64,000 nucleotides of DNA from Glycocaulis alkaliphilus (lineage in GTDB: Bacteria; Pseudomonadota; Alphaproteobacteria; Caulobacterales; Maricaulaceae), in NCBI RefSeq assembly GCF_004000605.1, contig NZ_CP018911.1, positions 1,054,001-1,118,000 of the forward strand, in the 5' to 3' direction. Shown here piece after piece: positions 1 through 64,000 of this stretch (the stretch's first letter is position 1; each line of letters begins with the position of its first letter). Made by a program: the position numbers and the translations under genes. The notes beneath the pieces are model-generated. The model was not told the DNA's origin, did not search any database, and was given only the letters and a program-made list of their open reading frames with translations.

Positions 1-5
1 TAAGG

Positions 6-45
6 GGAGCGCGTTGCCAGTCCTGCTTTCGGACAGGCGCGCTCC
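6..45. terminator. Hairpin at the window start, possible terminator of an upstream gene
   Basis: An inverted repeat pairs GGAGCGC (6-12) with GCGCTCC (39-45), with an inner GTCC/GGAC stem. A TAA at 1-3 could be the stop codon of a gene lying before the window. No T-run follows, so this may be a terminator-like or merely structured intergenic hairpin. Confidence 0.3.
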
Positions 46-153
46 GGTCGGGGCGGGGGACTGCAAGCGGCTTGCCAAGTGCTTTTTTTGCGCCTTCTCC
101 TGAAACCGGCATCCTTCTTGCGGGGACGGGCGCAAACAGACGGGAGTGACCCA

Positions 154-1035
154 ATGGGCGTTTCAACTCGATACGCAAAAGCGCTTGGCGTAGTGATCGC
201 GGCGACCTTTGCCAGCGCCGCGGCCGCCGCTGCGGCACATTCCGGGCCGACGCCGGTATCACCGCCGCCGCCCAGCCATCATTGCTGCCAGCATGGAAGC
301 GGGCCGCAAGTGCGCACGCCCTCGATCCGCGTTGGCGGGCCATCGGTTCATATTGGCGGGCCGCGCATCAATATTGGCGGCGTCTATCTGAACAATCAGA
401 TCAATGTGAACGTGAACGCCTCTGCCAGCGCCAGCGCGATGGCGGTAGCAGGCGCGCAGGCGGGCAGCAACACGATCGTCTACGCAGGCGGGGGCTATAT
501 CTCGCGCGGCACCGCCCCGGCGGCCACCGCCATTGCGGGCCTGGCGCTCGCAGACGAGTACGAGATGGAAGAGGAGCGCCATTCACGCTGGATAGAGGGC
601 TGGCGCGTGGTGCGCGCGGTCTGCATCGATGACCGGGGCACGCCGCACCCGGCCTCGCGCCCCGAACGCGATGAACGCGTGCGCGAAGGCTTTGAGGGCG
701 AGATTTTCCGCTGCATGGCCGGCACCACGCTGCAGGCAACGCTGGGCAATCGCCTGGAAAGCGGCGCGGACAGTTTTGAGGATGGTCAGGTCATCCAGTG
801 CCAGCGCGGCGACGCACTGCGCTATGGGCGCGGCGGGGAAGTGTTCTGCGCACCCGCAGAGGCCATGCGCGACTGCAACGAACGCTCGCTGCTACGCCTT
901 TACGGGCCGGGCGTGCGCCTCGTCTATGTGCGCTATGAGGAACACTACACCGCCATGCGCGAGCGCCGCAGCGCGCGCCGCACCGCCACCAGCCTCAACC
1001 TGATGCTTGATGGCGGCGTGGGCGGGTATCACTGA
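154..1035 (+). CDS. Secreted protein of unknown function
   Basis: A 293-residue protein with an N-terminal signal peptide: a basic start, then an alanine-rich hydrophobic stretch ending near AAAAAHSG. The ATG at 154 is preferred over an upstream in-frame start at 79 because GGGAG lies 7 bases before it and the signal peptide begins here. The mature protein opens with a Pro/His/Cys stretch, then three short VGGP/IGGP-type repeats and an Asn/Ala-rich part (VNVNASASASA). The C-terminal half is charged, with several cysteines (VCIDD, FRCMAG, VIQCQRG, VFCAP, DCNE) that may form disulfides in the periplasm. No family was recognised, so only export is inferred. Confidence 0.75.
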   Translation: MGVSTRYAKALGVVIAATFASAAAAAAAHSGPTPVSPPPPSHHCCQHGSGPQVRTPSIRVGGPSVHIGGPRINIGGVYLNNQINVNVNASASASAMAVAGAQAGSNTIVYAGGGYISRGTAPAATAIAGLALADEYEMEEERHSRWIEGWRVVRAVCIDDRGTPHPASRPERDERVREGFEGEIFRCMAGTTLQATLGNRLESGADSFEDGQVIQCQRGDALRYGRGGEVFCAPAEAMRDCNERSLLRLYGPGVRLVYVRYEEHYTAMRERRSARRTATSLNLMLDGGVGGYH

Positions 1036-1223
1036 TCTGAACTCCCGGCCTTTTTTGTGAAATCCCGGCCGACCGCAGGGAGAGCCGGGACCTGCCTCAG
1101 GATAATTCTGATAGAGGCCCCGGGTCTCGCGACGCGCTCGCCCGGGGTTTCAGGGAAGTATGAAGTACTGAACTCCCGAAGGCCCGTGAGGGCCATCCGG
1201 GACCGGTCGCCCGACCAGCCGTC

Positions 1224-1279
1224 CTTCCCCCTCATCCTGAGGGCGAGCGAAGCGAGCGTCTCGAAGGGCGAGGGGGAAG
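1224..1279. repeat. REP-like intergenic palindrome
   Basis: The arms CTTCCCCCTC (1224-1233) and GAGGGGGAAG (1270-1279) are perfect 10-base inverted repeats. The interior reads CATCCTGAGGGCGAGCG then GCGTCTCGAAGG, which matches the widespread alphaproteobacterial intergenic palindrome pattern of CCTCATCCTGAGG paired with GTCTCGAAGGATGAGG. Only one copy was seen in this window, so the repeat assignment relies on known elements in related genomes. Confidence 0.55.
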
Positions 1280-1305
1280 CCACGTCAAGAAACACCCCAC
1301 CTGAC

Positions 1306-1337
1306 CGGCCCCGGAAGTTTTCCGGGGCCGCTTTTTT
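1306..1337 (+). terminator. Rho-independent terminator
   Basis: A perfect 10-bp stem (1306-1315 with 1321-1330) with a 5-base loop is followed by CTTTTTT. It reads on the plus strand and would terminate the gene ending at 1035. Confidence 0.8.
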
Positions 1338-1426
1338 GCGCAACGCGCTCCGCCTCGCCCGTGTAATCCCCGGCCACTAGCCGCAACACGCTTGACGTGC
1401 GCCCGAAACCGGGGCGCAGTCGGGTT

Positions 1427-2581
1427 ATGGATGGGTGGGACGACAAAGCGAGGCAGGAGCCAGTTGGCTTCACACAGCGTGTGCGCAATGGCGCGAACGC
1501 AGCGTGGAATGCTGTTCGCGGCCTTTTCAAGCGCGCCGGGCGGTTCATCTACAACCACGCGATAACGGTCTTTCTGGTCCTGTGGATTGTGGCGTCGCTT
1601 GGGGCCGTCAAGCTGATCATGTATCTAGCCGACCCCTGCCGGGGGACCAATCTGGTCTGCCCCGGCGTGGAGTGGATCAGGCCCGGCTATCTGGCCGAGG
1701 ATTTCCGCAATCTCCTTTGGGCCGCCAGCCTCGTGTTCGGCGGCGCGGGTGCCGGAGCGGCCCTGATCAATGCCTTACGCCGAACGCGGCTGATGCAGGC
1801 TGAGCATGCGCTCGCCCAACGCGGGCAGGACGCGGAAACCTTCTCCCGCGCCGTCAATCAGCTGGGCAGCGAGCAGACTGCTATCCGCCTTGGTGCCATC
1901 TATGCGCTGGAGGGTTTGATGCGCAGCGCATTCACGGCAGGCGGCGACAAAGCCTTTGGCCGCCAGATTGGTGAAACACTCGCCGCGTTTGTTCGCGAGC
2001 AGTCTGCGGAAGAAGCTAGGCGGGAGGCAGGGCAGGGTAAAAACGAAGGGCGAATTTCAACTAAAAGCGATGTTAAGAAAGAACCAAAAGTTATAGTATA
2101 TCATGATGAAGTAATGCAGCCACGACTTTTCATAGACCGCGAGGCGGCTGTTCTTGCGTTGGCCCGATCTTGGGTTTTTGAATGCCGACCGCTTGACGGT
2201 ATTGATCTTTCCGATACACGGTTGCGATTGCTTAGATTGCCCGACGGCGCAGATCTAAGACTGTTTAATTTTACTGGCGCTGATTTGGACAATGCACGGT
2301 TATTTGAAGCAAATCTCCAGAAATCTAAGCTAGTACGTGCAAATTTTGAAGGCGCACAACTCGACGGTGCCAATCTTTGCAGTGCGGACGCTAGCAAAGC
2401 CTTGTTCTCACAGGCGGTGCTCATTGGCGGAAATTTTGCCCATGCAAATCTACAACAGAGTGTACTAATTAGTGCAAACCTGCAATTTGCTTCCTTTAAG
2501 GGGCGGGCCTGCAATGGGCAATGCTTCCGTTCGCTAATTTGCGAGAAGTGGACTTTAGAAATGCTAATCTCAGCGGTGTGA
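1427..2581 (+). CDS. Pentapeptide-repeat membrane protein, N-terminal part (frameshifted)
   Basis: The reading frame gives 384 residues from ATG 1427 (a GTG at 1397 is in frame). Two membrane segments occur at about residues 42-68 and 95-112. They are followed by a soluble segment common in this family (motif AVNQLGSEQTAIRLGAIYAL) and then pentapeptide repeats from about residue 260 (ADLDN, ANLQK, ANFEG, ANLCS, ANLQQ). The repeats collapse after ASFKG: this frame runs on as RACNGQCFRSL to a stop, while the neighbouring frame continues the repeats perfectly to 2811. The break maps to the G-run at 2500-2503, where one extra G would restore the frame. The segment from about 2030 on is clearly richer in A+T than the flanks. 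The molecular role is unknown. Confidence 0.8.
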   Translation: MDGWDDKARQEPVGFTQRVRNGANAAWNAVRGLFKRAGRFIYNHAITVFLVLWIVASLGAVKLIMYLADPCRGTNLVCPGVEWIRPGYLAEDFRNLLWAASLVFGGAGAGAALINALRRTRLMQAEHALAQRGQDAETFSRAVNQLGSEQTAIRLGAIYALEGLMRSAFTAGGDKAFGRQIGETLAAFVREQSAEEARREAGQGKNEGRISTKSDVKKEPKVIVYHDEVMQPRLFIDREAAVLALARSWVFECRPLDGIDLSDTRLRLLRLPDGADLRLFNFTGADLDNARLFEANLQKSKLVRANFEGAQLDGANLCSADASKALFSQAVLIGGNFAHANLQQSVLISANLQFASFKGRACNGQCFRSLICEKWTLEMLISAV

Positions 2582-2811
2582 ATTTTGTCGGCGCCGACGT
2601 GTCCTCTGCGGAATTTGCATCCGAAGGTGGGTGCGATTCAGCCGAAGAACTCAACGTCGAACAGTATGAACCTGCACGCTGGTTGAGAGATCGCCCCCCA
2701 ATACTTCCTAGTAGCATCGAGCTCCCCCACCGTGGCGACGGCAAGCCTATCGATGATCCGTCGCCTTTCGACGAGTCTTGGATGAAAGAGATGGGCCCGT
2801 ACAGCGACTGA
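2504..2811 (+). pseudogene. C-terminal part of the split pentapeptide-repeat gene
   Basis: In the frame one base offset from the preceding reading frame, the DNA encodes uninterrupted pentapeptides (GLQWA, MLPFA, NLREV, DFRNA, NLSGV, NFVGA, DVSSA) and then a C-terminal tail ending near MGPYSD. It has no plausible independent start beyond the internal ATG at 2521, which falls inside a repeat, and no ribosome binding site. It is therefore read as the displaced 3' end of the gene starting at 1427. The alternatives are a sequencing error in the G-run or a genuine frameshift mutation. Programmed frameshifting is possible but unsupported. Confidence 0.75.
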
Positions 2812-2907
2812 GCCAACCACACTTTTTCACACGGAACGGATGACTTGCCCCGTGCATTTCGCTAATGGACGTGAAATGCTTTCACTTATTCCATAGCGGA
2901 AATTTCC

Positions 2908-3798
2908 ATGGACCGTATTGATGCCCTGCGCCTGTTTCAGGCCGTTGCCGAGCTGGAGAGCTTTACGCGCGCTGCCGAGCGCCACTCGCTGACCCCCGGT
3001 GCGGCGTCCAAACAGATATCCGCGCTGGAGGAGCGCATGCAGGCGCGCCTGCTGGAGCGCACCACGCGCTCTGTGAGGCTCACCGATGCGGGCCGGGCGC
3101 TGCTGGAGCGGGTGCGGCCCTGGCTGACTGAATATGAGGCGATCGAGCATGGCCTGGCGGCTGACAATGCGGCGGCGGCGGGTTTCCTGCGCGTGGCCGC
3201 GCCGGTGGATTTCGGTTCTGCGCGCCTGATCGAGCCGGTGACGGCCTTCATGGAGCAATGGCCCTCGGTGGAGGTGCGCCTCGACCTTTCAGACCGCATG
3301 GTCGATCTGGTGGATGAGGGGTATGACCTTGCCGTGCGGCTGGGGCATTTGCCGGATTCCAGCCTGATCGCCAAGCGGCTCGCCGATGCGCCGATGACCA
3401 CGATTGCCAGCCCTGCCTGGCTGGAGGCGGAAGGCACTCCCGTCCACCCGTCAGACCTCGCCCGCCACTCATGCATAATTGATCGCAACCGGCCCGCGCC
3501 CAATCTGTGGCGGTTTGAAAAGGACGGGGTGAAGACCGATGTGAAGGTGGACGGGCGGCTATCGCTCAACGGAGCCAGTGCGGCGGTTGCCGCCGCCTGC
3601 GCCGGAGCGGGCGTGGGTTGCGTGCCCAGCTGGGCTGCGCGCGCGGCCATTGCCGACGGGCGGGTAGTGTCCCTGATGGATGACTGGACGCCCGAAGCGC
3701 GCGAATTGTGGGCCGTGTTCCCGTCCAACCGCTATCTGGCCCACCGGGTGCGCTTGTTTGTGGATTTCCTGGCGGGCTGGTTCAAAGGAACAGTTTAG
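2908..3798 (+). CDS. LysR-family transcriptional regulator
   Basis: A 296-residue protein of normal LysR length. The N-terminal winged helix-turn-helix (residues 1-60) has the typical pattern [21 protein letters not shown] followed by ISALEERM and [15 protein letters not shown]. The rest is a periplasmic-binding-like co-inducer domain (about 90-290) starting [13 protein letters not shown]. It belongs to the subgroup often annotated as acting on aromatic or redox targets, but the inducer cannot be read from sequence. LysR regulators usually control a divergent neighbour, yet the upstream neighbour here points toward it. It ends only 4 bases before fmt, so read-through into fmt is possible. Confidence 0.9.
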
Positions 3799-3802
3799 AA
3801 AT

Positions 3803-4732
3803 ATGAGTTTACGCATAGCCTTCATGGGAACGCCGGAATTTGCCGCGCGCTCGCTGGCCACAATCGCCGGGGCGGGCCACGAGATCGTGCGCGTTTATAC
3901 CCAGCCGCCACGGCCCGCCGGGCGCGGACAGGAAATGCGCAAAAGCCCGGTGCATGCGCTGGCCGAAGCCTTCGGCATCGAGGTGAAAACGCCTGAACGT
4001 TTCCGCGAGGCGGACGTTCTGGAAGACTTTGCCAGCCTCGATCTCGATGTCGCCTGCGTGGTCGCCTATGGCCAGATATTGCCGCTGGAAGCGCTGGAGG
4101 CACCGCGCCTTGGCTGTCTCAACCTGCATGCGTCCCTCTTGCCGCGCTGGCGCGGCGCGGCCCCCATCCAGCGTGCCATTCAGGCAGGCGATGAGGTGAC
4201 GGGCGTGCAGATCATGCAGATGGAGGAGGGGCTCGATACCGGCCCTGTCCTGATGAGCGAGATCGTGCCCATAGCGCCCGATGACACCGCCGGCAGCCTG
4301 CACGACAAGCTGATGGAGACGGGTGCCGAGCTGTGGCCGCGTACCCTCGCGGCCCTCGAGCGTGGTTCGCTGCAGGCGGTGGCGCAGGTCGACGAAGGCG
4401 TTACCTACGCAAAGAAAATCTCATCGGCAGAGGCGCGCATCGACTGGTCCCGCCCGGCTGGCGAGGTGTGTGACCATATTCGCGGCCTGTCGCCCTTTCC
4501 CGGTGCCTGGTTCAGCCTGGACACACAGAAGGGCGCGGTGCGGGTGAAGGTGCATTTTGCCGAGCCTGAAAAGGGCGAGGGCGAGCCGGGCGAGGCGCTG
4601 GACGATAACCTGCTCATCGCCTGCGGGCGCGGCGCGGTGCGTCTGAAACGCCTGCAACGCGAAGGGAAGGGCGTGATGGGCGCAGACGAGTTCCTGCGCG
4701 GCACGGCCGTGCCTGCGGGGACGCGGCTCTAG
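3803..4732 (+). CDS. fmt: Methionyl-tRNA formyltransferase
   Basis: Transfers a formyl group from 10-formyltetrahydrofolate to the initiator Met-tRNA in the cytoplasm. The 309-residue length matches the family. The start at 3803 gives the canonical N-terminus [15 protein letters not shown]; longer in-frame extensions lie inside the LysR gene. Visible motifs are the formyltransferase core [18 protein letters not shown] (about residues 108-125), with the catalytic Asn and His, and [15 protein letters not shown] with the third catalytic residue, an Asp. The C-terminal tRNA-binding domain follows. Its usual partner def (peptide deformylase) is not adjacent here. truA follows after 2 bases, and the pairing fmt-truA is common in Alphaproteobacteria. 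Confidence 0.97.
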
Positions 4733-4734
4733 CC

Positions 4735-5496
4735 ATGCCCCGCTACCTCCTGACAATCGAATATGATGGCGGACCGTTTGTCGGCTGGCAGAAGCAGGAT
4801 AACGGCCTGTCGGTGCAGACCGTGATGGAGCGCGCCGCCGATGCGCTGGAAGAGGGCCGCCACGAGGTCTACGGGGCAGGGCGCACGGATTCAGGCGTGC
4901 ATGCCCTCGCCATGACCGCCCATGTCGATTTTGCCAAGAACTGGCCGGCGGATGTGGTGCGCGATGCGCTGAACCATCATTTGCGTCCCCACCCGGTCTC
5001 GGTCCTGTCGGCGCGGGCGGTGAAGGATGACACCCATGCGCGTTTTTCGGCCGTCAAGCGCGGCTATGTCTACCGCATTATCGACCGGCGCGCGCCGCTG
5101 GCGCTGGATGCTGGCAAGGCGTGGCAGGTGCGTGTCCGTCTTGATGCTGACGCCATGAACATTGCCGCGCAAAGCCTTGTCGGGACTCATGATTTCACCA
5201 CCTTCCGCGATGCGCAGTGCCAGGCGGAAAGCCCGGTAAAGTCCATCGACGCAATTCAAGTGGAGCGGCGCGGCGAAGCGATCGAGCTGAAAGTGGAAGC
5301 GATCAGCTTCCTGCACCGGCAGATACGCTCCATCACCGGCTCTCTGGTGGAGGTGGGACGTGGCCGCTGGAGCGTGGAGGACTTCCGTGACGCGCTGGAA
5401 GCGGCAGACCGCACGCGCTGCGGGCCGGTCGCGCCGCCTGACGGGCTCTATCTGGCCTTTGTGGACTACCCGCCAGAGGCGCTGGCAAACCCGTAG
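4735..5496 (+). CDS. truA: tRNA pseudouridine synthase A (positions 38-40)
   Basis: Isomerises uridines at positions 38-40 of the tRNA anticodon stem-loop. The 253-residue length matches the family. It starts MPRYLLTIEYDGGPFVGWQ and carries the catalytic motif GAGRTDSGVHA, whose Asp is the nucleophile, at about residues 46-56, then the RYVYRI-like GYVYRI and the late motif FLHRQIRSITG. It is co-transcribed with fmt (2-base gap). Its last 31 bases overlap the 3' end of the convergent membrane-protein gene. Confidence 0.97.
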   Translation: MPRYLLTIEYDGGPFVGWQKQDNGLSVQTVMERAADALEEGRHEVYGAGRTDSGVHALAMTAHVDFAKNWPADVVRDALNHHLRPHPVSVLSARAVKDDTHARFSAVKRGYVYRIIDRRAPLALDAGKAWQVRVRLDADAMNIAAQSLVGTHDFTTFRDAQCQAESPVKSIDAIQVERRGEAIELKVEAISFLHRQIRSITGSLVEVGRGRWSVEDFRDALEAADRTRCGPVAPPDGLYLAFVDYPPEALANP

Positions 5497-6050
5497 ACGA
5501 TCAGCGCATCGATGACGAGCGGGATGCAGGCCGCGCCCGCCGCCAGCCCCCAGTGCAGGCCCAGAGTGCCCGCAGCGACCCGCCAGTGGACCATAAGGCG
5601 GAGGATCTGGTAGAGCGCCAGCATCAGGCCCAGCGCCTGGGCATTGGCGATGCCAGCTGCGGCCAGCAGCCAGAACAGGGCCTGTACGTGCAAGAGCACG
5701 AAGACCGCCCAGTTATGCACCACCACCCAGGCCGAAAATCCGCCCTTCAGGCCCAGCACATTGACCACCACAAAGGCGATGACGGGGAAGAGTAGCCAGA
5801 TGCGCGCATATTGGCCGATCGCGCCGGTAAGGCTGACCTGAGCGCCGGGATTGCCGGAGAATTCCGGCAGGACGTGATTGGCCGATATTATCAGCAGGAT
5901 AAAGGCGGGCAGGGCGTAGAGGACGGCCATGAAGGAGCGGACAAACCCGTCCATCGACACGTCGAAATGCTGACGCCAGCCTTCCTTGAAGGCCAGCATG
6001 GCCCAGATGCCGCGCGTGCCGGACTGGATGTCCGCAACCATACCACCCAT
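5466..6050 (-). CDS. Integral membrane protein of unknown function
   Basis: A 194-residue polytopic inner-membrane protein with about five hydrophobic segments (for example FMAVLYALPAFILLIISA, IWLLFPVIAFVVVNVLGL, AVFVLLHVQALFWLLAAAG). The start ATG shares its A with the dapE stop codon (TGATG), so translation is probably coupled to dapE. Its 3' end overlaps truA on the opposite strand by 31 bases. No catalytic motif is visible and no function is proposed. Confidence 0.8.
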   Translation of the reverse strand: MGGMVADIQSGTRGIWAMLAFKEGWRQHFDVSMDGFVRSFMAVLYALPAFILLIISANHVLPEFSGNPGAQVSLTGAIGQYARIWLLFPVIAFVVVNVLGLKGGFSAWVVVHNWAVFVLLHVQALFWLLAAAGIANAQALGLMLALYQILRLMVHWRVAAGTLGLHWGLAAGAACIPLVIDALIVYGFASASGG

Positions 6051-7216
6051 CAGGCGAACACCTCGAAGTACCGCATCAGAATATCATGGTAAACTTCTGT
6101 TAACACTTTTATATCGGCAACTGGCGTCTGCTCGTCAATCTGGTGCATGCTGGCGCCGACCAGGCCGAACTCGGCCACGGGCGCGTAATCCTTGATGAAA
6201 CGGGCGTCCGAGGTGCCGCCGCTGGTGCTCAGCTCAGGCGCGATGCCGGTGCGCGCATGGATCGCGTCTGCCAGCAGCGCGGTGAACGGGCCTTCCGCGG
6301 TCTGGAAGGCATCGCCGGTGACGGTGAGATCAGCTGAAATTGCGCCCGCAAAGCCTTGCTGCACCTTGGCAATTTCATCATTGATCCAGCTTTTGAGTGC
6401 CTCGCCATCCTGCTCGGTGTTAAAGCGGATGTTGAACTTGGCCCGCGCCTCGCCGGGAATGACATTGTGGGCGGGATTGCCCACATCCACGCTGGTAACC
6501 TCCAGATTGGAGGGCTGGAAATGCGCATTGCCCTCATCCAGCCTGCGGGCGGTCAAGGCCGCAAGCACGGCCATCAGGGCCGGGATGGGGTTGATGGCCC
6601 GGTCCGGGTAGGCGACATGGCCTTGGCGGCCCGTCACGGTGATAACGCCGTTGAGAGAACCGCGCCGGCCAATCTTCACCATATCACCCAGAACTGTCCG
6701 GTTGGTCGGCTCGCCGACAAGGCAGTGACTGAAGCGTTCGCCTTGCGCATCAAGCGCTTGCAGCATTTTCTTCGTGCCGTTTATCGCCGGGCCTTCCTCA
6801 TCGCCCGTAATCAGGAAGGCGATAGAGCCTGCGGGCTTGCCCTGGACGTCCAGATAGCGCGCGGTGGCGGCCACGAAGGCGGCAATCGCACCCTTCATGT
6901 CCACCGCGCCGCGTCCGATCAGCGCCTCGCCATGCACTTCTCCGGCGAAGGGGCCAGCACTCCAGGCCGCTTCCTGTCCCGCCGGCACCACATCGGTATG
7001 GCCGGCAAAGCAGAAGACCGGCTCAGCCGTGCCAAGGCGGGCATAGAGATTGTCGACCTCGCCAAACGGCATGCGCTGGCAGGTAAAGCCCAGCCCGCTC
7101 AGAGCGGACTGCAGCGTGTCCAGCGCACCTTCATCGCGCGGCGTCACGGAAGGTGCGCGGATCAGCGCCTGTGCGAGCGGCAAGGGATCAGTGAGGTTGG
7201 TATCACGCTGGGTCAT
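6050..7216 (-). CDS. dapE: Succinyl-diaminopimelate desuccinylase
   Basis: Zinc-dependent M20-family hydrolase that cleaves N-succinyl-LL-2,6-diaminopimelate in the lysine/peptidoglycan precursor pathway. The 388-residue product starts MTQRDTNLTDPLPLA; a longer in-frame extension to 7282 lacks family similarity and overlaps the kinase gene. Metal-site motifs are present: AGHTDVVPAG, GRGAVDMKGAIAAF, GDEEGPAINGTKK, and near the end TSGGTSDARFI. It lies 43 bases downstream of the stress-response kinase on the same strand and is coupled to the following membrane-protein gene. Confidence 0.96.
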   Translation of the reverse strand: MTQRDTNLTDPLPLAQALIRAPSVTPRDEGALDTLQSALSGLGFTCQRMPFGEVDNLYARLGTAEPVFCFAGHTDVVPAGQEAAWSAGPFAGEVHGEALIGRGAVDMKGAIAAFVAATARYLDVQGKPAGSIAFLITGDEEGPAINGTKKMLQALDAQGERFSHCLVGEPTNRTVLGDMVKIGRRGSLNGVITVTGRQGHVAYPDRAINPIPALMAVLAALTARRLDEGNAHFQPSNLEVTSVDVGNPAHNVIPGEARAKFNIRFNTEQDGEALKSWINDEIAKVQQGFAGAISADLTVTGDAFQTAEGPFTALLADAIHARTGIAPELSTSGGTSDARFIKDYAPVAEFGLVGASMHQIDEQTPVADIKVLTEVYHDILMRYFEVFA

Positions 7217-7259
7217 GGCGCTGACATAATGCCAATCGCTGAGCGGCGCCAGACGGGCC

Positions 7260-9032
7260 TCAGCTCTCCGGCACGCCTTCATCCTCCAGCAGGGGGAAGG
7301 TGATGGCGACGCTGTGCCCGCCGTCCGGCTGCACGCCGGTTTCAGATATTCCGCCGAGCTGGCGGGCGAAGGCTGAAAACAGCGCGCCGCCTACGCCTTT
7401 TCGGCCGGGTTCCGGCGCGCTCGCGGCGCCCACGCCGTTGTCGGCAATCCGGGCGGTCAGGCGGCGCATATCATCAATGCTGACTGACACGGTCAGCGTC
7501 CCGCTATCGCGCCCCTCAAAGGCGTGCTTGTAGGCGTTGGTCATGGCTTCGGTGACAAACAGCGCCAGAGGAATGCACCGCTCGGCGCCCAGATGCACCG
7601 GCTCGATCTGTGTCACCAGATCCAGCGTGCGCTCCTCGCCGCCGACAGCGGCATGGGTGAGGCTGCATAGCTCCTCAAAGAAGGGTTTGAGATTGATCTT
7701 CGCAAAATCACCGGCCTCGTAGAGGCTGCGATGGACGAGCGCCAGCGCGTTGATGCGCGATTGCGCATCGCCGAGCACTTTGGCCGCTCTTGGATCATCG
7801 ACACTTCTCATCTGCAAATTGATAAGGCTGGTAATGATTTGCAGGTTGTTCTTTACCCGGTGGTGTACCTCTTTGAGCAGCATTTCCTGATAGGCAAGGC
7901 TGCGGGTGAGAGCTTCGTCGCGCTCGGCAACCGAGCGGGCCATGGTGTCAAATCCGGCCGCCAGTTCGCGCAGCTCGCCCGGCGCGCGCAGCGCCCGGTG
8001 TGGCCGCACAGAGTAGCGCCCCTTGCCGTAGGCCATCGCGACGCGCCGCAGATAACGCAGCCAGCGCAGTATCATCACATCGGTCGCGATCCAGATGACA
8101 CTGCCCGCCAGCACCAGCATCAGAACGGGCAGCAATAGGGTGCCGGTGATGTCAACGAGGGTAAACTCGAGAAACTCCGGTGCGGTCTCTGCCAGCAGGG
8201 CGTAGAGCTCTGCCGATACCAGCGGCACCAGTACAAACTGGCGCGGCGCACCGTCCGGCCCGGTGCCGGCAAACCGGGCGCTGCCGGTGTCTGCGGCCTC
8301 GGCCATCAGTTCAGCGTCAATGCGCGCCAGCCCCATATCGCGGCTTTGCGTCAGTACCCGCCCTTCGCGGTCAACAAGGGCGGAGCGCGCTTCGCCGGCT
8401 CTCTCGCGGCCCAGATCCTCCAGAGCACTCAGGCGGATGCCGGTGGCCAGCGCACCGGTGAAGCTGCCGTCAGGTTCAAACACCGGGCTGACAGCGCGAA
8501 TGACGGCCTGATTGGTAATGGGGTCGATTTCGAGGGCGCCCACGATAAAGCGGCCACTATCGCGCGCTTCGGCAAACCAGGCTGCTTCGTCAAAGCGGAC
8601 GGTGTCGCTTAAAGGCTCTGCCGAACAGGCAACGACGCCGCGCGCATTGACCCGCACCAGCGTGGCGTAGGCTGGCTGATCAGCCAGCGCCTGCGCCAGC
8701 GACCGCGCGCACAGGGCACCGCCAAGCCGGACGGGCGCCTGCTGGGCGAGCGCGCTCATCATGCTGCCTGCCCCCATGATCAGCTGGCGCTGGCTCTGCG
8801 CGGTCAGCTGCGCGCGCGCAGCCAGCAATTCTCGCTGATTGTCCCGTGCCGTCTCGAAGCGAGACTGCGCGTACAGCCCGCTCAAGGTAAGAATGGGAAT
8901 GAGGGCCAGAATGATGACGGCCAGCATCCGCACGCGCAGACCGGCGCGCCACCGTCCGCCGGATGCCGCGGGGGCCGTGTCTGTGTCAGCCGGTGAGGCG
9001 TTCGGCGCTCGCGTTGCGGATGTGGTCAACAA
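7260..9032 (-). CDS. Sensor histidine kinase of the general stress response (PhyK-type)
   Basis: A 590-residue membrane kinase. TM1 lies at about residues 35-55, a periplasmic sensor region with Cache-like features (GALEIDPITNQAVIRAV) at about 56-290, TM2 at about 292-315, then a HAMP-like linker. A HisKA_2 dimerisation domain follows with the H-box EVHHRVKNNLQ (H390) and a HATPase domain with EAMTNAYKHA and ADNGVGA. HisKA_2/HWE kinases next to ecfG-nepR-phyR typically phosphorylate PhyR. The gene starts inside the end of ecfG (47-base overlap), which implies tight co-expression. An internal start at 8927, just before TM1, is an alternative. The signal sensed is unknown. Confidence 0.9.
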   Translation of the reverse strand: MLTTSATRAPNASPADTDTAPAASGGRWRAGLRVRMLAVIILALIPILTLSGLYAQSRFETARDNQRELLAARAQLTAQSQRQLIMGAGSMMSALAQQAPVRLGGALCARSLAQALADQPAYATLVRVNARGVVACSAEPLSDTVRFDEAAWFAEARDSGRFIVGALEIDPITNQAVIRAVSPVFEPDGSFTGALATGIRLSALEDLGRERAGEARSALVDREGRVLTQSRDMGLARIDAELMAEAADTGSARFAGTGPDGAPRQFVLVPLVSAELYALLAETAPEFLEFTLVDITGTLLLPVLMLVLAGSVIWIATDVMILRWLRYLRRVAMAYGKGRYSVRPHRALRAPGELRELAAGFDTMARSVAERDEALTRSLAYQEMLLKEVHHRVKNNLQIITSLINLQMRSVDDPRAAKVLGDAQSRINALALVHRSLYEAGDFAKINLKPFFEELCSLTHAAVGGEERTLDLVTQIEPVHLGAERCIPLALFVTEAMTNAYKHAFEGRDSGTLTVSVSIDDMRRLTARIADNGVGAASAPEPGRKGVGGALFSAFARQLGGISETGVQPDGGHSVAITFPLLEDEGVPES

Positions 9033-9585
9033 TATCCTCCGCCGCCTTGGCTGCCCCGCCCGGAGACGCCTGCAGGCACACGCCCGTGCTCATACGTTTT
9101 TCCAGCGCGGCGCGTCCGCGGCTCACCCGGCTCTTGACCGTGCCGACGGCACAGCCGCAAACCTCGGCGGCTTCCTCATAGCTCAAACCGCCCGCGCCGA
9201 CGAGTACAAGTGCCTCGCGCTGCTCGTCAGGGATGTCCAGCAGGGCCCGGCGCACATCATCCAGCTGCAGCGCCCAGCTTTGCTGCTCACCCGCGACGGC
9301 GGCGTTTTCGGGGATTTCACCGCCCTGTTCCTGCTTGCGCCACGCCCGGCGGCGTTCGGAATAGAAATGGTTGCGCAATATGCGGAACGTCCAGGCGCGC
9401 ATCGAAGAGCCATCCTCGAAGCGCTCGCGATGGGTCCATGCCTTGATCAGCGTCTCCTGCACCAGATCATCGGCTTCGGACGGATTTCCGCATAGCGAGC
9501 GCGCGAAGGCACGCAAATGCGGAATGGCGTCGGTAAGGTCTTGCTGGAAAACGGCCATGGCGGCCGCGTCATCATGCGCCGTCAT
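8986..9585 (-). CDS. ecfG: General stress response ECF sigma factor
   Basis: A 199-residue ECF sigma factor (EcfG/ECF15 group) that directs RNA polymerase to GGAAC-N16/17-CGTT promoters. Region 2 shows HLRAFARSLCGNPSEADDLV and LVQETLIKAWTH; region 4 shows LVGAGGLSYEEAAEVCGCAV with GTVKSRVSRGRA. The start is set at MTAHDDAAAMAVF (9585), since the longer frame runs into nepR. It overlaps nepR by 14 bases and the kinase gene by 47. In this system NepR holds EcfG inactive until phosphorylated PhyR sequesters NepR. Confidence 0.95.
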   Translation of the reverse strand: MTAHDDAAAMAVFQQDLTDAIPHLRAFARSLCGNPSEADDLVQETLIKAWTHRERFEDGSSMRAWTFRILRNHFYSERRRAWRKQEQGGEIPENAAVAGEQQSWALQLDDVRRALLDIPDEQREALVLVGAGGLSYEEAAEVCGCAVGTVKSRVSRGRAALEKRMSTGVCLQASPGGAAKAAEDIVDHIRNASAERLTG

Positions 9586-9844
9586 CACTGTCCCGCCCGC
9601 TATCGCCGCCCTCGGCAGGGGTGTTTGCACCGGATGATTTGCGTGCCAGTTCGGCCATCAGATCGGTCAGGGCATCAGGCACCGGCTCGCTGGTCACCGC
9701 GTCGTAATAGGCGCGCAGCTGGTCACCCAGCACACGGCGCCGTGCGCTCTGGCCCGCCTCGGCCCGGCTGCCCGCGCCAAAGGCGGGATCTGGCATGTCG
9801 TCCTTCGCATTCTGGGACATCGAATCGACACCGTCCGTTTTCAC
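9572..9844 (-). CDS. nepR: Anti-sigma factor NepR
   Basis: A small 90-residue protein with the NepR core helices (LGDQLRAYYDAVTSEPVPD and LTDLMAELA at about residues 38-68). It binds EcfG and is displaced by phosphorylated PhyR. It is the first gene of the minus-strand operon nepR-ecfG-kinase. A GGAAC-N17-CGTT element lies about 40-60 bases upstream of the start, which suggests autoregulation by EcfG. The flanking tails are Ala/Asp-rich and probably disordered, as in the family. Confidence 0.93.
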   Translation of the reverse strand: MKTDGVDSMSQNAKDDMPDPAFGAGSRAEAGQSARRRVLGDQLRAYYDAVTSEPVPDALTDLMAELARKSSGANTPAEGGDSGRDSDDGA

Positions 9845-9880
9845 TGAAAATCCGCCAATCCGGCGTTAGCTCAGATGTCC

Positions 9881-9906
9881 AACGCATCATGAAATCATGC
9901 GGTTCC
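9881..9906 (-). promoter_or_regulatory. EcfG-type promoter of nepR-ecfG
   Basis: On the minus strand GGAAC (9906-9902), 17 bases, then CGTT (9884-9881) match the alphaproteobacterial EcfG consensus exactly. The site precedes nepR by about 37 bases and implies positive autoregulation of the stress sigma operon. Confidence 0.88.
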
Positions 9907-9940
9907 CCTGCATCGGCACATGGCGCCGCTGCAACGCTGC

Positions 9941-9966
9941 GGAACTCTCGCGGGCGCATGGGCGTT
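9941..9966 (+). promoter_or_regulatory. EcfG-type promoter of phyR
   Basis: GGAAC (9941-9945), 17 bases, then CGTT (9963-9966) on the plus strand, about 63 bases before the phyR start. It is the divergent partner of the nepR promoter in the same intergenic region. Confidence 0.88.
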
Positions 9967-10028
9967 TCCTGTTCCAAACAGGCCTTGCGCGAGCGGGGCC
10001 GTCTGCGTGTGCGAAAAGGACGGGACAC

Positions 10029-10817
10029 ATGAAGATCGACGAAATCTCCGCCCATCTGCCGTATCTGCGCCGGTATGCGCGTGCGCTCGCCGGCGACCAG
10101 CAGCGCGGTGATGCCCTGGTGCAGGGCGCGCTGCAAAAGGCCGTGTCAGGCGAGATCGCCTTTGACGGGCAGCTGGCGCCGCGCATCGCACTGTTTCGCG
10201 CCTTTCATGACGCCACGGCGGAAGCGGGCATGATCGCGGCAGAGCCGCAGCGTGGACCGGACTCCCGCCTTCAGCGGCTGGAGGCGAAGTCGCGCCAGGC
10301 CTTGCTCTTGACGGCAATGGAAGGCTTTAGCGCGCAAGAGGCCGGTCAGGTGCTCGCCCTGCCGGAATCGCAGGTTGATGATCTGGTTGCCCGCGCGCAC
10401 GGCGATATCGAACTGGCCCTGAAGACCCGCGTGCTCATCATCGAGGACGAGCCGGTCATTGCCGCCGATATAGAGGCCATTGTCGGTGATCTGGGCCATG
10501 AAGTGTGTGCGATCGCCACCACGCGCTCCGAAGCCATTGCCGAGGCATCGCGCCATCAGCCAGGGCTCGTGCTGGCCGATATTCAGCTGGCTGACAATTC
10601 GTCCGGCATTGATGCGGCCAACGACATTCTTGCCGATCTGGCTGTGCCCATCATCTTCATCACGGCCTATCCCGAACGTCTGCTGACCGGGGAGCGGCCC
10701 GAACCGGCCTTCCTGATCACCAAGCCTTTCCTGCCCAATGCGGTAAAGGCAGCGATCTCGCAAGCCCTGTTTTTCGAGGAAGATGCGCAGCCCGCGCCGC
10801 GCCGGGCACAGGCCTGA
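10029..10817 (+). CDS. phyR: General stress response regulator PhyR
   Basis: A 262-residue protein with the diagnostic PhyR order: an N-terminal sigma-factor-like domain (about 1-130; it starts MKIDEISAHLPYLRRYARAL and has SAQEAGQVLALPESQV in the sigma-4 part) and a C-terminal receiver domain (about 133-258). The receiver has the acidic pair in LIIEDEP, the phospho-acceptor D184 in LVLADIQL, and the conserved Lys in ITKPF. When phosphorylated, the sigma-like domain binds NepR and frees EcfG. The start is supported by an AAGGA-type site 9-10 bases upstream. It is transcribed divergently from nepR. Confidence 0.96.
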   Translation: MKIDEISAHLPYLRRYARALAGDQQRGDALVQGALQKAVSGEIAFDGQLAPRIALFRAFHDATAEAGMIAAEPQRGPDSRLQRLEAKSRQALLLTAMEGFSAQEAGQVLALPESQVDDLVARAHGDIELALKTRVLIIEDEPVIAADIEAIVGDLGHEVCAIATTRSEAIAEASRHQPGLVLADIQLADNSSGIDAANDILADLAVPIIFITAYPERLLTGERPEPAFLITKPFLPNAVKAAISQALFFEEDAQPAPRRAQA

Positions 10818-10945
10818 CTTGGCGCCGCTGCGGCACGTGCGAAAAGCCTCTGCCATTTTCACTGGCAGGCGCTTGCCAAGCCCGCACCTCGCGGCTAGTT
10901 TCGCGCGCCTTGACGAGAGGGTTTTTACCCGCCGGTCAGGACAGC

Positions 10946-11022
10946 GCGCCCGTAGCTCAGCTGGATAGAGCACCAGACTACGAATCTGGGGGTCAGGAGT
11001 TCGAATCTCTTCGGGCGCGCCA
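10946..11022 (+). tRNA. tRNA-Arg (anticodon ACG)
   Basis: A 77-base cloverleaf. Acceptor arms GCGCCCG (10946-10952) and CGGGCGC (11012-11018), discriminator G, and an encoded CCA end. The anticodon stem CCAGA/TCTGG encloses the loop CTACGAA with anticodon ACG, and the T-loop TTCGAAT is present. The 3' side adjoins the autotransporter region, but no integrase or duplicated 3' end was seen. Confidence 0.97.
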
Positions 11023-11186
11023 TTAGCCTGTCTTGCAATCAGTTGCGCCGGTTTACAGTCCGGTTTACGGCGGCAGCGCTATTTGTTGCCGAATATTTCG
11101 CTTTGATGGGCGGCGAGGCTACCAAGGGGCGCAGCCCGCATTGGGCGGTGATGTCCCTTGGCAGCATTACGCGCCCCGCCTTGCCC

Positions 11187-14100
11187 CTAGAACGCCCATC
11201 TTGCGCGGAATTCTGCGCCATGATTGCGGGCGTTGGAGCCGATCTCGCCAGCATAGCCGAGCTCGAGGCTCATCCGGCTCATCGGTTCGATCGTGATGCC
11301 TGCCTCGATGGCGGCGGCGTCACGGTCCACACCATTGCCCTCGAAATAGACCGGAGCGCCTGACAGATCGCCGGAGACGAACTGGCGTTCACCGCTGAAC
11401 ACGCGCCGCCAGCCGAGCGAGCCGTCAAACCGCACATTTGTGCCGCCTGTCTGCCAGTCATGGCTGAACCGGGTGCCGAGCGTGCCTTGCGTCATCTGGC
11501 GGGTCTCGCTGTCAATGGCGAGTGCCGCTACGCCGCCCGCTTCGCTGAAGCCTCCCGTATCAAGGCGGACATGGGCCAGCGAGAGGAAGGGCTCGAACCC
11601 CGCCGGTCCGGCAAGTCTGGCCTCGCCGAACACCTGCACGCTGTCGGCGCTGTGGCTGGAGCGCAAATGCTCGTCAAAGCCCGGGAAAATGATGGCCCGG
11701 CGGGTGGTCAGATCATGCCAGCCATAGATCGCGCCGGCGCTGAGGCCAAAGCCGGCGAACTGACCGCCGCCATAGACGCCCAGCGAACGGCTTTCAGTAC
11801 TGCCTGACGCGCTGCGTCCGCTCAGACTGAAGCTGTTCTCGCCAAACCCGGCCATGACGCCGATGCGGGCGGTATCGTACACGGGCGTGTCGATGCCGAA
11901 GATTACGCCGGACGTGTCTGCCGAGGCGCGCGACACGCCGGTGTGGCTGCCAGATTGCGCGCCGCCGAAATGCCCGCTGATCCAGGCAGAACCGGCCTCT
12001 TCGCTGCGCGCTGCGGCGAGGCGCGAGGTGACGGCCCGGCGGGTGTGGATTGTATCATCCATTACCAGCTGGCGATGGGTGGCGTGGATTTCGCCATTGA
12101 GCGCTTCAAAGGCGGGCGGCGCGGCGGCTTCCTCCAGCAATACCAGGGCTTCCCAGAGCGGATTGCCGGACCCGAGCGTATCCGCGGCGTTGGCAACCGA
12201 GCGCTGGTTACGGGTTTGCGCGAACTGGACAAAGTCCACATTGTTGCGCTCCAGCTGCAAGGTCAGGCTTCCCCCCGTCAGCGACAGGCTCGGGTTCAGG
12301 AAGGCAAAATTGCTCGATACGCTGTCGAATTCGCCGGTAATGCCGCCGGCCGCCGAAAGGATGGTGTAGCTGGTATTGGCGGCAAACCCGCTATCTGTAC
12401 CGACCACCAGAACCGAGCCGCCATTGATCGTGACCGAACCGGACACGTCGATAAGGTCAGACTGGCCATCGGGCAGGGCGGTGGCTTCATAGAGCGAACC
12501 GCTCTCGAATACGAGATCACCATGGATGGTGAGCGTGCCGGCAGAATTGCCCGGCGCGATGGTGGAGCCCGCCAGCAGCCGGGTGGAGCCCAGCGTGCCA
12601 AAGCCGCGCAACACACCGCCATCGGCCACGTCGACCGTGCCGCCCAGCGTGCCGTTCACCAGCACATTGCCGGTAATGACGGTGTTGCCGCTAAAGGCCG
12701 AACCATTGCCGGTGAAGATGAGCGTGCCCGCCCCGCCAAGCGTGAAATCACCTGACCCGGCCAGCGACCCGGCATGGGTGGCGGTGCCGGCACTGACGAT
12801 GAGACTGTTGGCGCCAGACAGGCTCAGCCCATTGGCCACCGAGATACCGTCAGCATAGGTCAGGTCCGCATCGCTCAGGGCGATCGCGCCCGTGCCAGCG
12901 CTATCACTGGCCGTCAGTACAAGGCCGGAGCCGTCTGCCTGCGTGCCGCCCGTATAGCTATTGCCAGCGCCAAGCGTGAACTGCGCTCCGCCGGTAAAGC
13001 GGAACAGGCCATCGCCGGAAAGCGACTGGTTCAGCACCGCATCGCCTGCCTGATCGAACACCACCACGCCATTATTGGCGATATCGCCCATGATCGAGCG
13101 GGTGGAGCCGATGAGCGTGCCGCTGCGCACCTCGGTCCCGCCGGTATAGCTGTTGGTACCGGTCAGGATGAGCGTGCCGAGATCAGTCAGCACCAGAGCC
13201 GCATCGCCGCCAAGGTCCGAGCCAATGGTGGCGGTGAAGCCTGCGCCTGCGCCCGTGCCGTTACCGACCCGGAAAATGGCATCGCCATCGCCATTGCCGG
13301 CAAGCGTGATCGCGTCACCATCAATCACATAGCCATCGACCGCGAACTGCGCCCCGGCGATCTCGATTGCGCCCTCGCTGTCATCGGCCGTGACATGGCC
13401 GGCCGCGCCGGAGAACACGATGAAGCCGGGCGTCGGCCGGGAGGGGCCGGAGACCAGACCATCGGCATCGGTGAAGGTGAAGGAAGTCGCGCTCCACACA
13501 CCGTCCCCGCCATCAATCACGCCATTAAGCGCATTGGCAGGATCATCCCCGTCCCAGAACAGGAGATCGACGCCGATATTGGAGACGAGGTTCACCTCGC
13601 CCGCCACGCTCGTCTGGAGCTGCAACTCGCCCGGCAAGACGCCCGGTGCCGCACCAATCGCAAAGCCGTTATCGGTCAGCGATCCGCCATAGGTGAGGAG
13701 CGCATAAAGGCCGGGGCCGAACCCTCCCATATCGATCACGTCCAGCGTGCCATCCAGCGTCAGATCGCCGCCGACGGCGAACAGCTCTCCATCGCCCGGC
13801 GCACCAAGGGCCGCGATCACCTGTGCGCCTGCGGTCAATCCCAGATCGCCCGTAATGGTGAGGGTGGAACCCGACACACCAACAAGCGTGCCGCCGCCAG
13901 CGACCAGAACATCCCCGCCGACCGTGCCGCTGCCTGTGAGGAAGCCCGACCCATCCACGCCCAGCTCCACCCCGCCCGAACCCAGCGTGCCGTCGACAGA
14001 CAGCGCGCCGCCGCCTACCAGGACGCCGCCGGCGAATCCGGCGCTGTTCCCGGTCAGGTGCGTCAGCCCCTCCGCGTGGAGGATAAATGCCTGCCCCAGC

Positions 14101-17100
14101 GGGTCGCTTGAGATATCAGCGTCAAAAAACAGCCCGCAGCAATTGGTGTGATTGAACACCAGCGCCCCGGTGCCGGCACCGAAGGTCACCGACGGGGTGT
14201 TGAGAATGCCCGCGCCAGACGGCGCAACGCCATCGGAGCCTATATACAACATGCCGGTCGAACTTGCGTTGTTCGCGATTATCACCTCATCGGCGCTTAC
14301 TTCACCGCCCTCGGAAAGGGTCAGCGTGCCTTCCCCGGAGTTCCCGACATACAGATTGCTATTGATCCAGCCGGACCCTGAACCGGTGACGGCCGCAGTT
14401 CCCGTGGAACCTGCCTGTTCGCCGATATAGCCGGTCGTGTTGCGCACCTCGCCGCCATCGGCGATTGTCAGCGTGCCTGCGCCAAACCGGCCAATGCGAA
14501 GTGCCCCGGTATTGTTCCAGCTGGAGCCCGTTCCGGAGATCGTCACCGTCCCGCTGGACCCGGCCTCCGCGCCCACAAGGCCGCCATTGCTGTTGACCAC
14601 ACCGCCGTTCGCAATGGTGAGCGTGCCGGTGCCGCTGCTGCCGATGCGCAGCTCGGATGAATTGGTCCATATGCTGCCTGCGCCGGTGACAATGGCTGAG
14701 CCATTGCTGGTTGCGGCACCGGCGATAGCGGCGGAGGTATTGCTGACCATACCGCCAGCTTCGATGGACAGTGTGCCGGTGCCGCTGGCCCCAACAGTCA
14801 GGGCGCCAGTGTTCGTCCAGCTGCTGCCTGCACCGGCGACGGTGACGGTCCCGGTGGCGCCACTGGAATCGCCAATCCGGCCGATCCGGTTTGCCACCGA
14901 TCCACCATTGATGATGTTCAGTGCGCCGTTATCCCCATTCAGGCGGCCTACATGGAAATCCTGGTCAGCCGCCAGACTTACCGACCCCCCATCAAAGGTC
15001 AGTGTGCCACCGGTGATGGTCGTGTCGCCGGTCCAGGTATTGGCCGCCGTCAGGACCAGCTCACCGTCGCCGATCTTCTCAAACGGGCGCGGGCCATTGT
15101 TTTCCGAGATCACGCCCGACTGCGTGGCCGATCCGGTGAGCACCTGAAACTGGGTGGTGTTGGAATCGATGATGATGGGATTGGCGATATTCACGCCGTT
15201 CGCATAGTCCACCACCGAGCCGGTGGTGCGCAGGGTGGAACCGCCAAGCGCATTATTATGGCCGAGCGTGAGTGTGCCGCCTTCCAGCAGCGTGCTGCCT
15301 GTATAGGTGTTGTTGCCTGAAAGGGTGAAATGACCGCCACCATTAAAGGTCAGTCCGCCAGCTCCGGACAAGACGCCGGCCATGATGTGCGTGCCGGCCG
15401 AGTCGATCGTGGTGTTCTGGTTCAGGACCAGAGTTGAATTCTCACTCATGTTCAACCCGCCAAGGGTGAGGGCGTGATTGGCCGTCACAGCGCCGTCATT
15501 GGTCAGGGTGAGGGCATTGCCGGAGGGCAGGGCATTGGCATGGGCCAGGGTGAGGCTGCCGCCTGACACACTCAGCCCGCCGCTGAACGTGTTGTTGCCG
15601 CCCAGCGTGATGTTGCCGCCGGTGATATTGATGCTGGCAGCGTTAGAGCTGAAAATTTCAGCGTTAACAATCAACTCACCGCCCGTGAGTGTTAACACGC
15701 GGGGGGCCATCAAGTTGATGAAGCCAGCTAGCGAGGCGCTTTCACCGGCGGCGGTCTGCAGGGTGAAGTTCCCAAAAGCAAAAATTGACGACACCGCAGA
15801 AACGCCATCGCCGAGTTCCAGTACGCTGTCCATCTCGGCAAAAATGTCTGCGAACACCCCACCCTCGGCCCTCAGACGGCTGTTGCTGCCGAGTTGCAGC
15901 ATTAGGCTATGGCTGATCGCGCCCGTTGTGGTGACGTCCGCCCCGCCTTGGATGTCCACAATTCCCGAGCCGCTCATATCGCCGTTCAGCGTCAGCGCGT
16001 GAGTGGTGGCATCGAGGGTCAGATAGGCAGCAAATGGCAGCGCTCCGGGCCGGTCGAACACGATATCATTGTTGACAGTTCGCGCCGCGCCTTCAGCCCT
16101 CAGCGTCGGCCGGCCCAGTTGAGTTGCGCCTGTAACGGTCAGCGTGCTCGTGCCAAGCGCACTGTCTGATCCCAGCGCAATCGTGCCACCGTCAAAGAAG
16201 GTGTCGCCGGTATAGGTGTTGTTGCCCGCCAGGATCGTGCGCCCCGACAGGATACGCACCGTGCCATTGCCGGAAATGTCAGCATCCAGCTCCAGATCAT
16301 TGCTGGTATGGTTGAAGACGATAGTGCCGGTGCCTGGGCCGAATGCGATGGTGGGGGTGTCCAGCGTGCCCGCCGCCACCGCAGCATCACCCGCCGCTGC
16401 GCCGAAATTGAGTGTACCAGTGCCAGCGGCAAACATGCCGATATTTACACCTGTGGCGCTGACCTCACCGCCATCGGCAATGGTCAGGGCACCAGTGCCA
16501 AACAGGCCAATGCGGAGCGCGTCGGTATTGATCCATTGGCTGCCGGCGCCTGTGACGAGCACGCTGCTGCTGACCGCCGGTGTATCCACACCAATCTCGC
16601 CGCGCACGTTTTGAACCAGGCCGCCATCGGAAATGGTCATATTGGCAGAACCTGAACCGCCAACCATCAGAGTGCTGGTGCTGATCCACTCGCTGCCCGA
16701 ACCGTTCACCGTTACGACGGCGCTTGAACCGGCTTCGTAGGCGATATAGCCGATACCCGAGTGCACCGAACCGCCATCCAGAATGGTCAGTGCCCCGGCG
16801 CCAAGACCGCCGATCCGTATCTCTCCGGGATTGTTCCATCTGCTGCCTGCACCGGTCACGGTCACCGCGCCTGTGCTGCCCGCCCTGAATGCCACAAAGC
16901 CGGACGTGCTGTTGACTACCGCCCCGTCGGAGATGGTCAGCGTGCTGTCACCGAAATTGCCCACGGTCAAAGAGTTGCCGATATTCCACGGATCGGGCCG
17001 GTCGCCGGGAACAACGACATCTTCGTCCTCGATGATGTGTTGAGCGAATGCCTGCTGCGGCATGAGCGCTGCCACCGAAGCTGCACCGGCCAGCATGGTG

Positions 17101-17231
17101 GCACCCATCAGGGCTGCGCGCAGGCGATTGCCAGTGGCGAGCGGACGGATGCGTTCTCTGGTCTGGACTTCAGACGCAAAAAAATCGCTATTGCGGCTTG
17201 CGCCGCAAGCATCAGTCTTCCCGTAAGGCAT
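11187..17231 (-). CDS. Giant autotransporter adhesin-like protein
   Basis: A 2014-residue type V secreted protein. The ATG at 17231 is chosen because GGAGA lies 8 bases upstream; it gives a long signal peptide ending near PQQAFAQ. The passenger holds two blocks of about 48-residue repeats with the motif TGAGSxW and TLTIxDGGxV (roughly residues 75-275 with three full units, and 775-1010 with four). These alternate with at least six PATR repeats of the type GNNTYTGxTxxxGGTL. The C-terminal 290 residues are an autotransporter beta-domain (from about AGSAWISGHFGG) ending in ARWAF, with terminal Phe. The passenger probably forms a long beta-helix exposed on the surface, likely for adhesion or biofilm; the target is unknown. 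Confidence 0.93.
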   Translation of the reverse strand: MPYGKTDACGASRNSDFFASEVQTRERIRPLATGNRLRAALMGATMLAGAASVAALMPQQAFAQHIIEDEDVVVPGDRPDPWNIGNSLTVGNFGDSTLTISDGAVVNSTSGFVAFRAGSTGAVTVTGAGSRWNNPGEIRIGGLGAGALTILDGGSVHSGIGYIAYEAGSSAVVTVNGSGSEWISTSTLMVGGSGSANMTISDGGLVQNVRGEIGVDTPAVSSSVLVTGAGSQWINTDALRIGLFGTGALTIADGGEVSATGVNIGMFAAGTGTLNFGAAAGDAAVAAGTLDTPTIAFGPGTGTIVFNHTSNDLELDADISGNGTVRILSGRTILAGNNTYTGDTFFDGGTIALGSDSALGTSTLTVTGATQLGRPTLRAEGAARTVNNDIVFDRPGALPFAAYLTLDATTHALTLNGDMSGSGIVDIQGGADVTTTGAISHSLMLQLGSNSRLRAEGGVFADIFAEMDSVLELGDGVSAVSSIFAFGNFTLQTAAGESASLAGFINLMAPRVLTLTGGELIVNAEIFSSNAASINITGGNITLGGNNTFSGGLSVSGGSLTLAHANALPSGNALTLTNDGAVTANHALTLGGLNMSENSTLVLNQNTTIDSAGTHIMAGVLSGAGGLTFNGGGHFTLSGNNTYTGSTLLEGGTLTLGHNNALGGSTLRTTGSVVDYANGVNIANPIIIDSNTTQFQVLTGSATQSGVISENNGPRPFEKIGDGELVLTAANTWTGDTTITGGTLTFDGGSVSLAADQDFHVGRLNGDNGALNIINGGSVANRIGRIGDSSGATGTVTVAGAGSSWTNTGALTVGASGTGTLSIEAGGMVSNTSAAIAGAATSNGSAIVTGAGSIWTNSSELRIGSSGTGTLTIANGGVVNSNGGLVGAEAGSSGTVTISGTGSSWNNTGALRIGRFGAGTLTIADGGEVRNTTGYIGEQAGSTGTAAVTGSGSGWINSNLYVGNSGEGTLTLSEGGEVSADEVIIANNASSTGMLYIGSDGVAPSGAGILNTPSVTFGAGTGALVFNHTNCCGLFFDADISSDPLGQAFILHAEGLTHLTGNSAGFAGGVLVGGGALSVDGTLGSGGVELGVDGSGFLTGSGTVGGDVLVAGGGTLVGVSGSTLTITGDLGLTAGAQVIAALGAPGDGELFAVGGDLTLDGTLDVIDMGGFGPGLYALLTYGGSLTDNGFAIGAAPGVLPGELQLQTSVAGEVNLVSNIGVDLLFWDGDDPANALNGVIDGGDGVWSATSFTFTDADGLVSGPSRPTPGFIVFSGAAGHVTADDSEGAIEIAGAQFAVDGYVIDGDAITLAGNGDGDAIFRVGNGTGAGAGFTATIGSDLGGDAALVLTDLGTLILTGTNSYTGGTEVRSGTLIGSTRSIMGDIANNGVVVFDQAGDAVLNQSLSGDGLFRFTGGAQFTLGAGNSYTGGTQADGSGLVLTASDSAGTGAIALSDADLTYADGISVANGLSLSGANSLIVSAGTATHAGSLAGSGDFTLGGAGTLIFTGNGSAFSGNTVITGNVLVNGTLGGTVDVADGGVLRGFGTLGSTRLLAGSTIAPGNSAGTLTIHGDLVFESGSLYEATALPDGQSDLIDVSGSVTINGGSVLVVGTDSGFAANTSYTILSAAGGITGEFDSVSSNFAFLNPSLSLTGGSLTLQLERNNVDFVQFAQTRNQRSVANAADTLGSGNPLWEALVLLEEAAAPPAFEALNGEIHATHRQLVMDDTIHTRRAVTSRLAAARSEEAGSAWISGHFGGAQSGSHTGVSRASADTSGVIFGIDTPVYDTARIGVMAGFGENSFSLSGRSASGSTESRSLGVYGGGQFAGFGLSAGAIYGWHDLTTRRAIIFPGFDEHLRSSHSADSVQVFGEARLAGPAGFEPFLSLAHVRLDTGGFSEAGGVAALAIDSETRQMTQGTLGTRFSHDWQTGGTNVRFDGSLGWRRVFSGERQFVSGDLSGAPVYFEGNGVDRDAAAIEAGITIEPMSRMSLELGYAGEIGSNARNHGAEFRARWAF

Positions 17232-17700
17232 GGATGTTTCTCCGATACTGGCGGTGGACATCCACCTCAATAAGCCCGCGCGGCACACACCCTTGCAAGA
17301 CTTGCGATCAATTGAATGGTAGCGGGGGGGGAGGGTGGCGCAACCGAAAATCGTAGCCGCTGCGGCGGCAATACACGCTGGAAACCCGCAGGCGCCTCTG
17401 AAACCCGTTTCCAGCCCGCCGCCGGCCAACGCTTCACGGACTATCTGGCGAGCCTCTAGACTCATCAGCGCTCGATAGGGTGCGCCCGCCATTCGGCCGG
17501 ATTCTACGACCGGCGTTGATTGTGGCTACTCAAGGCCCTTGCGCCGAGGCTTCAATTTCCGCGGGGTCAGCGCCCAGACCGCAAGAGAGGAATTGCTCAA
17601 AATAGATATTGATATTGAAACTCATTCGCATATTGTGGCTTGATCATTTAGTGGCGCCGCATACGCGGCAGCCTCAGGACGCCGCCAGGAGCCGAGCGCG
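17232..17700. other. Intergenic region between autotransporter and ABC operon
   Basis: A 469-base divergent intergenic region. It should contain the promoters of the autotransporter (minus) and the ABC pair (plus). Apart from the Fur-like site at about 17605-17632, no gene or RNA was recognised. A run of eight G residues occurs at about 17324. Confidence 0.5.
17605..17632. promoter_or_regulatory. Fur-box-like operator upstream of the ABC transporter pair
   Basis: The AT-rich stretch carries two GATATT units followed by GAAACTCATTCGCAT. It resembles Fur-type hexamer repeats and shares TGCGAATGAG (reverse strand) with the much stronger palindrome at 38353-38389. It lies about 70-95 bases before the start codon at 17701. 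The assignment is by resemblance and gene context. Confidence 0.5.
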
Positions 17701-19521
17701 ATGACCCGAATATCAGATGATGAACTGGAGGACGGGAGCCAGAAGCTCGACTATCTGGCGAGTTTCCGCCTCCTGCTTCGCTATGCGGGTGGGGCGCGGA
17801 AGACCTTTATTGGCGCGATCCTGCTGGCGACGTTCGCAATTACGGCCGAGCTGGTCCCTGTGTGGTCCGTCTACCAGATCGTTACCGCCGCTTTCACCGG
17901 CGCATTGAGCTGGTCGTTTGTCTTGCTGCATACGGCTCTGGCAGTTGGCGCCATCTTGATCGGGTTCGCCGCCATGGGGCTGGCACTGGGGCTCTCCCAT
18001 ATCGCCGCGTTCGACGTGATTTATCGTCTGCGCCTGGGGATCGCGCGGCACATGGCCCGGTTGCCGCTTGGCTATTTCGCGGACCTGCCGAGCGGTGACG
18101 CCAAGAAGATGGTCATCGACGAGCCCGAGAAAATGGAGCTGATTTTCGCCCATGGCCTGCCGGAAAGCATAAGCGCGCTTGCGACATGGCTGGCTGTCTC
18201 CGTCTGGCTGTTCGTGGTCGACTGGCGGATGGCCATCGCAGCGATTCTGACGACGCCCATCTCGTTCGTGCTGCTGAGCATCGCCGTCGGCGGCGCGAGC
18301 AAACGCGCCGCAGCCTTCCAGTCCGCCGGCGCGCGCATGAATGCCTCTGTGGTTGAGTATCTGGCGGGCATGCCGGTGGTGAAGATATTCAACCGGACGG
18401 GAGACAGCTTCGCCGAAACCAGCGCAGCCGTGCGCGCTTACGTGGACGTCGTTACGGCTTGGGCGCGGGAATATCTCCCGCTTGGCGGCGCCTTTTATAC
18501 GCTGGTGTTGGCCAATATCGTCATCATTCTGCCCGTTGGCCTTGTTCTGCTGCATTTGGGCGAGATTGATCTGCCGACATTGCTGCTGTTTGTCATTCTG
18601 GGCGCCAATTACAGCCAGCCTCTGATCAAGCTGTTCAACCAGTATCACACGATTGCCCATATCAGCATGGGCTCGACGCTTGTGGGCCGCTTGCTGGATG
18701 AAGCGCCGCAAGCCGATACGGCGCGCCAGCTGACGCTGCCAGATCATGACGTCACCTTCGACGCGGTGAGCTTCGGTTATGGTGAGCGCGACGTGCTTCG
18801 CGATGTGAGTTTCACCGCGAAGGCAGGGGAGGTGACAGCGCTCGTCGGCCCGTCAGGCTCGGGCAAGACCACGATCGCGAGCCTGATTCCCCGCTTCTGG
18901 GACGTGCGGACTGGCCGTGTGACGATTGGCGGGATTGATGTGCGCGACATCAGCCTTGATCAGTTGATGGACACGGTCGCCTTCGTCTTCCAGGACACCT
19001 TTCTGTTTTCGGACACCATCGCGGCCAATATCCGCTTTGGAAATCCCGGCGCCACCGATGAAGAGGTCGAGGCGGCGGCCAAAGCCGCCCGGGCGCATGA
19101 CTTCATCATGGCGCTGCCACAGGGCTATGACACGCCGCTGGGTGAGCGGGGCGGATCCTTGTCGGGCGGCGAGCGCCAGCGCATCGCCATCGCACGGACA
19201 ATCCTGAAGAACGCTCCGGTGATCGTGCTCGATGAAGCAACGGCGTTCGCTGACCCGGATAATGAGGCGGCTATCCAGGAAGCCATTGGCGCGCTGACCG
19301 CCGGGCGCACGCTGATCGTGGTCGCCCATCGCCTCCACACCATCGCCGATGCAGACAGTATCCTGGTGATTGATGGCGGCCGGATCTCCGAAAGCGGACG
19401 CCATGAGGCGCTCACCGCCCGCGGCGGTCTTTATGCCTGGCTATGGGAGGATTATGTCAACGCGCAGGCCATTGCGCTTCGCCCGTCTCACCCGGGCGGC
19501 TCGAAGGGAGCGGAGCAATGA
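17701..19521 (+). CDS. Exporter-fold ABC transporter, IrtA/YbtP-like (iron uptake)
   Basis: A 606-residue half-transporter: six membrane helices (about residues 30-320) fused to an ATPase domain (about 350-590). Walker A is GPSGSGKTT, the signature is LSGGERQR, and Walker B is VIVLDEATAFADPDNE. The phrase DEATAFADP is typical of the YbtP/IrtA/siderophore-transporter subgroup, in which an exporter-like fold works as an importer. The stop overlaps the start of the second half-transporter (ATGA), so the two probably form a heterodimer. A Fur-like site upstream and iron-uptake genes downstream support a ferric-siderophore role. The substrate is inferred, not shown. Confidence 0.88.
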   Translation: MTRISDDELEDGSQKLDYLASFRLLLRYAGGARKTFIGAILLATFAITAELVPVWSVYQIVTAAFTGALSWSFVLLHTALAVGAILIGFAAMGLALGLSHIAAFDVIYRLRLGIARHMARLPLGYFADLPSGDAKKMVIDEPEKMELIFAHGLPESISALATWLAVSVWLFVVDWRMAIAAILTTPISFVLLSIAVGGASKRAAAFQSAGARMNASVVEYLAGMPVVKIFNRTGDSFAETSAAVRAYVDVVTAWAREYLPLGGAFYTLVLANIVIILPVGLVLLHLGEIDLPTLLLFVILGANYSQPLIKLFNQYHTIAHISMGSTLVGRLLDEAPQADTARQLTLPDHDVTFDAVSFGYGERDVLRDVSFTAKAGEVTALVGPSGSGKTTIASLIPRFWDVRTGRVTIGGIDVRDISLDQLMDTVAFVFQDTFLFSDTIAANIRFGNPGATDEEVEAAAKAARAHDFIMALPQGYDTPLGERGGSLSGGERQRIAIARTILKNAPVIVLDEATAFADPDNEAAIQEAIGALTAGRTLIVVAHRLHTIADADSILVIDGGRISESGRHEALTARGGLYAWLWEDYVNAQAIALRPSHPGGSKGAEQ

Positions 19522-21320
19522 ACCCGTCTGCAAATGCCTCACAAACAGCTGCGGCCGCCAGCGAAGTTCGCTCCGATCTGGACAGCCTGAAGCGCATCTG
19601 GGCGCTGGCGGGACCTCAGCGCGGCAAGGTGCTGCGCGGCATCGCGTTCCGCTTTGCCCAGTCATTATCGCTTGGCCTCGCGTTCGGCGCCCTCATCTGG
19701 GTTGTGACCGGGCTGGCAGATGGCCGCCCGCTGAGCTGGGTCTGGATCGCGCAGGTCACCGGTATTGTCGCGCTGTCCCTCGGCGGACAGATACTGTTCG
19801 GCTATCTCTCCGTCACGCATAGCTGGCTTTCCAGCTATCAGCTGGCGGGCGGTCTGCGCCTGTCCATCCTCGACCGGCTCCAGCGGCTGCCAATGGGCTT
19901 CCATCTGTCCAGGCACAAGGGCGACACGGTGGCGGTGCTGACCACCGACATGGAGATGCTGGAGAGTTTCATCTCCGACGCCCTGCCGCGGATCGCACAA
20001 GCCTTCGGCCTGCCGGTGATCGTGCTGGGATACCTTTTCTGGCGTGACTGGACAGTGGCGCTTGCAGCGCTTGCGTCGATAGCGGTAGCTGCGCCGGTCT
20101 TCCTCTGGTCCAGCCGCCGTCTGGCCAAGCTCGGCATCCGCCGCCAGGACATGCAGGCCGAGGCCGGGGCGCGCATGATCGAATATGTCCAGGGCATGGC
20201 CGTCATCCGCGCCTTCAACCGCATCGCCAAAGGCCAGGAGAGTTTCCTTGATGCGCTCAGGGATTTCCGCGACATTTCCGTGCGCATGACCGCCCAGCTC
20301 TCGATGCCGCTCGTCCTGTTCGGCGCCCTGCTCATGCTCGGCGCGCCTCTGGTCTTCGTCGTCGCCAGCGCGCGCTATTTTGCAGGTGATCTCGACGCCG
20401 GGACGCTGACGGCCGCGCTGGTGCTTGTTTTCTCGGTCTACACGCCCTTGCTGGGCCTGATCGCGGTCATGGAACTGACGCGGATGGCGGACGCATCGCT
20501 GACGCGTATCGACCGCATCATGACCGCCGAAACCCTGCCCGAACCGGCGCAGCCGAAAGCGCCGCAGGGTTTCGCCGTCACTTTCGACGACGTGAGCTTC
20601 AGCTATACGCCCGGCGCGCCGGTGCTGGAGAAGATCAGCTTCACCGTGCCGGAACGCACCATGACGGCGATCGTCGGCCCGTCAGGTTCTGGCAAGAGCA
20701 CCATCCTCAACCTGCTGCCCCGCTTCTGGGACGTGAGCGCCGGCCGCATCACCATCGGCGGCGGTGATATCCGCCAGATCAGCGAAGCGCAGCTCAACGC
20801 ACTCATCACAGTGGTTTTCCAGGACGTCTATCTCTTCGCGGGGACGATCTTTGACAATATCGCCTTTGGCCGGGCAGGGGCGAGCCAGGACGAGGTCGAG
20901 GCCGCCGCCCGCGCCGCCCGCGCGCACGATTTCATCACCGCGATGCCGGACGGCTACCACTCCCGCGTCGGAGAAGGCGGAACAACCCTGTCAGGCGGGG
21001 AGCGTCAGCGCATCTCGATCGCCCGCGCCATCCTCAAGGATGCGCCAATTGTGCTGCTTGATGAATCCACCGCGGCGATCGACCCGACCAATGAGCGCGC
21101 GATCCAGGAGGCTCTGGCCCGCATGGTGGCTGACAAGACTCTCATCGTTGTGGCGCACAAGCTGTCTACCATCCAGTCGGCCGACCAGATTCTCGTGCTC
21201 GACCGGGGAGAGATCATCGAACGCGGCGATCATGAGTCATTGCTGGCCCTGAACGGACGCTACAATACGCTCTGGAGTTACCGGGCGCAGGCAGCCCGGT
21301 GGCGCGTCGGGCAGTCATGA
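19518..21320 (+). CDS. Exporter-fold ABC transporter, IrtB/YbtQ-like
   Basis: A 600-residue half-transporter and second half of the heterodimer. The start at 19518 (ATGA overlap with the upstream stop) gives MNPSANASQTAAAA; a longer frame lies inside the previous gene. It has six membrane helices, then an ATPase with Walker A GPSGSGKSTILNLLPRFWD, signature LSGGERQRISIARAIL and Walker B IVLLDESTAAIDP. Together with the preceding gene it resembles YbtPQ/IrtAB iron-siderophore importers. Drug or peptide export cannot be excluded from the fold alone. Confidence 0.88.
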   Translation: MNPSANASQTAAAASEVRSDLDSLKRIWALAGPQRGKVLRGIAFRFAQSLSLGLAFGALIWVVTGLADGRPLSWVWIAQVTGIVALSLGGQILFGYLSVTHSWLSSYQLAGGLRLSILDRLQRLPMGFHLSRHKGDTVAVLTTDMEMLESFISDALPRIAQAFGLPVIVLGYLFWRDWTVALAALASIAVAAPVFLWSSRRLAKLGIRRQDMQAEAGARMIEYVQGMAVIRAFNRIAKGQESFLDALRDFRDISVRMTAQLSMPLVLFGALLMLGAPLVFVVASARYFAGDLDAGTLTAALVLVFSVYTPLLGLIAVMELTRMADASLTRIDRIMTAETLPEPAQPKAPQGFAVTFDDVSFSYTPGAPVLEKISFTVPERTMTAIVGPSGSGKSTILNLLPRFWDVSAGRITIGGGDIRQISEAQLNALITVVFQDVYLFAGTIFDNIAFGRAGASQDEVEAAARAARAHDFITAMPDGYHSRVGEGGTTLSGGERQRISIARAILKDAPIVLLDESTAAIDPTNERAIQEALARMVADKTLIVVAHKLSTIQSADQILVLDRGEIIERGDHESLLALNGRYNTLWSYRAQAARWRVGQS

Positions 21321-21431
21321 TTAACGCTGCACCGAGTTCGGTCCGCTCTCAAAAATCAGGTGGGGTATAGAAGGGGCTACGATCGGCACCACGCCCCGCT
21401 ACCGCATCCTTGCCTGTAAGCGCTGAGGTCC

Positions 21432-21463
21432 GGGAGCCCAGCAACCGCCTGTTGCCCGCTCCC
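21432..21463 (+). terminator. Terminator-like hairpin downstream of the ABC pair
   Basis: GGGAGC (21432-21437) pairs with GCTCCC (21458-21463), and inner GCAAC pairs with GTTGC. It is followed by ATCGTTT, a weak T-run. It would separate the ABC operon from the receptor operon. Confidence 0.4.
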
Positions 21464-21667
21464 ATCGTTTCCGGAGTGGCCGAAAAGCCGTGACGCCGCC
21501 CCGTTTTACGACGGGCGGGCGTGCTCGCGTGCCAGCAATCAGCCGCACTTGGCCGCTTTCAAACAGGCAGTTTGCCGGCAAGGTTTTCTGCTGGACCTCG
21601 CCTTGCGGTCATAGATGCAGCATCCGGGCTGCATCGGTCTGCCCTCCTGACCTCGACTCTCTCCGGT

Positions 21668-21703
21668 GCAATGTTATTACATTGCGAAATGTTATCACAT
21701 TGC
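21668..21703. promoter_or_regulatory. Two abutting Zur boxes
   Basis: Two 18-base palindromes lie directly end to end: GCAATGTTATTACATTGC (21668-21685) and GAAATGTTATCACATTGC (21686-21703). Both match the proteobacterial Zur consensus core ATGTTATNACAT with G and C at the outer ends. They lie 33 bases before the receptor start codon, where a bound repressor would block transcription. They do not resemble the Fur-like sites elsewhere in the window. Confidence 0.85.
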
Positions 21704-21735
21704 AGGCGTGCGATGCACGGGGGATGAGGGACGAT

Positions 21736-24012
21736 ATGATTAGAAAGTTCAACCTTTTAGGTGGATGCGCAATGCTCGCCCTGGCGAGTTCTCCCGCGTT
21801 CGCAGGTACGGATGGGGCCGCGGAAAACGAGGATATTAGCCGGTATCTCGAAACGATCGTGGTGACAGCCACCCGGATGGAAGAGCGGATTTTCGATGTT
21901 CCCGTCTCCGTTTCGGCCATCGACCGCAACCAGATCGAGCGTACCGAGACCAGCACTTTGCGCCAGCTTTACCGCTACATGCCTGGCGTGGACGTCGTCC
22001 GCGACCGAAGGGGCAGGGCCGGGGACGCCAACATTCAGATCCGGGGCATTGGCGGCCGGCGGGTGCTGATGCTGGTCGACGGCGTGCGGCTTCCCGACGG
22101 TTTCGGCGCCGCTGGCATATCCGATCAGGCGCGCGGCAAGCTTGATGTCGAGGCGATCCAGCGCACGGAGGTGGTCCGCGGACCATCCTCGGCCCTCTAT
22201 GGCAGCGACGCTTTGGGGGGTATCGTCGCCTTCAGAACGAAGCGGCCCGGTGATATTCTTGATGAAGGCCAGACGTTCGGTGGTGCGGCAGGCGCCGGCT
22301 ATGACAGCGCGCATGAGAGCTGGTTTGTCACAGGCGATCTCGCAGGCCGGACGGGGCCTGCCGCCGGGTTGATTGGTTTAACCTATCGTCAGGCGTCGGA
22401 GCTGTCGAACAACCACCCTGATTTCAGGCCGGATCCGCAGTCCATCGAAGCATTCAACCTGCTTGCCCGCGGGGAGTTCGACGCAGGACGCGGGCATCTC
22501 TTTGCCGCCACAGCCGAGTGGTTCGTCAGCGAGGTGGAGACAGACAGGCTCTCGGCCAACGTGGCTGTCGGCCCGCCCCCAATCCGGGTGTTTGACGCGA
22601 ATACTGGCGATGACCGTTCTGAACGGTGGCGGCTGGGCGGTTCCTGGCATTGGACTCCGGAGGGCGGTGGCTGGGTCAGCCGCGCTCAGGCCCAGATCGA
22701 CTATCAGGAAAGCCGGACCGAGGAGTACTCGACCTTCACCGTAACCACGGTGGGAATGGGTCCGCCGCAAACCCTCGCACGTGAGGACCGGCTGGATTTC
22801 ACTCAGGAGCAGTGGAGCAGCACCGGTGATGTCCTCATCGAGCCGCCCCACGTCCCGTGGTTGAGCTTGGTTGCCGGCTATGAATGGGTCCGCAAGGAAA
22901 CCGGGCAGTTCGATGACAAGCTTCAGCGCAACACGGTGACAGGCGTGGAGAGCCAGGTCGTGGAAGGCGACACTTATCCGCGAAAACTCTATCCGGACAC
23001 GACGACCAGCATGTATGGCCTGTTCGGTCAGGCGCGGATGGAGCTGTTCGACGGCCGTCTCGTGGTTACCCCGAGCGTACGGTTTGACAGGTATGAACTG
23101 GATATTTCACCCGACGCGCTGTTCGACAATGCCAATGTGCTGGGGTTCCAGCCGGTAGGCTTGCGCGAAACCGCCATCACACCGCGTCTGGGTGCCATCT
23201 GGCGCGCGACAGGGCAGATAAGCCTGTTCGCCAACTACGCCGAAGGATTCAGGGCGCCCGGTCCCGAGCAGCTCAACCGGATCGGGCGGGTGCCTGTCGC
23301 CACTTTCGTGCACGATTTCCTGCCCAATCCGGATCTGGGACCGGAGCGGAGCCGGGGCTGGGAGTTTGGCGCACGGGGCGCGTGGCGTGCCCTGTCTGCT
23401 GAACTGGCGTTGTACGAGAACCGGTACTCTGATTTCATCGATACCGCCCTGATCGAGTTCATTCCTGCTGGCACGATCGGCAACCCGCTGGCGATACGCC
23501 GCTTCCAGTCGGTGAACGTTGACAGCGTGCGGATACGCGGCGTGGAGGCCAGTGCGGCGTTGGATGTCGGCGCTGTTCTCACGGGCGCCGACGGGCTGGT
23601 GCTGCGCGCCGCTGGCTCATGGTCGGAAGGCCGTAACCGCACCGCTGACCGTCCGCTCAACAGCGTCCCTGCGCCCCAGGCGGTGGTCGGCCTGAGCTAT
23701 GATGCGCCCTCGGCGCGGTGGGGCGCGGAAGGGCATGCAACGTTCGTGGCTGAGAAGGACGATGTGGCGCCCATAGAAAGCCAGGGACAGGTAGTCCCCC
23801 ATGTCACCCAAGACGGCTACGCCACACTCGATCTGTCGGCCTGGATCGGTATCGGAACGAACGCACGGGTCAATCTGATGGTCTCCAACGTGTTCGATCA
23901 GCGCTATTGGGAATGGCCCGATCTGGTCAACCTGCCTGCGACCGATGCCAGCCTGGGGCGGTATACGGCGCCCGGGCGCACCGTGGCGGTCAGTCTGCGC
24001 ACCCGCTTCTAG
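21736..24012 (+). CDS. TonB-dependent receptor with heme-receptor signature (HmuR-like)
   Basis: A 758-residue outer-membrane receptor. The ATG at 21736 follows GAGGGA at good spacing and yields a signal peptide ending SSPAFAG; ATG 21724 is an alternative. The TonB box ETIVVTATR lies near residue 37, the plug follows (IRGIGGRRVLMLVDGV, VVRGPSSALYGSDALGG), then a 22-strand barrel ending in RTRF. It carries FRAP (from F505) and NPDL (from N531) with a His (H526) between them, the arrangement typical of HemR/HmuR heme receptors. Upstream palindromes are of Zur type, so zinc rather than iron may control it. It leads a five-gene operon with a CobN-like protein. Confidence 0.92.
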   Translation: MIRKFNLLGGCAMLALASSPAFAGTDGAAENEDISRYLETIVVTATRMEERIFDVPVSVSAIDRNQIERTETSTLRQLYRYMPGVDVVRDRRGRAGDANIQIRGIGGRRVLMLVDGVRLPDGFGAAGISDQARGKLDVEAIQRTEVVRGPSSALYGSDALGGIVAFRTKRPGDILDEGQTFGGAAGAGYDSAHESWFVTGDLAGRTGPAAGLIGLTYRQASELSNNHPDFRPDPQSIEAFNLLARGEFDAGRGHLFAATAEWFVSEVETDRLSANVAVGPPPIRVFDANTGDDRSERWRLGGSWHWTPEGGGWVSRAQAQIDYQESRTEEYSTFTVTTVGMGPPQTLAREDRLDFTQEQWSSTGDVLIEPPHVPWLSLVAGYEWVRKETGQFDDKLQRNTVTGVESQVVEGDTYPRKLYPDTTTSMYGLFGQARMELFDGRLVVTPSVRFDRYELDISPDALFDNANVLGFQPVGLRETAITPRLGAIWRATGQISLFANYAEGFRAPGPEQLNRIGRVPVATFVHDFLPNPDLGPERSRGWEFGARGAWRALSAELALYENRYSDFIDTALIEFIPAGTIGNPLAIRRFQSVNVDSVRIRGVEASAALDVGAVLTGADGLVLRAAGSWSEGRNRTADRPLNSVPAPQAVVGLSYDAPSARWGAEGHATFVAEKDDVAPIESQGQVVPHVTQDGYATLDLSAWIGIGTNARVNLMVSNVFDQRYWEWPDLVNLPATDASLGRYTAPGRTVAVSLRTRF

Positions 24013-24031
24013 CGGGAGAAGGAGAGGGGCG

Positions 24032-27000
24032 ATGATCCGGCGGATCGTGTGGGCAGGTGGCGGTGCCATTGTGCTGGCTGGCCTGCTGGCCGGGGCCTGG
24101 TTCGCCCTGCAGGCCTATGTGCTCCCGACCCGGGTGGTGCTGGTCAACTACCCGGGATTTACCGCCGCGCGCATCGCCTCGGAGGCCGAAGGACAATGGG
24201 TGCGCGTGGAATCCGTCCCGCTGGAGTCAGTGGAAAGCGGGCGCGGAGCGGCACTCGTTGTGGTGTTCGGCCGGGGTGTGTCCCTTGATGCCGGCCAGCA
24301 GCGCGCGCTGCGATCCATGGCGCGCTCGGGTAGCGCGGTTTATGTGGAGGCACCCACCGATCCCAATACTGACGTTACCAGCGTCACCGGCGAGCGGCTG
24401 GACCGTATCGGCGCGTATCTGGCATTCGGCGGCGGGCCTAACTACCGCAATCTGCTCGCTTATGCGCGCCGCGAACTCGATGGCAAATCAATCGCGGCTG
24501 CCGAGGCCGGGCCGCCTCAGCCCATCCCACGTGACGTGCTGTTCGTGCGTGACAGTGATGAGGTGTTTGAAAGTGTGGAGGCGTTCAGGGCCCGTGAAGG
24601 TGCCCGCCCGGCCCGCGAGCCTGCGGGGCGGCGACTGGCCCTCGTCACCAGCGTGCCAGGCCCTTTCAACGCCAACCGTGATCATATAGATGCGATCATC
24701 AGCGTGTTTGAGGAGCGGGGCCATGAGGTCTACCCCCTGGCTAGCGCAACCCGGCGGCTTGATTTCCTGCGCGAGATCGACCCCGCCGCAGTGATCTACA
24801 TGCCCCATGGCGCGCTCACCATTGATCAACGCGACGAGGCGATCGCCTGGCTTGCCGAGAACGACATACCTCTTCTGACCCCGGTCAGTGTGTTCGAACT
24901 TCACGATGACTGGATCGATGATCCGCGCGGCCTGTCCGGATCGTTGTTGAGCATGAATGTCGTCCTGTCCGAACTTGACGGCGGCGTGGCTCCGTTCGCC
25001 ACTGTGGCCCAGTTTCCGGGCGAGGACGGGCTGGCGATCTTCGAGGCCGTCCCTGACCGCCTCGCGCGCTTCGCCGAGCGGGTGGAACGCTACCTGACGC
25101 TGAAGGATCAGGACAATGCCGACAAGCGCGTCGCCATATTCTTCCTGAAGGGTCCAGGAGAAGGTGCGATGAGCGCAGCCAATATGGAGGTCGCGCCCTC
25201 GCTTCATAATTTGCTGCTTGCCATGCGCGAGGCGGGATACGATCTCGGCGATCTGCCGGGCGACCCGGCGGTGTTCGAGGCCATGGTGATGTCCCAGGCG
25301 CCCGTGCTGGGCTCCTATGCGGCTGGCGACATGGCCCGGTGGCTGGCAGAAGATGCTTCTGAATGGGTAGAGGCCGCCGACTATGCGCGGTGGTGCGAAG
25401 AGTTGCTGGGCGCGGTGATGTGCGCCCGCGTCGACGCCGAGCATGGCCCGGCGCCGGGGCGCTACATGGTCTCGCGTGACCGCTCTGCCCTGGCGGTCGC
25501 CGCTGTGAGGTTCGGCAATGTCGTGATCCTTCCCCAGCCGCTGCCCGGTATCGGGGAGGACGAGTACCGTCTGATCCACGGCGCGGAAACCGCTCCTCCC
25601 CACCCCTATGTGAACGCGTATCTGTGGGCACGCGAGGGCTTTGGGGCCGACGCCCTCATCCATTTCGGCACGCACGGCAGCCTGGAGTTCACGCCCGGCA
25701 AGCAGGTGGCGCTGTCGGGACGCGACTGGCCGGATGCGTTGATAGGCGATCTGCCGCACGCCTATGTCTACACAATGAACAATGTAGGCGAGGCCATCAT
25801 CGCCAAGCGCCGGGTCTACGCGGCCATCCTGTCGCACCTGACCCCGCCCTTCTCCGAAAGCGGCCTCACCGACGAGCTGGGCGCCCTGCAGCGCGCGCTC
25901 GATGGGCTGCGCAGGGCAGAGGGCGCGACCCGCGCCGAACGGGAATCAGAGGTGCGTGAACTGGCCGGCCGGCTCGAGCTCACCGGAGCGCTGGCCCTGC
26001 CCGTGGACGGCCCCTGGAGCGACCGGGACCTCCTTACCCTCGCCAATTTCGTGGAGGGCCAGGAGACGGCCCGGATCACGCTGGGCCTTTATACGTTGGG
26101 AGCGGGCTATCCCGGCGACCGGCTGGCGGAAACCGCCCGGCAGATCGCCGCCCCTGCCTTGGCCGCTGCTCTGCTGGAGCTGGACCGCAGCCGGGGGCTG
26201 GATGTATCCGGGGCCGAGGCGGACGAGACGCTGTTCCGTGCCCGTTACCGCACCCGCGCCGATGCTGCTGTAGATGCAGTCATTGGCGGCGCCGATCCCG
26301 CCGGGGAAATCGCACGAATTGTTAGTTCTGATGAACGGGCGCGCGCCGTCGAACTGGCCGCCGCGATGGCAGGACCAGGTGAAGGGGCGCTGGTGCGTGG
26401 CTTTATCGGGCTGGGCGGCCCGCGCGGGCGGGGTGCGCCGCAGGAAGAGACACGGGGGGTAGAACGCGCCACGCTGCTGGCCTTGCTCGCTCCGGTGATG
26501 GCGGATCCTGACAAACGCGAGCTGGTTGAAAGCTGGCGCTCCGAGCAACAGCTTTCGCGGGCGCTGGACGGGCTGGATCCCGAGCGCCGGGCCCGCGCCG
26601 AAACGGTGGCCCGTGCGATCCCGGCCATGGCCCGCGCCTTGCGGCTGACGGCTGAGCCGGACATGCGCGCCCTGCTTGAGGCGCTGCGGACACCCGATAC
26701 GCAGGCAGAGTTCCGCCGCCTTCTGGATCATCCCGCTCTGGAGGCCGAAATTGTCTCTGCCCGTCAGGAACGGCTGGCGGATGTAGGGGCGGCCGCACTT
26801 GATCCTGAACGCAGGACGTGGCTGGAAAGAGCGCAGGCGGACGATTTTGCAAACACGCTGACCGGACTGGACGATGCGGTTCTTTCCGAAGTGGAGACAG
26901 CCTTGGCCTTCTACGTGCGCACGGGCGATCTGGAGGCCGGGCTTCGCGCTGCGGGCGCGGATACGCAGACCCGCCGTGCCGTGCTCTCCGGACGCGAGGC

Positions 27001-28762
27001 CGCGTCGTCCGCACTGAGAGAGATCGCGTCCGAACGCCGGACGCGCGAGGGACGTGACCGCGCCTTTATCGACGCGGTGGGCCGTATTGAGAGGCTCATC
27101 ACCGCCATCCCGGATACGCTGGACGCCCTGGCGCGGAGCGGCGATCTGGAGATCAGACAGATTCTGCGCGCCCTGGACGGTGGCTATATCGAACCCTCTG
27201 TCGGCGGAGACCCGATCATATCGCCTGCGGCTCTGCCCACGGGGCGCAACATGGTGTCTATCGACGCCGAGCGCACTCCCAGCGAGGCGGCGTGGCGTGT
27301 CGGCGGCCAGCTCGCCGACCGTCTGATAGAACGCCATCTGGACTTGCACGGCGCATACCCGGAGAAGGTCGCTTTCACGCTCTGGCCGGGTGACTTCATC
27401 CAGACCGAAGGCGCAACTATTGCGCAAATCCTGCACCTTCTGGGTGTCGAGCCGGTGCGCGACCCGTTCGGACGTGTCAATGACATCCGTCTGGTGCCGC
27501 AGTCGGAACTCGGACGGCCGCGAGTGGATGTGGTGGTCCAGACCGCCGGTCAGATACGCGATCTTGCCGCGAGCCGGCTTGAGCTGATCCAGAAGGCCGT
27601 GGCAATGGCTGCGGCCGACGGTGCCAACCCGGTGTCGCGCAGTACGGAGGCCGTCGAGCGCGCCCTTCTGGCGGAGGGGCTGTCTCCGCTCGAGGCCCGC
27701 AGGCTTGCGACCAGCCGGATATTCGGCGGGGTCAATGGCAATTACGGCACGGCTATCATGGGATTGGTCGAAAGCGGCTCCCAGTGGGAAGAGGCCGGCG
27801 AAATCGGTCGCCAGTATCTGCGCAACATGAATGCACGCTATGGCGACGCAGAAGGCTGGGGCGCGGACACGCCCGGCCTGTTTGCTGCCGCCCTACAGGG
27901 CACCGACGTGATCATCCAGCCGCGCGAAAGCAATGTGAACGGCCCGCTTTCGCTCGACCATTTCTACGAGTTCATGGGTGGGCTGAGCCGGGCTGTCGAG
28001 ACCGCAACCGGGCGGGAGGCAGATGCTTATTTCAACGATTTCCGCACGCCGGGTGCGGCACGGGTAGAGACGCTGGAATCTGCCATTGCCGAGGAGTTGT
28101 TCGGTACGCTGCTCAATCCGCGCTACATCGCCGCCATGCAAGAGGGCGGCGCTTCGTCCGCTGCGGTGTTCGCCGAAACTTTCCGCAATGCTTATGGCTG
28201 GGAGGCGATGCGGCCGGCGGCGATCCAGGAAGGCACGTGGGACAGGTTTTATGACGTGTATGTCGATGACAGTCTCGAGATGGGCGTGCGCGAGTTCTTC
28301 GAACGCGCCCATCCGCAATCGCTGCAGGAAATGACTGCGGTTATGCTAGAAACGGCGCGCAAGGGGATGTGGGACGCCGCGCCCGAGCGTATTGAGGCGC
28401 TGGCCGTTCTTCACGCTGAACTCATAGAGACACACGGTGCGGGCTGTTCGGGGTTTGTGTGCGGCAACCCACAGCTGCGCGACTATATCGAAAGTCACCT
28501 GTCTGAAGCGGCAGCCCCCCGCTATCGTGAGGCGTTGGACACCGCGACACGCGATCCCGGCGCTGCGAGCGCGTTGGTCCTGTCCGAGCGGGAGCGCCGG
28601 GCGCCTGAAACTGGCGGTGCGCCGCCGCAGCGCCGCCAGGGCGGTGATGACCAAGGCAATGACGCTACGCTTCCGCTCGCGGCGATGGCTGCCGCAGGCG
28701 GCGCACTCGCCTTGGCAATCGCTCTGGGGCTTCTGGCCCTGCGCCGGCGCCGGACGGGGTGA
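24032..28762 (+). CDS. Membrane-anchored CobN-like chelatase-family protein (HmuS-like)
   Basis: A 1576-residue protein. An N-terminal membrane anchor (about 1-30, starting MIRRIVWAGGGAIVLAG; GGAGAGG precedes the start) and a C-terminal membrane helix (about 1547-1570, followed by LRRRRTG) flank a large domain of the CobN/BchH family. The family motif appears as IHFGTHGSLEFTPGKQ (I543-), with candidate ligand residues H544 and H548, followed by WPDALIGDLPHAYVY and AKRRVYAAILSHLTPP. A late segment reads CSGFVCGNPQLRDY. The region of about 620-1040 is extra relative to core CobN and predicted helical. No CobS/CobT or MgChl I/D partners occur here, so B12 cobalt chelation is unlikely. The gene order matches HmuS of HmuRSTUV, which acts on heme or a related metallated tetrapyrrole. 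Confidence 0.9.
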   Translation: MIRRIVWAGGGAIVLAGLLAGAWFALQAYVLPTRVVLVNYPGFTAARIASEAEGQWVRVESVPLESVESGRGAALVVVFGRGVSLDAGQQRALRSMARSGSAVYVEAPTDPNTDVTSVTGERLDRIGAYLAFGGGPNYRNLLAYARRELDGKSIAAAEAGPPQPIPRDVLFVRDSDEVFESVEAFRAREGARPAREPAGRRLALVTSVPGPFNANRDHIDAIISVFEERGHEVYPLASATRRLDFLREIDPAAVIYMPHGALTIDQRDEAIAWLAENDIPLLTPVSVFELHDDWIDDPRGLSGSLLSMNVVLSELDGGVAPFATVAQFPGEDGLAIFEAVPDRLARFAERVERYLTLKDQDNADKRVAIFFLKGPGEGAMSAANMEVAPSLHNLLLAMREAGYDLGDLPGDPAVFEAMVMSQAPVLGSYAAGDMARWLAEDASEWVEAADYARWCEELLGAVMCARVDAEHGPAPGRYMVSRDRSALAVAAVRFGNVVILPQPLPGIGEDEYRLIHGAETAPPHPYVNAYLWAREGFGADALIHFGTHGSLEFTPGKQVALSGRDWPDALIGDLPHAYVYTMNNVGEAIIAKRRVYAAILSHLTPPFSESGLTDELGALQRALDGLRRAEGATRAERESEVRELAGRLELTGALALPVDGPWSDRDLLTLANFVEGQETARITLGLYTLGAGYPGDRLAETARQIAAPALAAALLELDRSRGLDVSGAEADETLFRARYRTRADAAVDAVIGGADPAGEIARIVSSDERARAVELAAAMAGPGEGALVRGFIGLGGPRGRGAPQEETRGVERATLLALLAPVMADPDKRELVESWRSEQQLSRALDGLDPERRARAETVARAIPAMARALRLTAEPDMRALLEALRTPDTQAEFRRLLDHPALEAEIVSARQERLADVGAAALDPERRTWLERAQADDFANTLTGLDDAVLSEVETALAFYVRTGDLEAGLRAAGADTQTRRAVLSGREAASSALREIASERRTREGRDRAFIDAVGRIERLITAIPDTLDALARSGDLEIRQILRALDGGYIEPSVGGDPIISPAALPTGRNMVSIDAERTPSEAAWRVGGQLADRLIERHLDLHGAYPEKVAFTLWPGDFIQTEGATIAQILHLLGVEPVRDPFGRVNDIRLVPQSELGRPRVDVVVQTAGQIRDLAASRLELIQKAVAMAAADGANPVSRSTEAVERALLAEGLSPLEARRLATSRIFGGVNGNYGTAIMGLVESGSQWEEAGEIGRQYLRNMNARYGDAEGWGADTPGLFAAALQGTDVIIQPRESNVNGPLSLDHFYEFMGGLSRAVETATGREADAYFNDFRTPGAARVETLESAIAEELFGTLLNPRYIAAMQEGGASSAAVFAETFRNAYGWEAMRPAAIQEGTWDRFYDVYVDDSLEMGVREFFERAHPQSLQEMTAVMLETARKGMWDAAPERIEALAVLHAELIETHGAGCSGFVCGNPQLRDYIESHLSEAAAPRYREALDTATRDPGAASALVLSERERRAPETGGAPPQRRQGGDDQGNDATLPLAAMAAAGGALALAIALGLLALRRRRTG

Positions 28763-29433
28763 TGCAGACCGCTCTCTTCGCCGCTGCTTTGCTGTCCTCA
28801 GCCGGGCTTTGGGCGGTGGCTGCGGCCGCGCGAAGCCGGGCCGTACCGGCAGTGGCGGTAATCGTTGTACTGACCACCGTACTGACGCTAGCGCCTGCGG
28901 GGCAATGGCTTGCCGGACAACCTGCCGATCTTGTTGCCCGTCTGGCTTCTCAGCCGCTGGCCATAGACCTTCTGGCCTTGGTCCTGAGCGCAGAGGCCGC
29001 TCTGGGTATCTGGCTCATCTGGCGTGTCTCCGGCGGGGGAGGGTGGAAAGAGCGAGCTGCGTTGCTCGTGCCATGGCCGTCGGCGGCGCTCGCGCCTCTG
29101 CTGGCGGCTCAGTGGATGATGGCGCAGGGGCCGAGGATGGAGCTGGGGCTGGCCGCCGCCCTCGCGTTTGCCGTCTGCGGAGCGGCATATCTGGTTCTGC
29201 TCGGCGCCGGGCATTTGATGCGACGGCTCGATGCTGACGGATTTGTCGAGTTCCTGCTGCTGGCCCGCCTGGCCCCGGCGATCACAGTGGCGGCGCTGGT
29301 TGCCATGGACCGTCACGCGCCTGCGCCTCACCTGGAATTCGAGCCGGCAGCATTCATCATCCTGTCCGCTCTGGCCTGCGTGATTGCCGTGGCGGGTTTC
29401 ATCAGACACAAAGCCCAAGGAGGCCGCAAATGA
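28762..29433 (+). CDS. Polytopic membrane protein of the HmuT position
   Basis: A 223-residue protein with about six to seven hydrophobic segments and no soluble domain. The ATG at 28762 shares its A with the upstream stop (TGATG); a GTG one codon earlier is an alternative. Its 3' end overlaps the next start (ATGA). In HmuRSTUV-type clusters the gene between the CobN-like and ExbB-like genes encodes such an inner-membrane protein of unknown role. It may couple the CobN-like protein to the proton channel; that is inference from position. Confidence 0.82.
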   Translation: MQTALFAAALLSSAGLWAVAAAARSRAVPAVAVIVVLTTVLTLAPAGQWLAGQPADLVARLASQPLAIDLLALVLSAEAALGIWLIWRVSGGGGWKERAALLVPWPSAALAPLLAAQWMMAQGPRMELGLAAALAFAVCGAAYLVLLGAGHLMRRLDADGFVEFLLLARLAPAITVAALVAMDRHAPAPHLEFEPAAFIILSALACVIAVAGFIRHKAQGGRK

Positions 29434-30020
29434 GCATGATTGGCCAATTGCTGTACTGGATCACGACCGGCCTGCTGATTCCGGTGGTTGCCCTGCTTTT
29501 GGTCTTCCTGCTCAGGGCGCTGGCGCTGGTCGGGTCAAGCGTCGCCACCGCGCTGGAACGCCGGCGCTATGGTGAGCAAATCGATGCGGTTCTGAAGCGC
29601 AAGGCTCCGGCGGAGGCGGATTTCGCCGCGCTGTCCCTGCCGAAATCGGCGCCTCTTGCAGGGACTATTGCGGAACTGGCCGCGCTCGGCGGTGTGCCAG
29701 TGCATGCCCGCCGGATACTGTCAGAGCTTGAAATCCATCATGACCGCAGCGTGTCCACGGCCCGGATCCTGTCCCGCACCGGGCCCATGCTGGGATTGAT
29801 GGGCACACTAATCCCGCTGGGCCCGGCTCTGATGGGACTGGCGGAGGGCGATCTGGCCAGCCTGGCAGAGAACATGCTGGTGGCGTTCGCCACGACGGTC
29901 ATCGGGCTTCTGATTGGGGCCATAGGCTTCTCGGTCCAGCAGAGCCGTCAGCGTTGGGCGGCCCAGGATATGGCGCGCGCCGAGTTCATTGCCTCGGTTG
30001 CGGCGGAGGAAAAGGACTGA
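29430..30020 (+). CDS. MotA/TolQ/ExbB-family proton-channel protein (HmuU-like)
   Basis: A 196-residue protein beginning with a strong AGGAGG site at good spacing. It has three membrane segments; the pair in the C-terminal half (TGPMLGLMGTLIPLGPAL and NMLVAFATTVIGLLIGAIGF) is the MotA/TolQ/ExbB signature. It overlaps both neighbours (ATGA upstream, TGATG downstream). It probably forms an energy-transducing complex with the following DUF2149 protein, analogous to ExbB-ExbD. A canonical exbB-exbD-tonB set occurs separately at 36-38 kb, so this pair is likely dedicated to the CobN-like system. Confidence 0.88.
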   Translation: MSMIGQLLYWITTGLLIPVVALLLVFLLRALALVGSSVATALERRRYGEQIDAVLKRKAPAEADFAALSLPKSAPLAGTIAELAALGGVPVHARRILSELEIHHDRSVSTARILSRTGPMLGLMGTLIPLGPALMGLAEGDLASLAENMLVAFATTVIGLLIGAIGFSVQQSRQRWAAQDMARAEFIASVAAEEKD

Positions 30021-30361
30021 TGGCGCGGCATCGGAAATTTCTCGGATCGGGCGATGACGATGATCCTCTCTCAGGCCTGACCAATCTGTTCGACCTGGCC
30101 ATGGTGTTCGCAGTTGCGCTGCTAGTAGCGCTGGTCCAGCGGCTGGAGATCAGCGAACTGCTCACCGAGCGCGACGTCACCATCGTGAAGAATCCCGGAA
30201 CAGAGCAGATGGAGATTATCATCAAGCGCGGCGCGGAAATCTCCACCTATTCGGTTACTGATCTTTCTGAGCAGGGTGGCGAGCAGGGCCGCCGCGTAGG
30301 CAGTGCTTACGAGCTTGAAGATGGCACGATCATCTATGTTCCTGACGGCGGGGGGCCTTGA
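30020..30361 (+). CDS. DUF2149 protein (HmuV-like, ExbD-like partner)
   Basis: A 113-residue protein with one membrane helix (about 24-42, LFDLAMVFAVALLVALVQR) after a short acidic cytoplasmic N-terminus, and a small soluble C-terminal part. This topology is that of ExbD/TolR. The start ATG shares its A with the preceding stop codon. DUF2149 proteins are known as the last gene of hmuRSTUV-type clusters. It ends the operon that starts at 21736. Confidence 0.85.
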   Translation: MARHRKFLGSGDDDDPLSGLTNLFDLAMVFAVALLVALVQRLEISELLTERDVTIVKNPGTEQMEIIIKRGAEISTYSVTDLSEQGGEQGRRVGSAYELEDGTIIYVPDGGGP

Positions 30362-30690
30362 CTGCGCACTTGCTGATGTGGCGTGGCCCGCAAAACCATG
30401 TCCCCCGGCAGGAACGTGGCCCTTAAAGGCGCTCGGCGCCGCGAGCTAGAGCTCGAAGCGTTCCAGATCCTTGTTACGGTATTGACCGCGATGAGATTCA
30501 GCGGCGCGAGATAGTGCCTTTCGCCTGCGCCGGTCCGCTTCGCCATGGCGATACCTGCAATCAGCAGCAAGGCATCAACATTGTTGCGAATTATTCGCAG
30601 GTGCGATAGGGCTGCGCCGGTGATGCGAGGCCAGACCTCCGGTTTGGCGAACCCTTTGCCGGTCGCGGTCCCAGACTTAAGGAATGTCAG
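30362..30690. other. Intergenic region before fecI
   Basis: A 329-base gap with no supported gene. It carries a short perfect palindrome that fits a Fur box (30585-30599), listed separately. A minus-strand reading frame across it has no recognisable family and overlaps fecI, so it was left out. Confidence 0.5.
30585..30599. promoter_or_regulatory. Fur-box-like palindrome upstream of fecI
   Basis: TGCGAATTATTCGCA is a perfect 7-1-7 palindrome about 90 bases before the fecI start. It has the GCGAAT/ATTCGC half-sites seen in the other Fur-like operators of this window. fecI genes are usually Fur-repressed. Confidence 0.6.
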
Positions 30691-31206
30691 TTGCTGCTGG
30701 TGGCCTATAGGAAGCACGAAAAAGACCTTCTGCGTTTCCTGAGGCGGCGGCTGGGCTCGGCGGCCGCGGCCGAGGACATCGCCCATGATCTCTATCTGAA
30801 ACTCTACCGTATGCCGGAGACCGAGCCACCCCGGGACGGCCGCAGCTATCTGTTCCGCATGGCGGCTAATCTCGCGACCGACCATATGCGCGTGGAAAAG
30901 CGCCGAAGCGAGATTCGCGCAGAAATGGGCCATACGCTGCGGACCTCTGAGATGGTGGTCACACCGGAGCGTGCGGCGCTGGCGCGCGCGGAGTTAGCCT
31001 TCCTTGAAGCCGAGGCGAGCCGGCTCCCGGCGCGCTGCCGGCGCATCTTCTATCTGAGCCGGTATGAAGGCTGGTCGCATGTTCGCATCGCCGAGGCGTT
31101 GGGCGTCGGACTCACGACCGTCCACAAGGACCTGAAACTGGCCATGTCGACCCTGCTTGCCGCGAGGCGGCGGTTCCATGGCCAGGATCCCGATAGCGTC
31201 GGCTGA
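30691..31206 (+). CDS. fecI: FecI-type ECF sigma factor
   Basis: A 171-residue iron-regulated ECF sigma factor. The start is a TTG preceded by AAGGA; the frame is open upstream only to 30609 and has no ATG in it. Region 2 shows LLRFLRRRLGSAAAAEDIAHDLYLKL and SYLFRMAANLATDHM; region 4 shows FYLSRYEGWSHVRIAEALGV followed by TVHKDL. It is followed by fecR and an STN-containing receptor, the classic order for cell-surface signalling: ligand-loaded receptor, FecR, FecI, then transcription of the receptor operon. Confidence 0.92.
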   Translation: MLLVAYRKHEKDLLRFLRRRLGSAAAAEDIAHDLYLKLYRMPETEPPRDGRSYLFRMAANLATDHMRVEKRRSEIRAEMGHTLRTSEMVVTPERAALARAELAFLEAEASRLPARCRRIFYLSRYEGWSHVRIAEALGVGLTTVHKDLKLAMSTLLAARRRFHGQDPDSVG

Positions 31207-31272
31207 TCCCTTGGCCGCGCAGGTTGGCAGGGCCTGACTCGTCTTTCCTTTTGTAACCCGCTGCGAGCCGAT

Positions 31273-32298
31273 ATGAACCCTTCGCCAGAGCCCGACCTTC
31301 AAGATGACATAGATTCCGCTGCGCAGGACTGGATGCTGCAGCTGGCATCGGCCGAGCCGGACTGGGCCGGGTTCCAGCGATGGCGGGACGCGGATGTGCG
31401 TCACGCCGCTGCGTTTGACGAACTGCAAGGCTTGTGGTCGCAGCTTGCCGCGCTCAAGCCCGCTTTCGCGTCGGCCAAACCGTTTGGCTGCGAGCAGCGC
31501 GGTGAGCCGTGTACCCGCGCCGGGGCGCGGCGATTCTGGCGCATTCCTCGGCCATCATCGTGGATTCCGAAGCCGGCCTTGGCAGGTCTTGTGGTGGCCT
31601 GCTTCATCCTCGGTGCCGTCCTGGGCCCGAGAGCCGTCCAGGACATCTCTGCTGATCATGTGGCGGCGATCGGCATACCCACCCTTGTGGAACTTGCCGA
31701 CGGTTCCACTGTGTGGCTGAACACCGACGCCGCCATCAATGTCCGTTACAGGGCGAACCAGCGCGAGGTGCGGCTGCTCAGGGGCGAAGCCCGGTTCGAG
31801 GTTGCCGGCGATCCGTCCCGGCCTTTCTCGGTGTGGGCGGCGGGTGGACGCGCCACGGCCCTCGGCACCGTATTCACCGTCCGGCGCGAGGGCGCCGAGA
31901 CACTCGTGTCCGTGAGCGAGGGGCGGGTAGCGCTGAGCTCGCCGGGGCGCGCCGCTTCATCTACTTCAGGCGGGGAGGGGGCCGTCATCCTGACGGCAGG
32001 GCAGGCCGCCCGTTACCGCACAGGGCGCGCGCCCGGGCCGGTCATGGCCGCAGTGCCGTCACCCGATCTCTGGCGCCGCGGCGTCATCGCGATTGACGAC
32101 ATGACCCTTGCCGAAGCCTTTGCCGAGATGGATCGCTACAGAGCCGGCCGAATTCTGCTCCTGGCCGACATATCACGCGCTCAGTCAGTCACAGCCCGGA
32201 TCGCGATTGACGAGATCGAAAGCGGTCTGGATGCGCTTGCAGCCGCCGAAGGCCTTCATGTCACGCGGATTTCGAACCGCCTCGTGCTCATCCGCTGA
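31273..32298 (+). CDS. fecR: FecR-family anti-sigma/signal-transfer protein
   Basis: A 341-residue single-pass inner-membrane protein. The cytoplasmic N-terminal DUF4880-type domain (AAQDWMLQLASAEPDWAGFQRWRDAD) contacts FecI. A membrane helix lies at about residues 102-122. The periplasmic FecR domain follows (VELADGSTVWLNTDAAINVR, VRLLRGEARFEVAGDPSRPF), and a C-terminal STN-like segment (from about MTLAEAFAEMDRY) contacts the receptor's signalling domain. It sits between fecI and the STN receptor, on the same strand. Confidence 0.93.
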   Translation: MNPSPEPDLQDDIDSAAQDWMLQLASAEPDWAGFQRWRDADVRHAAAFDELQGLWSQLAALKPAFASAKPFGCEQRGEPCTRAGARRFWRIPRPSSWIPKPALAGLVVACFILGAVLGPRAVQDISADHVAAIGIPTLVELADGSTVWLNTDAAINVRYRANQREVRLLRGEARFEVAGDPSRPFSVWAAGGRATALGTVFTVRREGAETLVSVSEGRVALSSPGRAASSTSGGEGAVILTAGQAARYRTGRAPGPVMAAVPSPDLWRRGVIAIDDMTLAEAFAEMDRYRAGRILLLADISRAQSVTARIAIDEIESGLDALAAAEGLHVTRISNRLVLIR

Positions 32299-32377
32299 CC
32301 TCCGGTTCTTCGCAGCTGCAAAAACTTTCCGCAAACGGCACCGATGAGGCGCGCCGTGATCGTCATATATGAAAGTA

Positions 32378-32396
32378 GCGATTGAGACGCAGTCGC
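32378..32396. promoter_or_regulatory. Fur-like or FecI-promoter region upstream of the fusion receptor
   Basis: GCGATTGAGACGCAGTCGC is an imperfect palindrome (GCGA/TCGC outer, TG/CA inner arms) about 35 bases before the receptor start. It resembles the other GCGAATGAG-type sites but is weaker. It may be a Fur operator. Confidence 0.4.
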
Positions 32397-32430
32397 AAAT
32401 CCATGATGATCGTTTGGAAAGGGGCTTACA

Positions 32431-35400
32431 ATGACGAAGAAGGCAGCAGCCAACGCATGCCATGAGATGGGCGAAAGGCGCGGGCGCATCGGTGTGAGGC
32501 TGCTCACGGGCACTGCACTGGCCGCGACAGCCGCGTTGATCCTGATGGGGCATGCGCACGCTCGGGCCGATGAAACCGCCCCTGCAGCGCAAACGGCCGA
32601 AGCGCCGGTGGAGGTCTCCATATCCCCGCAGCCGATGGCGTCAGCCCTGAATGCGCTGTCCGAGCAGACGGGCCTGTCCTTCGTCTACGCCACACGCGAT
32701 CTCGAAGGCGTTTCCTCCCGCGGCGCGTCAGGCCGCATGACCGCACGCGAAGCGCTCGACCGCTTGCTGGCCGGCAGCGGATTCACGGCACGCCAGGTAT
32801 CGGCACGCACGGTGGCGATAGAGCCGGTGGCGTCCGCCCAGGTTCAGGATGGAGCCATCCAGCTCGGTGCGGTGCGCGTGGAAGGAACAGCCGACACTGT
32901 GATGGCGGACCCTTCGGGCGAGCCCTACCGGACATCGGGATCTTCCGCCTATATCTCGCAAGAACGGGTTCAGCGTTTCCGGGGTACTTCGGCGGGTGAT
33001 TTTCTCAGCGGCGTCACCGGGGTGGTCAATGGCGACAATCGCAATTCCGGTGCGCTGGATGTCAATATCCGCGGCATGCAGGGCATGGACCGTGTTCCGG
33101 TCGTCATTGACGGATCCCTGCAGCAATCGACGGTCTACCGCGGCTATTCGGGCGTTGCGGGGCGGACATATCTCGATCCTGATCTGATAGGCTCGGTCAG
33201 GATCGAGAAGGGGCCCAGCGCCCAGGTCGACGGCGTCGGTGCGACTGGCGGCGTGGTCCGGGTCGACACAATAGGGATCGACGATCTGGTGGCCCGGGAC
33301 GGTGAGTTCGGCTACCGCTTCCGCGCAGGTCTTGTTGGAAACACCGTGAGTCCGCCGGCTATTGGTGCGCTGGGCACCGGCAACGGGACGCCGGAGCGGT
33401 TCGACCGTCCCGAATTGCTTGAATTCAATAGTGGCAGCGTCAGCCTGGCCGTTGGCCGTCGGTTTGATCGCTTCGATATTGTGGCGGCGTTCGCCCGGCG
33501 CGATGTTGGCAATTATTTCGCCGGTGAGCGAGGGGAGGTGCCGCCTGGTGGCGGCACAAGCGTAACGGGTGGAGCGTTGCGGCGCTACAATCTCGGAGAG
33601 GAAGTGCTGAGCACGTCTCAGGACAACACATCCTATCTGCTGCGCGGCATCGTCCGGCCTAGTGACGATATGGCTCTGGACGTGTCGTATATGCGCTATG
33701 AGAGCGATTTCGGCGAAATGATGCCGTCGCAGATTGTCCGCTTTGGCGGCGCGATGCAAGCACCGCTTAGCCGCACCGAAGTTGACACCTACTCGGCCCG
33801 CTATCGCTGGCAGCCCCATGATCGCCGGTTTGTCGATCTGGAAGCCGGCTTCTGGGCGACACAAAACTTCACCAGCATCGAGACATTGTACAGGTATGAA
33901 CTGGCCAACGGCAACGTCCTTAATAGCGATGTAGCCTATCAAAGCCAGTCTGACAGATGGGGTGTGAACCTCGCCAACACGTCCCGCTTGACGACAGTGA
34001 TTGGGGCTCTCCAGCTGAACTATGGCGGTTCTTACACCCGGGAAAGGCTCTCACCGCCGGACGGCTGGGAGGATTACAAGGATAACTCGGACTATACGAA
34101 TTTTGTCGAGCCACGTGACGGATGGCGCAATGAATACAGCGCTTTCATTGCAGGCGAACTTCGGCCGCAGGACTGGCTGACCCTCAGTGGCGCGCTGCGT
34201 TATACGGAAACGGAATCCCAAGACTATAACGAGGTCGATATTTCCCTCGGTTCCGGACAAGGCCGTGTCACCGGCTACAATCACGAGAAAAATAGTGCGC
34301 TGGCGCCGATGCTCTCCATCCTCGTCGAGCCGGTATCGGGCCTTCAGGTCTATGGTCGCTATGCCGAAGCGACACGCGCGCCCAGCCTCTTTGAATCCAC
34401 GACTGGTTTCTCTTTCTATCCTGACCCGCGCAATCCGGTTCGCCCTGAACGGACGCGGAACACTGAGTTTGGGCTCAATTATCAGAGAGGGTCTCTGTTT
34501 GCGGACGAAGACCTGCTTCAGCTCAAGCTGGCATTCTTCCATAATGTGGTGGACGATTACATCACGCGCGGCACCGACGCGGACGGCTTTCCGGTGCCCA
34601 TGGAAAATATCGACAGAGCCGAGTTCCAGGGTGTAGAGGCGTCGGGGCGGTATGATATGGGCCGCGTTTACGCCGAGTTCGGGGCAACAATCTACACCGA
34701 CAAGCAATTTTGCGATCAGGACGGTGTTTGCCGCGAAGGTAACACCATTAACAGTTACATTCCGGCGCATATTCCTCCGGAGTTCAGCGCCTCTGCGACC
34801 TTTGGGCTGCGGTTGTTCGATGAAAGGCTCGATACCGGCCTGCGCTATACGCATATGGGCGAGCGCAACACCGACTTCGTCACCTGGGGCGGCTCAGTGA
34901 GCGTGATTGAATGGGGCGCTTACGACGTCGTGGACCTCTTTGCCACATACCGGGTCAATGACAGTATTTCGTTGGACGTTGCGGTCGATAACCTGACTGA
35001 CCGCTACTACACTGACGCGCTTTCGCTCGGACTTATGCCATCGCCCGGGCGTACGCTGCGGCTGGGCGTGACCGCCGCATACGGGGCGGCGGCCGATGCG
35101 GAGTCCCGGCTGGTCCGGCGCGCCTCGATCGACAGTCTTCTTGATGCTGGCGGGCTTGGGGACCAGTTTGCGGGAGATTGGTCAGGGTTCTATCTGGGGG
35201 TTCAGGGGGGGCATGACTGGATCTCCAGCCGGGGTATGACGACCGACGCGGACGGCACAGCCAGCGTTACCGTGGCGTCTGAATCGACCGATGTCGCCGC
35301 TCGGGGCTCGGCGTTGGGCGTTTACGCAGGGCGCAACTGGCAAATCGGGAGCCGATGGGTGATCGGCATCGAAGGCGACGTGGCCCGGCTGAACGCCACT

Positions 35401-36018
35401 GCCAGCCAGTATGCGGTATCTCTTGAGTTGCTGCACTCCAATTATGGTCCCGATGAGACGCGTTATCAGGCGGGTTACCAATACTATTTCGAGGGACTGG
35501 CTACGCTGCGCGGCCGGCTTGGCTACGCGTCAGGTAATACACTGGTCTATGCCACAGCCGGCCCGGCATGGCTGCGTGAGCGCCAGGAACGAACGCAGTA
35601 CCGGGACAGGAGCACCAATCGAAGCCCGGACTCTCCGTTTGGCCCTTATTCAGAGACTGCATTCATGGAGACCGCCCAACTGACGCGCAGCGGATGGACC
35701 GTGGGCGGCGGCGGGGAGATCGCGCTCGGCGCGCGCTGGTCGCTGAAGGCGGAATATCTTTACGCGCACTTCGAAAGAGCGGATTTCAATTTCGCCGATG
35801 CGCGCGCCGGGGTCGGTCGTACCTTCACCTATCAGGAGGTGGTCGGCTACGGCCCCCCGACCGTCATCGAAATCCCGGGCCTTGGACCGATCGAGTTTCC
35901 CAATCCGATCAGCGAGGAAAGGGTCTATCACGGGACGTCGGACATGGTGGTTGGCCGCCAGGCGCGCAACGATGCAGAGATCCACAACGTCCGCATCGGT
36001 CTGGCATACCGCTTCTGA
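32431..36018 (+). CDS. FecA-like TonB-dependent receptor fused to a second outer-membrane barrel
   Basis: A 1195-residue protein. Order: a signal region (about 1-48); an STN signalling domain (about 53-130, PMASALNALSEQTGLSFVYA); a plug with IRGMQGMDRVPVVIDG; and a 22-strand receptor barrel whose last strands end near RTLRLGVTAAYG at about residue 886. That is where a receptor normally stops. The chain continues with a linker and a complete Omp25/OmpA-like small barrel starting GDWSGFYLGVQGGHDW (D916) and ending in VRIGLAYRF with a terminal Phe. The two barrels in one chain are highly unusual. The upstream fecIR pair indicates transcriptional signalling. The substrate may be a siderophore or heme. 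Confidence 0.9.
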   Translation: MTKKAAANACHEMGERRGRIGVRLLTGTALAATAALILMGHAHARADETAPAAQTAEAPVEVSISPQPMASALNALSEQTGLSFVYATRDLEGVSSRGASGRMTAREALDRLLAGSGFTARQVSARTVAIEPVASAQVQDGAIQLGAVRVEGTADTVMADPSGEPYRTSGSSAYISQERVQRFRGTSAGDFLSGVTGVVNGDNRNSGALDVNIRGMQGMDRVPVVIDGSLQQSTVYRGYSGVAGRTYLDPDLIGSVRIEKGPSAQVDGVGATGGVVRVDTIGIDDLVARDGEFGYRFRAGLVGNTVSPPAIGALGTGNGTPERFDRPELLEFNSGSVSLAVGRRFDRFDIVAAFARRDVGNYFAGERGEVPPGGGTSVTGGALRRYNLGEEVLSTSQDNTSYLLRGIVRPSDDMALDVSYMRYESDFGEMMPSQIVRFGGAMQAPLSRTEVDTYSARYRWQPHDRRFVDLEAGFWATQNFTSIETLYRYELANGNVLNSDVAYQSQSDRWGVNLANTSRLTTVIGALQLNYGGSYTRERLSPPDGWEDYKDNSDYTNFVEPRDGWRNEYSAFIAGELRPQDWLTLSGALRYTETESQDYNEVDISLGSGQGRVTGYNHEKNSALAPMLSILVEPVSGLQVYGRYAEATRAPSLFESTTGFSFYPDPRNPVRPERTRNTEFGLNYQRGSLFADEDLLQLKLAFFHNVVDDYITRGTDADGFPVPMENIDRAEFQGVEASGRYDMGRVYAEFGATIYTDKQFCDQDGVCREGNTINSYIPAHIPPEFSASATFGLRLFDERLDTGLRYTHMGERNTDFVTWGGSVSVIEWGAYDVVDLFATYRVNDSISLDVAVDNLTDRYYTDALSLGLMPSPGRTLRLGVTAAYGAAADAESRLVRRASIDSLLDAGGLGDQFAGDWSGFYLGVQGGHDWISSRGMTTDADGTASVTVASESTDVAARGSALGVYAGRNWQIGSRWVIGIEGDVARLNATASQYAVSLELLHSNYGPDETRYQAGYQYYFEGLATLRGRLGYASGNTLVYATAGPAWLRERQERTQYRDRSTNRSPDSPFGPYSETAFMETAQLTRSGWTVGGGGEIALGARWSLKAEYLYAHFERADFNFADARAGVGRTFTYQEVVGYGPPTVIEIPGLGPIEFPNPISEERVYHGTSDMVVGRQARNDAEIHNVRIGLAYRF

Positions 36019-36041
36019 TTCCGGAGATAAGGTTATAGGGT

Positions 36042-37013
36042 ATGGCAATTCCCCAACACCATCCTCATCGCTATGAGTCATGCTATCGCAAAGTCGAGCG
36101 ACCGCCCGCCGCGATACGCCGCAGTTTCGTGCTCATGGCCGCTGCAATATCCGTCGTCTTCGCGGCGGGGGCGGCACCTGCGCCCGCGCCGCCCCCGCTC
36201 AGCGCTGAACCCGCGGCCGAGGCAGCCGGGTTGATCGACGCCCCTGAGCCGGCCCTGCCTTCCGAGACGGGGCCTGAGGCGGGGCCTGGGGCGGACGATC
36301 CTCCCATTGCCTCGCCGGCGCCGTCCGCCTTGCCCCACGACCTGTCACCTTGGGGAATGTTTCTCGCGGCGGACTGGGTGGTCAAGGCGGTGATGATCGG
36401 TCTGGCTCTGGCCTCGGTGCTCACCTGGACGGTGTTCCTGGTCAAGAGCGTCGAGATCGCGGGGCTGAAACGGCGCCTGCGTCAGGATCTGGACGCCGTG
36501 CGCCGCGCGCCCTCGCTGGGCGCTGCCGGACCGGCCCACGTGCTGGGCAAGGCGCTAATCAGGGAAGCGCGTGCGGAGCTGGAACTTTCCGGCGATGCGC
36601 TCAGCAAGGACGGCGTGAAAGAGCGCGTGGCGGCGGGGCTGTCGCGTCTTGAGGCGGGTTTCGCGCGCCAGCGGATGACCGGCATGGGGATGCTCGCCTC
36701 GGTGGGGGCCACGGCGCCCTTCGTGGGCCTGTTCGGGACCGTCTGGGGCATTATGAACAGTTTTATCGGCATCTCGCGGGCGAACACCACCAACCTGGCG
36801 GTGGTTGCGCCGGGCATCGCGGAGGCCTTGCTGGCCACAGCCCTTGGTCTCGCTGCGGCCATCCCCGCAGTGCTCATGTACAATCACTTCACCCGGCAGG
36901 TCGCGGGCGTCAGGGCGCAAGCGGGCGACCTGACGAGCGCCATCCTGCGCCTGGTGTCGCGGGATCTGGATCGCGGCGCGTCAGCGTTGGCCCGCCCGCA
37001 GGCAGCGGAGTAA
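36042..37013 (+). CDS. exbB: TonB-system proton channel ExbB
   Basis: A 323-residue MotA/TolQ/ExbB protein. A signal-like hydrophobic segment (about 28-45) and a Pro/Ala/Glu-rich periplasmic linker precede the three-helix channel: WVVKAVMIGLALASVLTWTV, then MGMLASVGATAPFVGLFGTV and IAEALLATALGLAAAIPAVL. The long N-terminal extension is typical of ExbB variants in this group. The operon is exbB-exbD-tonB, starting 23 bases after the fusion receptor, so it may be co-transcribed with it. Confidence 0.94.
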   Translation: MAIPQHHPHRYESCYRKVERPPAAIRRSFVLMAAAISVVFAAGAAPAPAPPPLSAEPAAEAAGLIDAPEPALPSETGPEAGPGADDPPIASPAPSALPHDLSPWGMFLAADWVVKAVMIGLALASVLTWTVFLVKSVEIAGLKRRLRQDLDAVRRAPSLGAAGPAHVLGKALIREARAELELSGDALSKDGVKERVAAGLSRLEAGFARQRMTGMGMLASVGATAPFVGLFGTVWGIMNSFIGISRANTTNLAVVAPGIAEALLATALGLAAAIPAVLMYNHFTRQVAGVRAQAGDLTSAILRLVSRDLDRGASALARPQAAE

Positions 37014-37016
37014 GCC

Positions 37017-37454
37017 ATGGCGGCCCGGCTGGATACTGACGACGATGATCTCACCGAAACCTCCGAGATCAATGTCACCCCCTTCATCGATGTCATGCTC
37101 GTTCTGCTGATCATTTTCATGGTGGCCGCGCCACTGGCCACGGTGGATATTGATGTCGATCTGCCCGCCTCGACCGCAGCGCGCGACGAGCCGCCAGAGG
37201 CCCCGATTTATCTGACCGTGCGCGCGGACCTCTCCTTGGTCCTGGGCGAAGAACCGGTCTCGGACGAGGCGCTGGAGGCCGCTCTGGACCGGGCCACGGA
37301 CGCTGACAGGCAGGCGCGTATCTTCTTGCGCGCAGATCAGTCGGTCGCCTATGGCGATCTGATGGCCGTGATGAACGCCGTGCGCGATGCGGGCTATCTC
37401 AAGCTGGCGCTGGTCGGGCTTGAGGATACCGCACAGGCCAGAGCGGAGCGATGA
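37017..37454 (+). CDS. exbD: TonB-system protein ExbD
   Basis: A 145-residue protein with a short cytoplasmic N-terminus, one membrane helix (INVTPFIDVMLVLLIIFMVA) containing the functional Asp of FIDVMLVLL, and a periplasmic domain. It forms the proton-driven motor with ExbB. It lies 3 bases after exbB, and its stop overlaps the tonB start (ATGA). Confidence 0.95.
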   Translation: MAARLDTDDDDLTETSEINVTPFIDVMLVLLIIFMVAAPLATVDIDVDLPASTAARDEPPEAPIYLTVRADLSLVLGEEPVSDEALEAALDRATDADRQARIFLRADQSVAYGDLMAVMNAVRDAGYLKLALVGLEDTAQARAER

Positions 37455-38284
37455 GCCTGACCGCACCGGCCCAGGTCGATGACGATCCCGCGCGCGCGGT
37501 GTGGGCCATCAGCTTCGCGCTGGTCGCGGGCCTGCATGCTGGCGCCGGCGCGGCTGCGATACTCTTGCGTGCGCCGGTGGCCACCCCCGCCATGCCTGCA
37601 GCGGCCATCATGGTGGACCTGGCGCCGATCCCGTCCGCGCCTGTCGAGCCAGCAAGCGAGATTCCGCCTGGCCCCGACCAGGCCGAGTCGCTTCCCCAGC
37701 CGGAACCGGATCCCGAGCCAGATCCAGACCCTGAACCTGAACCTGAACCTGAACCTGAACCCGATCCCGCGCCGCGTCCCGATCCGGAGCCCCTTCCGGA
37801 TGAGGCGCCAGAGCTTCCGGAAATGGAAACGGTCGAAGCAATTTTGCCGTCCGAACGGCTCCCGCCGCCTCCGAGCCGGTCTGCACAGCCTCCTGCGGCC
37901 CGGGAGCAGCTTTCTACGCCCCCCAGCGCCCTCGCACCACCAGGTGAGACCGCTGCCTCACCCGCCGAAGGCGCGCCGTCCCTGTCCCTGCAAGCGGCCG
38001 CAATATCCTGGCAGTCGGCCCTTTTGGGCCAGCTGGAACGCCATAAGCGCTATCCCGCCCAAGCACGGCGTCAGCGCCGTGAGGGGACCGCCCAACTGCG
38101 GTTCACGCTTGATCGTGAGGGGCGTGTGGTCAGCGGCGAGATCATGACGAGTTCAGGGTCAGACCTGCTGGACGCCGAAGCCTTGGCCCTGTTGGCGCGG
38201 GCCCAGCCTCTGCCTGCGCCTCCTGATCACATGCCCGGTGATGTCATCGAGATCATCGTACCTATCGAATTTTACCTGCGCTAG
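37451..38284 (+). CDS. tonB: TonB energy-transducing protein
   Basis: A 277-residue periplasm-spanning protein. An N-terminal membrane anchor (about 15-40), a long Pro/Glu/Asp-rich spacer (PEPEPEPEP, PDPAPRPDP), and a C-terminal TonB domain (about 190-277) with LERHKRYPAQARRQRREGTAQLRF cut short here as LERHKRYPAQARR and a second part GRVVSGEIMTSSGSDLLD. It transfers energy from ExbBD to the receptors in this region. The spacer contains five copies of the hexamer CCTGAA. Confidence 0.94.
   Translation: MSLTAPAQVDDDPARAVWAISFALVAGLHAGAGAAAILLRAPVATPAMPAAAIMVDLAPIPSAPVEPASEIPPGPDQAESLPQPEPDPEPDPDPEPEPEPEPEPDPAPRPDPEPLPDEAPELPEMETVEAILPSERLPPPPSRSAQPPAAREQLSTPPSALAPPGETAASPAEGAPSLSLQAAAISWQSALLGQLERHKRYPAQARRQRREGTAQLRFTLDREGRVVSGEIMTSSGSDLLDAEALALLARAQPLPAPPDHMPGDVIEIIVPIEFYLR
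37730..37759 (+). repeat. Five tandem CCTGAA hexamers in the tonB spacer
   Basis: Five perfect tandem copies of CCTGAA encode Pro-Glu repeats in the periplasmic spacer of TonB. Copy-number changes would keep the reading frame and alter spacer length by two residues per unit. Confidence 0.85.
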
Positions 38285-38352
38285 CGCTCCGGCGAGCCGG
38301 TGAACTCCAAACATGGTTGCTGCCTGGGTCGACCGCATCATTGACTACCTCC

Positions 38353-38389
38353 AACATATTTGCGAATGAGAGTCGTTCTCAAATATGTT
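38353..38389. promoter_or_regulatory. Strong Fur-like palindrome upstream of the third receptor
   Basis: A 37-base inverted repeat with perfect 10-base outer arms AACATATTTG (38353-38362) and CAAATATGTT (38380-38389) around GCGAATGAGAGTCGTTCT. The inner part has the GAATGAGA/TTCTC pattern of Fur boxes. It lies 31 bases before the receptor start, in the expected repressor position. Confidence 0.75.
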
Positions 38390-38420
38390 CCAATGGCAGA
38401 CAGAATGAATGAGGGATCCG

Positions 38421-40583
38421 ATGACCATTCACGAGTTGACATACACACTGCGGCCCAGGCCAAGGCTGCTGCTTCTGGCCAGTTGCGCAATCGTAGCGGC
38501 TACACCGGCGGGATTTGCACAATCGGCGGCTTCCGATACGGATCAGGATGATGAGGCGATTGTGCTTGATCCGGTGCAGGTCATCGACCGCCGAACTGAA
38601 TTCGGCGTCCAGGGTGATGACATCTATGTCACCCCCGGCGCGGTGAGCTCCACGAGTGGGGACGCGATTCAGGAGCGCTTCTTCGGCAATCCGCAAGAAG
38701 CCTTGCGATCAACGCCTGGTGTTTTCACCCGTCAGGTGAGCAGTCAGCCTGGTATTGAGGTCAATATTCGCGGTCTTTATGGATTTGGCCGGGTCAACGC
38801 CATGATCGACGGCGTTCCGCAGACATACCGCAATGTCGCTGGTCATGGCTCATCGGGCGGTTCGCTGCTGTACGTGCATCCTGAGCTTCTGGGCGGTGTC
38901 GACGTGGTGCGCGGCGCGGTGTCCGGCCCCCACGGGGCTGGTGTTCTCGCCGGCGCAGCCAATTTCCGCACTCTGGGCATCGACGATGTGATTATCGAGG
39001 GGCGCGATCAGGGGCTTTTGACGCGCATATCGGCGGGCACCAATGGCCGTGACATGTCTGGTGTTGTCGCGGGCGGCTACCGTTCTTCACCGGGCGAGGG
39101 GCAAGCTGGCACATTCGCCGTCATGGCCGCCGTGGCCAGGTCTGTTATCTCCACCTACGAGACAGGTGAGGGGATCGACCTTCCGAGAAGTATGGACAGC
39201 AATAACAGCCCCACCGGCGCGCTGCTGAGGGCCGAGTTCTCCCCCGGGTCCGGGCACAGCTTCGATATGGGCTACCGGTGGTACGACAACCGGTTCGAGT
39301 TCGCCAGCTACACCCAGAATCTCACCAATCAGACAGTAACCGCCAATTATGGCTTTCAGCCTGGCGGCGACCTGATCAATCTGCAGCTGGCCACGTATTA
39401 TAATCAGACGGACATGGTCTACGACGATGCGGGAACTTATGCAGGCCGTGAAACCGAGAACCGCAGTTACGGCGCGAGCCTGACGAACACCATGCGCGTC
39501 CGTCCGGCCGGGGACCTGCCTGTCGTCATCACCGCCGGGGCCTCATTCGGGGTGGACGACTACACCGTCAATGAGATGCGGGGCGGCAACCCGCCCGGCG
39601 AACTGCTCAAGACCAGCGTATTCACCGACGCCTCATTGCAACGGGGCATAGTCACCGTGTCGGCCGGGCTGCGCTATGATTACTGGGAGATGTCCGGATA
39701 CCAAGCACCGATCAGCCCGGGGTTTGGCGACTGTCCGGCCGGAGGCCCCGCATGCGGCGACCAGACGGTTGACCGTTCGGGCGGACGCCTGCTCCCAAGG
39801 GTGTCGGTCGCGATTGAAGCGCTCGAAGGGCTTCAGCTTTATGCCGGCTATGCTCACACCTTCCGCCCGCCCACCGTGCAGGAAATGCTGTTCTCGCTCG
39901 TCCCGATCGGGCCCGGCGTGGGAACAGGTGTGGCGAACAATCTCGATCTGGATCCGGAGACCAGCGAGAATCTTGATGCCGGCGTGAACTATCTCGGCCG
40001 TTCCGTGCTCTGGCAGAATGACTTCCTGGCGGTCAAAGCGGGCTACTTCCACAACCGTATCGAAAACTTCATCGTGAATGATTTCGTTCAGGTTCCCGGG
40101 CGTGGCTTAACGGCGATGTGGGTGAACCGGCCCGGCACCACCACCATGAAAGGCTGGGAGATAGAAGGCGTTTACGATGCAGGCCCGGCATACTTGCGGA
40201 TCAGCTACACCAACGCCGACACCGATCAGCCGATTGGTGACGGCGCGGGGATCGGCAATGGTGACGCAGGTATACTGCCCGACACCTACTATACGGTAGG
40301 TGCGGGTGTGCGGCTCCTGGGTCACCGTCTGAATCTCGGCGCCCAGATGCGTCATGTCGGCCGGGGCAAGGCCGCTTTCTTTGGCGATTACAGGCCCACC
40401 GACGCTTATACCCTTTATGATCTCGATGCTGGCTTTGACATCACGGACGATGTGCGGGCCTTTTTCAACATCGAGAATGTCATGAATGAGGCCTACAGCA
40501 TTGCAGGGGCGGGTATGGAAGGCCATGAGCGGCTGACCGGAAGAGGCCGCACCGCGATCATCGGATTGACTGCGAGGTTCTGA
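38421..40583 (+). CDS. TonB-dependent receptor (iron/heme type)
   Basis: A 720-residue outer-membrane receptor. ATG 38421 is chosen over 38409 because GAGGGA lies just upstream of it. A signal peptide ends near GFAQSAA. The plug has IRGLYGFGRVNAMIDGV and VDVVRGAVSGPHGAGVLAG; the barrel ends RTAIIGLTARF with a terminal Phe. It has FRPP and LDLDPETS in place of the FRAP/NPNL signature, so heme is possible but less certain. It stands alone behind a strong Fur-like palindrome and is followed by a large hairpin. Confidence 0.92.
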   Translation: MTIHELTYTLRPRPRLLLLASCAIVAATPAGFAQSAASDTDQDDEAIVLDPVQVIDRRTEFGVQGDDIYVTPGAVSSTSGDAIQERFFGNPQEALRSTPGVFTRQVSSQPGIEVNIRGLYGFGRVNAMIDGVPQTYRNVAGHGSSGGSLLYVHPELLGGVDVVRGAVSGPHGAGVLAGAANFRTLGIDDVIIEGRDQGLLTRISAGTNGRDMSGVVAGGYRSSPGEGQAGTFAVMAAVARSVISTYETGEGIDLPRSMDSNNSPTGALLRAEFSPGSGHSFDMGYRWYDNRFEFASYTQNLTNQTVTANYGFQPGGDLINLQLATYYNQTDMVYDDAGTYAGRETENRSYGASLTNTMRVRPAGDLPVVITAGASFGVDDYTVNEMRGGNPPGELLKTSVFTDASLQRGIVTVSAGLRYDYWEMSGYQAPISPGFGDCPAGGPACGDQTVDRSGGRLLPRVSVAIEALEGLQLYAGYAHTFRPPTVQEMLFSLVPIGPGVGTGVANNLDLDPETSENLDAGVNYLGRSVLWQNDFLAVKAGYFHNRIENFIVNDFVQVPGRGLTAMWVNRPGTTTMKGWEIEGVYDAGPAYLRISYTNADTDQPIGDGAGIGNGDAGILPDTYYTVGAGVRLLGHRLNLGAQMRHVGRGKAAFFGDYRPTDAYTLYDLDAGFDITDDVRAFFNIENVMNEAYSIAGAGMEGHERLTGRGRTAIIGLTARF

Positions 40584-40596
40584 TCTCTTCGCAAAC

Positions 40597-40657
40597 ACGG
40601 GTGGAGGGCACCGGAAACGGCACCTTAACAGGGAGCGGACGCCTGCCCTCCACCCGT
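40597..40657 (+). terminator. Large hairpin after the receptor gene
   Basis: A perfect 14-base inverted repeat, ACGGGTGGAGGGCA (40597-40610) and TGCCCTCCACCCGT (40644-40657), with a 33-base loop. It starts 13 bases after the receptor stop. No T-run follows, so the terminator role is likely but not proven. Confidence 0.55.
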
Positions 40658-40734
40658 ATCAATCAGCAAGGGCTGCGCGAGCTTCGCAGCGGCCGACGGG
40701 TTGCCGCTCGCCTGCAGGTCCGCGATCTGGCGGG

Positions 40735-40872
40735 CGTCATGCCGCCGGAAACGGTGGCCAGGGTCTGGCGCTGTTCAAGCCCCAAGGTCAGCATGGCTTG
40801 GTCGACCACCAGCTTGTACATGGCGAGGTGGCTCTTCGGCATGCTCGCGATATGCCAGGCGAACCTATCCTG
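40735..40872 (-). pseudogene. Remnant of an enoyl-CoA hydratase (crotonase) gene
   Basis: A short minus-strand segment encodes MPKSHLAMYKLVVDQAM followed by LTLGLEQRQTLATV, which matches the conserved C-terminal region of crotonase-family proteins. No start, no catalytic core and no intact C-terminus are present. After SGGMT the similarity moves to another frame (HDARQIADLQASGNPSAA), which suggests an indel. It begins just after the merR stop. It is a decayed fragment, probably left by a deletion joining merR to this tail. Confidence 0.6.
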
Positions 40873-40877
40873 CCCGA

Positions 40878-41309
40878 TTAGCGGCGGCGCGGCGTCCGGC
40901 TTTTTTGCGCGGATCGGTGCGACAACGACTTGCCAGCTACCCCAAGCAGCCGACGGAATGTGGGGCACTCCATATGGCTGGGTGCCGGGCACCGGGCGGC
41001 GTGTCGAAGGCCGTCGCGCATCGCAATCAGCTTGCGGATTGTGTGGTCAAGCTCCTCAGCTTTGGTTGCCAGTATCTCTCTGTCGATCTGGGGGGCGCCA
41101 TTGGGCGCGAACATCCGGGCAATCTCGTCCAGGGAGAATCCGGCGCGTTGGCCAAGCGCGATGAGAGACAAGCGTTCGAGGATACCGGAATCGAAGGTTC
41201 GTCTGAGGCCACTCCGTCCGGCGGATATGATCAATCCCTTTTCTTCGTAGAAGCGCAGGGTCGATGCGGGCAGGCCCGAGCGGCGGGCGACTTCGACGAT
41301 GTCCATCAT
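40878..41309 (-). CDS. MerR-family transcriptional regulator
   Basis: A 143-residue protein with an N-terminal MerR helix-turn-helix (about 1-70; IVEVARRSGLPASTLRFYEEKGL then SLIALGQRAGFSLDEIARMF) and a coiled-coil dimer helix. The tail reads CPAPSHMECPTFRRLL, with two Cys that could bind a metal or sense redox state; the SoxR iron-sulfur cluster motif is absent. It is divergent from the DUF2938 gene, and the shared region holds a classic MerR operator. It should act by twisting the over-spaced promoter. The inducer is unknown. Confidence 0.9.
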   Translation of the reverse strand: MMDIVEVARRSGLPASTLRFYEEKGLIISAGRSGLRRTFDSGILERLSLIALGQRAGFSLDEIARMFAPNGAPQIDREILATKAEELDHTIRKLIAMRDGLRHAARCPAPSHMECPTFRRLLGVAGKSLSHRSAQKSRTPRRR

Positions 41310-41331
41310 GACCGCATCCGCATTTTCTGTC

Positions 41332-41362
41332 TTGACCTCAAGTTCACTTGAATTTGTAGCAT
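41332..41362 (+). promoter_or_regulatory. MerR-type promoter/operator with 19-bp spacer
   Basis: -35 TTGACC (41332-41337) and -10 TAGCAT (41357-41362) are separated by 19 bases. The spacer contains TCAAGT-TC-ACTTGA (41338-41351), an inverted repeat like SoxR-type operators (CCTCAAGTT/ACTTGAGG). The long spacer with central dyad is the hallmark of MerR-family activation. It drives the DUF2938 gene at 41417. Confidence 0.82.
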
Positions 41363-41416
41363 GGGCAATATGAGCGGATCAACACGGGCGCGTTGGTCTC
41401 AATGCGAGGAACGGCG

Positions 41417-41941
41417 ATGGTCGAAAACACCAATGAGGGAGTGAACCCGCTTCTGGCTGCAGCCCTGATCGGTATCGGTGCGACTGCCTTCATGGACCTC
41501 TGGGCGCTGTTCCTGAAGATCGGGTTCCAGCTGCCTGTTCGCAGTTATGACATGGTCGGCAGGTGGATCGGCCGCATGGCCCATGGCCAGCTCGTTCACA
41601 TCAACATCGCGGCCAGCCCCGCTATCGCGCACGAGAACATTATCGGCTGGATCGTTCATTATCTCACGGGCATCGTTTTCGCAGCGGGGCTTCTGACCTT
41701 GTGGGGTCCGGGCTGGGTTTCGCGGCCAACGCTGTTTCCCGCCCTTTGCATTGGGTTGGTCACGATCCTTTTCCCATTTTTTGTGATGCAGCCTTGCCTG
41801 GGGTACGGCATCGCGGCGTCCAACCTCCCTCAGCCTGACGCGGCACGCCTTCGCAGTCTCATGGGGCATGCGTCGTTCGGGCTCGGGCTCTATGTCTCGG
41901 CAAGGATCGTCACCCTTTTCCTGCGCGCCGGCCAATTATGA
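41417..41941 (+). CDS. DUF2938 membrane protein
   Basis: A 174-residue protein with about four to five membrane segments. It matches the DUF2938 pattern: IGIGATAFMDLWALFLK, VGRWIGRMAHG, IIGWIVHYLTGIVFAAGLL, PFFVMQPCLGYGIAASN and HASFGLGLYVSARI. ATG 41417 has GAGGAA just upstream; 41402 is an alternative. It is controlled by the divergent MerR regulator. DUF2938 proteins have no established activity; the MerR control suggests a response to stress, metal or an electrophile. Confidence 0.88.
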   Translation: MVENTNEGVNPLLAAALIGIGATAFMDLWALFLKIGFQLPVRSYDMVGRWIGRMAHGQLVHINIAASPAIAHENIIGWIVHYLTGIVFAAGLLTLWGPGWVSRPTLFPALCIGLVTILFPFFVMQPCLGYGIAASNLPQPDAARLRSLMGHASFGLGLYVSARIVTLFLRAGQL

Positions 41942-41959
41942 ACCATCAGGAGCAAGCAG

Positions 41960-42580
41960 ATGACAGAAGGCTTCACCACGGCAGGATTCTGGGATGCGAG
42001 ATACCAGGGCGAGGATTACGCCTATGGCCGCGCGCCGAACGATTTTCTGCGGTTACATTCATCGGTGTTCCCCAAGGGAGCCCGAATACTGAGCCTGGCG
42101 GAAGGGGAAGGGCGCAATGCGGTCTTTCTCGCTGAGCAGGGCTACAAGACACATTGCGTGGATTTTTCACCGGAAGGACAGAAGAAGACATTGCAACTGG
42201 CGAAGGTGCGCGGGGTCGCCGTTACCTACGATATCGGCGATCTGACGGCCTACGGCATGGGCAAGGAGCGGTGGGACGGCATTATCTCGATTTTCTGCCA
42301 TCTTTCGCAGAATGATCGTCCGGGTCTTTACGCCTCGGTTGCGCGTGCGCTCAAGCCCGGCGGGGTTTTCCTTCTGGAGGCGTATCATCCTGACCAGATT
42401 GGCTTGGGGACCGGCGGACCGCGTGACGCGGCACATCTGCTGCGATCCGCCGAGTTGGAAGATGCGTTTGCCGGATTTGAAATCCTGGTCTCATCCGAGA
42501 CCGTGCGACACGTGGAGGAGGGCGCCTATCATCAGGGGCAAAGCGCTGTGACACAGTTCATCGCCCGCAAGCCAGGTTGA
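41960..42580 (+). CDS. SAM-dependent methyltransferase (TehB/thiopurine-type)
   Basis: A 206-residue class I methyltransferase. It starts with the family pattern FWDARYQGEDYAYGRAPNDF, has the SAM-binding motif LSLAEGEGRNAVFLAEQG, then VDFSPEGQKK and a later VARALKPGGVFLLEAY. Small proteins of this type methylate tellurite, selenite or thiols. It lies 18 bases after the DUF2938 gene and is probably in the same MerR-controlled operon. Confidence 0.9.
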   Translation: MTEGFTTAGFWDARYQGEDYAYGRAPNDFLRLHSSVFPKGARILSLAEGEGRNAVFLAEQGYKTHCVDFSPEGQKKTLQLAKVRGVAVTYDIGDLTAYGMGKERWDGIISIFCHLSQNDRPGLYASVARALKPGGVFLLEAYHPDQIGLGTGGPRDAAHLLRSAELEDAFAGFEILVSSETVRHVEEGAYHQGQSAVTQFIARKPG

Positions 42581-42883
42581 TCCATGTAACAAGGTCCGCT
42601 GGCTTCAGCCGTTGCGTGGACGGGGTTCCCAAGACGCTTGTGACGAGTGGTGTGTGGCGCGCCTGGCCGAGACGAGACGAGATGTGCGCGGGGCTGACTG
42701 GTGCGCTGTTTCTCGCCACTGTAACGGCCGTTATCGTTCCGCAGTGCAGCGTCCATGCAGCGTGGAACTGCCGGGAGTGCCGGTGGGGCCGCGCGCCGCG
42801 CATCGCGTCCACCCGTAAGGGTCTGCCGCAAGCTGGCCCTTGGCGCGACCCTGAGTGTCGGACAATCGGCACCGGAGGACAGC
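42581..42883. other. Leader region before the secreted protein, nothing assigned
   Basis: A 303-base gap. It contains the string GCCACTG and GC-rich segments that fold locally, but the conserved cobalamin riboswitch elements are not found. A reading frame from 42681 starts MCAGLTGALFLATVTAVIV, signal-like, but has no support as a gene. Confidence 0.4.
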
Positions 42884-45247
42884 ATGCAGGCGCGTTCAAC
42901 CGTCATACTCGCGATCATCAGCTCGGCGGTTCTGGCTGGGGCAGGGCAGGCGCGTGCAGACGAGCAGGAGAGGGCGGACATATTCCGCTCCGTCATCGAG
43001 CAGACGGACGCCGCCGCTGAGCGGATCTCGGCGCTCCGGCCTCTGGTCGATGAGGGCGGTTTTGACATCTCCTCGGTAGTCGAAGGTTTTGATTTCGATG
43101 GTGACGAGCTCGCCCGCTTCGTTGCCGAAGGTGTTCGCTACGAGCCTTATGCCGGCCTTCTGCGTGGGGCACAGGCGACATTGTCAGCCCGCGCCGGGAA
43201 CGCCATTGATCAGAGCCTGCTGCTGATGTCGCTTCTGGAAATGGCAGGCTATGACGCGCAGCTCCTGCGCGCCGGAGGTGCAAGCGGTGATCTTGCAGAC
43301 CTGCTGGCGGATGCAGCCATGCGCCCGCGTCAGGCTGCGCCCGCCATCGCGGACGTATCGCGCCTGGAGGCCACGCTCGCCAATGCGCTCGGGTCCCGCG
43401 CCGGGGATGTCCCGGTCAGCGAGATTGCCCGCGCCCTCAGCGGCACGGCGCCGTCCCGTCTGGACGAAACCGTAACCGGGGCCGCAGGCCGTCTGGGCGG
43501 GCTGGTGAGCCGGGAGGGCACCGGCATCGACAGCCAGGACTATTACTGGGTGCGCTACCGTCTCGGTGCTGGCATGTCCTGGACGGAGACCCATCCCGCC
43601 CTGGCAGGAGCCAGCCCGCAGGGGCTGGAGCCGGATGAAGTTCTGACCGGCTCAGCACCGGACGACATGCTGCATTTCGTGGAGATCGCCATGGAGGCGG
43701 AAATCCTCAAAAATGGCCGGCTGCGCCGCGAGCCGTTGATGTCACCCTGGCGTCAGCCGGTGGCGGCGCTGTTCGACACGCCGGTCAGCGTGGGGCTTTT
43801 TGGCGAGATCGATCAGGACAGCGAAAGCCAGGCCGGAACGCTGTTCATGCCCTCGCTCAATGACGATACGCCGCCCGGCGCGATGGCCGTCACCTTGCGC
43901 GGCGCGACGCTGGACTCCGGCATCATGGGGCTGGACTCGCAGGGAATGTCGGGCGTTTTCAGCGCGCTGGGCGACACCCTGCAGGATGCCGGTGATCTGG
44001 TGGGCGGGCGTGATGAGGACCGTCCGTCGCGGGCCCTGACCGGCATCGTTCTTGAAGTGCGCTGGGTAAAGCCGTCCGGTGAAACACGCCGGGAAGAACG
44101 CTGGTTGATCGACCGGCTGGCGAACCGTCACGCAGACGGCGAAGAGCCCCGGCTCGATCTTGATTTCACGCTACGCGAACTCGCCCACCGGATGAATTTC
44201 CGGCGCGATGTCATCATCAGCGCGGGCGGCGGGCACGAGGCGCACAGGCTCGCTGCCGCTCTAGATGCCGAGGCGCTGCGCCTGCGCCACGGTGCGCATG
44301 TGCTTGCTGCCACGGACCCGGATACTGGCGAGCTGCGGATGAGTGAGGCCCAGCCGCTGAACCAGACGCACCTGCCTTTCCTGCTGAGCTTGCAGAGCGT
44401 GATGGATCAGGATGTCGCAAGCGTGCCCGATCATCATGTGTTCCGCGATGGCCCGCTTGTGCTGTCCGTTCACCGCTACCGCGATGCCGGCACTGACCAG
44501 GGCATCGCCTATATCGATATTCTCATGAACCCCTGGGCAGGTGTGGTCCGTGAAGATGGCGCTCTTCGCCACTGGCCTGAGGGAGCGCTGGCTCGCGGCA
44601 TACTGGATACCCGCGTCGAGCTCGCTTTCGGCTCGGATGATGAGACAGGGGACTATTTCAGTGCGCTGGCTAATGCCGGTGAACTTGTGGTCGTCACACA
44701 GGCTTCCGACCTCGCGGACCTGCCCAGGGACGCGCGTATGGCGGCTGAGGCGGACATTGAAGAGGGGTTCGCGCTGGCGATGCTCCCCGGGACAAATGGT
44801 GCCGGGCGCCCGCAATGGTGGCGCGTGCGCGGCGACGGCAGCGAAGTGCTGGGCCGCAATGCGCTGGGTGGCCAGTCGACGACGGAATATATCGTCACAT
44901 ACGCCAGCGGGGCCTGGGCGCTATACAGCTATGCCAGTGACACCAAGGCCTGCGTGGACGGCTATGATGCCGGAAGCGGGCTGGGGTGCTGCCTGATGTA
45001 TGCTGTTGTGTACAATGGCGGATCAGCGGCCATTGGCGCAGGCGCGAGTGCCGGGGTGAGAGCGGCAGGCGCCAGGACAGCAGGCGTGGCCACGCGCGAT
45101 GTCGCAGGCGCGGTAACGAATCTGGGCGCGCTTGAACTTATTACCGCGCTGAGCGTCGAGCTTGGCCTTTACTCGGCGGCCGAGGCCGGCCGGGCGCTCG
45201 CGCCCGACCTGACACGTAACGGCATGTGCGGAGAGCCCAGCCGCTGA
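42884..45247 (+). CDS. Secreted protein with transglutaminase-like N-terminal region
   Basis: A 787-residue exported protein. The ATG at 42884 follows GGAGGA and gives the signal peptide MQARSTVILAIISSAVLAG ending at QARAD; an earlier frame start has no such support. At about residues 80-130 the text YEPYAGLLRGAQATLSARAG followed by DQSLLLMSLLEMAGYDAQLLRA resembles the start of bacterial transglutaminase-like domains, but the Cys/His/Asp triad was not located. The middle is rich in acidic loops, and the C-terminus is small-residue and hydrophobic with CCLMY. Its function is unknown. It is followed by a membrane protein on the same strand. Confidence 0.72.
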   Translation: MQARSTVILAIISSAVLAGAGQARADEQERADIFRSVIEQTDAAAERISALRPLVDEGGFDISSVVEGFDFDGDELARFVAEGVRYEPYAGLLRGAQATLSARAGNAIDQSLLLMSLLEMAGYDAQLLRAGGASGDLADLLADAAMRPRQAAPAIADVSRLEATLANALGSRAGDVPVSEIARALSGTAPSRLDETVTGAAGRLGGLVSREGTGIDSQDYYWVRYRLGAGMSWTETHPALAGASPQGLEPDEVLTGSAPDDMLHFVEIAMEAEILKNGRLRREPLMSPWRQPVAALFDTPVSVGLFGEIDQDSESQAGTLFMPSLNDDTPPGAMAVTLRGATLDSGIMGLDSQGMSGVFSALGDTLQDAGDLVGGRDEDRPSRALTGIVLEVRWVKPSGETRREERWLIDRLANRHADGEEPRLDLDFTLRELAHRMNFRRDVIISAGGGHEAHRLAAALDAEALRLRHGAHVLAATDPDTGELRMSEAQPLNQTHLPFLLSLQSVMDQDVASVPDHHVFRDGPLVLSVHRYRDAGTDQGIAYIDILMNPWAGVVREDGALRHWPEGALARGILDTRVELAFGSDDETGDYFSALANAGELVVVTQASDLADLPRDARMAAEADIEEGFALAMLPGTNGAGRPQWWRVRGDGSEVLGRNALGGQSTTEYIVTYASGAWALYSYASDTKACVDGYDAGSGLGCCLMYAVVYNGGSAAIGAGASAGVRAAGARTAGVATRDVAGAVTNLGALELITALSVELGLYSAAEAGRALAPDLTRNGMCGEPSR

Positions 45248-45395
45248 TCGTCTCGTTGGAAGGGGCCAAGCGCGGGAAAGCCGCACATTCACACAAGGCA
45301 TGTCCGGCTAAAGGGCCGGTTTGCGTTCTCCCTAAATAAAGGCGCGGGCCGCTAAAGCCCGCCAGAATGATTTAAGCACCAGGAAGGGGCATTGA

Positions 45396-46406
45396 ATGTG
45401 GGATTTTTCACTAGGCGGAGCGATGGGGTTGATGGCGCGCACGCTGCCATTCCTGCTGCTGCGGCTGGCCGTCTATGCCGGGGTGGCGCTGGCCTTCCTC
45501 ATCCTGACGACCATTGGGGCAGGTATGGGCTGGGCCATTGGCAGCCTCGGTGATGAGGGTTTCCGCGCCGGCTCTACCTTTCTTGGGGGGCTGATAGGCT
45601 TCTCCATTGTGGGCGGCTTTGCGTGGTTCGCGCGCGCCTATCTGCTTTATCTGGTGAAAGGGGCCCATATTGCCGTGCTGGTCGAACTGATTGACGGCAA
45701 GGACATTCCCGGCGGCAAGGGGCAGATCACCTATGGCCGGGAAGTTGTTCAGGCCCGCTTTGCGCAGTCTTCGGTCCTGTTCGGCCTCGACCTGCTGATC
45801 AAAGGCGTGATCCGGGCCGTTACCGGGCTGGCGCGCGGCATGCTGCGCGTGCTGCCGATACCGGGCGCCAAGCCGCTGGCGGGCGCGCTGAACGCTTTCC
45901 TGAAAGTGGCGGTCGGTTTTCTCGATGAGGTTATTCTGGCCTATGCCATCCGCACCGGTTCGACCAATGCGTGGGGCTCTGCGCGCACCGCTTTGATCCT
46001 CTACGGGCAGAACTGGAAGCCGATGATGAAGAACGCCGCCTGGCTGGCGCTGTTCATTTATCTTCTGTCCTTCGTGATCTTCCTCATCATGCTCCTGCCT
46101 GCCAGCCTGTTCGTGTGGCTGATGCCGGGCAACGCGGCCATTGTCGGGCTGGTCTTTGCGCTCATTCTGGCCTGGGCCGTCAAGGCAGCCCTGCTCGAAC
46201 CGCTGGCGGTAACCTGCATGATGCAGGTCTACTTCAAGACTATCGAAGGTCAGGTTCCCGATCCTGAGTGGGAGCGGCGTCTCGCCAGCATGTCGGGCCA
46301 GTTCCGCAAGCTGACGGACAAAGCCTTCTCAGGCAGCCAGGAGCCGCAGGCTGATGGCGGCCAGCCGCCATCCTCACCACCGCAGGAGCAGGGGGCGGCC
46401 CCTTAA
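45396..46406 (+). CDS. Polytopic membrane protein of unknown function
   Basis: A 336-residue inner-membrane protein with about six hydrophobic segments (for example LPFLLLRLAVYAGVALAFLI, IVGGFAWFARAYLLYLV, LFIYLLSFVIFLIMLLPASL, AIVGLVFALILAWAVKAAL) and a polar, Pro/Gln-rich C-terminal tail. GGGG precedes the start. The conserved-looking cytoplasmic loop AHIAVLVELIDGKDIPGGKGQI lies at about residues 90-110. It resembles conserved alphaproteobacterial membrane proteins without assigned role. It may be co-transcribed with the preceding secreted protein, though 148 bases separate them. Confidence 0.8.
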   Translation: MWDFSLGGAMGLMARTLPFLLLRLAVYAGVALAFLILTTIGAGMGWAIGSLGDEGFRAGSTFLGGLIGFSIVGGFAWFARAYLLYLVKGAHIAVLVELIDGKDIPGGKGQITYGREVVQARFAQSSVLFGLDLLIKGVIRAVTGLARGMLRVLPIPGAKPLAGALNAFLKVAVGFLDEVILAYAIRTGSTNAWGSARTALILYGQNWKPMMKNAAWLALFIYLLSFVIFLIMLLPASLFVWLMPGNAAIVGLVFALILAWAVKAALLEPLAVTCMMQVYFKTIEGQVPDPEWERRLASMSGQFRKLTDKAFSGSQEPQADGGQPPSSPPQEQGAAP

Positions 46407-46411
46407 CCGGG

Positions 46412-46460
46412 CATGAGGCGCAGCGCCGTGCCGGAAAAAAGCCGGTGCGGTGCCGCTGCG
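46412..46460. terminator. GC-rich hairpin between convergent genes
   Basis: GGCGCAGCG and CGCTGCGC arms, with inner GCCGG pairing around AAAAAA, lie just after the stop at 46406 and before the convergent gene ending at 46480. No clear T-run follows. Confidence 0.45.
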
Positions 46461-46479
46461 CTTCAGGGGGCAGGGACGT

Positions 46480-47433
46480 TTAAGGGCAGAACGCGCCCGG
46501 CTCGGCAAATTGCGGTCCGCGTGCGCACTCGTAAGCGGTCGCGGTGAACACAACACCGCCAGCGAGTACGGCTGCCCGCTCCCAGATCGCCGACACGGAA
46601 TCGTCCAGCAATCCGTGCTGGCGGTAGCTGGCATCCACCCCGGCATCCTGTCCGAGCCCGCTTTCAATAACCGCTTCTATATCAGGGTCAGGCACAAAAC
46701 TGACCGAAGGCACGGCGCCGTCGGTTTCGGGTTCCGCAATGGCGTCAAAAATCAGGTGCGCCACGGAAGCGGGCGGGACGGGGCCGTCTGCCGGCACCGG
46801 CTGTAGCCAGTTTTGCGGGGTGTCGGCCTGCGCCATGGCGCTCCAGCGTGCGAGATCGTCTATGCCCGGATCTGCAGACAGGCATGGCTGTCCGAGGCAT
46901 TGTTCGCGCCCGGCGTCGTCTTCATTCAACGTTCTGCGTCCTGCGGCCACGATCAGCGCCCGGTTGCCTCTCAACGGACGCGTCACCAGCCGCCATGCCG
47001 TGTGCGGTCCCTCTCCGAACGCTTCGGGTGGGGCGACATTATCTTCGCCATAGGCCTCTTCCAGCGACCGCCGGACTGCCGGGCCGAGATTGAAGCGCGT
47101 GACCTCGACAAAGCTGTACGCGCTGCGGGCACCGCCCGGAGATGCATCGAACCAGACACTGGCGTGCGTTATGCGGTAACGCGTTCTTTCCAGAGGCGCC
47201 TCGCCAAGCTGCAGAGCCAGCACAGCCATGGTGAGCGGATCGACGCTGGCGGCAGGCAGCAGCGCCGATCGCGCTGCGTCATTGCCTTCAAGCGCCGCAT
47301 TGATTGCATCGGCCAGCTCGTCGGCATCAACAGGGTCGAAGCCTCCGCTCTGGACGTAGCCATCGATAGTCGCGTCGTCCGGACTGGTGGCGTGATTGGC
47401 CAGAAGAGCGAGCACAAGCGTAGCCGTCAGCAT
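46480..47433 (-). CDS. Secreted protein of unknown function
   Basis: A 317-residue protein with a short signal-like N-terminus (MLTATLVLALLANHATSP). The ATG at 47433 has AGGAGG 8 bases upstream; a longer frame lacks one. The body is acidic. Two Cys pairs (EQCLGQPCL and YECARG/AFCP) suggest disulfides. No family was recognised. It is the downstream end of a minus-strand run that includes the lipoprotein and LuxR genes. Confidence 0.7.
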   Translation of the reverse strand: MLTATLVLALLANHATSPDDATIDGYVQSGGFDPVDADELADAINAALEGNDAARSALLPAASVDPLTMAVLALQLGEAPLERTRYRITHASVWFDASPGGARSAYSFVEVTRFNLGPAVRRSLEEAYGEDNVAPPEAFGEGPHTAWRLVTRPLRGNRALIVAAGRRTLNEDDAGREQCLGQPCLSADPGIDDLARWSAMAQADTPQNWLQPVPADGPVPPASVAHLIFDAIAEPETDGAVPSVSFVPDPDIEAVIESGLGQDAGVDASYRQHGLLDDSVSAIWERAAVLAGGVVFTATAYECARGPQFAEPGAFCP

Positions 47434-47600
47434 GGGGTGTCCTCCTGATGAGACGCCGGTCAAGGCGCTGTCCCGCGTCCCGGACCAGGCCGATATGTAT
47501 CAGCCTGTCCGGGGGTGACAGCACGGCGGCGCGGGTTTCGATCAAGATCAGGCCCGTGCGTCGTCAGTTCAGCGATGCATCGTGATCGTAGCGCCGTTGG

Positions 47601-48059
47601 CTAGCAGGCCATGTCAAAGCGCAGCGTGTTGCCATCGGGATACTGTATATCGCCCACGCCCGGATTGTGGTTAGGCGTCAGTTCCACTTCGCCGCTCGCA
47701 CGGCTTTCGGTGGATGTGTCGAGCACAAGTTGCTGGGCTGAATAGCGTTCCAGAACACGCCAGTTCTCGCCGAGCAGTTCCAGCGTCACGCTGGCATTGC
47801 TGGTGTCATAAGAGCCATCATTATCGACCCAGTAACGAACCTGAATGGAGTTCTGGTCCGACGAGGCCGTTATGGTCCACTGCTCGCCACCGGGAATGGC
47901 CCGGCAACGCGTGTTCTCAAATGACAGGTCTTCACCAGCCCAGTTCGCGGTTGCCGAGCCTTCGGATTGCGAGCCGCCGGTGTTTTCTTCGCCGCCACAT
48001 GCGGCGAGAGCGAGCCCCAGGAGAGCTGCGGCTGGCATAGTCACAAGAGATTTCGTCAT
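47601..48059 (-). CDS. Lipoprotein of unknown function
   Basis: A 152-residue protein with a lipoprotein signal peptide: MTKSLVTMPAAALLGLALAAC with the lipobox LALAAC. The start at 48059 sets this correctly; the upstream extension is not signal-like. The mature part begins GGEENTGGSQSE, a flexible linker, then a small beta-rich domain. It is probably anchored in the outer or inner membrane. No family was recognised. Confidence 0.75.
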   Translation of the reverse strand: MTKSLVTMPAAALLGLALAACGGEENTGGSQSEGSATANWAGEDLSFENTRCRAIPGGEQWTITASSDQNSIQVRYWVDNDGSYDTSNASVTLELLGENWRVLERYSAQQLVLDTSTESRASGEVELTPNHNPGVGDIQYPDGNTLRFDMAC

Positions 48060-48155
48060 TGGTGTTGTCCCAGGTTGCTGTAAATTTGAAGGTGTCTGGA
48101 TCGGCGCGGTGCCGAATGCTTTCAGGTTCATTGTTTGTGGATTGGATGCCTGACG

Positions 48156-48800
48156 TCAGGCTGTCTGCCGGATTGGTGACTCGTCCTGACGGGCGGCAAA
48201 GGGCGACATGCCCTGCATGACCAGAGCGACCAGCTCGCTTTGCCTGCTCGCGCCGGTCTTCTCGAATATCCGTTTCAGATAGCCTTTGCCGGTATTCTGG
48301 GAGATGCCCCGTTCGCGGCAAGCGGCGGTCAGCCCCACGCCGCGAACAAGACTTTCGGCCAGCCCGGCTTCGGCCGGCGTGAGATTATATAGAGCTGCCA
48401 GACTTTCAGCGTCCGGGCAGACGGCTTCGGGCTCACGGACGATGACCGCAATGCGCGGCGCCCCGGCGTCTTGCGGTTCCATGCGCTGGGCCATCATTTC
48501 CAGCGCGCCGCCCCCTGCCAGGTCTTCAATCCTGAGAAGGGCGCGTTCACCCGAGAGCGCAGCCTCAAGGCTCTGGGTGAGCGCCTGCATGTCACCGCAA
48601 CGGCGCGCGCCGAGCGTCCCGCATCTCCAGACCAGGCCCCGGCTGCCATTTGACAGGATCGCCGCCCAGGTCTTGTTGGACAGCAATACCTGGCGCCTGC
48701 GGCCGAGCACCGCGAAACCCAGTCCCAGCATGTCCATGCCCGAGCAGGCGACCTTGTCTGGCAAGGGCATGGACGGCAGACCCGGTGCGATCATGTTCAT
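48156..48800 (-). CDS. LuxR-family transcriptional regulator
   Basis: A 214-residue protein. The C-terminal LuxR helix-turn-helix (about 145-200) reads YNLTPAEAGLAESLVRGVGL and ISQNTGKGYLKRIFEKTGAS. The N-terminal half has no receiver or autoinducer domain that I recognise and may be a small sensing domain (GLGFAVLGRRRQVLLSNK). The ATG at 48800 is chosen over 48845 because AAGGGG precedes it, with a somewhat long spacing. It is divergent from the ECF sigma gene at 48984, so it may regulate that gene or the following secreted proteins. Confidence 0.82.
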   Translation of the reverse strand: MNMIAPGLPSMPLPDKVACSGMDMLGLGFAVLGRRRQVLLSNKTWAAILSNGSRGLVWRCGTLGARRCGDMQALTQSLEAALSGERALLRIEDLAGGGALEMMAQRMEPQDAGAPRIAVIVREPEAVCPDAESLAALYNLTPAEAGLAESLVRGVGLTAACRERGISQNTGKGYLKRIFEKTGASRQSELVALVMQGMSPFAARQDESPIRQTA

Positions 48801-48983
48801 TGCGTGCGTTCCCCTTTTGACGCGGCGGCTTTGCTGCACTTGCACTCCGCCTGTACCTAAAGAAACGGCAAGGAGGCCCCGAAGCGGACATCAGGGGGGT
48901 ATTTTTCTTGAGTTTCCCGTATCCGGCCTAGTAGTCTGGACCGGGTGGGGCTTGGGGACGCACCAGAAACAAGGTCCTGAAAT

Positions 48984-49535
48984 ATGCTCGATTTCGGCTT
49001 TGAGAGGCCGCCAGAAATAGCGGCTGCAGCAGACAGGCTCGTCCCGGCGCTCTGGGATGATCTGCGCTCGGTAGCCAAACGTGAGCGCCGCCGGGTCCGT
49101 GCCGGTTATACGCTCCAGACCACGGCGCTTGTCGGCGAGGCCTGGCTCAAGCTGCGGCGGCGTGAAGCGTTCGTCGATGACAGCCATTTCCTGCGGGCAT
49201 CGGCGATAGCCATGCGCTGCGTGCTGATCGACCATGCGCGCCAGCGGCTGACAGCCAAGCGCGGACAAGGCCGTATCGAAGCGCTGACCGACGATATTGA
49301 GCCCTATTGGGAAAGCGATGAACGCCTCATCGAGCTGGATGAGGCGCTTACGCGTCTTGGCGCATTGAACCCCCGCCTGGCCGAAGTGGTCGAGCTACGC
49401 TTCTTCGGCGGTTATACCGAGGCACAGATCGCGCCGCTTCTCGAGATTACCGAAAGAACCGTCCGGCGCGACTGGGTCAAGGCCAAGGCATGGCTCTTCC
49501 GCGAGATGTCTGTTCAGGACGAGGCGGAAGACTAA
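48984..49535 (+). CDS. ECF43-type sigma factor (kinase-linked)
   Basis: A 183-residue sigma factor of the Sigma70_ECF family (TIGR02999/ECF43 group). Region 2 has YTLQTTALVGEAWLKL and HFLRASAIAMRCVLIDHARQR; region 4 has LAEVVELRFFGGYTEAQIAP and ERTVRRDWVKAKAWL. This group has no anti-sigma factor. In Xanthomonas (EcfK/PknS) and Vibrio (EcfP/PknT) a neighbouring Ser/Thr kinase phosphorylates a Thr in region 2 to activate it; here T46 and T47 in LQTTALV are candidate sites. The matching kinase gene lies convergently 5 bases away. Confidence 0.9.
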   Translation: MLDFGFERPPEIAAAADRLVPALWDDLRSVAKRERRRVRAGYTLQTTALVGEAWLKLRRREAFVDDSHFLRASAIAMRCVLIDHARQRLTAKRGQGRIEALTDDIEPYWESDERLIELDEALTRLGALNPRLAEVVELRFFGGYTEAQIAPLLEITERTVRRDWVKAKAWLFREMSVQDEAED

Positions 49536-49540
49536 GTGCC

Positions 49541-51925
49541 CTACATCCCGTGACTTTCCCGAATGCCTTCGATGGCACGCAGCTGCAGGCCTGCCGCCGG
49601 TCCGAGCGCACTCAGCGCCGCTTCGGCCTCATCCAGTAACGCTCCGGCCTGACGGGTATCACCTTCGCTGGCCAGCACCCGCGCCATGGCGATGGCGACA
49701 AGCGCGCTGGCCGGGCCAGGACCATCGCTTGCTTCCGTGATTTCATCATAGGCATCTCTGGCGATCCGCAGCGCGTTATCCGTGTCGCCAATCCCTGCCT
49801 TGGCCTCGCTATGACCTGCAACGGCGGAGGCATAGGTCAGGCTCGCCGGGCCGGCATGCTCGCGCGCCATGGCCGCTGCCTCACGCAGGTGCGGCAGAGC
49901 CTCCCCCGGCCTGCCCAGATTGATCAGTGTCTTGCCGTAATTATTGAGCACCGCTGCCGTCGTCGCGGATGGCCCGTAGGAGGCGCGCCGATTGTCCAGT
50001 ATCTCCCTGAAAAGGGGCTCGGCGGCGGCATGGTCACCGGAGACCACCTGCACTGCGGCCAGATTGTTCAGCGTGTTCAGGGCGTCCGGCCCGTCATCCA
50101 GCCCCGTCGCGCGCCAGACGGCCAGCGCTTCGCGCAGCGAAGCCGTTGCATCCTCCAGCCGGCCTGCAGAGAACAGCATGACACCCAGATCATTGTGGAA
50201 CACGCCCGTCATCCGGTGAGTCTCGCCACTCAGCGCAATCCGGTCAGGCAAGGTGCGTTCCAGCAAGGCTATGGCCTCCGGCAGGCGGCCCCGGTCCCGC
50301 AGAATGCGCGCCTCTACCAGCCGGCTGTCGACGAGCCGCCGGCGCCATTGGCGCGGATCGTCAGCCCAGAAAGCCTGTGCCTGGGCCAGCAGCGACTCCG
50401 CCTCGTCCGGGCCGGAGGTCCGCAAGATGATCTGGGCCAGGTCATATCGCGCGGACGCCAGCAAGGCCGGGTCCAGCTGCTCGTCGTCCACCAGTACGCG
50501 CAGCAGCGGCAACGCCGCCTCATAGTCATTGAGATAGAAATACAGCTCGGCCAGGGCGTGCATCACCTGACCGCCGCGCTCCGGGGCAGCCTCGAACATC
50601 TCACCGACCTGCGCTGCGGCGGCCTCCAGGATTTCGCGCGCGCTGGCATTGGTGCCGCCGGAAACATCCGCTCCGTCGCGCAACATGAAGAACAGATAGT
50701 GCTGGACGGCCTCCAGACGCGCCTGCTCGCTCTGAGCCCAGTCGCGTTCGATCCGGACCTCGCGTGCCTGCCAGAGCGAGGCGCTCAACCCGCCCGCCAG
50801 CGACAGCACAAGGGCGGCTGCAGCACCAGCCTGCCAGCGGTAACGCCAGAGATGGCGGCGGAATACATACCCCCGCTCGCCTGCACGGGCCGCCACCGGG
50901 CGGCCCTTGAGCGCGCAGCGCAGATCATCGCAAAAACTGCTGACCGTGGGGTACCGATCACCGGGGCGCTTGGCGAGTGCGCGCGCAAGTATGTGGTCTA
51001 GGTCCAGCATCAGGCGCCGGTCCCGGCGCTGGCAGGCCGTCACCGGAAGGCGTGCGGGCGGTTCTTCAAGAGCCCGGCGCAAGGCGACCGGCAACGGATC
51101 GCCGGAGAGGCGCAGCGGCGGATGTCCGGCAAGAAGCGCAAAGAGCGTCGCCGCCAGCCCGTAGACATCGCTGGCCGTAGTGGCGGCATCACCGTCGAGC
51201 AGTTCGGGCGCGGCATAGTCCAGCGACAGAGGTGCCGTCTTTCGCTTGTCAGCGCCTGACAGGCGCGCCACGCCGAAATCGATGACCCGTGCCCGCTCTG
51301 CGCCGTCCACCAGAATGTTTGACGGCTTTATGTCGCGATGGACAATCAGCTTTTCATGGGCGTAGGCCAGCGCTTCACCGGCCTGAAGGATTATATCGAC
51401 GATCTGGTGTGGCCGGGGCGCGCTCATCGCCACCCAGACATCAGCCGACGCGCCGTCAGCCAGTTCCATCACCATCCACGGACGGCCTTCCCCGGTCACA
51501 CCGCCATCAAGCAGCCGGGCGATATTGGGGTGCTCCAGCCGGGCAAGATAGCGCCGCTCGCTGTCAAAAAGCGCGATGTCTTCAGCCGAGCCGGGCCTCA
51601 TGATCTTCAGTGCGGCGGCCTGATCATACAGCCCGTCTGCCCGCTCTGCCTTGTAGACATCGCCCATTCCCCCACGGCCTATAAGCCTTGAGATGCGCCA
51701 GCTCCCAAGCTCCTCGTCCGGAGTCAGAAGCGGCACATCGGCTTCCTCAGGGTCTTCCAGGAATGCGCCTGCACGGGCAGCCGAGCCGAGAAGGGAGAGT
51801 ACTTCGTCTGCAATGGCCGCATCGGCCGCTTGCGAGCGGACGAAAGCTTCGCGCTCAGCCTCGGGCAGTTCCAGTGCGGCGTCCAGCAGGGACTCGACCG
51901 TAGACCAGTCTATGTGTCGATCCAT
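49541..51925 (-). CDS. Transmembrane Ser/Thr protein kinase with TPR repeats
   Basis: A 794-residue Hanks-type kinase. The start MDRHIDW at 51925 is set by family N-termini (WSTVESLLDAALELPEAER). Kinase domain at about 75-350: glycine loop IGRGGMGDVYKAE, K107 in AALKIMR, catalytic HRDIKPSN (H196-D198), DFGVAR (D216), YAAPELL. One membrane helix at about 380-400 (AGAAAALVLSLAGGLSASLW), then a C-terminal periplasmic TPR region (about 420-790) that may sense ligands or stress. It pairs with the convergent ECF43 sigma factor, in line with known kinase-sigma modules. Its stop lies 5 bases from the sigma stop. Confidence 0.93.
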   Translation of the reverse strand: MDRHIDWSTVESLLDAALELPEAEREAFVRSQAADAAIADEVLSLLGSAARAGAFLEDPEEADVPLLTPDEELGSWRISRLIGRGGMGDVYKAERADGLYDQAAALKIMRPGSAEDIALFDSERRYLARLEHPNIARLLDGGVTGEGRPWMVMELADGASADVWVAMSAPRPHQIVDIILQAGEALAYAHEKLIVHRDIKPSNILVDGAERARVIDFGVARLSGADKRKTAPLSLDYAAPELLDGDAATTASDVYGLAATLFALLAGHPPLRLSGDPLPVALRRALEEPPARLPVTACQRRDRRLMLDLDHILARALAKRPGDRYPTVSSFCDDLRCALKGRPVAARAGERGYVFRRHLWRYRWQAGAAAALVLSLAGGLSASLWQAREVRIERDWAQSEQARLEAVQHYLFFMLRDGADVSGGTNASAREILEAAAAQVGEMFEAAPERGGQVMHALAELYFYLNDYEAALPLLRVLVDDEQLDPALLASARYDLAQIILRTSGPDEAESLLAQAQAFWADDPRQWRRRLVDSRLVEARILRDRGRLPEAIALLERTLPDRIALSGETHRMTGVFHNDLGVMLFSAGRLEDATASLREALAVWRATGLDDGPDALNTLNNLAAVQVVSGDHAAAEPLFREILDNRRASYGPSATTAAVLNNYGKTLINLGRPGEALPHLREAAAMAREHAGPASLTYASAVAGHSEAKAGIGDTDNALRIARDAYDEITEASDGPGPASALVAIAMARVLASEGDTRQAGALLDEAEAALSALGPAAGLQLRAIEGIRESHGM

Positions 51926-52111
51926 GAGGGACTCTCGTGGCGGCGATCCAGCGTGAGCGGTCAATGCTAAGGCCATAGCGTGTGCTGCGCCAAGCCCGTG
52001 TGAATGTTTTCACCCCTGGGTCACCATGCTTCAGGCCCGTTCAGGTCTATTCTGGCAGCGCCGGGGGCGGCTTCAGTCAGGCGCCATGATGTCAGCCAAG
52101 TGGAGACCGCC

Positions 52112-52699
52112 ATGATAAATACTGTCCTTGTCTCGTCCGTAATCGCTGCAGGTGCGATGTCATCTGCCTGGGCCACCGGCCCCGCCGCGCCGCAGCCCGA
52201 CTTTCGCATGGTCACGCAGATGCACGACCAGAGCAGTGGCATGACCATTGATGCGGAGCTGCGCCACTCCGAGGGCCGCTTCCGGATGGAGACCGAGTTT
52301 CAGGGGCAGGCGGCGGCCGTCCTGATCGATCCTGCGGCCGATAGCGTGACGATCCTGATGGATATGAACGGCATGCGGATGGCCATGGAAGTACCGTCAG
52401 CTGATAGCGGCTTTGCCGTTCCTGATGCTGATGACCGGTTGGGTGACCCCATTGGCTCCGACACCGTAGCTGGAGAGCCATGCACAATTTACCGCTTCGA
52501 GATCGAGGATGCGCCCGGCGACCAGGCCGAAGGCTGCCTGACGCACGATTACGTCGTCTTGCGCGTGTCCTCGCAGGATGAAGGCGTCGTGTTTGAAGCG
52601 CGCGAGTTTGAGCGCGCCGCGCAGGAGGATAGCTGGTTTGTTGTGCCAGAAGGCTATCGGCGCATGTCCATGGGCGCCATGGGTGGTTTTCGCCGCTAG
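52112..52699 (+). CDS. Secreted protein (DUF4412-like)
   Basis: A 195-residue exported protein. The ATG at 52112 has GGAG upstream and begins the signal peptide MINTVLVSSVIAAGAMSSAWA. The mature part is beta-rich: FRMVTQMHDQSSGMTIDAEL and FRMETEFQGQAAAVLIDP resemble the DUF4412-type fold that measures outer-membrane or periplasmic ligands, but the match is by eye. It ends YRRMSMGAMGGFRR. It is divergent from the kinase gene and convergent with the FPGDHF-repeat gene. Confidence 0.72.
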   Translation: MINTVLVSSVIAAGAMSSAWATGPAAPQPDFRMVTQMHDQSSGMTIDAELRHSEGRFRMETEFQGQAAAVLIDPAADSVTILMDMNGMRMAMEVPSADSGFAVPDADDRLGDPIGSDTVAGEPCTIYRFEIEDAPGDQAEGCLTHDYVVLRVSSQDEGVVFEAREFERAAQEDSWFVVPEGYRRMSMGAMGGFRR

Positions 52700-52711
52700 C
52701 AAAACGGGCAA

Positions 52712-52741
52712 GCGCCAGCGGGGGCAAGCCCGCGCTGGCGC
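52712..52741. terminator. Bidirectional terminator between convergent genes
   Basis: GCGCCAGCGGGGGC (52712-52725) and GCCCGCGCTGGCGC (52728-52741) form a near-perfect 14-base stem. The outer flanks CCGCTAGC and GCTAGCGG also pair, and each contains a stop codon of one convergent gene. Confidence 0.6.
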
Positions 52742-52750
52742 GGAGCCACG

Positions 52751-53371
52751 CTAGCGGAAGCGGCCGGGAATGACGACCGCGCCCGGATTGACAGGCCCTT
52801 CAAAGCGCTCCCCTTGGGGAACAAGGAAGACGACTAGCGCATGACCGTCACGGCCGGCATGGCGGCCCGCCGCGCTGGCCGCGCGCTGGGCTTCAGACAC
52901 GCTCGAAATCGTATCGCCCCGTCCCATGAAGTGATCACCGGGAAAGAAGTGATCGCCGGGAAAGAAATGGTCGCCCGGGAAGAAGTGGTCGCCTGGGAAG
53001 AAATGGTCGCCGGGAAAACCCTGGGCATGGCCTCCATCACGGCCAATGCGGATATCCTGAGCGGTGCGCCCTATGATCTGTCCGGAGCCATCGACGATAT
53101 AGGCCAGTACGGTTCCGGCCTGCGTGCCCCCGAAGCGGGCGTGCCGGGCGAACCACTCGCCGGTCTGTGCGGCCGTGGCGCCTCGCTCGGCATGAGTGCG
53201 GGCAAATTGCTGATAGTCCCGCTCGGATAGTTCAAGCGTCAGATCCACGGTTCTTTGCGCCGCCGCCTGGGGCGCGGCCATCAGGGCCGAAAGCGCCAGA
53301 GCCATCACGCCCATCACGGCGAAGGCAGCCCGGCGCGGCAGACGGAGACAATCATGTTGGATAGCAAGCAT
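52751..53371 (-). CDS. Secreted protein with five FPGDHF repeats
   Basis: A 206-residue exported protein. The ATG at 53371 follows AGGAG at good spacing and starts MLAIQHDCLRLPRRAAFAVM; the signal ends near PQAAAQR. After an N-terminal domain (DLTLELSERDYQQFARTHA) come five perfect or near-perfect copies of FPGDHF (encoded at 52928-53017), then a C-terminal segment ending in VVIPGRFR. The repeats place a His and an Asp every six residues and could bind metal ions. The function is unknown. Confidence 0.78.
   Translation of the reverse strand: MLAIQHDCLRLPRRAAFAVMGVMALALSALMAAPQAAAQRTVDLTLELSERDYQQFARTHAERGATAAQTGEWFARHARFGGTQAGTVLAYIVDGSGQIIGRTAQDIRIGRDGGHAQGFPGDHFFPGDHFFPGDHFFPGDHFFPGDHFMGRGDTISSVSEAQRAASAAGRHAGRDGHALVVFLVPQGERFEGPVNPGAVVIPGRFR
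52928..53017 (-). repeat. Five tandem 18-bp repeats encoding FPGDHF
   Basis: Five consecutive 18-base units (52928-53017) with a few synonymous or near-synonymous differences encode FPGDHF each. Copy-number change would keep the reading frame. It is too short and coding-coupled to be a CRISPR array. Confidence 0.85.
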
Positions 53372-53588
53372 GGTTCCAGCTCCTTTGAAGGTTTGGGTTT
53401 GGGCGTAAGGCGTGGCTGCTCGTGTAGCGGCAGGCGTCATTACCTCCGCCGGTAAGGGGCGCAGCCAGCCATTACACTCATGCCACTCCATCCCGGGCGC
53501 CTGCAGACCCGTTCGGGGCTAACCCCGGTTTTGCCTGACGCGATACTGGGCCCTCTCCCGGAATCCGGCACTCTCGAGGCTGACCAAA

Positions 53589-56500
53589 ATGCTCGCACGT
53601 CATCCGTTTTCAATTTCAGCGGCTCTCCTCCCGGCCATGGCTTTGAGCTTGTGGGCCTCAGGGGCGGCGGCTGAGGAGGAATACGACGCTTCCGATTATG
53701 CGCCGCCGCGCCTGTTCGAGCAGGAACCGAACAACACGCCCGATCAGGCCCGCCGTTTTGCCGGGCATGGCGTGCTTATCGGCAATGTTTCCGGGCGCGA
53801 TCAGGATGCCTGGATGTGGACGGTGGAGGACGAAGACGCTGACCATTTATGGTCGGTCGAACTTGTGGCGGAAACGACGGGGCTGGTGAGGCTCGACATT
53901 ATCGAGCTGTCCTACCACGAGGCCGGGGCCATAGACCGGGCGGTGGAGTCCGGCCTGGTCGGCGCCCTTCCGGCAACGTCGCAGGACAGCGCCGGACTGA
54001 TTTCCGGTTCCCAGACCCATATCAGCCTGCAAACCAGCCGCGGCCGGCCTGTGGTACGTCAGGACGAGCTCCTGCTTCCGCCTGGCGAATACCTCATCGG
54101 CATGTCGGGGGCCGAAGCGGGCGGCGACTACGAAGTGCATGTCAGGCGCGGCCGGCGCGCGGCGCTCACACCCGTCGGCGAGGTGGCGCGCAACGATGAC
54201 GGCGGCGTTATCGTGCCCGCTGGCGAAGAACGTGTCGTCATGACCGAGGGGGGATCGGGCACCTTTGCGCTCGATGTCCCTGACGATCAGGAAGACGGCC
54301 AGCTCTGGCAGGTATCGGTCATCGGCGGGCTCGGCGCGCGCCTGTCTGCGTCTCTCAGCGATGCTGATGGCGGCCAGCTCGCCGCGCCGGTGACAGCCAG
54401 CCCGCTGCGCCAGCACTGGCGCAATGTCGCGCTGGAGCCGGGCGCAAGCCTGCAGATCGAAGCGGCAGTGCGCGACGTGCAAGTGGGCATTGCCGCGGTC
54501 TCCCTGACGCCTCTGGGCATTGCCGCACCGGGAGAGGAACGTGAACCGAACGACATGCTTGAGCGGGCCAACTGGACCGATCTCGCCGAATACGGCTTTG
54601 CCGGCACGCTCGATGGCGTGCGCGATACCGACTATTTCGCATTCGCGCTGGATGACACGCAGACAGACGGCAGCCAGACGCTGATCATCGAACACGGGTC
54701 GGGTCAGGAAATTCTGGCATGCCTTGAGGACTTTACCGGCCGCGAGCCGATCTGCCGCCGCAGTAATGCCGAGCGGTTTGCATTCGGGCCATTGCAGCTG
54801 GAGCCCGGCGATTATGCCATGCATTTGCGTGCGCCCAGGGGCCGCTCGGAAACGATCGATTACGCTGTTTCTCTGGAAACCGGCCCCGCTCCAGCGGCCA
54901 CCATCGCCCGTCAGCCCAATGATCATGCTGACTGGGCCGCACCGATGGAGGCAGGCCGTCCTGTAAGGGCCGGGACAGACATACGGCGCTGGTTCTGGTT
55001 CGAGCTTCCGGTAAGCGGGTTGCCGCAGCTCTGGCGCTTTCAGGTCAATGGCGATGCAGTGCGCCAGCTTCAGGTCCGGGAAGCCGAATTCGGGCGGACG
55101 ATCGCGTCAAACAGCTACGGGCGCCCCTCAAGCGGCGTGATGCGTCTGGACCGCCTGACCCTCCTGCCGGGCCGTTACCTGGTCGGTGTGGAGGCTGAGG
55201 CCGACATCATGCTGCGCGCCATCCCGATGGGCCAGCCGGAGCCGGGATGGGAGGTCGAACCCAATGACAGCGCGCTGACCGCCAACGCGCTGACCCTGGG
55301 CGAGACCATGCAGGGCAATTTCCACCATGGCGACACTGACATGTTCGCCTTCACGACCCATGGCTGGAGCCAGGTGAGGGTGAGCGCGACACCGCCGGGC
55401 GACACGGGCGCGCGTCTCCGCCTGCTCCATGGCAGCCATGAGATCGCCCAGAGCGCGATGATCGAGGATGGCCGGATCGAAATGGCCGGGCGCCTGCCTG
55501 CCGGGGACTATTTCGTCGAATTGCGGGGCCAGTCGCCCAGCGAGCTGGAATACGCCCTGACCGTGGACATCGCTGCGCCGTGGGAGATATTCGACGGGCC
55601 TCTGATCGCTGACCGCCCGCCACTGGCTGAGCAACTGCCGGCTGATGGCCGGGTGCCGATCGACCGTGAGACGCTGGTGGCCCGGATGGTTTCCCACTGG
55701 ATCGCCTTGCCCGTCGCTGACGCCGAACGTGACGTCACTGTCGAAATCGAGAGCGGCGGTGCCCGGACGCTTGCCATCCTGAACTCGGATCTAGAACCGG
55801 CTGCCGAAGGCGGTGGGCAGGCCGGAGAAACCCTCGAAGCGACCGTGCCGGCAGGCGAAGCCTGGCTGATCCATGCGCAAGGTTTCACGGGCGCGCCTGT
55901 TCTGATGGTCGACGACCCGGCGCTGGCCGAGCCCGACGATAGTTGGTCGGTGGAAATTTCGGGCGGGCAGAGTCTCGCCGCATGGCGGCCCGAGCGCCAG
56001 CGCGTGGAAGCAGAGCTGGAAATCGTCAATACTGGCGATCAACCGGCACGCCCCGATGTCGAGATTGCGGCTAGCCGGTCTGATGCGCGCATCAGCTACG
56101 ACGCGCCGGCCGGGCCGCTGGAGCCCGGAGCGCGCGCAGTGATCGCCGTTTCGGTGGACATGCCAGCCTGGCTGCCGCCGGATGCTCCCGCCATTCTCTG
56201 GGCCCGTGCGGGAGGTGTCACCGCCGAGCTGCGTCTGGACGTGGAGACAGGTGCTGCGCCCGCCAATCCCCACGCGGACCGCGCCGACGAGGACCTGGCC
56301 GGGCTGGTCAATCTGGCCTGGGACGCGCTGGGCGCGCGGTTCACGACGGACCCCGAACCAAGGGACCGGGCCTTTCACCTGATCAACAACACGGTGGGCG
56401 GAGATACGGGCCTGCGCTGGCATGAAGTACTCGGTGAGCCGCTGCCGGTCATCGAGCTGGCCGGGGGCGGCGGTGACATTCACGCTCTGGTGCTCGACCA

Positions 56501-58967
56501 GACCTCGTCACTCCCGATACAGCAGCGCTGGCGCCGGGTCAGGGTGGAGCACTCTGCCGGCGGTGCAGACTTCGAGCACTTGCTCACAGCAGAGCTGGAC
56601 GTCGGTGATGGCCAGCAGGTTTTCCGTCTGGCTGCACCCGTGGCCGCCACGCATCTGCGTGTCACACCCTTGAGCGACTGGGGCAGCCGCAGCCGGGCCG
56701 GCGAGCGCACGAACACTGTATCGGGCACCGGCCTCCTCATGGCTCTGGGCGAGCCGGGCGAGGCCATTCAGCCCAACCTGCTCGACCCGGCCTTGGGCGG
56801 GCACATCGTGTGGGCTGATGGCGCCCAGCATATCGGACGTTCCTTCCTGCACGGCGGTTTGCAACGGGGGCGGGGAACGCGCGCCTTCCATCAGAGGGAG
56901 GAACGGCGCCAGGCCGTGGACCGTGATCTGGTCGCCGGTTTCCATCAGCAGCGTCTGGCACGGATCGAGGCGCTTGAGTGGCGCACGGGCAGGGCACAAT
57001 CCGCCCAAGGCCCGCAAAGCGTGGCGGTCAGCGTGTCTGAAACTGGTCCGCTGGGCCCCTGGACACGCGCAGGCGCCATTGAAATCTCTGACGGCGAAGG
57101 CCGTCTGGCCTTCGATGAGCCGCTACTGGCGCGCTATGTACGCTTTGAGCTTGAGGCTGCAGACCGGGGCTTTACCGTGCCCGAGCACATTGCGGCCTAT
57201 GAGGCCGATAGCCTTCAGTCGCGGCGGTCAATTCTGGGTCATTGGGGCTGGTATACACACGAAGGTCCTGAAGAAGTTGAACAGCAAGCGTTTGACGGTG
57301 ATGTGGACACCGCCTCATCCGCGTCATCGCCCCTGCGGCTGGATGATGGCCGCCGGGGCCGGCTGGAAGCTGTGGGTGATGTGCGCGCCTACACCGTCAA
57401 CGTGCCTGACGGCGCGAACACGCTGGACATCACGCTGCACGAGAGCGTCAGCGAGCGCGCCGCTGTCAGCCTTCATGGCCCGGACGGCGAGGCGGAAATT
57501 GTGTGGGAGCGCAGGGCTGATCACCGCCACGGCACGGCGATTGGCCTGTCACCGGGCGAGTATCGCATCGAGCTGGAAGAGCCGGTGCGTTCCATCGCGA
57601 TCGTCTGGGACGGGTCTGGCAGTATCAGCGATCATCAGCCGGCCATCTTCCGGGCCCTGTCCGAATTTGCTGACGGGCTTGTCCCCGAACAGGAGGTGGC
57701 CAACGTCATTCCGCTGGGCTTTCCGCCCCTGATTGATGGCTGGGCAGAGTATGGCGTACAGCTCAGCCAGGCGCTTGCCTCGGTGGAAACCGAATCGCGC
57801 CGTTTCCGGGTGGACCCCGCTACATCAGACGCCGAGACCGGACTTCTCATCGCTGCCCGGCGGCTGGACGGCCGGGAAGGCGAGCGTGCCATCATCCTGA
57901 TCGCTGACGCCGAGCTGGTCACCCCCCATCGTTCTGAACTCTGGCCCATGCTGGATCGCGTGCGGCCCCGCATCTTCGCGCTGGCCATGAACCCCGGCAA
58001 TCACGGATCGGACACCGCCAAGCTCCTGCATGAGCGCAATCTGACCATGAACTGGGCCATGGCGGCGGGCGGGCGCTACAGCTACAGCACCAGCACTCCG
58101 GCGCTGTTGCGCAATCTTGAAGCGGCCATGCACGAGATCCGCCAGCCGACAGAGTTCCTGATCTCGGCTGAGACCGGCTGGAGCGATCCGCCCGAGCCGG
58201 GCTCGCTGTCGGTCGTCAGCGGCGATGAGCCTGCTGTCGCCGGATCTGTGGTCCATATGATCTTTGATGCGTCCGGTTCGATGCTGCGCCGGATGGAGGG
58301 CGGGCGCCGCATTGATGTGGCCCGCTCCGTCGCCCGCGAGGTCATCGCTGAACGCATCCCCTCCAACGTGCCGGTGGCGCTCAGGGCCTTCGGACACACC
58401 GAGCCGGGCAGCTGCGAGACCGAGCTTCTGGTAGCGCCCTCTGCAGGCAATCACGATGACGTGCTGGCCGCGGTTGAAGGTATCGAGGCGATCAATCTGG
58501 CGCGTACCCCGCTGGCAGCTTCTCTGGCAGCGGTGCCTGGTGATCTGGCGAGATTTGATGATGGACGCCAGCTCGTGGTGATGCTCACCGATGGCGAGGA
58601 AACGTGTGATGGCGATGTGGAGGCCGAGCTTGAGGGCCTGATGGATTCCGGCGTCGAGATACGGCTCAACATTGTCGGTTTCCATATCGATCAGGCGGGT
58701 TTGCGCGACGAGTTCGAGCGCCTCGCTGAAATGGGCGGCGGCGTCTATTTCGACACCCGCGATGGCGAAGGCCTCTCCGAGGCGCTTGCCCGGTCGGTGG
58801 CTGCCGAATTTACGGTACGCGATGTATCGGGCGCCGTGGCCGCCCGGGGGCGTGTCGACGAAGCCCCGGTTGAGCTGGAGGCCGGCCGCTACACCCTGCA
58901 GATCGATGGGAGCGAAGACCGCGAGATCGTCATCGAACCGGATTCAGAGACCGTCATAACGCTCTGA
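53589..58967 (+). CDS. Large secreted protein with PPC-like and two VWA domains
   Basis: A 1792-residue exported protein with signal peptide MLARHPFSISAALLPAMALS ending at GAAAEE. Several PPC-like (pre-peptidase C-terminal) modules carry EPNN/EPND motifs: EQEPNNTPDQA (about 44), EREPNDMLERA (about 318), ARQPNDHADWA (about 438), WEVEPNDSALTA (about 553). A discoidin-like segment lies at about 1080-1200. Two von Willebrand A domains follow with MIDAS motifs DGSGS (D1341) and DASGS (D1560); the second continues with MLTDGEETCDG. The C-terminus is a small beta domain. This is a surface or periplasmic scaffold that could bind ligands or other proteins. It leads the secreted gene cluster downstream. 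Confidence 0.9.
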   Translation: MLARHPFSISAALLPAMALSLWASGAAAEEEYDASDYAPPRLFEQEPNNTPDQARRFAGHGVLIGNVSGRDQDAWMWTVEDEDADHLWSVELVAETTGLVRLDIIELSYHEAGAIDRAVESGLVGALPATSQDSAGLISGSQTHISLQTSRGRPVVRQDELLLPPGEYLIGMSGAEAGGDYEVHVRRGRRAALTPVGEVARNDDGGVIVPAGEERVVMTEGGSGTFALDVPDDQEDGQLWQVSVIGGLGARLSASLSDADGGQLAAPVTASPLRQHWRNVALEPGASLQIEAAVRDVQVGIAAVSLTPLGIAAPGEEREPNDMLERANWTDLAEYGFAGTLDGVRDTDYFAFALDDTQTDGSQTLIIEHGSGQEILACLEDFTGREPICRRSNAERFAFGPLQLEPGDYAMHLRAPRGRSETIDYAVSLETGPAPAATIARQPNDHADWAAPMEAGRPVRAGTDIRRWFWFELPVSGLPQLWRFQVNGDAVRQLQVREAEFGRTIASNSYGRPSSGVMRLDRLTLLPGRYLVGVEAEADIMLRAIPMGQPEPGWEVEPNDSALTANALTLGETMQGNFHHGDTDMFAFTTHGWSQVRVSATPPGDTGARLRLLHGSHEIAQSAMIEDGRIEMAGRLPAGDYFVELRGQSPSELEYALTVDIAAPWEIFDGPLIADRPPLAEQLPADGRVPIDRETLVARMVSHWIALPVADAERDVTVEIESGGARTLAILNSDLEPAAEGGGQAGETLEATVPAGEAWLIHAQGFTGAPVLMVDDPALAEPDDSWSVEISGGQSLAAWRPERQRVEAELEIVNTGDQPARPDVEIAASRSDARISYDAPAGPLEPGARAVIAVSVDMPAWLPPDAPAILWARAGGVTAELRLDVETGAAPANPHADRADEDLAGLVNLAWDALGARFTTDPEPRDRAFHLINNTVGGDTGLRWHEVLGEPLPVIELAGGGGDIHALVLDQTSSLPIQQRWRRVRVEHSAGGADFEHLLTAELDVGDGQQVFRLAAPVAATHLRVTPLSDWGSRSRAGERTNTVSGTGLLMALGEPGEAIQPNLLDPALGGHIVWADGAQHIGRSFLHGGLQRGRGTRAFHQREERRQAVDRDLVAGFHQQRLARIEALEWRTGRAQSAQGPQSVAVSVSETGPLGPWTRAGAIEISDGEGRLAFDEPLLARYVRFELEAADRGFTVPEHIAAYEADSLQSRRSILGHWGWYTHEGPEEVEQQAFDGDVDTASSASSPLRLDDGRRGRLEAVGDVRAYTVNVPDGANTLDITLHESVSERAAVSLHGPDGEAEIVWERRADHRHGTAIGLSPGEYRIELEEPVRSIAIVWDGSGSISDHQPAIFRALSEFADGLVPEQEVANVIPLGFPPLIDGWAEYGVQLSQALASVETESRRFRVDPATSDAETGLLIAARRLDGREGERAIILIADAELVTPHRSELWPMLDRVRPRIFALAMNPGNHGSDTAKLLHERNLTMNWAMAAGGRYSYSTSTPALLRNLEAAMHEIRQPTEFLISAETGWSDPPEPGSLSVVSGDEPAVAGSVVHMIFDASGSMLRRMEGGRRIDVARSVAREVIAERIPSNVPVALRAFGHTEPGSCETELLVAPSAGNHDDVLAAVEGIEAINLARTPLAASLAAVPGDLARFDDGRQLVVMLTDGEETCDGDVEAELEGLMDSGVEIRLNIVGFHIDQAGLRDEFERLAEMGGGVYFDTRDGEGLSEALARSVAAEFTVRDVSGAVAARGRVDEAPVELEAGRYTLQIDGSEDREIVIEPDSETVITL

Positions 58968-59015
58968 GCCCGGTTGCCAGATAGCCAGAAAAAAACCAAC
59001 CAGGAGACCGCAATA

Positions 59016-59678
59016 ATGGCGAAAAACGTCCCTCAAATCCCGGCCATCGGCGCAGCAGCGCTGGCCCTTTGCATGTTTGCCGGCACGGCCAGCGCCCAGT
59101 CCCAAGGCGTGACCAGAGCCGGCTCGGTCACCGGCACGATCGGGGATACGGCCTATGAGGGCAGCATCCCGATGCCCAATCCCCCCAATGCGGACCTGTT
59201 CGATGGCGCGCATTACACGGTCGCGATGGAAGGCTCGAACCTCTCCTTGCGGGTCAAGATTCTCGCGATTGGTCAGAACGAGACGATCCGCAACAGCCCG
59301 ACGGGCTATTATGGCAACAATGCTGTCCAGCTCGACCTTGTATTCGAGTTCACCCAGGACGGCCGGGATGCCATATCCGCAGACAATATCGTGTCGTCGT
59401 CCGTGACCTTTATCGAAGCTTGGGCGTCCCGCGTGCCGTCTCCGGCGCTGCAATACCAGACCATGTTCTCCCAGCCTGCGGTGTCCGTCGACACGTTCAA
59501 CTGGAGCGAGGACGGCATCGAGATTTCAGGCAGCGTGTCCGGCGAGGCGTGCCTCTATGTCTACGACATCGATGAGCGCGGCGACCGCGTGAACGCCCAG
59601 GCGCGGGTGATGGGCGAAACCTTCTGCCCCGAGATCAATCTCGATTTTTCGGCCCTCGCGACCGAAGAGCATATGTAA
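59016..59678 (+). CDS. Secreted protein of unknown function
   Basis: A 220-residue exported protein. The ATG at 59016 has AGGAG upstream and starts MAKNVPQIPAIGAAALAL; the signal ends GTASAQS. The mature part reads like a beta-sandwich, with GDTAYEGSIPMPNPPNADLF early and EACLYVYDIDERGDRV late. It follows the VWA protein after 48 bases and may be co-transcribed. A clear terminator follows it. No family was recognised. Confidence 0.75.
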   Translation: MAKNVPQIPAIGAAALALCMFAGTASAQSQGVTRAGSVTGTIGDTAYEGSIPMPNPPNADLFDGAHYTVAMEGSNLSLRVKILAIGQNETIRNSPTGYYGNNAVQLDLVFEFTQDGRDAISADNIVSSSVTFIEAWASRVPSPALQYQTMFSQPAVSVDTFNWSEDGIEISGSVSGEACLYVYDIDERGDRVNAQARVMGETFCPEINLDFSALATEEHM

Positions 59679-59702
59679 CCGCCAGCCGAACTGCACACCC
59701 CT

Positions 59703-59731
59703 AGCCCGGCCCTTTCAGGGCCGGGCTCTTT
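59703..59731 (+). terminator. Rho-independent terminator
   Basis: Perfect 11-base stem AGCCCGGCCCT (59703-59713) and AGGGCCGGGCT (59717-59727) with a 3-base loop, followed by CTTT. It terminates the gene ending at 59678. Confidence 0.75.
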
Positions 59732-59760
59732 GCTGAAGCCTTCCTGGACAGGAGACCTTG

Positions 59761-60378
59761 ATGAACCGCCTACGCATACAGACGAGCCTGCAAACAAGCG
59801 TGATCGCAGCCTGCCTTGTCGCGGGAACGGCGCAGGCCCACTCGCCCGGCGTAAGCCTTACGCCACAAGCCTTCATCGAAATTAGCTGGGAGAATGTGAA
59901 CGCCTCCCGCTATGAGGTGCGGGCCGGTTCATCGCGGCTGATGTCGGCCTCCCGGCTGAGCTATCTGCATCTCAGCGACGTCCCGCCGGAGAATTTGACC
60001 GTTTATGCCATCCGGTTTGAAGGTGACGGCGATACAGAGCCGTTCCGCGAAGTGCGCGAGCCGATAGGCTTCACGGCTGAAACCACCGAGCGCTATGTCA
60101 TTGACTGGGATCCGGAAGTTTATTCACGGGCCTATATCGGCGTCCGGGCAGGCTTTGAGGGGCCGGTTGGAGAGCGCGGCGCCCGCGTTCATTTTGCTCA
60201 GCAGCCTCCGTTCACACTGCCCCAGCCTACCGGCCAGATTTACGAGATCATATTTGGCCAGGGCGTGTCCGGCGAAGACGGGGCGGGCTCGGCGCCGTTT
60301 CGGGCAACGAGAGATGGTTTTGAGGCGCATGCGCCTTATGTCGACCTGACGCCGGCCGAAGCCCCGTCCGGGCCGTAG
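59761..60378 (+). CDS. Secreted protein of unknown function
   Basis: A 205-residue exported protein. The ATG at 59761 follows AGGAGA at good spacing; an in-frame TTG one codon earlier is less likely. The signal peptide runs MNRLRIQTSLQTSVIAAC and ends GTAQAHS. The rest is probably beta-rich with FIEISWENVNASRYEVRAGS, a pattern reminiscent of fibronectin-III-like modules. No family could be assigned. It is convergent with the following minus-strand gene. Confidence 0.72.
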   Translation: MNRLRIQTSLQTSVIAACLVAGTAQAHSPGVSLTPQAFIEISWENVNASRYEVRAGSSRLMSASRLSYLHLSDVPPENLTVYAIRFEGDGDTEPFREVREPIGFTAETTERYVIDWDPEVYSRAYIGVRAGFEGPVGERGARVHFAQQPPFTLPQPTGQIYEIIFGQGVSGEDGAGSAPFRATRDGFEAHAPYVDLTPAEAPSGP

Positions 60379-60406
60379 GGGCTGAAGTGGCTGAAGGGCA
60401 CAGGTG

Positions 60407-60790
60407 CTAGACGGGGCACTGCCCTTCAAACCGCACCTCCATTGTGGCGTCGCGGATGGGCGGGAACACGGCGACGGTTCCAGAGGCTGCAAGCTGGCCG
60501 TCGCCGGTCCAGTCCCTGAGGTCTGGTGCCTCCGCGCTGTCCTCAGGTCCACGATGCACCCACTGGGCATTGTCATGCACCACGGACAGGGCGTGCAGGC
60601 CGGGCCAGCGCTGTATCATCACGGATATGGCGTCGCCGCCGGCAAGGGCTCCGCGCGCGCCAGCCGTATTCGTGTCGCGGTCACACATCGTGACTTCCAT
60701 CTCGTGCGCTTCGCCGTCCAGCCAGAGCGTGCCGGTTCCCGGTGTGGCGGCGGATGTGGCCATCAGAAGGGCCAGGGCGGTAAGGGACAT
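60407..60790 (-). CDS. Small secreted protein of unknown function
   Basis: A 127-residue exported protein. The ATG at 60790 is chosen (GGAGA upstream) over a GTG one codon before it. The signal MSLTALALLMATSAAT is short. Two cysteines (EVTMCDRDT and the near-terminal FEGQCPV) may pair. The function is unknown. It forms a small minus-strand run with the gene at 60840. Confidence 0.7.
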   Translation of the reverse strand: MSLTALALLMATSAATPGTGTLWLDGEAHEMEVTMCDRDTNTAGARGALAGGDAISVMIQRWPGLHALSVVHDNAQWVHRGPEDSAEAPDLRDWTGDGQLAASGTVAVFPPIRDATMEVRFEGQCPV

Positions 60791-60839
60791 CACAGAACTC
60801 TCCAGGCTTGATTGTCAGACGGCGGGGGAAGGGCGCACG

Positions 60840-61628
60840 CTACCAGCAGTCGCGGCGCTCGAACAAATTCATGAGATGGCTGCGCCGGTCGTAGGCGACG
60901 CCTGTGCGCCAGCCTTCATCCGCCTGAGGCTGGCGGGCAGGGGCACCACTACCCAGCACCCGGCGGGCATCGCCCAGAATGCCGCTGGTTTCGTAATTGC
61001 GGGTATGCCGGGCGGCTGACTGACCGGCATCAAGAACCTGATCGGCGTCCACGCTTGCGCCGTGATGGCCCATGCCAGTTTCCGCCGCGATGAATGCGTC
61101 GATATTGCCAATCTCGGCTTCCAGCGCATCACAGCTCAGCGCAGGATCACGCGGCAGGTTCGCGGCGAGCCACGGGCCGTTGCCAGCCTGATCAATCTCG
61201 CCAAGCGCGGCGGCGCAGCTATTGCGCTCATAGAGGCTCATCAAATGGCCACGCCGCTCAGAGGCCACACGGTCAGGATCAGGCCCCTGGCGGGCCGGGC
61301 GCGCGGGCTGCTGGCTGCCGCCAAACAGGCGCTGAGCGTCGCGCATCATGCCGCTTGTCTGCCGGTTTCCGGTGCGGCGTGCCGCCACTTCTGCAGCTGC
61401 CACGCCCTGGCTGGCAGTGACCCCGCTGCCGTGCGCGCCATCGCGATTGCTCGCCCGCCAGACATCGATCTCGCCGATTTCCGTTTCCAGCGCTTCGCAG
61501 CTCAGACTGCGGTCGCGCGGCTCTCTGGCGTGCTGCCACGGCCCTGACTGCGCAGCCGCAACTGCAGGGATGACGGCCATGGTGACCAGTGCGAGGGCAG
61601 ACGAAGCGATCAGGTTTAACCGGGGCAT
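60840..61628 (-). CDS. Secreted protein with an internal duplication
   Basis: A 262-residue exported protein, signal MPRLNLIASSALALVTM ending PAVAAAQ. It consists of two related halves. Each contains an LSCEALETEIG/LSCDALEAEIG block, a variable middle with RTGNRQTSG or RNYETSG and DAQRLFGG/DARRVLGS, then RRGHLMSLYERNSC or RRSHLMNLFERRDC. The halves correspond to about residues 42-140 and 158-261. The four cysteines at equivalent places may form two disulfides. No family was recognised. Confidence 0.8.
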   Translation of the reverse strand: MPRLNLIASSALALVTMAVIPAVAAAQSGPWQHAREPRDRSLSCEALETEIGEIDVWRASNRDGAHGSGVTASQGVAAAEVAARRTGNRQTSGMMRDAQRLFGGSQQPARPARQGPDPDRVASERRGHLMSLYERNSCAAALGEIDQAGNGPWLAANLPRDPALSCDALEAEIGNIDAFIAAETGMGHHGASVDADQVLDAGQSAARHTRNYETSGILGDARRVLGSGAPARQPQADEGWRTGVAYDRRSHLMNLFERRDCW

Positions 61629-61782
61629 TGGCAGGTTTCTCCTCGAGAGAACGGGCAGGCTGCCGGCCAGCCAAGCCTAACCTGCCCACCCCGCGCCAGA
61701 CCCGGACGGGTCTAGCTGCCACCGCCAAAGGCGCTGATGGTCTGATGCCCCGCAATCCCGGCCCATATCCAAGGAAAGATCA

Positions 61783-62304
61783 ATGTCCATGCAGATACCC
61801 ATGCCCTTCGCCAGACCCCTCCTCATGGCCGCGCTGCCCGCAATGGCGCTTGCGACCGCATGCACTGCCATGGCTGATGATGTCAGCGGGTCTGTGGATG
61901 GAGAGGCCAGGCAGTGGCATGTCCTGCAGGGCGACGATGGCAAGACTGTCAATTTCAGCGAGTTCTCGCCCGGCTTTCAGACTGTCACGATCCAGGCACA
62001 CCGCAGCACCCGGTATGAGGTTGAGGGAAGTATCTCCATCACCTTCTCGCTCATGGATGGCGAGATTTCTGACGGGGAGGCGATGTATTTCCCCGAAGCG
62101 CGGATGACGCCGCACTTCACCGACGAGAACGCCCATGAAAGGCTTGTGCTGGAGCGTGTCGAGCTCGATGGCGGCGATACCCGGCTGGTCGGGCGCTATG
62201 AAGGCGAGCTGGCCTATCGCGGATCAATGTTCAGCGAAGCCGACGAGACCAATACGGTCTCGCTGGTCGTTGAATTCGACGTTAGCCCCTCCCGCGAGGA
62301 CTAG
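61783..62304 (+). CDS. Secreted protein of unknown function
   Basis: A 173-residue exported protein. The ATG at 61783 has AAGGA upstream; a second in-frame ATG lies at 61789. The signal MSMQIPMPFARPLLMAALPA ends near TAMADD. The mature part is acidic and probably beta-rich (SISITFSLMDGEISDGEA). It is convergent with the MFS gene, with a 13-base gap between stop codons. No family was recognised. Confidence 0.72.
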   Translation: MSMQIPMPFARPLLMAALPAMALATACTAMADDVSGSVDGEARQWHVLQGDDGKTVNFSEFSPGFQTVTIQAHRSTRYEVEGSISITFSLMDGEISDGEAMYFPEARMTPHFTDENAHERLVLERVELDGGDTRLVGRYEGELAYRGSMFSEADETNTVSLVVEFDVSPSRED

Positions 62305-62317
62305 GGCCTGTCCTCTA

Positions 62318-63625
62318 TCAGGCGGCGGCGGGAGCAGCGCCGGGCTGCGACCGCCGGTGCAGGGAGCGCGCAACGAGAACCAGCGTGACGACCGCAACCG
62401 GGTAGAAGGGCACGAGCGACAACATCGCGTATTCGAGCCCTTGTGCCGGACCGTACTGACCGGCCAGCCAGTCACTGGCAGCACCGATATAGAGCGGGCC
62501 CAGGCCCATCCCGACCAGATTGATGACAAACAGCAGGATGGCCGCCGAGGTGCTGCGCTGGCCCGGAGGGGCCAGATTCTGCACGATCGCCATGCCGGGG
62601 GCGACAAACATCATGTTCATCGCCATCGGGATGGTCAGGAAGATCAGCGCGACATACCAGCTGTCCGCCATCACGCCGACAACGAAGAACGGGATGCCGA
62701 TGCCCAGCGCCCAGGCCGGGATCATGGCGTAGGCACTGGGCGTGGTGCGCGCAAAGCGGTCGGCAAGATGGCCGCTGAGAAACATGCCGAGCGCCATCGA
62801 GAAGCCGATGACCAGGCTGTACCAGGTCGCGATGTCGGCCATTTCAGCGCCCTTCGCGCGCATCAGCAATGCAGGTGCCCAGGCGGCAAAGGCGTTGAAC
62901 ACGAAGCTGTAGGCCGCTGCAGCGAGCAACAGCATACGCAGGGTCGGGTCGCCGAGAAAATCACGCACGCACTGCATGATCGAGGGGCCTTTGGTCCCGT
63001 CGGGCGCCGCCTCAACCGGCGCATCAAACCGGCCCCTCTTGGGCTCTCGCACGCACAGCCAGAGCAGCAGGGACAACAGAACACCCGGTGCGGCGACCAC
63101 GAAGAATGCGGTGCGCCAGCCAAACTGTGCGGCGGCCCAGCCACCCAGAGCCACGCCTACCGTCGCGCCGAGCGGCACGCCCAGTGACCACAAGGCGATA
63201 GCCCCGCCGCGCCGGTGAGGAGGGAAGTAGTCGGAGATGATGGACATGGACGGTGCCGCGCCGCCCGCCTCACCGATGCCCACGCCGATACGGGCAAACA
63301 GCAGATGGAGGAAATTGTTCGACAGGCCGCACAGGCCGGTGAACAGGCTCCATACAGCGCAGGCCACAGCCACAACGCGTACGCGGTTCACCCGGTCCGC
63401 CATCCACGCTACGGGGATGCCAAAACTGGTGTAGAACACGGCGAACGCAAAACCCGACACCAGCCCGATCTGGGTATCCGAGAGGTTCAGGTCCGCCTTG
63501 ATGGGCTCGGCGAGGATCGCCACGATCTGCCGGTCAAGATAGTTGAATGCGTAGATAAGGCCCAGAACGAGCACGACAAAATAGGGGTAAACGCCAACGC
63601 GCTGCTCACTCTGGGTCGATTGCAT
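62318..63625 (-). CDS. MFS transporter (Spinster-like)
   Basis: A 435-residue major facilitator with about twelve membrane segments. It starts MQSTQSEQRVGVYPYFVVL, with the motif NYLDRQIVAILAEPIKADL and the A-motif region GIPVAWMADRVNRV. RIGVGIGEAGGAAPSMSIIS and ISDYFPPHRRGGAIA are typical of the Spinster-related bacterial MFS family. The substrate is unknown. An LEH-like enzyme gene lies upstream on the same strand, so it might transport a terpene- or steroid-like compound, but this is a guess. Confidence 0.88.
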   Translation of the reverse strand: MQSTQSEQRVGVYPYFVVLVLGLIYAFNYLDRQIVAILAEPIKADLNLSDTQIGLVSGFAFAVFYTSFGIPVAWMADRVNRVRVVAVACAVWSLFTGLCGLSNNFLHLLFARIGVGIGEAGGAAPSMSIISDYFPPHRRGGAIALWSLGVPLGATVGVALGGWAAAQFGWRTAFFVVAAPGVLLSLLLWLCVREPKRGRFDAPVEAAPDGTKGPSIMQCVRDFLGDPTLRMLLLAAAAYSFVFNAFAAWAPALLMRAKGAEMADIATWYSLVIGFSMALGMFLSGHLADRFARTTPSAYAMIPAWALGIGIPFFVVGVMADSWYVALIFLTIPMAMNMMFVAPGMAIVQNLAPPGQRSTSAAILLFVINLVGMGLGPLYIGAASDWLAGQYGPAQGLEYAMLSLVPFYPVAVVTLVLVARSLHRRSQPGAAPAAA

Positions 63626-63697
63626 GGAACGGTCTCACATTGCGCCGGAGAGTGATCAACGCCTGCTGGCGGACCGCTCCGGAAGCCCCTGATGATG

Positions 63698-63726
63698 AAG
63701 CCGCCCCCGGATCGCGAGGGCGGCTT
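63698..63726 (-). terminator. Weak terminator-like hairpin
   Basis: AAGCCGCCC (63698-63706) and GGGCGGCTT (63718-63726) pair perfectly over 9 bases with an 11-base loop. It follows the minus-strand gene ending at 63746 but has no T-run in that direction. Confidence 0.4.
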
Positions 63727-63745
63727 TGAACGACAGCAATACGGG

Positions 63746-64000
63746 CTAGTTGCGGCCGTGGTGGTCGAACTCTTCAACCCCCATCTCGCGCAGGAGGTGA
63801 GCCCGGTCATAATACTCGCGCCACTCGGTGATGAGATTGTCATCGCCGAATGAGATCACGCCGACGACGGGCACTTCGCCCTTCTTCCCCTTGAAGGTGA
63901 AGCGGTCCCAGCGCTCGACATAAACCCGGCCATCAATAACGCCGATATGGTCGATATCGAGCACGATCTCGTCAATGCCGGCGCCCAGCCCGGAAATGCG
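63746..64000 (-). CDS. Limonene-1,2-epoxide hydrolase/SnoaL-like protein (partial)
   Basis: The 3' part of a minus-strand gene that runs off the window at 64000, giving 84 residues to the stop. The frame is open to the edge (RISGLGAGIDEIV just before the visible GTG at 63964). It has the pattern VYVERWDRFTFKGKKG followed by VVGVISFGDDNLITEWREYY, as in the limonene-epoxide-hydrolase and SnoaL-like (NTF2 fold) families. The catalytic Asp of the LEH group should fall in ITEWREYYD. The true start lies outside the window. Confidence 0.75.
   Translation of the reverse strand, partial: RISGLGAGIDEIVLDIDHIGVIDGRVYVERWDRFTFKGKKGEVPVVGVISFGDDNLITEWREYYDRAHLLREMGVEEFDHHGRN

Follow-up and report, generated by a model that had tools for sequence, protein, structure and literature searches.

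Gut bacteria use HmuRSTUV-type gene sets to extract iron from heme. In B. thetaiotaomicron and P. gingivalis these genes follow the order receptor-S-T-U-V (PMC12583661, PMC13227078), an order also given for the P. gingivalis hmuYRSTUV operon in PMC10434189. The HmuS family is delimited in PMC12583661 by at least 50% identity to the HmuS of B. theta and a complete six-gene hmu operon, and HmuS is described there as freeing iron from heme in an NADH-dependent manner. HmuS relatives of B. fragilis are named BtuS in PMC6460266. Another described system, PA1922-PA1925 of Pseudomonas aeruginosa, is Zur-controlled according to PMC4542158 and PMC8531726; these papers, with PMC11761036, describe a TonB receptor, a CobN-like protein and small partners that are raised when zinc is short. 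Among the papers in the open-licence literature listings we found none linking a relative of HmuS with Zur; PMC3668242 and PMC4771312 contain the words HmuS, zinc and Zur.

The window analyzed here is the whole 64,000-nt stretch of Glycocaulis alkaliphilus DNA (GCF_004000605.1, NZ_CP018911.1, 1,054,001-1,118,000, forward strand). ORFs and Pfam matches placed five tightly packed genes in HmuRSTUV order at 21736-30361, 3′ of two abutting 18-bp palindromes. Neighbouring genes share a few bases at three of the junctions and are separated by 19 bp at the remaining one. The features are as follows:

21668..21685, no strand assigned: Zur-type operator 1 (predicted), GCAATGTTATTACATTGC
21686..21703, no strand assigned: Zur-type operator 2 (predicted), GAAATGTTATCACATTGC, abutting operator 1
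21736..24012, plus strand: TonB-dependent receptor, heme/hemoglobin type (Pfam Plug and barrel; above the cut-offs of TIGR01786 and TIGR01785; best solved relative PhuR, 262 bits)
24032..28762, plus strand: CobN-like HmuS-sister protein, 1576 aa (PF02514, 907 bits; best solved relative 9d26 HmuS, 1031 bits; assigned also from residues and tree)
26294..27046, plus strand: Met-poor insertion, approximately residues 755-1005, at the place of the Met-rich insertion of HmuS (279 residues between flanking columns, 4 Met)
28759..29433, plus strand: polytopic membrane protein in the HmuT place (no Pfam or NCBIfam family)
29430..30020, plus strand: MotA/TolQ/ExbB family protein in the HmuU place (PF01618, above cut-off)
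30017..30361, plus strand: DUF2149 protein in the HmuV place (PF09919, 102 bits)

The original prediction had described just such an operon, encoding a receptor, a 1576-residue CobN-like protein with a membrane helix at each end, a membrane protein, a MotA/ExbB protein and a DUF2149 protein, and it had noted that neither an ABC importer nor a binding protein was included. ORFs and Pfam bore out this composition, hydropathy located the two helices at residues 13-31 and 1552-1570, and comparison of the five products with Pfam and NCBIfam gave no match to families of ABC importers or binding proteins. The order receptor-CobN-T-ExbB-DUF2149 is also annotated in Bacteroides finegoldii and Prevotella nigrescens. 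The operon has the R-S-T-U-V order, but no HmuY gene is present in the window, which sets it outside the family rule of PMC12583661.

The CobN-like gene is the sole PF02514 match in the genome. Its product belongs to the same superfamily as the cobaltochelatase CobN and the magnesium chelatase ChlH, but differs from both by its membrane helices at either end and by the lack of a cobalamin-synthesis gene among the five operon genes. Furthermore, it stayed below the cut-offs of all nine listed NCBIfam CobN and magnesium-chelatase models, reaching 613 of 1248 and 477 of 822 with two CobN models and also remaining below the other listed ones. In the tree, the seven full zinc-type proteins formed one group (SH-aLRT 99), which joined four HmuS types (SH-aLRT 100), with the 24 other CobN-like proteins lying outside. 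The partial proteins L032 and L033 were omitted from the tree and included in the residue table, and L030 and L113, whose contigs have equal lengths (343,614), were counted as one. The designation 'HmuRSTUV-like' was thus right and could be sharpened, the CobN-like protein being nearer to HmuS than to the 24 other sampled CobN-like proteins. A phylogeny against HmuS, CobN and PA1923 had been proposed; the present tree covered HmuS and CobN-like proteins and gave the position as sister to the HmuS clade. Proteobacterial receptor/MotA/DUF2149/CobN modules fell outside the HmuS clade in this tree. The CobN-like protein is 34% identical to the HmuS-type protein L097 in the N-terminal half and 49% identical in the C-terminal part; B. 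theta HmuS itself was compared by phmmer only. A structure model of residues 30-760 (mean pLDDT 65) retrieved 9d26 HmuS at the first rank in Foldseek (E 1.2e-42), with a TM score of 0.49 and an rmsd of 19.5, values that support relatedness but do not validate the heme-site geometry. Judged by alignment and tree, the CobN-like protein is a member of a clade sister to the HmuS heme dechelatase.

The features shared with HmuS include the class I chelatase body, the HFGTHG and LSLDHxxEFMGG motifs and the helices at both ends. His259, His548, Asp1309, His1310 and Glu1313 are conserved in the CobN-like protein. His259 corresponds to the HmuS heme ligand His-254, which is thus retained; His548 (HmuS His-538) lies within HFGTHG, and LSLDHFYEFMGG contains His1310 (HmuS His-1209), both in agreement with the HmuS motifs. 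Across the clade, His-254 is present in 9/9 members, His-538 in all eight that reach this position and Asp/His/Glu-1208/1209/1212 in 7/7. In contrast, Arg81 (codon 24272-24274) stands at the position of the HmuS heme ligand Met-79. All nine clade members have Arg here, whereas HmuS-type proteins have Met in three of four cases and Leu in the fourth. The insertion differs as well: three HmuS-type proteins contain 7.8-16.5% Met in this region, while a Met-rich insert is absent in all 8 measurable clade members. This alteration of a heme-ligand residue, as read from the alignment, argues against plain heme use.

His526 of the receptor (codon at 23311) sits between FRAP and NPDL, and a His is found here in all eight aligned zinc-type receptors. 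Since FRAP-His is absent from the three HmuR-type receptors sampled, the receptor His is no proof of a heme-like cargo. The protein in the HmuT place is 72% identical to its G. profundi counterpart and 37% to that of Woeseiaceae, as against 10-17% to seven others. Its structure model had a mean pLDDT of 52 and was unusable.

Two end-to-end 18-base palindromes that match Zur rather than Fur had been predicted in the promoter. Indeed, both are present and abut each other, but both are imperfect, with 8/9 (operator 1) and 7/9 (operator 2) pairs self-complementary. Elsewhere in the 64 kb, abutting 18-mers with at least 7/9 pairs each are present at a single place, 49678, where they are GC-rich. 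Across the 3.02-Mb genome the exact core ATGTTATNACAT has two copies, each in the operon promoter, and the reversed pattern has none. In Glycocaulis profundi both boxes are conserved, with 33/36 bases identical versus 84/169 aligned columns around them. Both operators read GTTA-N5-TTGC, and not GTTA-N5-TAAC, the strict proteobacterial Zur motif of PMC4176598. A sigma-70 promoter scan of 21300-21800 found no promoter.

The genome contains two FUR-family genes, one Fur-like and one Zur-like. The Fur-like product scored 108.9 bits to the Fur model and 23.9 to the Zur model, and the Zur-like product 109.2 bits to the Zur model (curated cut-off 167) and 23.8 to the best Fur model, with both below the curated NCBIfam cut-offs for their own type. 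The zur gene and the gene for a His-rich ZnuD-like receptor point away from each other, and between the two lies GCAACGTTATACTGTTGC with a weaker copy 18 bp on. This box and operator 1 have GCAAY-GTTAT...RTTGC in common. Boxes similar, not identical, to those of the operon were found at zur/ZnuD and also at the genes for a COG0523 GTPase, Zip-ZrgA and DUF3299. Six of the 12 genomic places with the pattern GTTATNNYRTWRC are zinc-linked (the operon twice, and each of these four promoters once), the other six having no zinc link; the 13 strand hits compare with 7 for a control pattern, and both GTTATNNYRTWRC and the shared-box pattern were composed after the sites had been seen. Like the operon receptor, ZnuD-type zinc receptors combine TonB dependence with Zur control (predicted here). 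The ZnuD-like protein of this genome, however, is encoded by a separate gene beside zur, while the operon receptor is of the heme-receptor type.

As an independent standard, a Zur matrix was built from four Caulobacter sites taken from PMC4176598. When the suggested motif scan was run on the window with this matrix, operators 2 and 1 ranked second and third among 63,982 positions. The top position, 2087, is coding, inside ORF 1397-2581, and outscores both. With 14.0 and 13.6 the operon sites were weaker than the four other zinc promoters (19.9-25.2), which outscored every one of the window positions; these promoters had been chosen by the GTTATNNYRTWRC pattern, which in part predetermines their high scores. 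At zur/ZnuD the best site was the second copy, not the copy resembling the operon's box. Fur control was rejected: the best promoter match to a Fur consensus was 11/19, a score that is equalled at 68 window positions. The proposal of Zur rather than Fur control therefore held, given the Zur-like gene, the similar boxes at zinc genes and the poor Fur match, and Zur control of the operon, well supported by comparison, is very likely, in place of the iron control of HmuRSTUV systems. The analogy drawn with PA1922-PA1925 was a fair one, that system being Zur-controlled by PMC4542158 and PMC8531726; in the former, PA1923 is followed by an ExbD homolog and a hypothetical protein, in which it may differ from the present operon. 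One further box, at 1021405, has no known zinc gene beside it.

Bacteroidota members of the clade carry another palindrome, TGCAAYNNNRTTGCA. It occurs exactly 12 times in 26 loci (171.5 kb), eight times at operons or clusters of the HmuS-sister type and four times at three FUR loci. With up to 3 mismatches there were 16 occurrences in these loci, as compared to a shuffled mean of 1.4, and four HmuS-type loci, 64 kb in all, gave no exact occurrence. Exact copies were present at only 3/18 Bacteroidota FUR-family loci, whose members NCBIfam does not settle as Zur. In Splendidivirga, a COG0523, MerC and ABC-2/DUF3526 set shares the gene run of the operon. In the Woeseiaceae locus a receptor is lacking directly 5′, as is a strong box (best Caulobacter-matrix score 5.9), and the CobN-like protein reads VSLDH at the LSLDHxxEFMGG motif. 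No box was found in the stretch of L033, beyond which the operon start may lie.

Taken as a whole, the operon is probably a Zur-repressed, TonB-dependent uptake system that forms, within the HmuRSTUV family, a branch dedicated to zinc. Zinc acquisition as its role appears likely from these comparisons, and the changed heme-holding residue together with the zinc-type switch suggests a family branch turned into a zinc scavenger. Zinc starvation would switch on the operon, and the heme-receptor-like outer-membrane protein would bring a zinc complex into the periplasm, the cargo most likely being zinc held in a tetrapyrrole or in some other planar or organic chelate. The membrane-anchored HmuS-like protein could then pull out the zinc at the counterpart of the HmuS site for iron removal, with the MotA/ExbB and DUF2149 proteins supplying proton-motive force to the receptor or the dechelatase. 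Free zinc might enter the cytoplasm via a separate carrier, as proposed for FeoB and iron after HmuS. As the genome yielded no ZnuA, the Zip-like gene with its box is the candidate for this carrier. For this cargo and chemistry, that is, import of a zinc complex and stripping in the periplasm, we would put the chances slightly below even. More tentatively still, the clade may represent a periplasmic zinc dechelatase, a class I chelatase branch of Bacteroidota and Proteobacteria with two different zinc operators, and, more broadly, the receptor-CobN-ExbB-DUF2149 module may be a metal-neutral chassis for iron, zinc, nickel and cobalt.

Conceivably, the operon could be an ordinary HmuRSTUV-like heme-iron system under Zur, or Zur and Fur, in which heme is dechelated and the zinc control is incidental. 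The receptor, with its scores over the heme/hemoglobin cut-offs and PhuR as best solved relative, would fit this explanation, as would the HmuS gene order and dechelation-site residues. The Arg that replaces Met-79 in 9/9 members, the missing Met-rich insert, the lack of a good match to the Fur consensus, the zinc-linked genes adjoining the operon in Splendidivirga and the absence of the Bacteroidota box from the four HmuS-type loci speak against it and make it quite improbable. Somewhat less improbable, albeit still unlikely, is uptake of zinc (or zinc and cobalt) ions or of a metallophore, with the CobN-like protein acting as a large non-enzymatic periplasmic carrier or gate that would pass metal from the receptor to an inner-membrane carrier. 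PMC10393844 discusses PA1922-25 as an importer of non-chelated zinc, and related modules, found with nickel-hydrogenase genes in Runella and, in Trichlorobacter, close to a cobamide gene, indicate no bond of the module to a single tetrapyrrole; however, the catalytic His pair and LSLDHxxEFMGG, kept in the clade, would be needless for a mere carrier.

The CobN-like protein belongs to the class I chelatase family, and CobN and ChlH insert metals. Forward chelation, in which zinc or cobalt would be loaded into a periplasmic tetrapyrrole as a zinc-sparing response, would be in line with this. However, the helices at both ends and the HmuS topology, as given in PMC13227078, place the protein on the periplasmic side, out of reach of ATP-driven partners such as those of CobN and ChlH, and loading a scarce metal during starvation makes little sense; we regard this alternative as very improbable. 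A sister clade that shares the catalytic residues of HmuS but has an altered heme site and an operator of zinc type would offer a direct, testable case of a metal switch, would point to zinc complexes as a nutrient source, and may bear on CobN-like genes, PA1923 of P. aeruginosa among them, that carry a cobaltochelatase annotation in data on zinc starvation.

Two ABC exporter-fold genes upstream of the operon (17701-21320) were considered as an inner-membrane importer and rejected, as they do not adjoin the operon in G. profundi. The first of the two has YbtPQ and IrtA among its solved relatives, with ABCB-type exporters ranking higher.

The five-gene operon described in the original prediction was borne out by the open reading frames and their Pfam matches (window coordinates):

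21736-24012, TonB receptor, with Pfam Plug and barrel domains
24032-28762, CobN-like protein, with Pfam CobN-Mg_chel at 907 bits over model positions 2-1089 of 1090
28759-29433, membrane protein in the place of HmuT, with no Pfam family
29430-30020, MotA/ExbB protein, with Pfam MotA_ExbB
30017-30361, DUF2149 protein, with Pfam DUF2149

The junctions are overlaps of a few bases, the sole exception being a 19-bp gap between the receptor and CobN-like genes. The CobN-like protein is the only match to PF02514 in the 3.02-Mb genome and has one hydropathic helix at each end, the same topology as reported for the heme dechelatase HmuS (PMC13227078). HmuS (9d26) was also its closest solved protein, with 1031 bits as compared to 360 for ChlH and 338 for CobN.

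The operator of the operon (21668-21703) consists of two abutting 18-mers and ends 32 bp 5′ of the receptor ATG. Just one other 36-base stretch in the window matched this arrangement at ≥7 of 9 pairs per 18-mer, and the operator core had no further occurrence anywhere in the genome. Both boxes are kept in the promoter of Glycocaulis profundi, as GCAATGTTATTACGTAGC and GCAATGTTATCACATTGC, with 33 of 36 box bases identical as compared to 84 of 169 in the other aligned columns. The genome encodes two FUR-family regulators, of which NCBIfam scores mark one as Fur-like and one as Zur-like, both under the curated cut-offs. Opposite the Zur-like gene, in divergent orientation, lies the gene for a receptor that has the zinc receptor ZnuD as its best model (341 bits; cut-off 950) and carries long His/Asp runs. 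The intergenic region between them contains GCAACGTTATACTGTTGC and a weaker copy 18 bp further, which is the spacing found at the operon, and a related box pair was seen by eye in this region of G. profundi. A search for ZnuA gave no match in the genome, and gave one in 11 of 14 control genomes.

A search of the whole genome with the pattern GTTATNNYRTWRC yielded 13 strand hits at 12 places; its reversed control yielded 7. Six of these places are zinc-linked, namely the operon (two), zur/ZnuD, a COG0523 GTPase (cobW, 169.7 bits), a Zip-like gene (Pfam match below cut-off, 22.4 of 35.1) followed by ZrgA, and DUF3299. The ZrgA zinc-protein gene (L158:4948-5702, minus strand) is split over two frames, which reflects a disrupted gene or an error in sequencing. 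Among the other places, three are inside open reading frames (293486, 2980378 and 2986430), one overlaps a start codon (2882532), and one is located between two open reading frames without a known zinc link (1781263). We also scanned with a Zur matrix, as proposed in the original prediction, built solely from four Caulobacter sites (PMC4176598). The operon sites scored 14.0 and 13.6, ranking second and third in the window behind a coding position with 18.3, whereas the four other zinc promoters scored 19.9-25.2 and exceeded all 63,982 window positions, a result that is partly built in because these promoters were chosen by a pattern resembling the matrix. At zur/ZnuD, the best site of the matrix was the second copy. 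The remaining five places without a zinc link scored 4.9-13.4. The scores of the zinc promoters and the operon sites thus point to a Zur-like box at the operon, the second half of which departs from the Caulobacter motif. The sixth such place (1021408) holds the box AATGTTATATCATTAC (contig positions 1021405-1021420; L005:1501), which scored 20.5, exceeding every window position. It lies ∼100 bp 5′ of an open reading frame (L005:1618-1818) for a Cys-rich peptide of 66 residues with a signal-like start, which could be a zinc-responsive secreted peptide.

The phylogeny against HmuS and other CobN-like proteins suggested in the original prediction grouped the window protein with the HmuS types. 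In this tree of 35 proteins, made by a quick method with a midpoint root and flagged by treekit for long branches and uneven composition (with the window protein among the rows named), the proteins of the window, G. profundi, Woeseiaceae, the sampled genome G557, Splendidivirga, a Cytophagales MAG and Aureibacter formed one group (SH-aLRT 99), here termed zinc-type. Support was 97 for its joining with three HmuS-type proteins and 100 with a fourth (L105), and the 24 other CobN-like proteins fell outside.

According to PMC12583661, Met-79 and His-254 of HmuS hold a heme, the role of which is unclear there, and His-538 is essential for turnover. We compared these positions in nine zinc-type proteins, two of them partial (Flexithrix and a MAG labelled Thalassovita, the operon of which is of Bacteroidota make-up). 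The Met-79 position was Arg, within FGRG, in all nine, and His-254 was kept in all nine. Arg-256 was retained in six proteins and replaced by Ala in the three from Proteobacteria. His-538 was kept in 8/8 proteins reaching that position, as were Asp-1208, His-1209 and Glu-1212 in 7/7. Gln-299, another conserved heme-site residue of HmuS, aligned by eye with Met in the window protein. Where HmuS has its Met-rich insertion, seven zinc-type rows had an insert of 266-283 residues (1.4-3.2% Met) and Woeseiaceae a short one (73 residues, 2 Met); HmuS-type inserts contained 7.8, 12.5 and 16.5% Met in three proteins and 2.1% of 48 residues in the outlying L105. Given the residue roles in that paper, the zinc-type proteins have thus kept the part known to be relevant to chemistry and changed the heme-binding part. 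A genome of the same family (G218) carries two adjacent CobN-like genes (L111:8486-16513), one without the HFGTHG histidine.

The Bacteroidota zinc-type operons carry a box of their own, TGCAAYNNNRTTGCA, mostly paired 35-40 bp apart:

Cytophagales MAG, 2 copies
Aureibacter, 2 copies, and one 5′ of a neighbouring receptor/ABC/DUF3526 cluster
Splendidivirga, 2 copies
Flexithrix, 1 exact and one imperfect copy
G557, one imperfect copy

At locus L033, no copy was present in the examined stretch, the start of which nearly meets the genes 5′ of the receptor. The 26 loci, with one overlapping pair, add up to 171.5 kb and contained 16 matches at ≤3 mismatches; in 20 shuffles, the mean was 1.4 and the maximum 3. 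No exact copy occurred in the four HmuS-type loci, where the one match at ≤3 mismatches falls in coding sequence. Since the box string was written after the operon sites had been seen, the independent part of this support is provided by FUR-family loci, which had been selected for their FUR domain irrespective of the box. There, TGCAAYNNNRTTGCA was found at L074, L083 (twice) and L085, the last of which also holds folE, amounting to 3/18 loci with exact copies and 5/18 at ≤3 mismatches; the six loci with the best FUR scores (L067-L071 and L077) had none at ≤3 mismatches. The boxed FUR genes, with NCBIfam scores that are weak and undecided between types, may encode Zur. The Splendidivirga gene run includes an ABC/DUF3526 set, MerC and COG0523, and an ABC-2 type set, znuGHI, is described as a Zur target in Caulobacter (PMC4176598). 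As judged from these sites, the Bacteroidota box would constitute independent support for the zinc-type operons. In Splendidivirga (L118:4448-4759), G557 (L103:4506-4880) and Woeseiaceae (L155:10485-10781), the zinc-type genes are preceded by a gene for a small His-containing protein that has a signal-like start and a CxxC motif (CTLC, CSVC and CSVC, respectively); a Pfam scan assigned no family to the first two.

The operon receptor exceeded the curated cut-offs of two heme/hemoglobin receptor families, and its best solved relative was PhuR. Proteobacterial heme receptors place a ligand between FRAP-like and NPxL-like motifs, and a His was present between these motifs in 8/8 zinc-type receptors aligned and in 0/3 of HmuR type. 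These traits keep a planar, tetrapyrrole-like cargo in play, albeit without proof.

Orthologs with 83-100% identity occurred in 2 of 299 sampled genomes of the order, namely the window's own and that of a congener (83%), one of five other congeneric genomes sampled; weaker CobN-like matches were found in 57 more. At E 1e-90, 2/398 genomes of the phylum matched, the own genome plus a single remote one at 33%. For the class to which the Woeseiaceae genome belongs, 7/369 matched at 1e-75, comprising that genome and six others with 34-36% across the C-terminal part, and in the phylum of Splendidivirga 4/395 passed at E 1e-130, two zinc-type and two HmuS-like. This rare and patchy occurrence suggests horizontal transfer.

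Related modules were found on two plasmids. In Runella slithyformis (L098), genes for a receptor, a NicO-like protein (below cut-off), ExbB, DUF2149 and CobN lie among hyp and hydrogenase genes, inside a hydrogenase-maturation cluster. In Trichlorobacter lovleyi (L099), the same receptor-ExbB-DUF2149-CobN set occurs with DUF2162 near the cobamide gene for BzaF. These hint at nickel and cobalt versions, respectively. Taken together with the heme system HmuRSTUV and the zinc systems, i.e. PA1922-25 and the present operon, they suggest that the receptor-CobN-ExbB-DUF2149 module is a chassis adapted to several metals. The sequence features and their distribution are direct observations, and we infer the operon's zinc response, cargo, reaction direction and energy coupling; zinc would be handed over to the Zip-like carrier.

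The operon is directly followed (30691-36018) by genes for an ECF sigma factor, FecR and a TonB receptor of 1195 aa, the C-terminus of which bears a second outer-membrane barrel domain (OMP_b-brl). The region immediately before the operon (17701-21320) encodes, in the same orientation, two proteins of the ABC exporter fold, a pair that does not adjoin the operon in G. profundi; the solved relatives of the first include the siderophore importers YbtPQ and IrtA, ranked below ABCB-type exporters. Further upstream, a 2101-aa open reading frame (11187-17492) with many repeated segments may encode an autotransporter-like protein.
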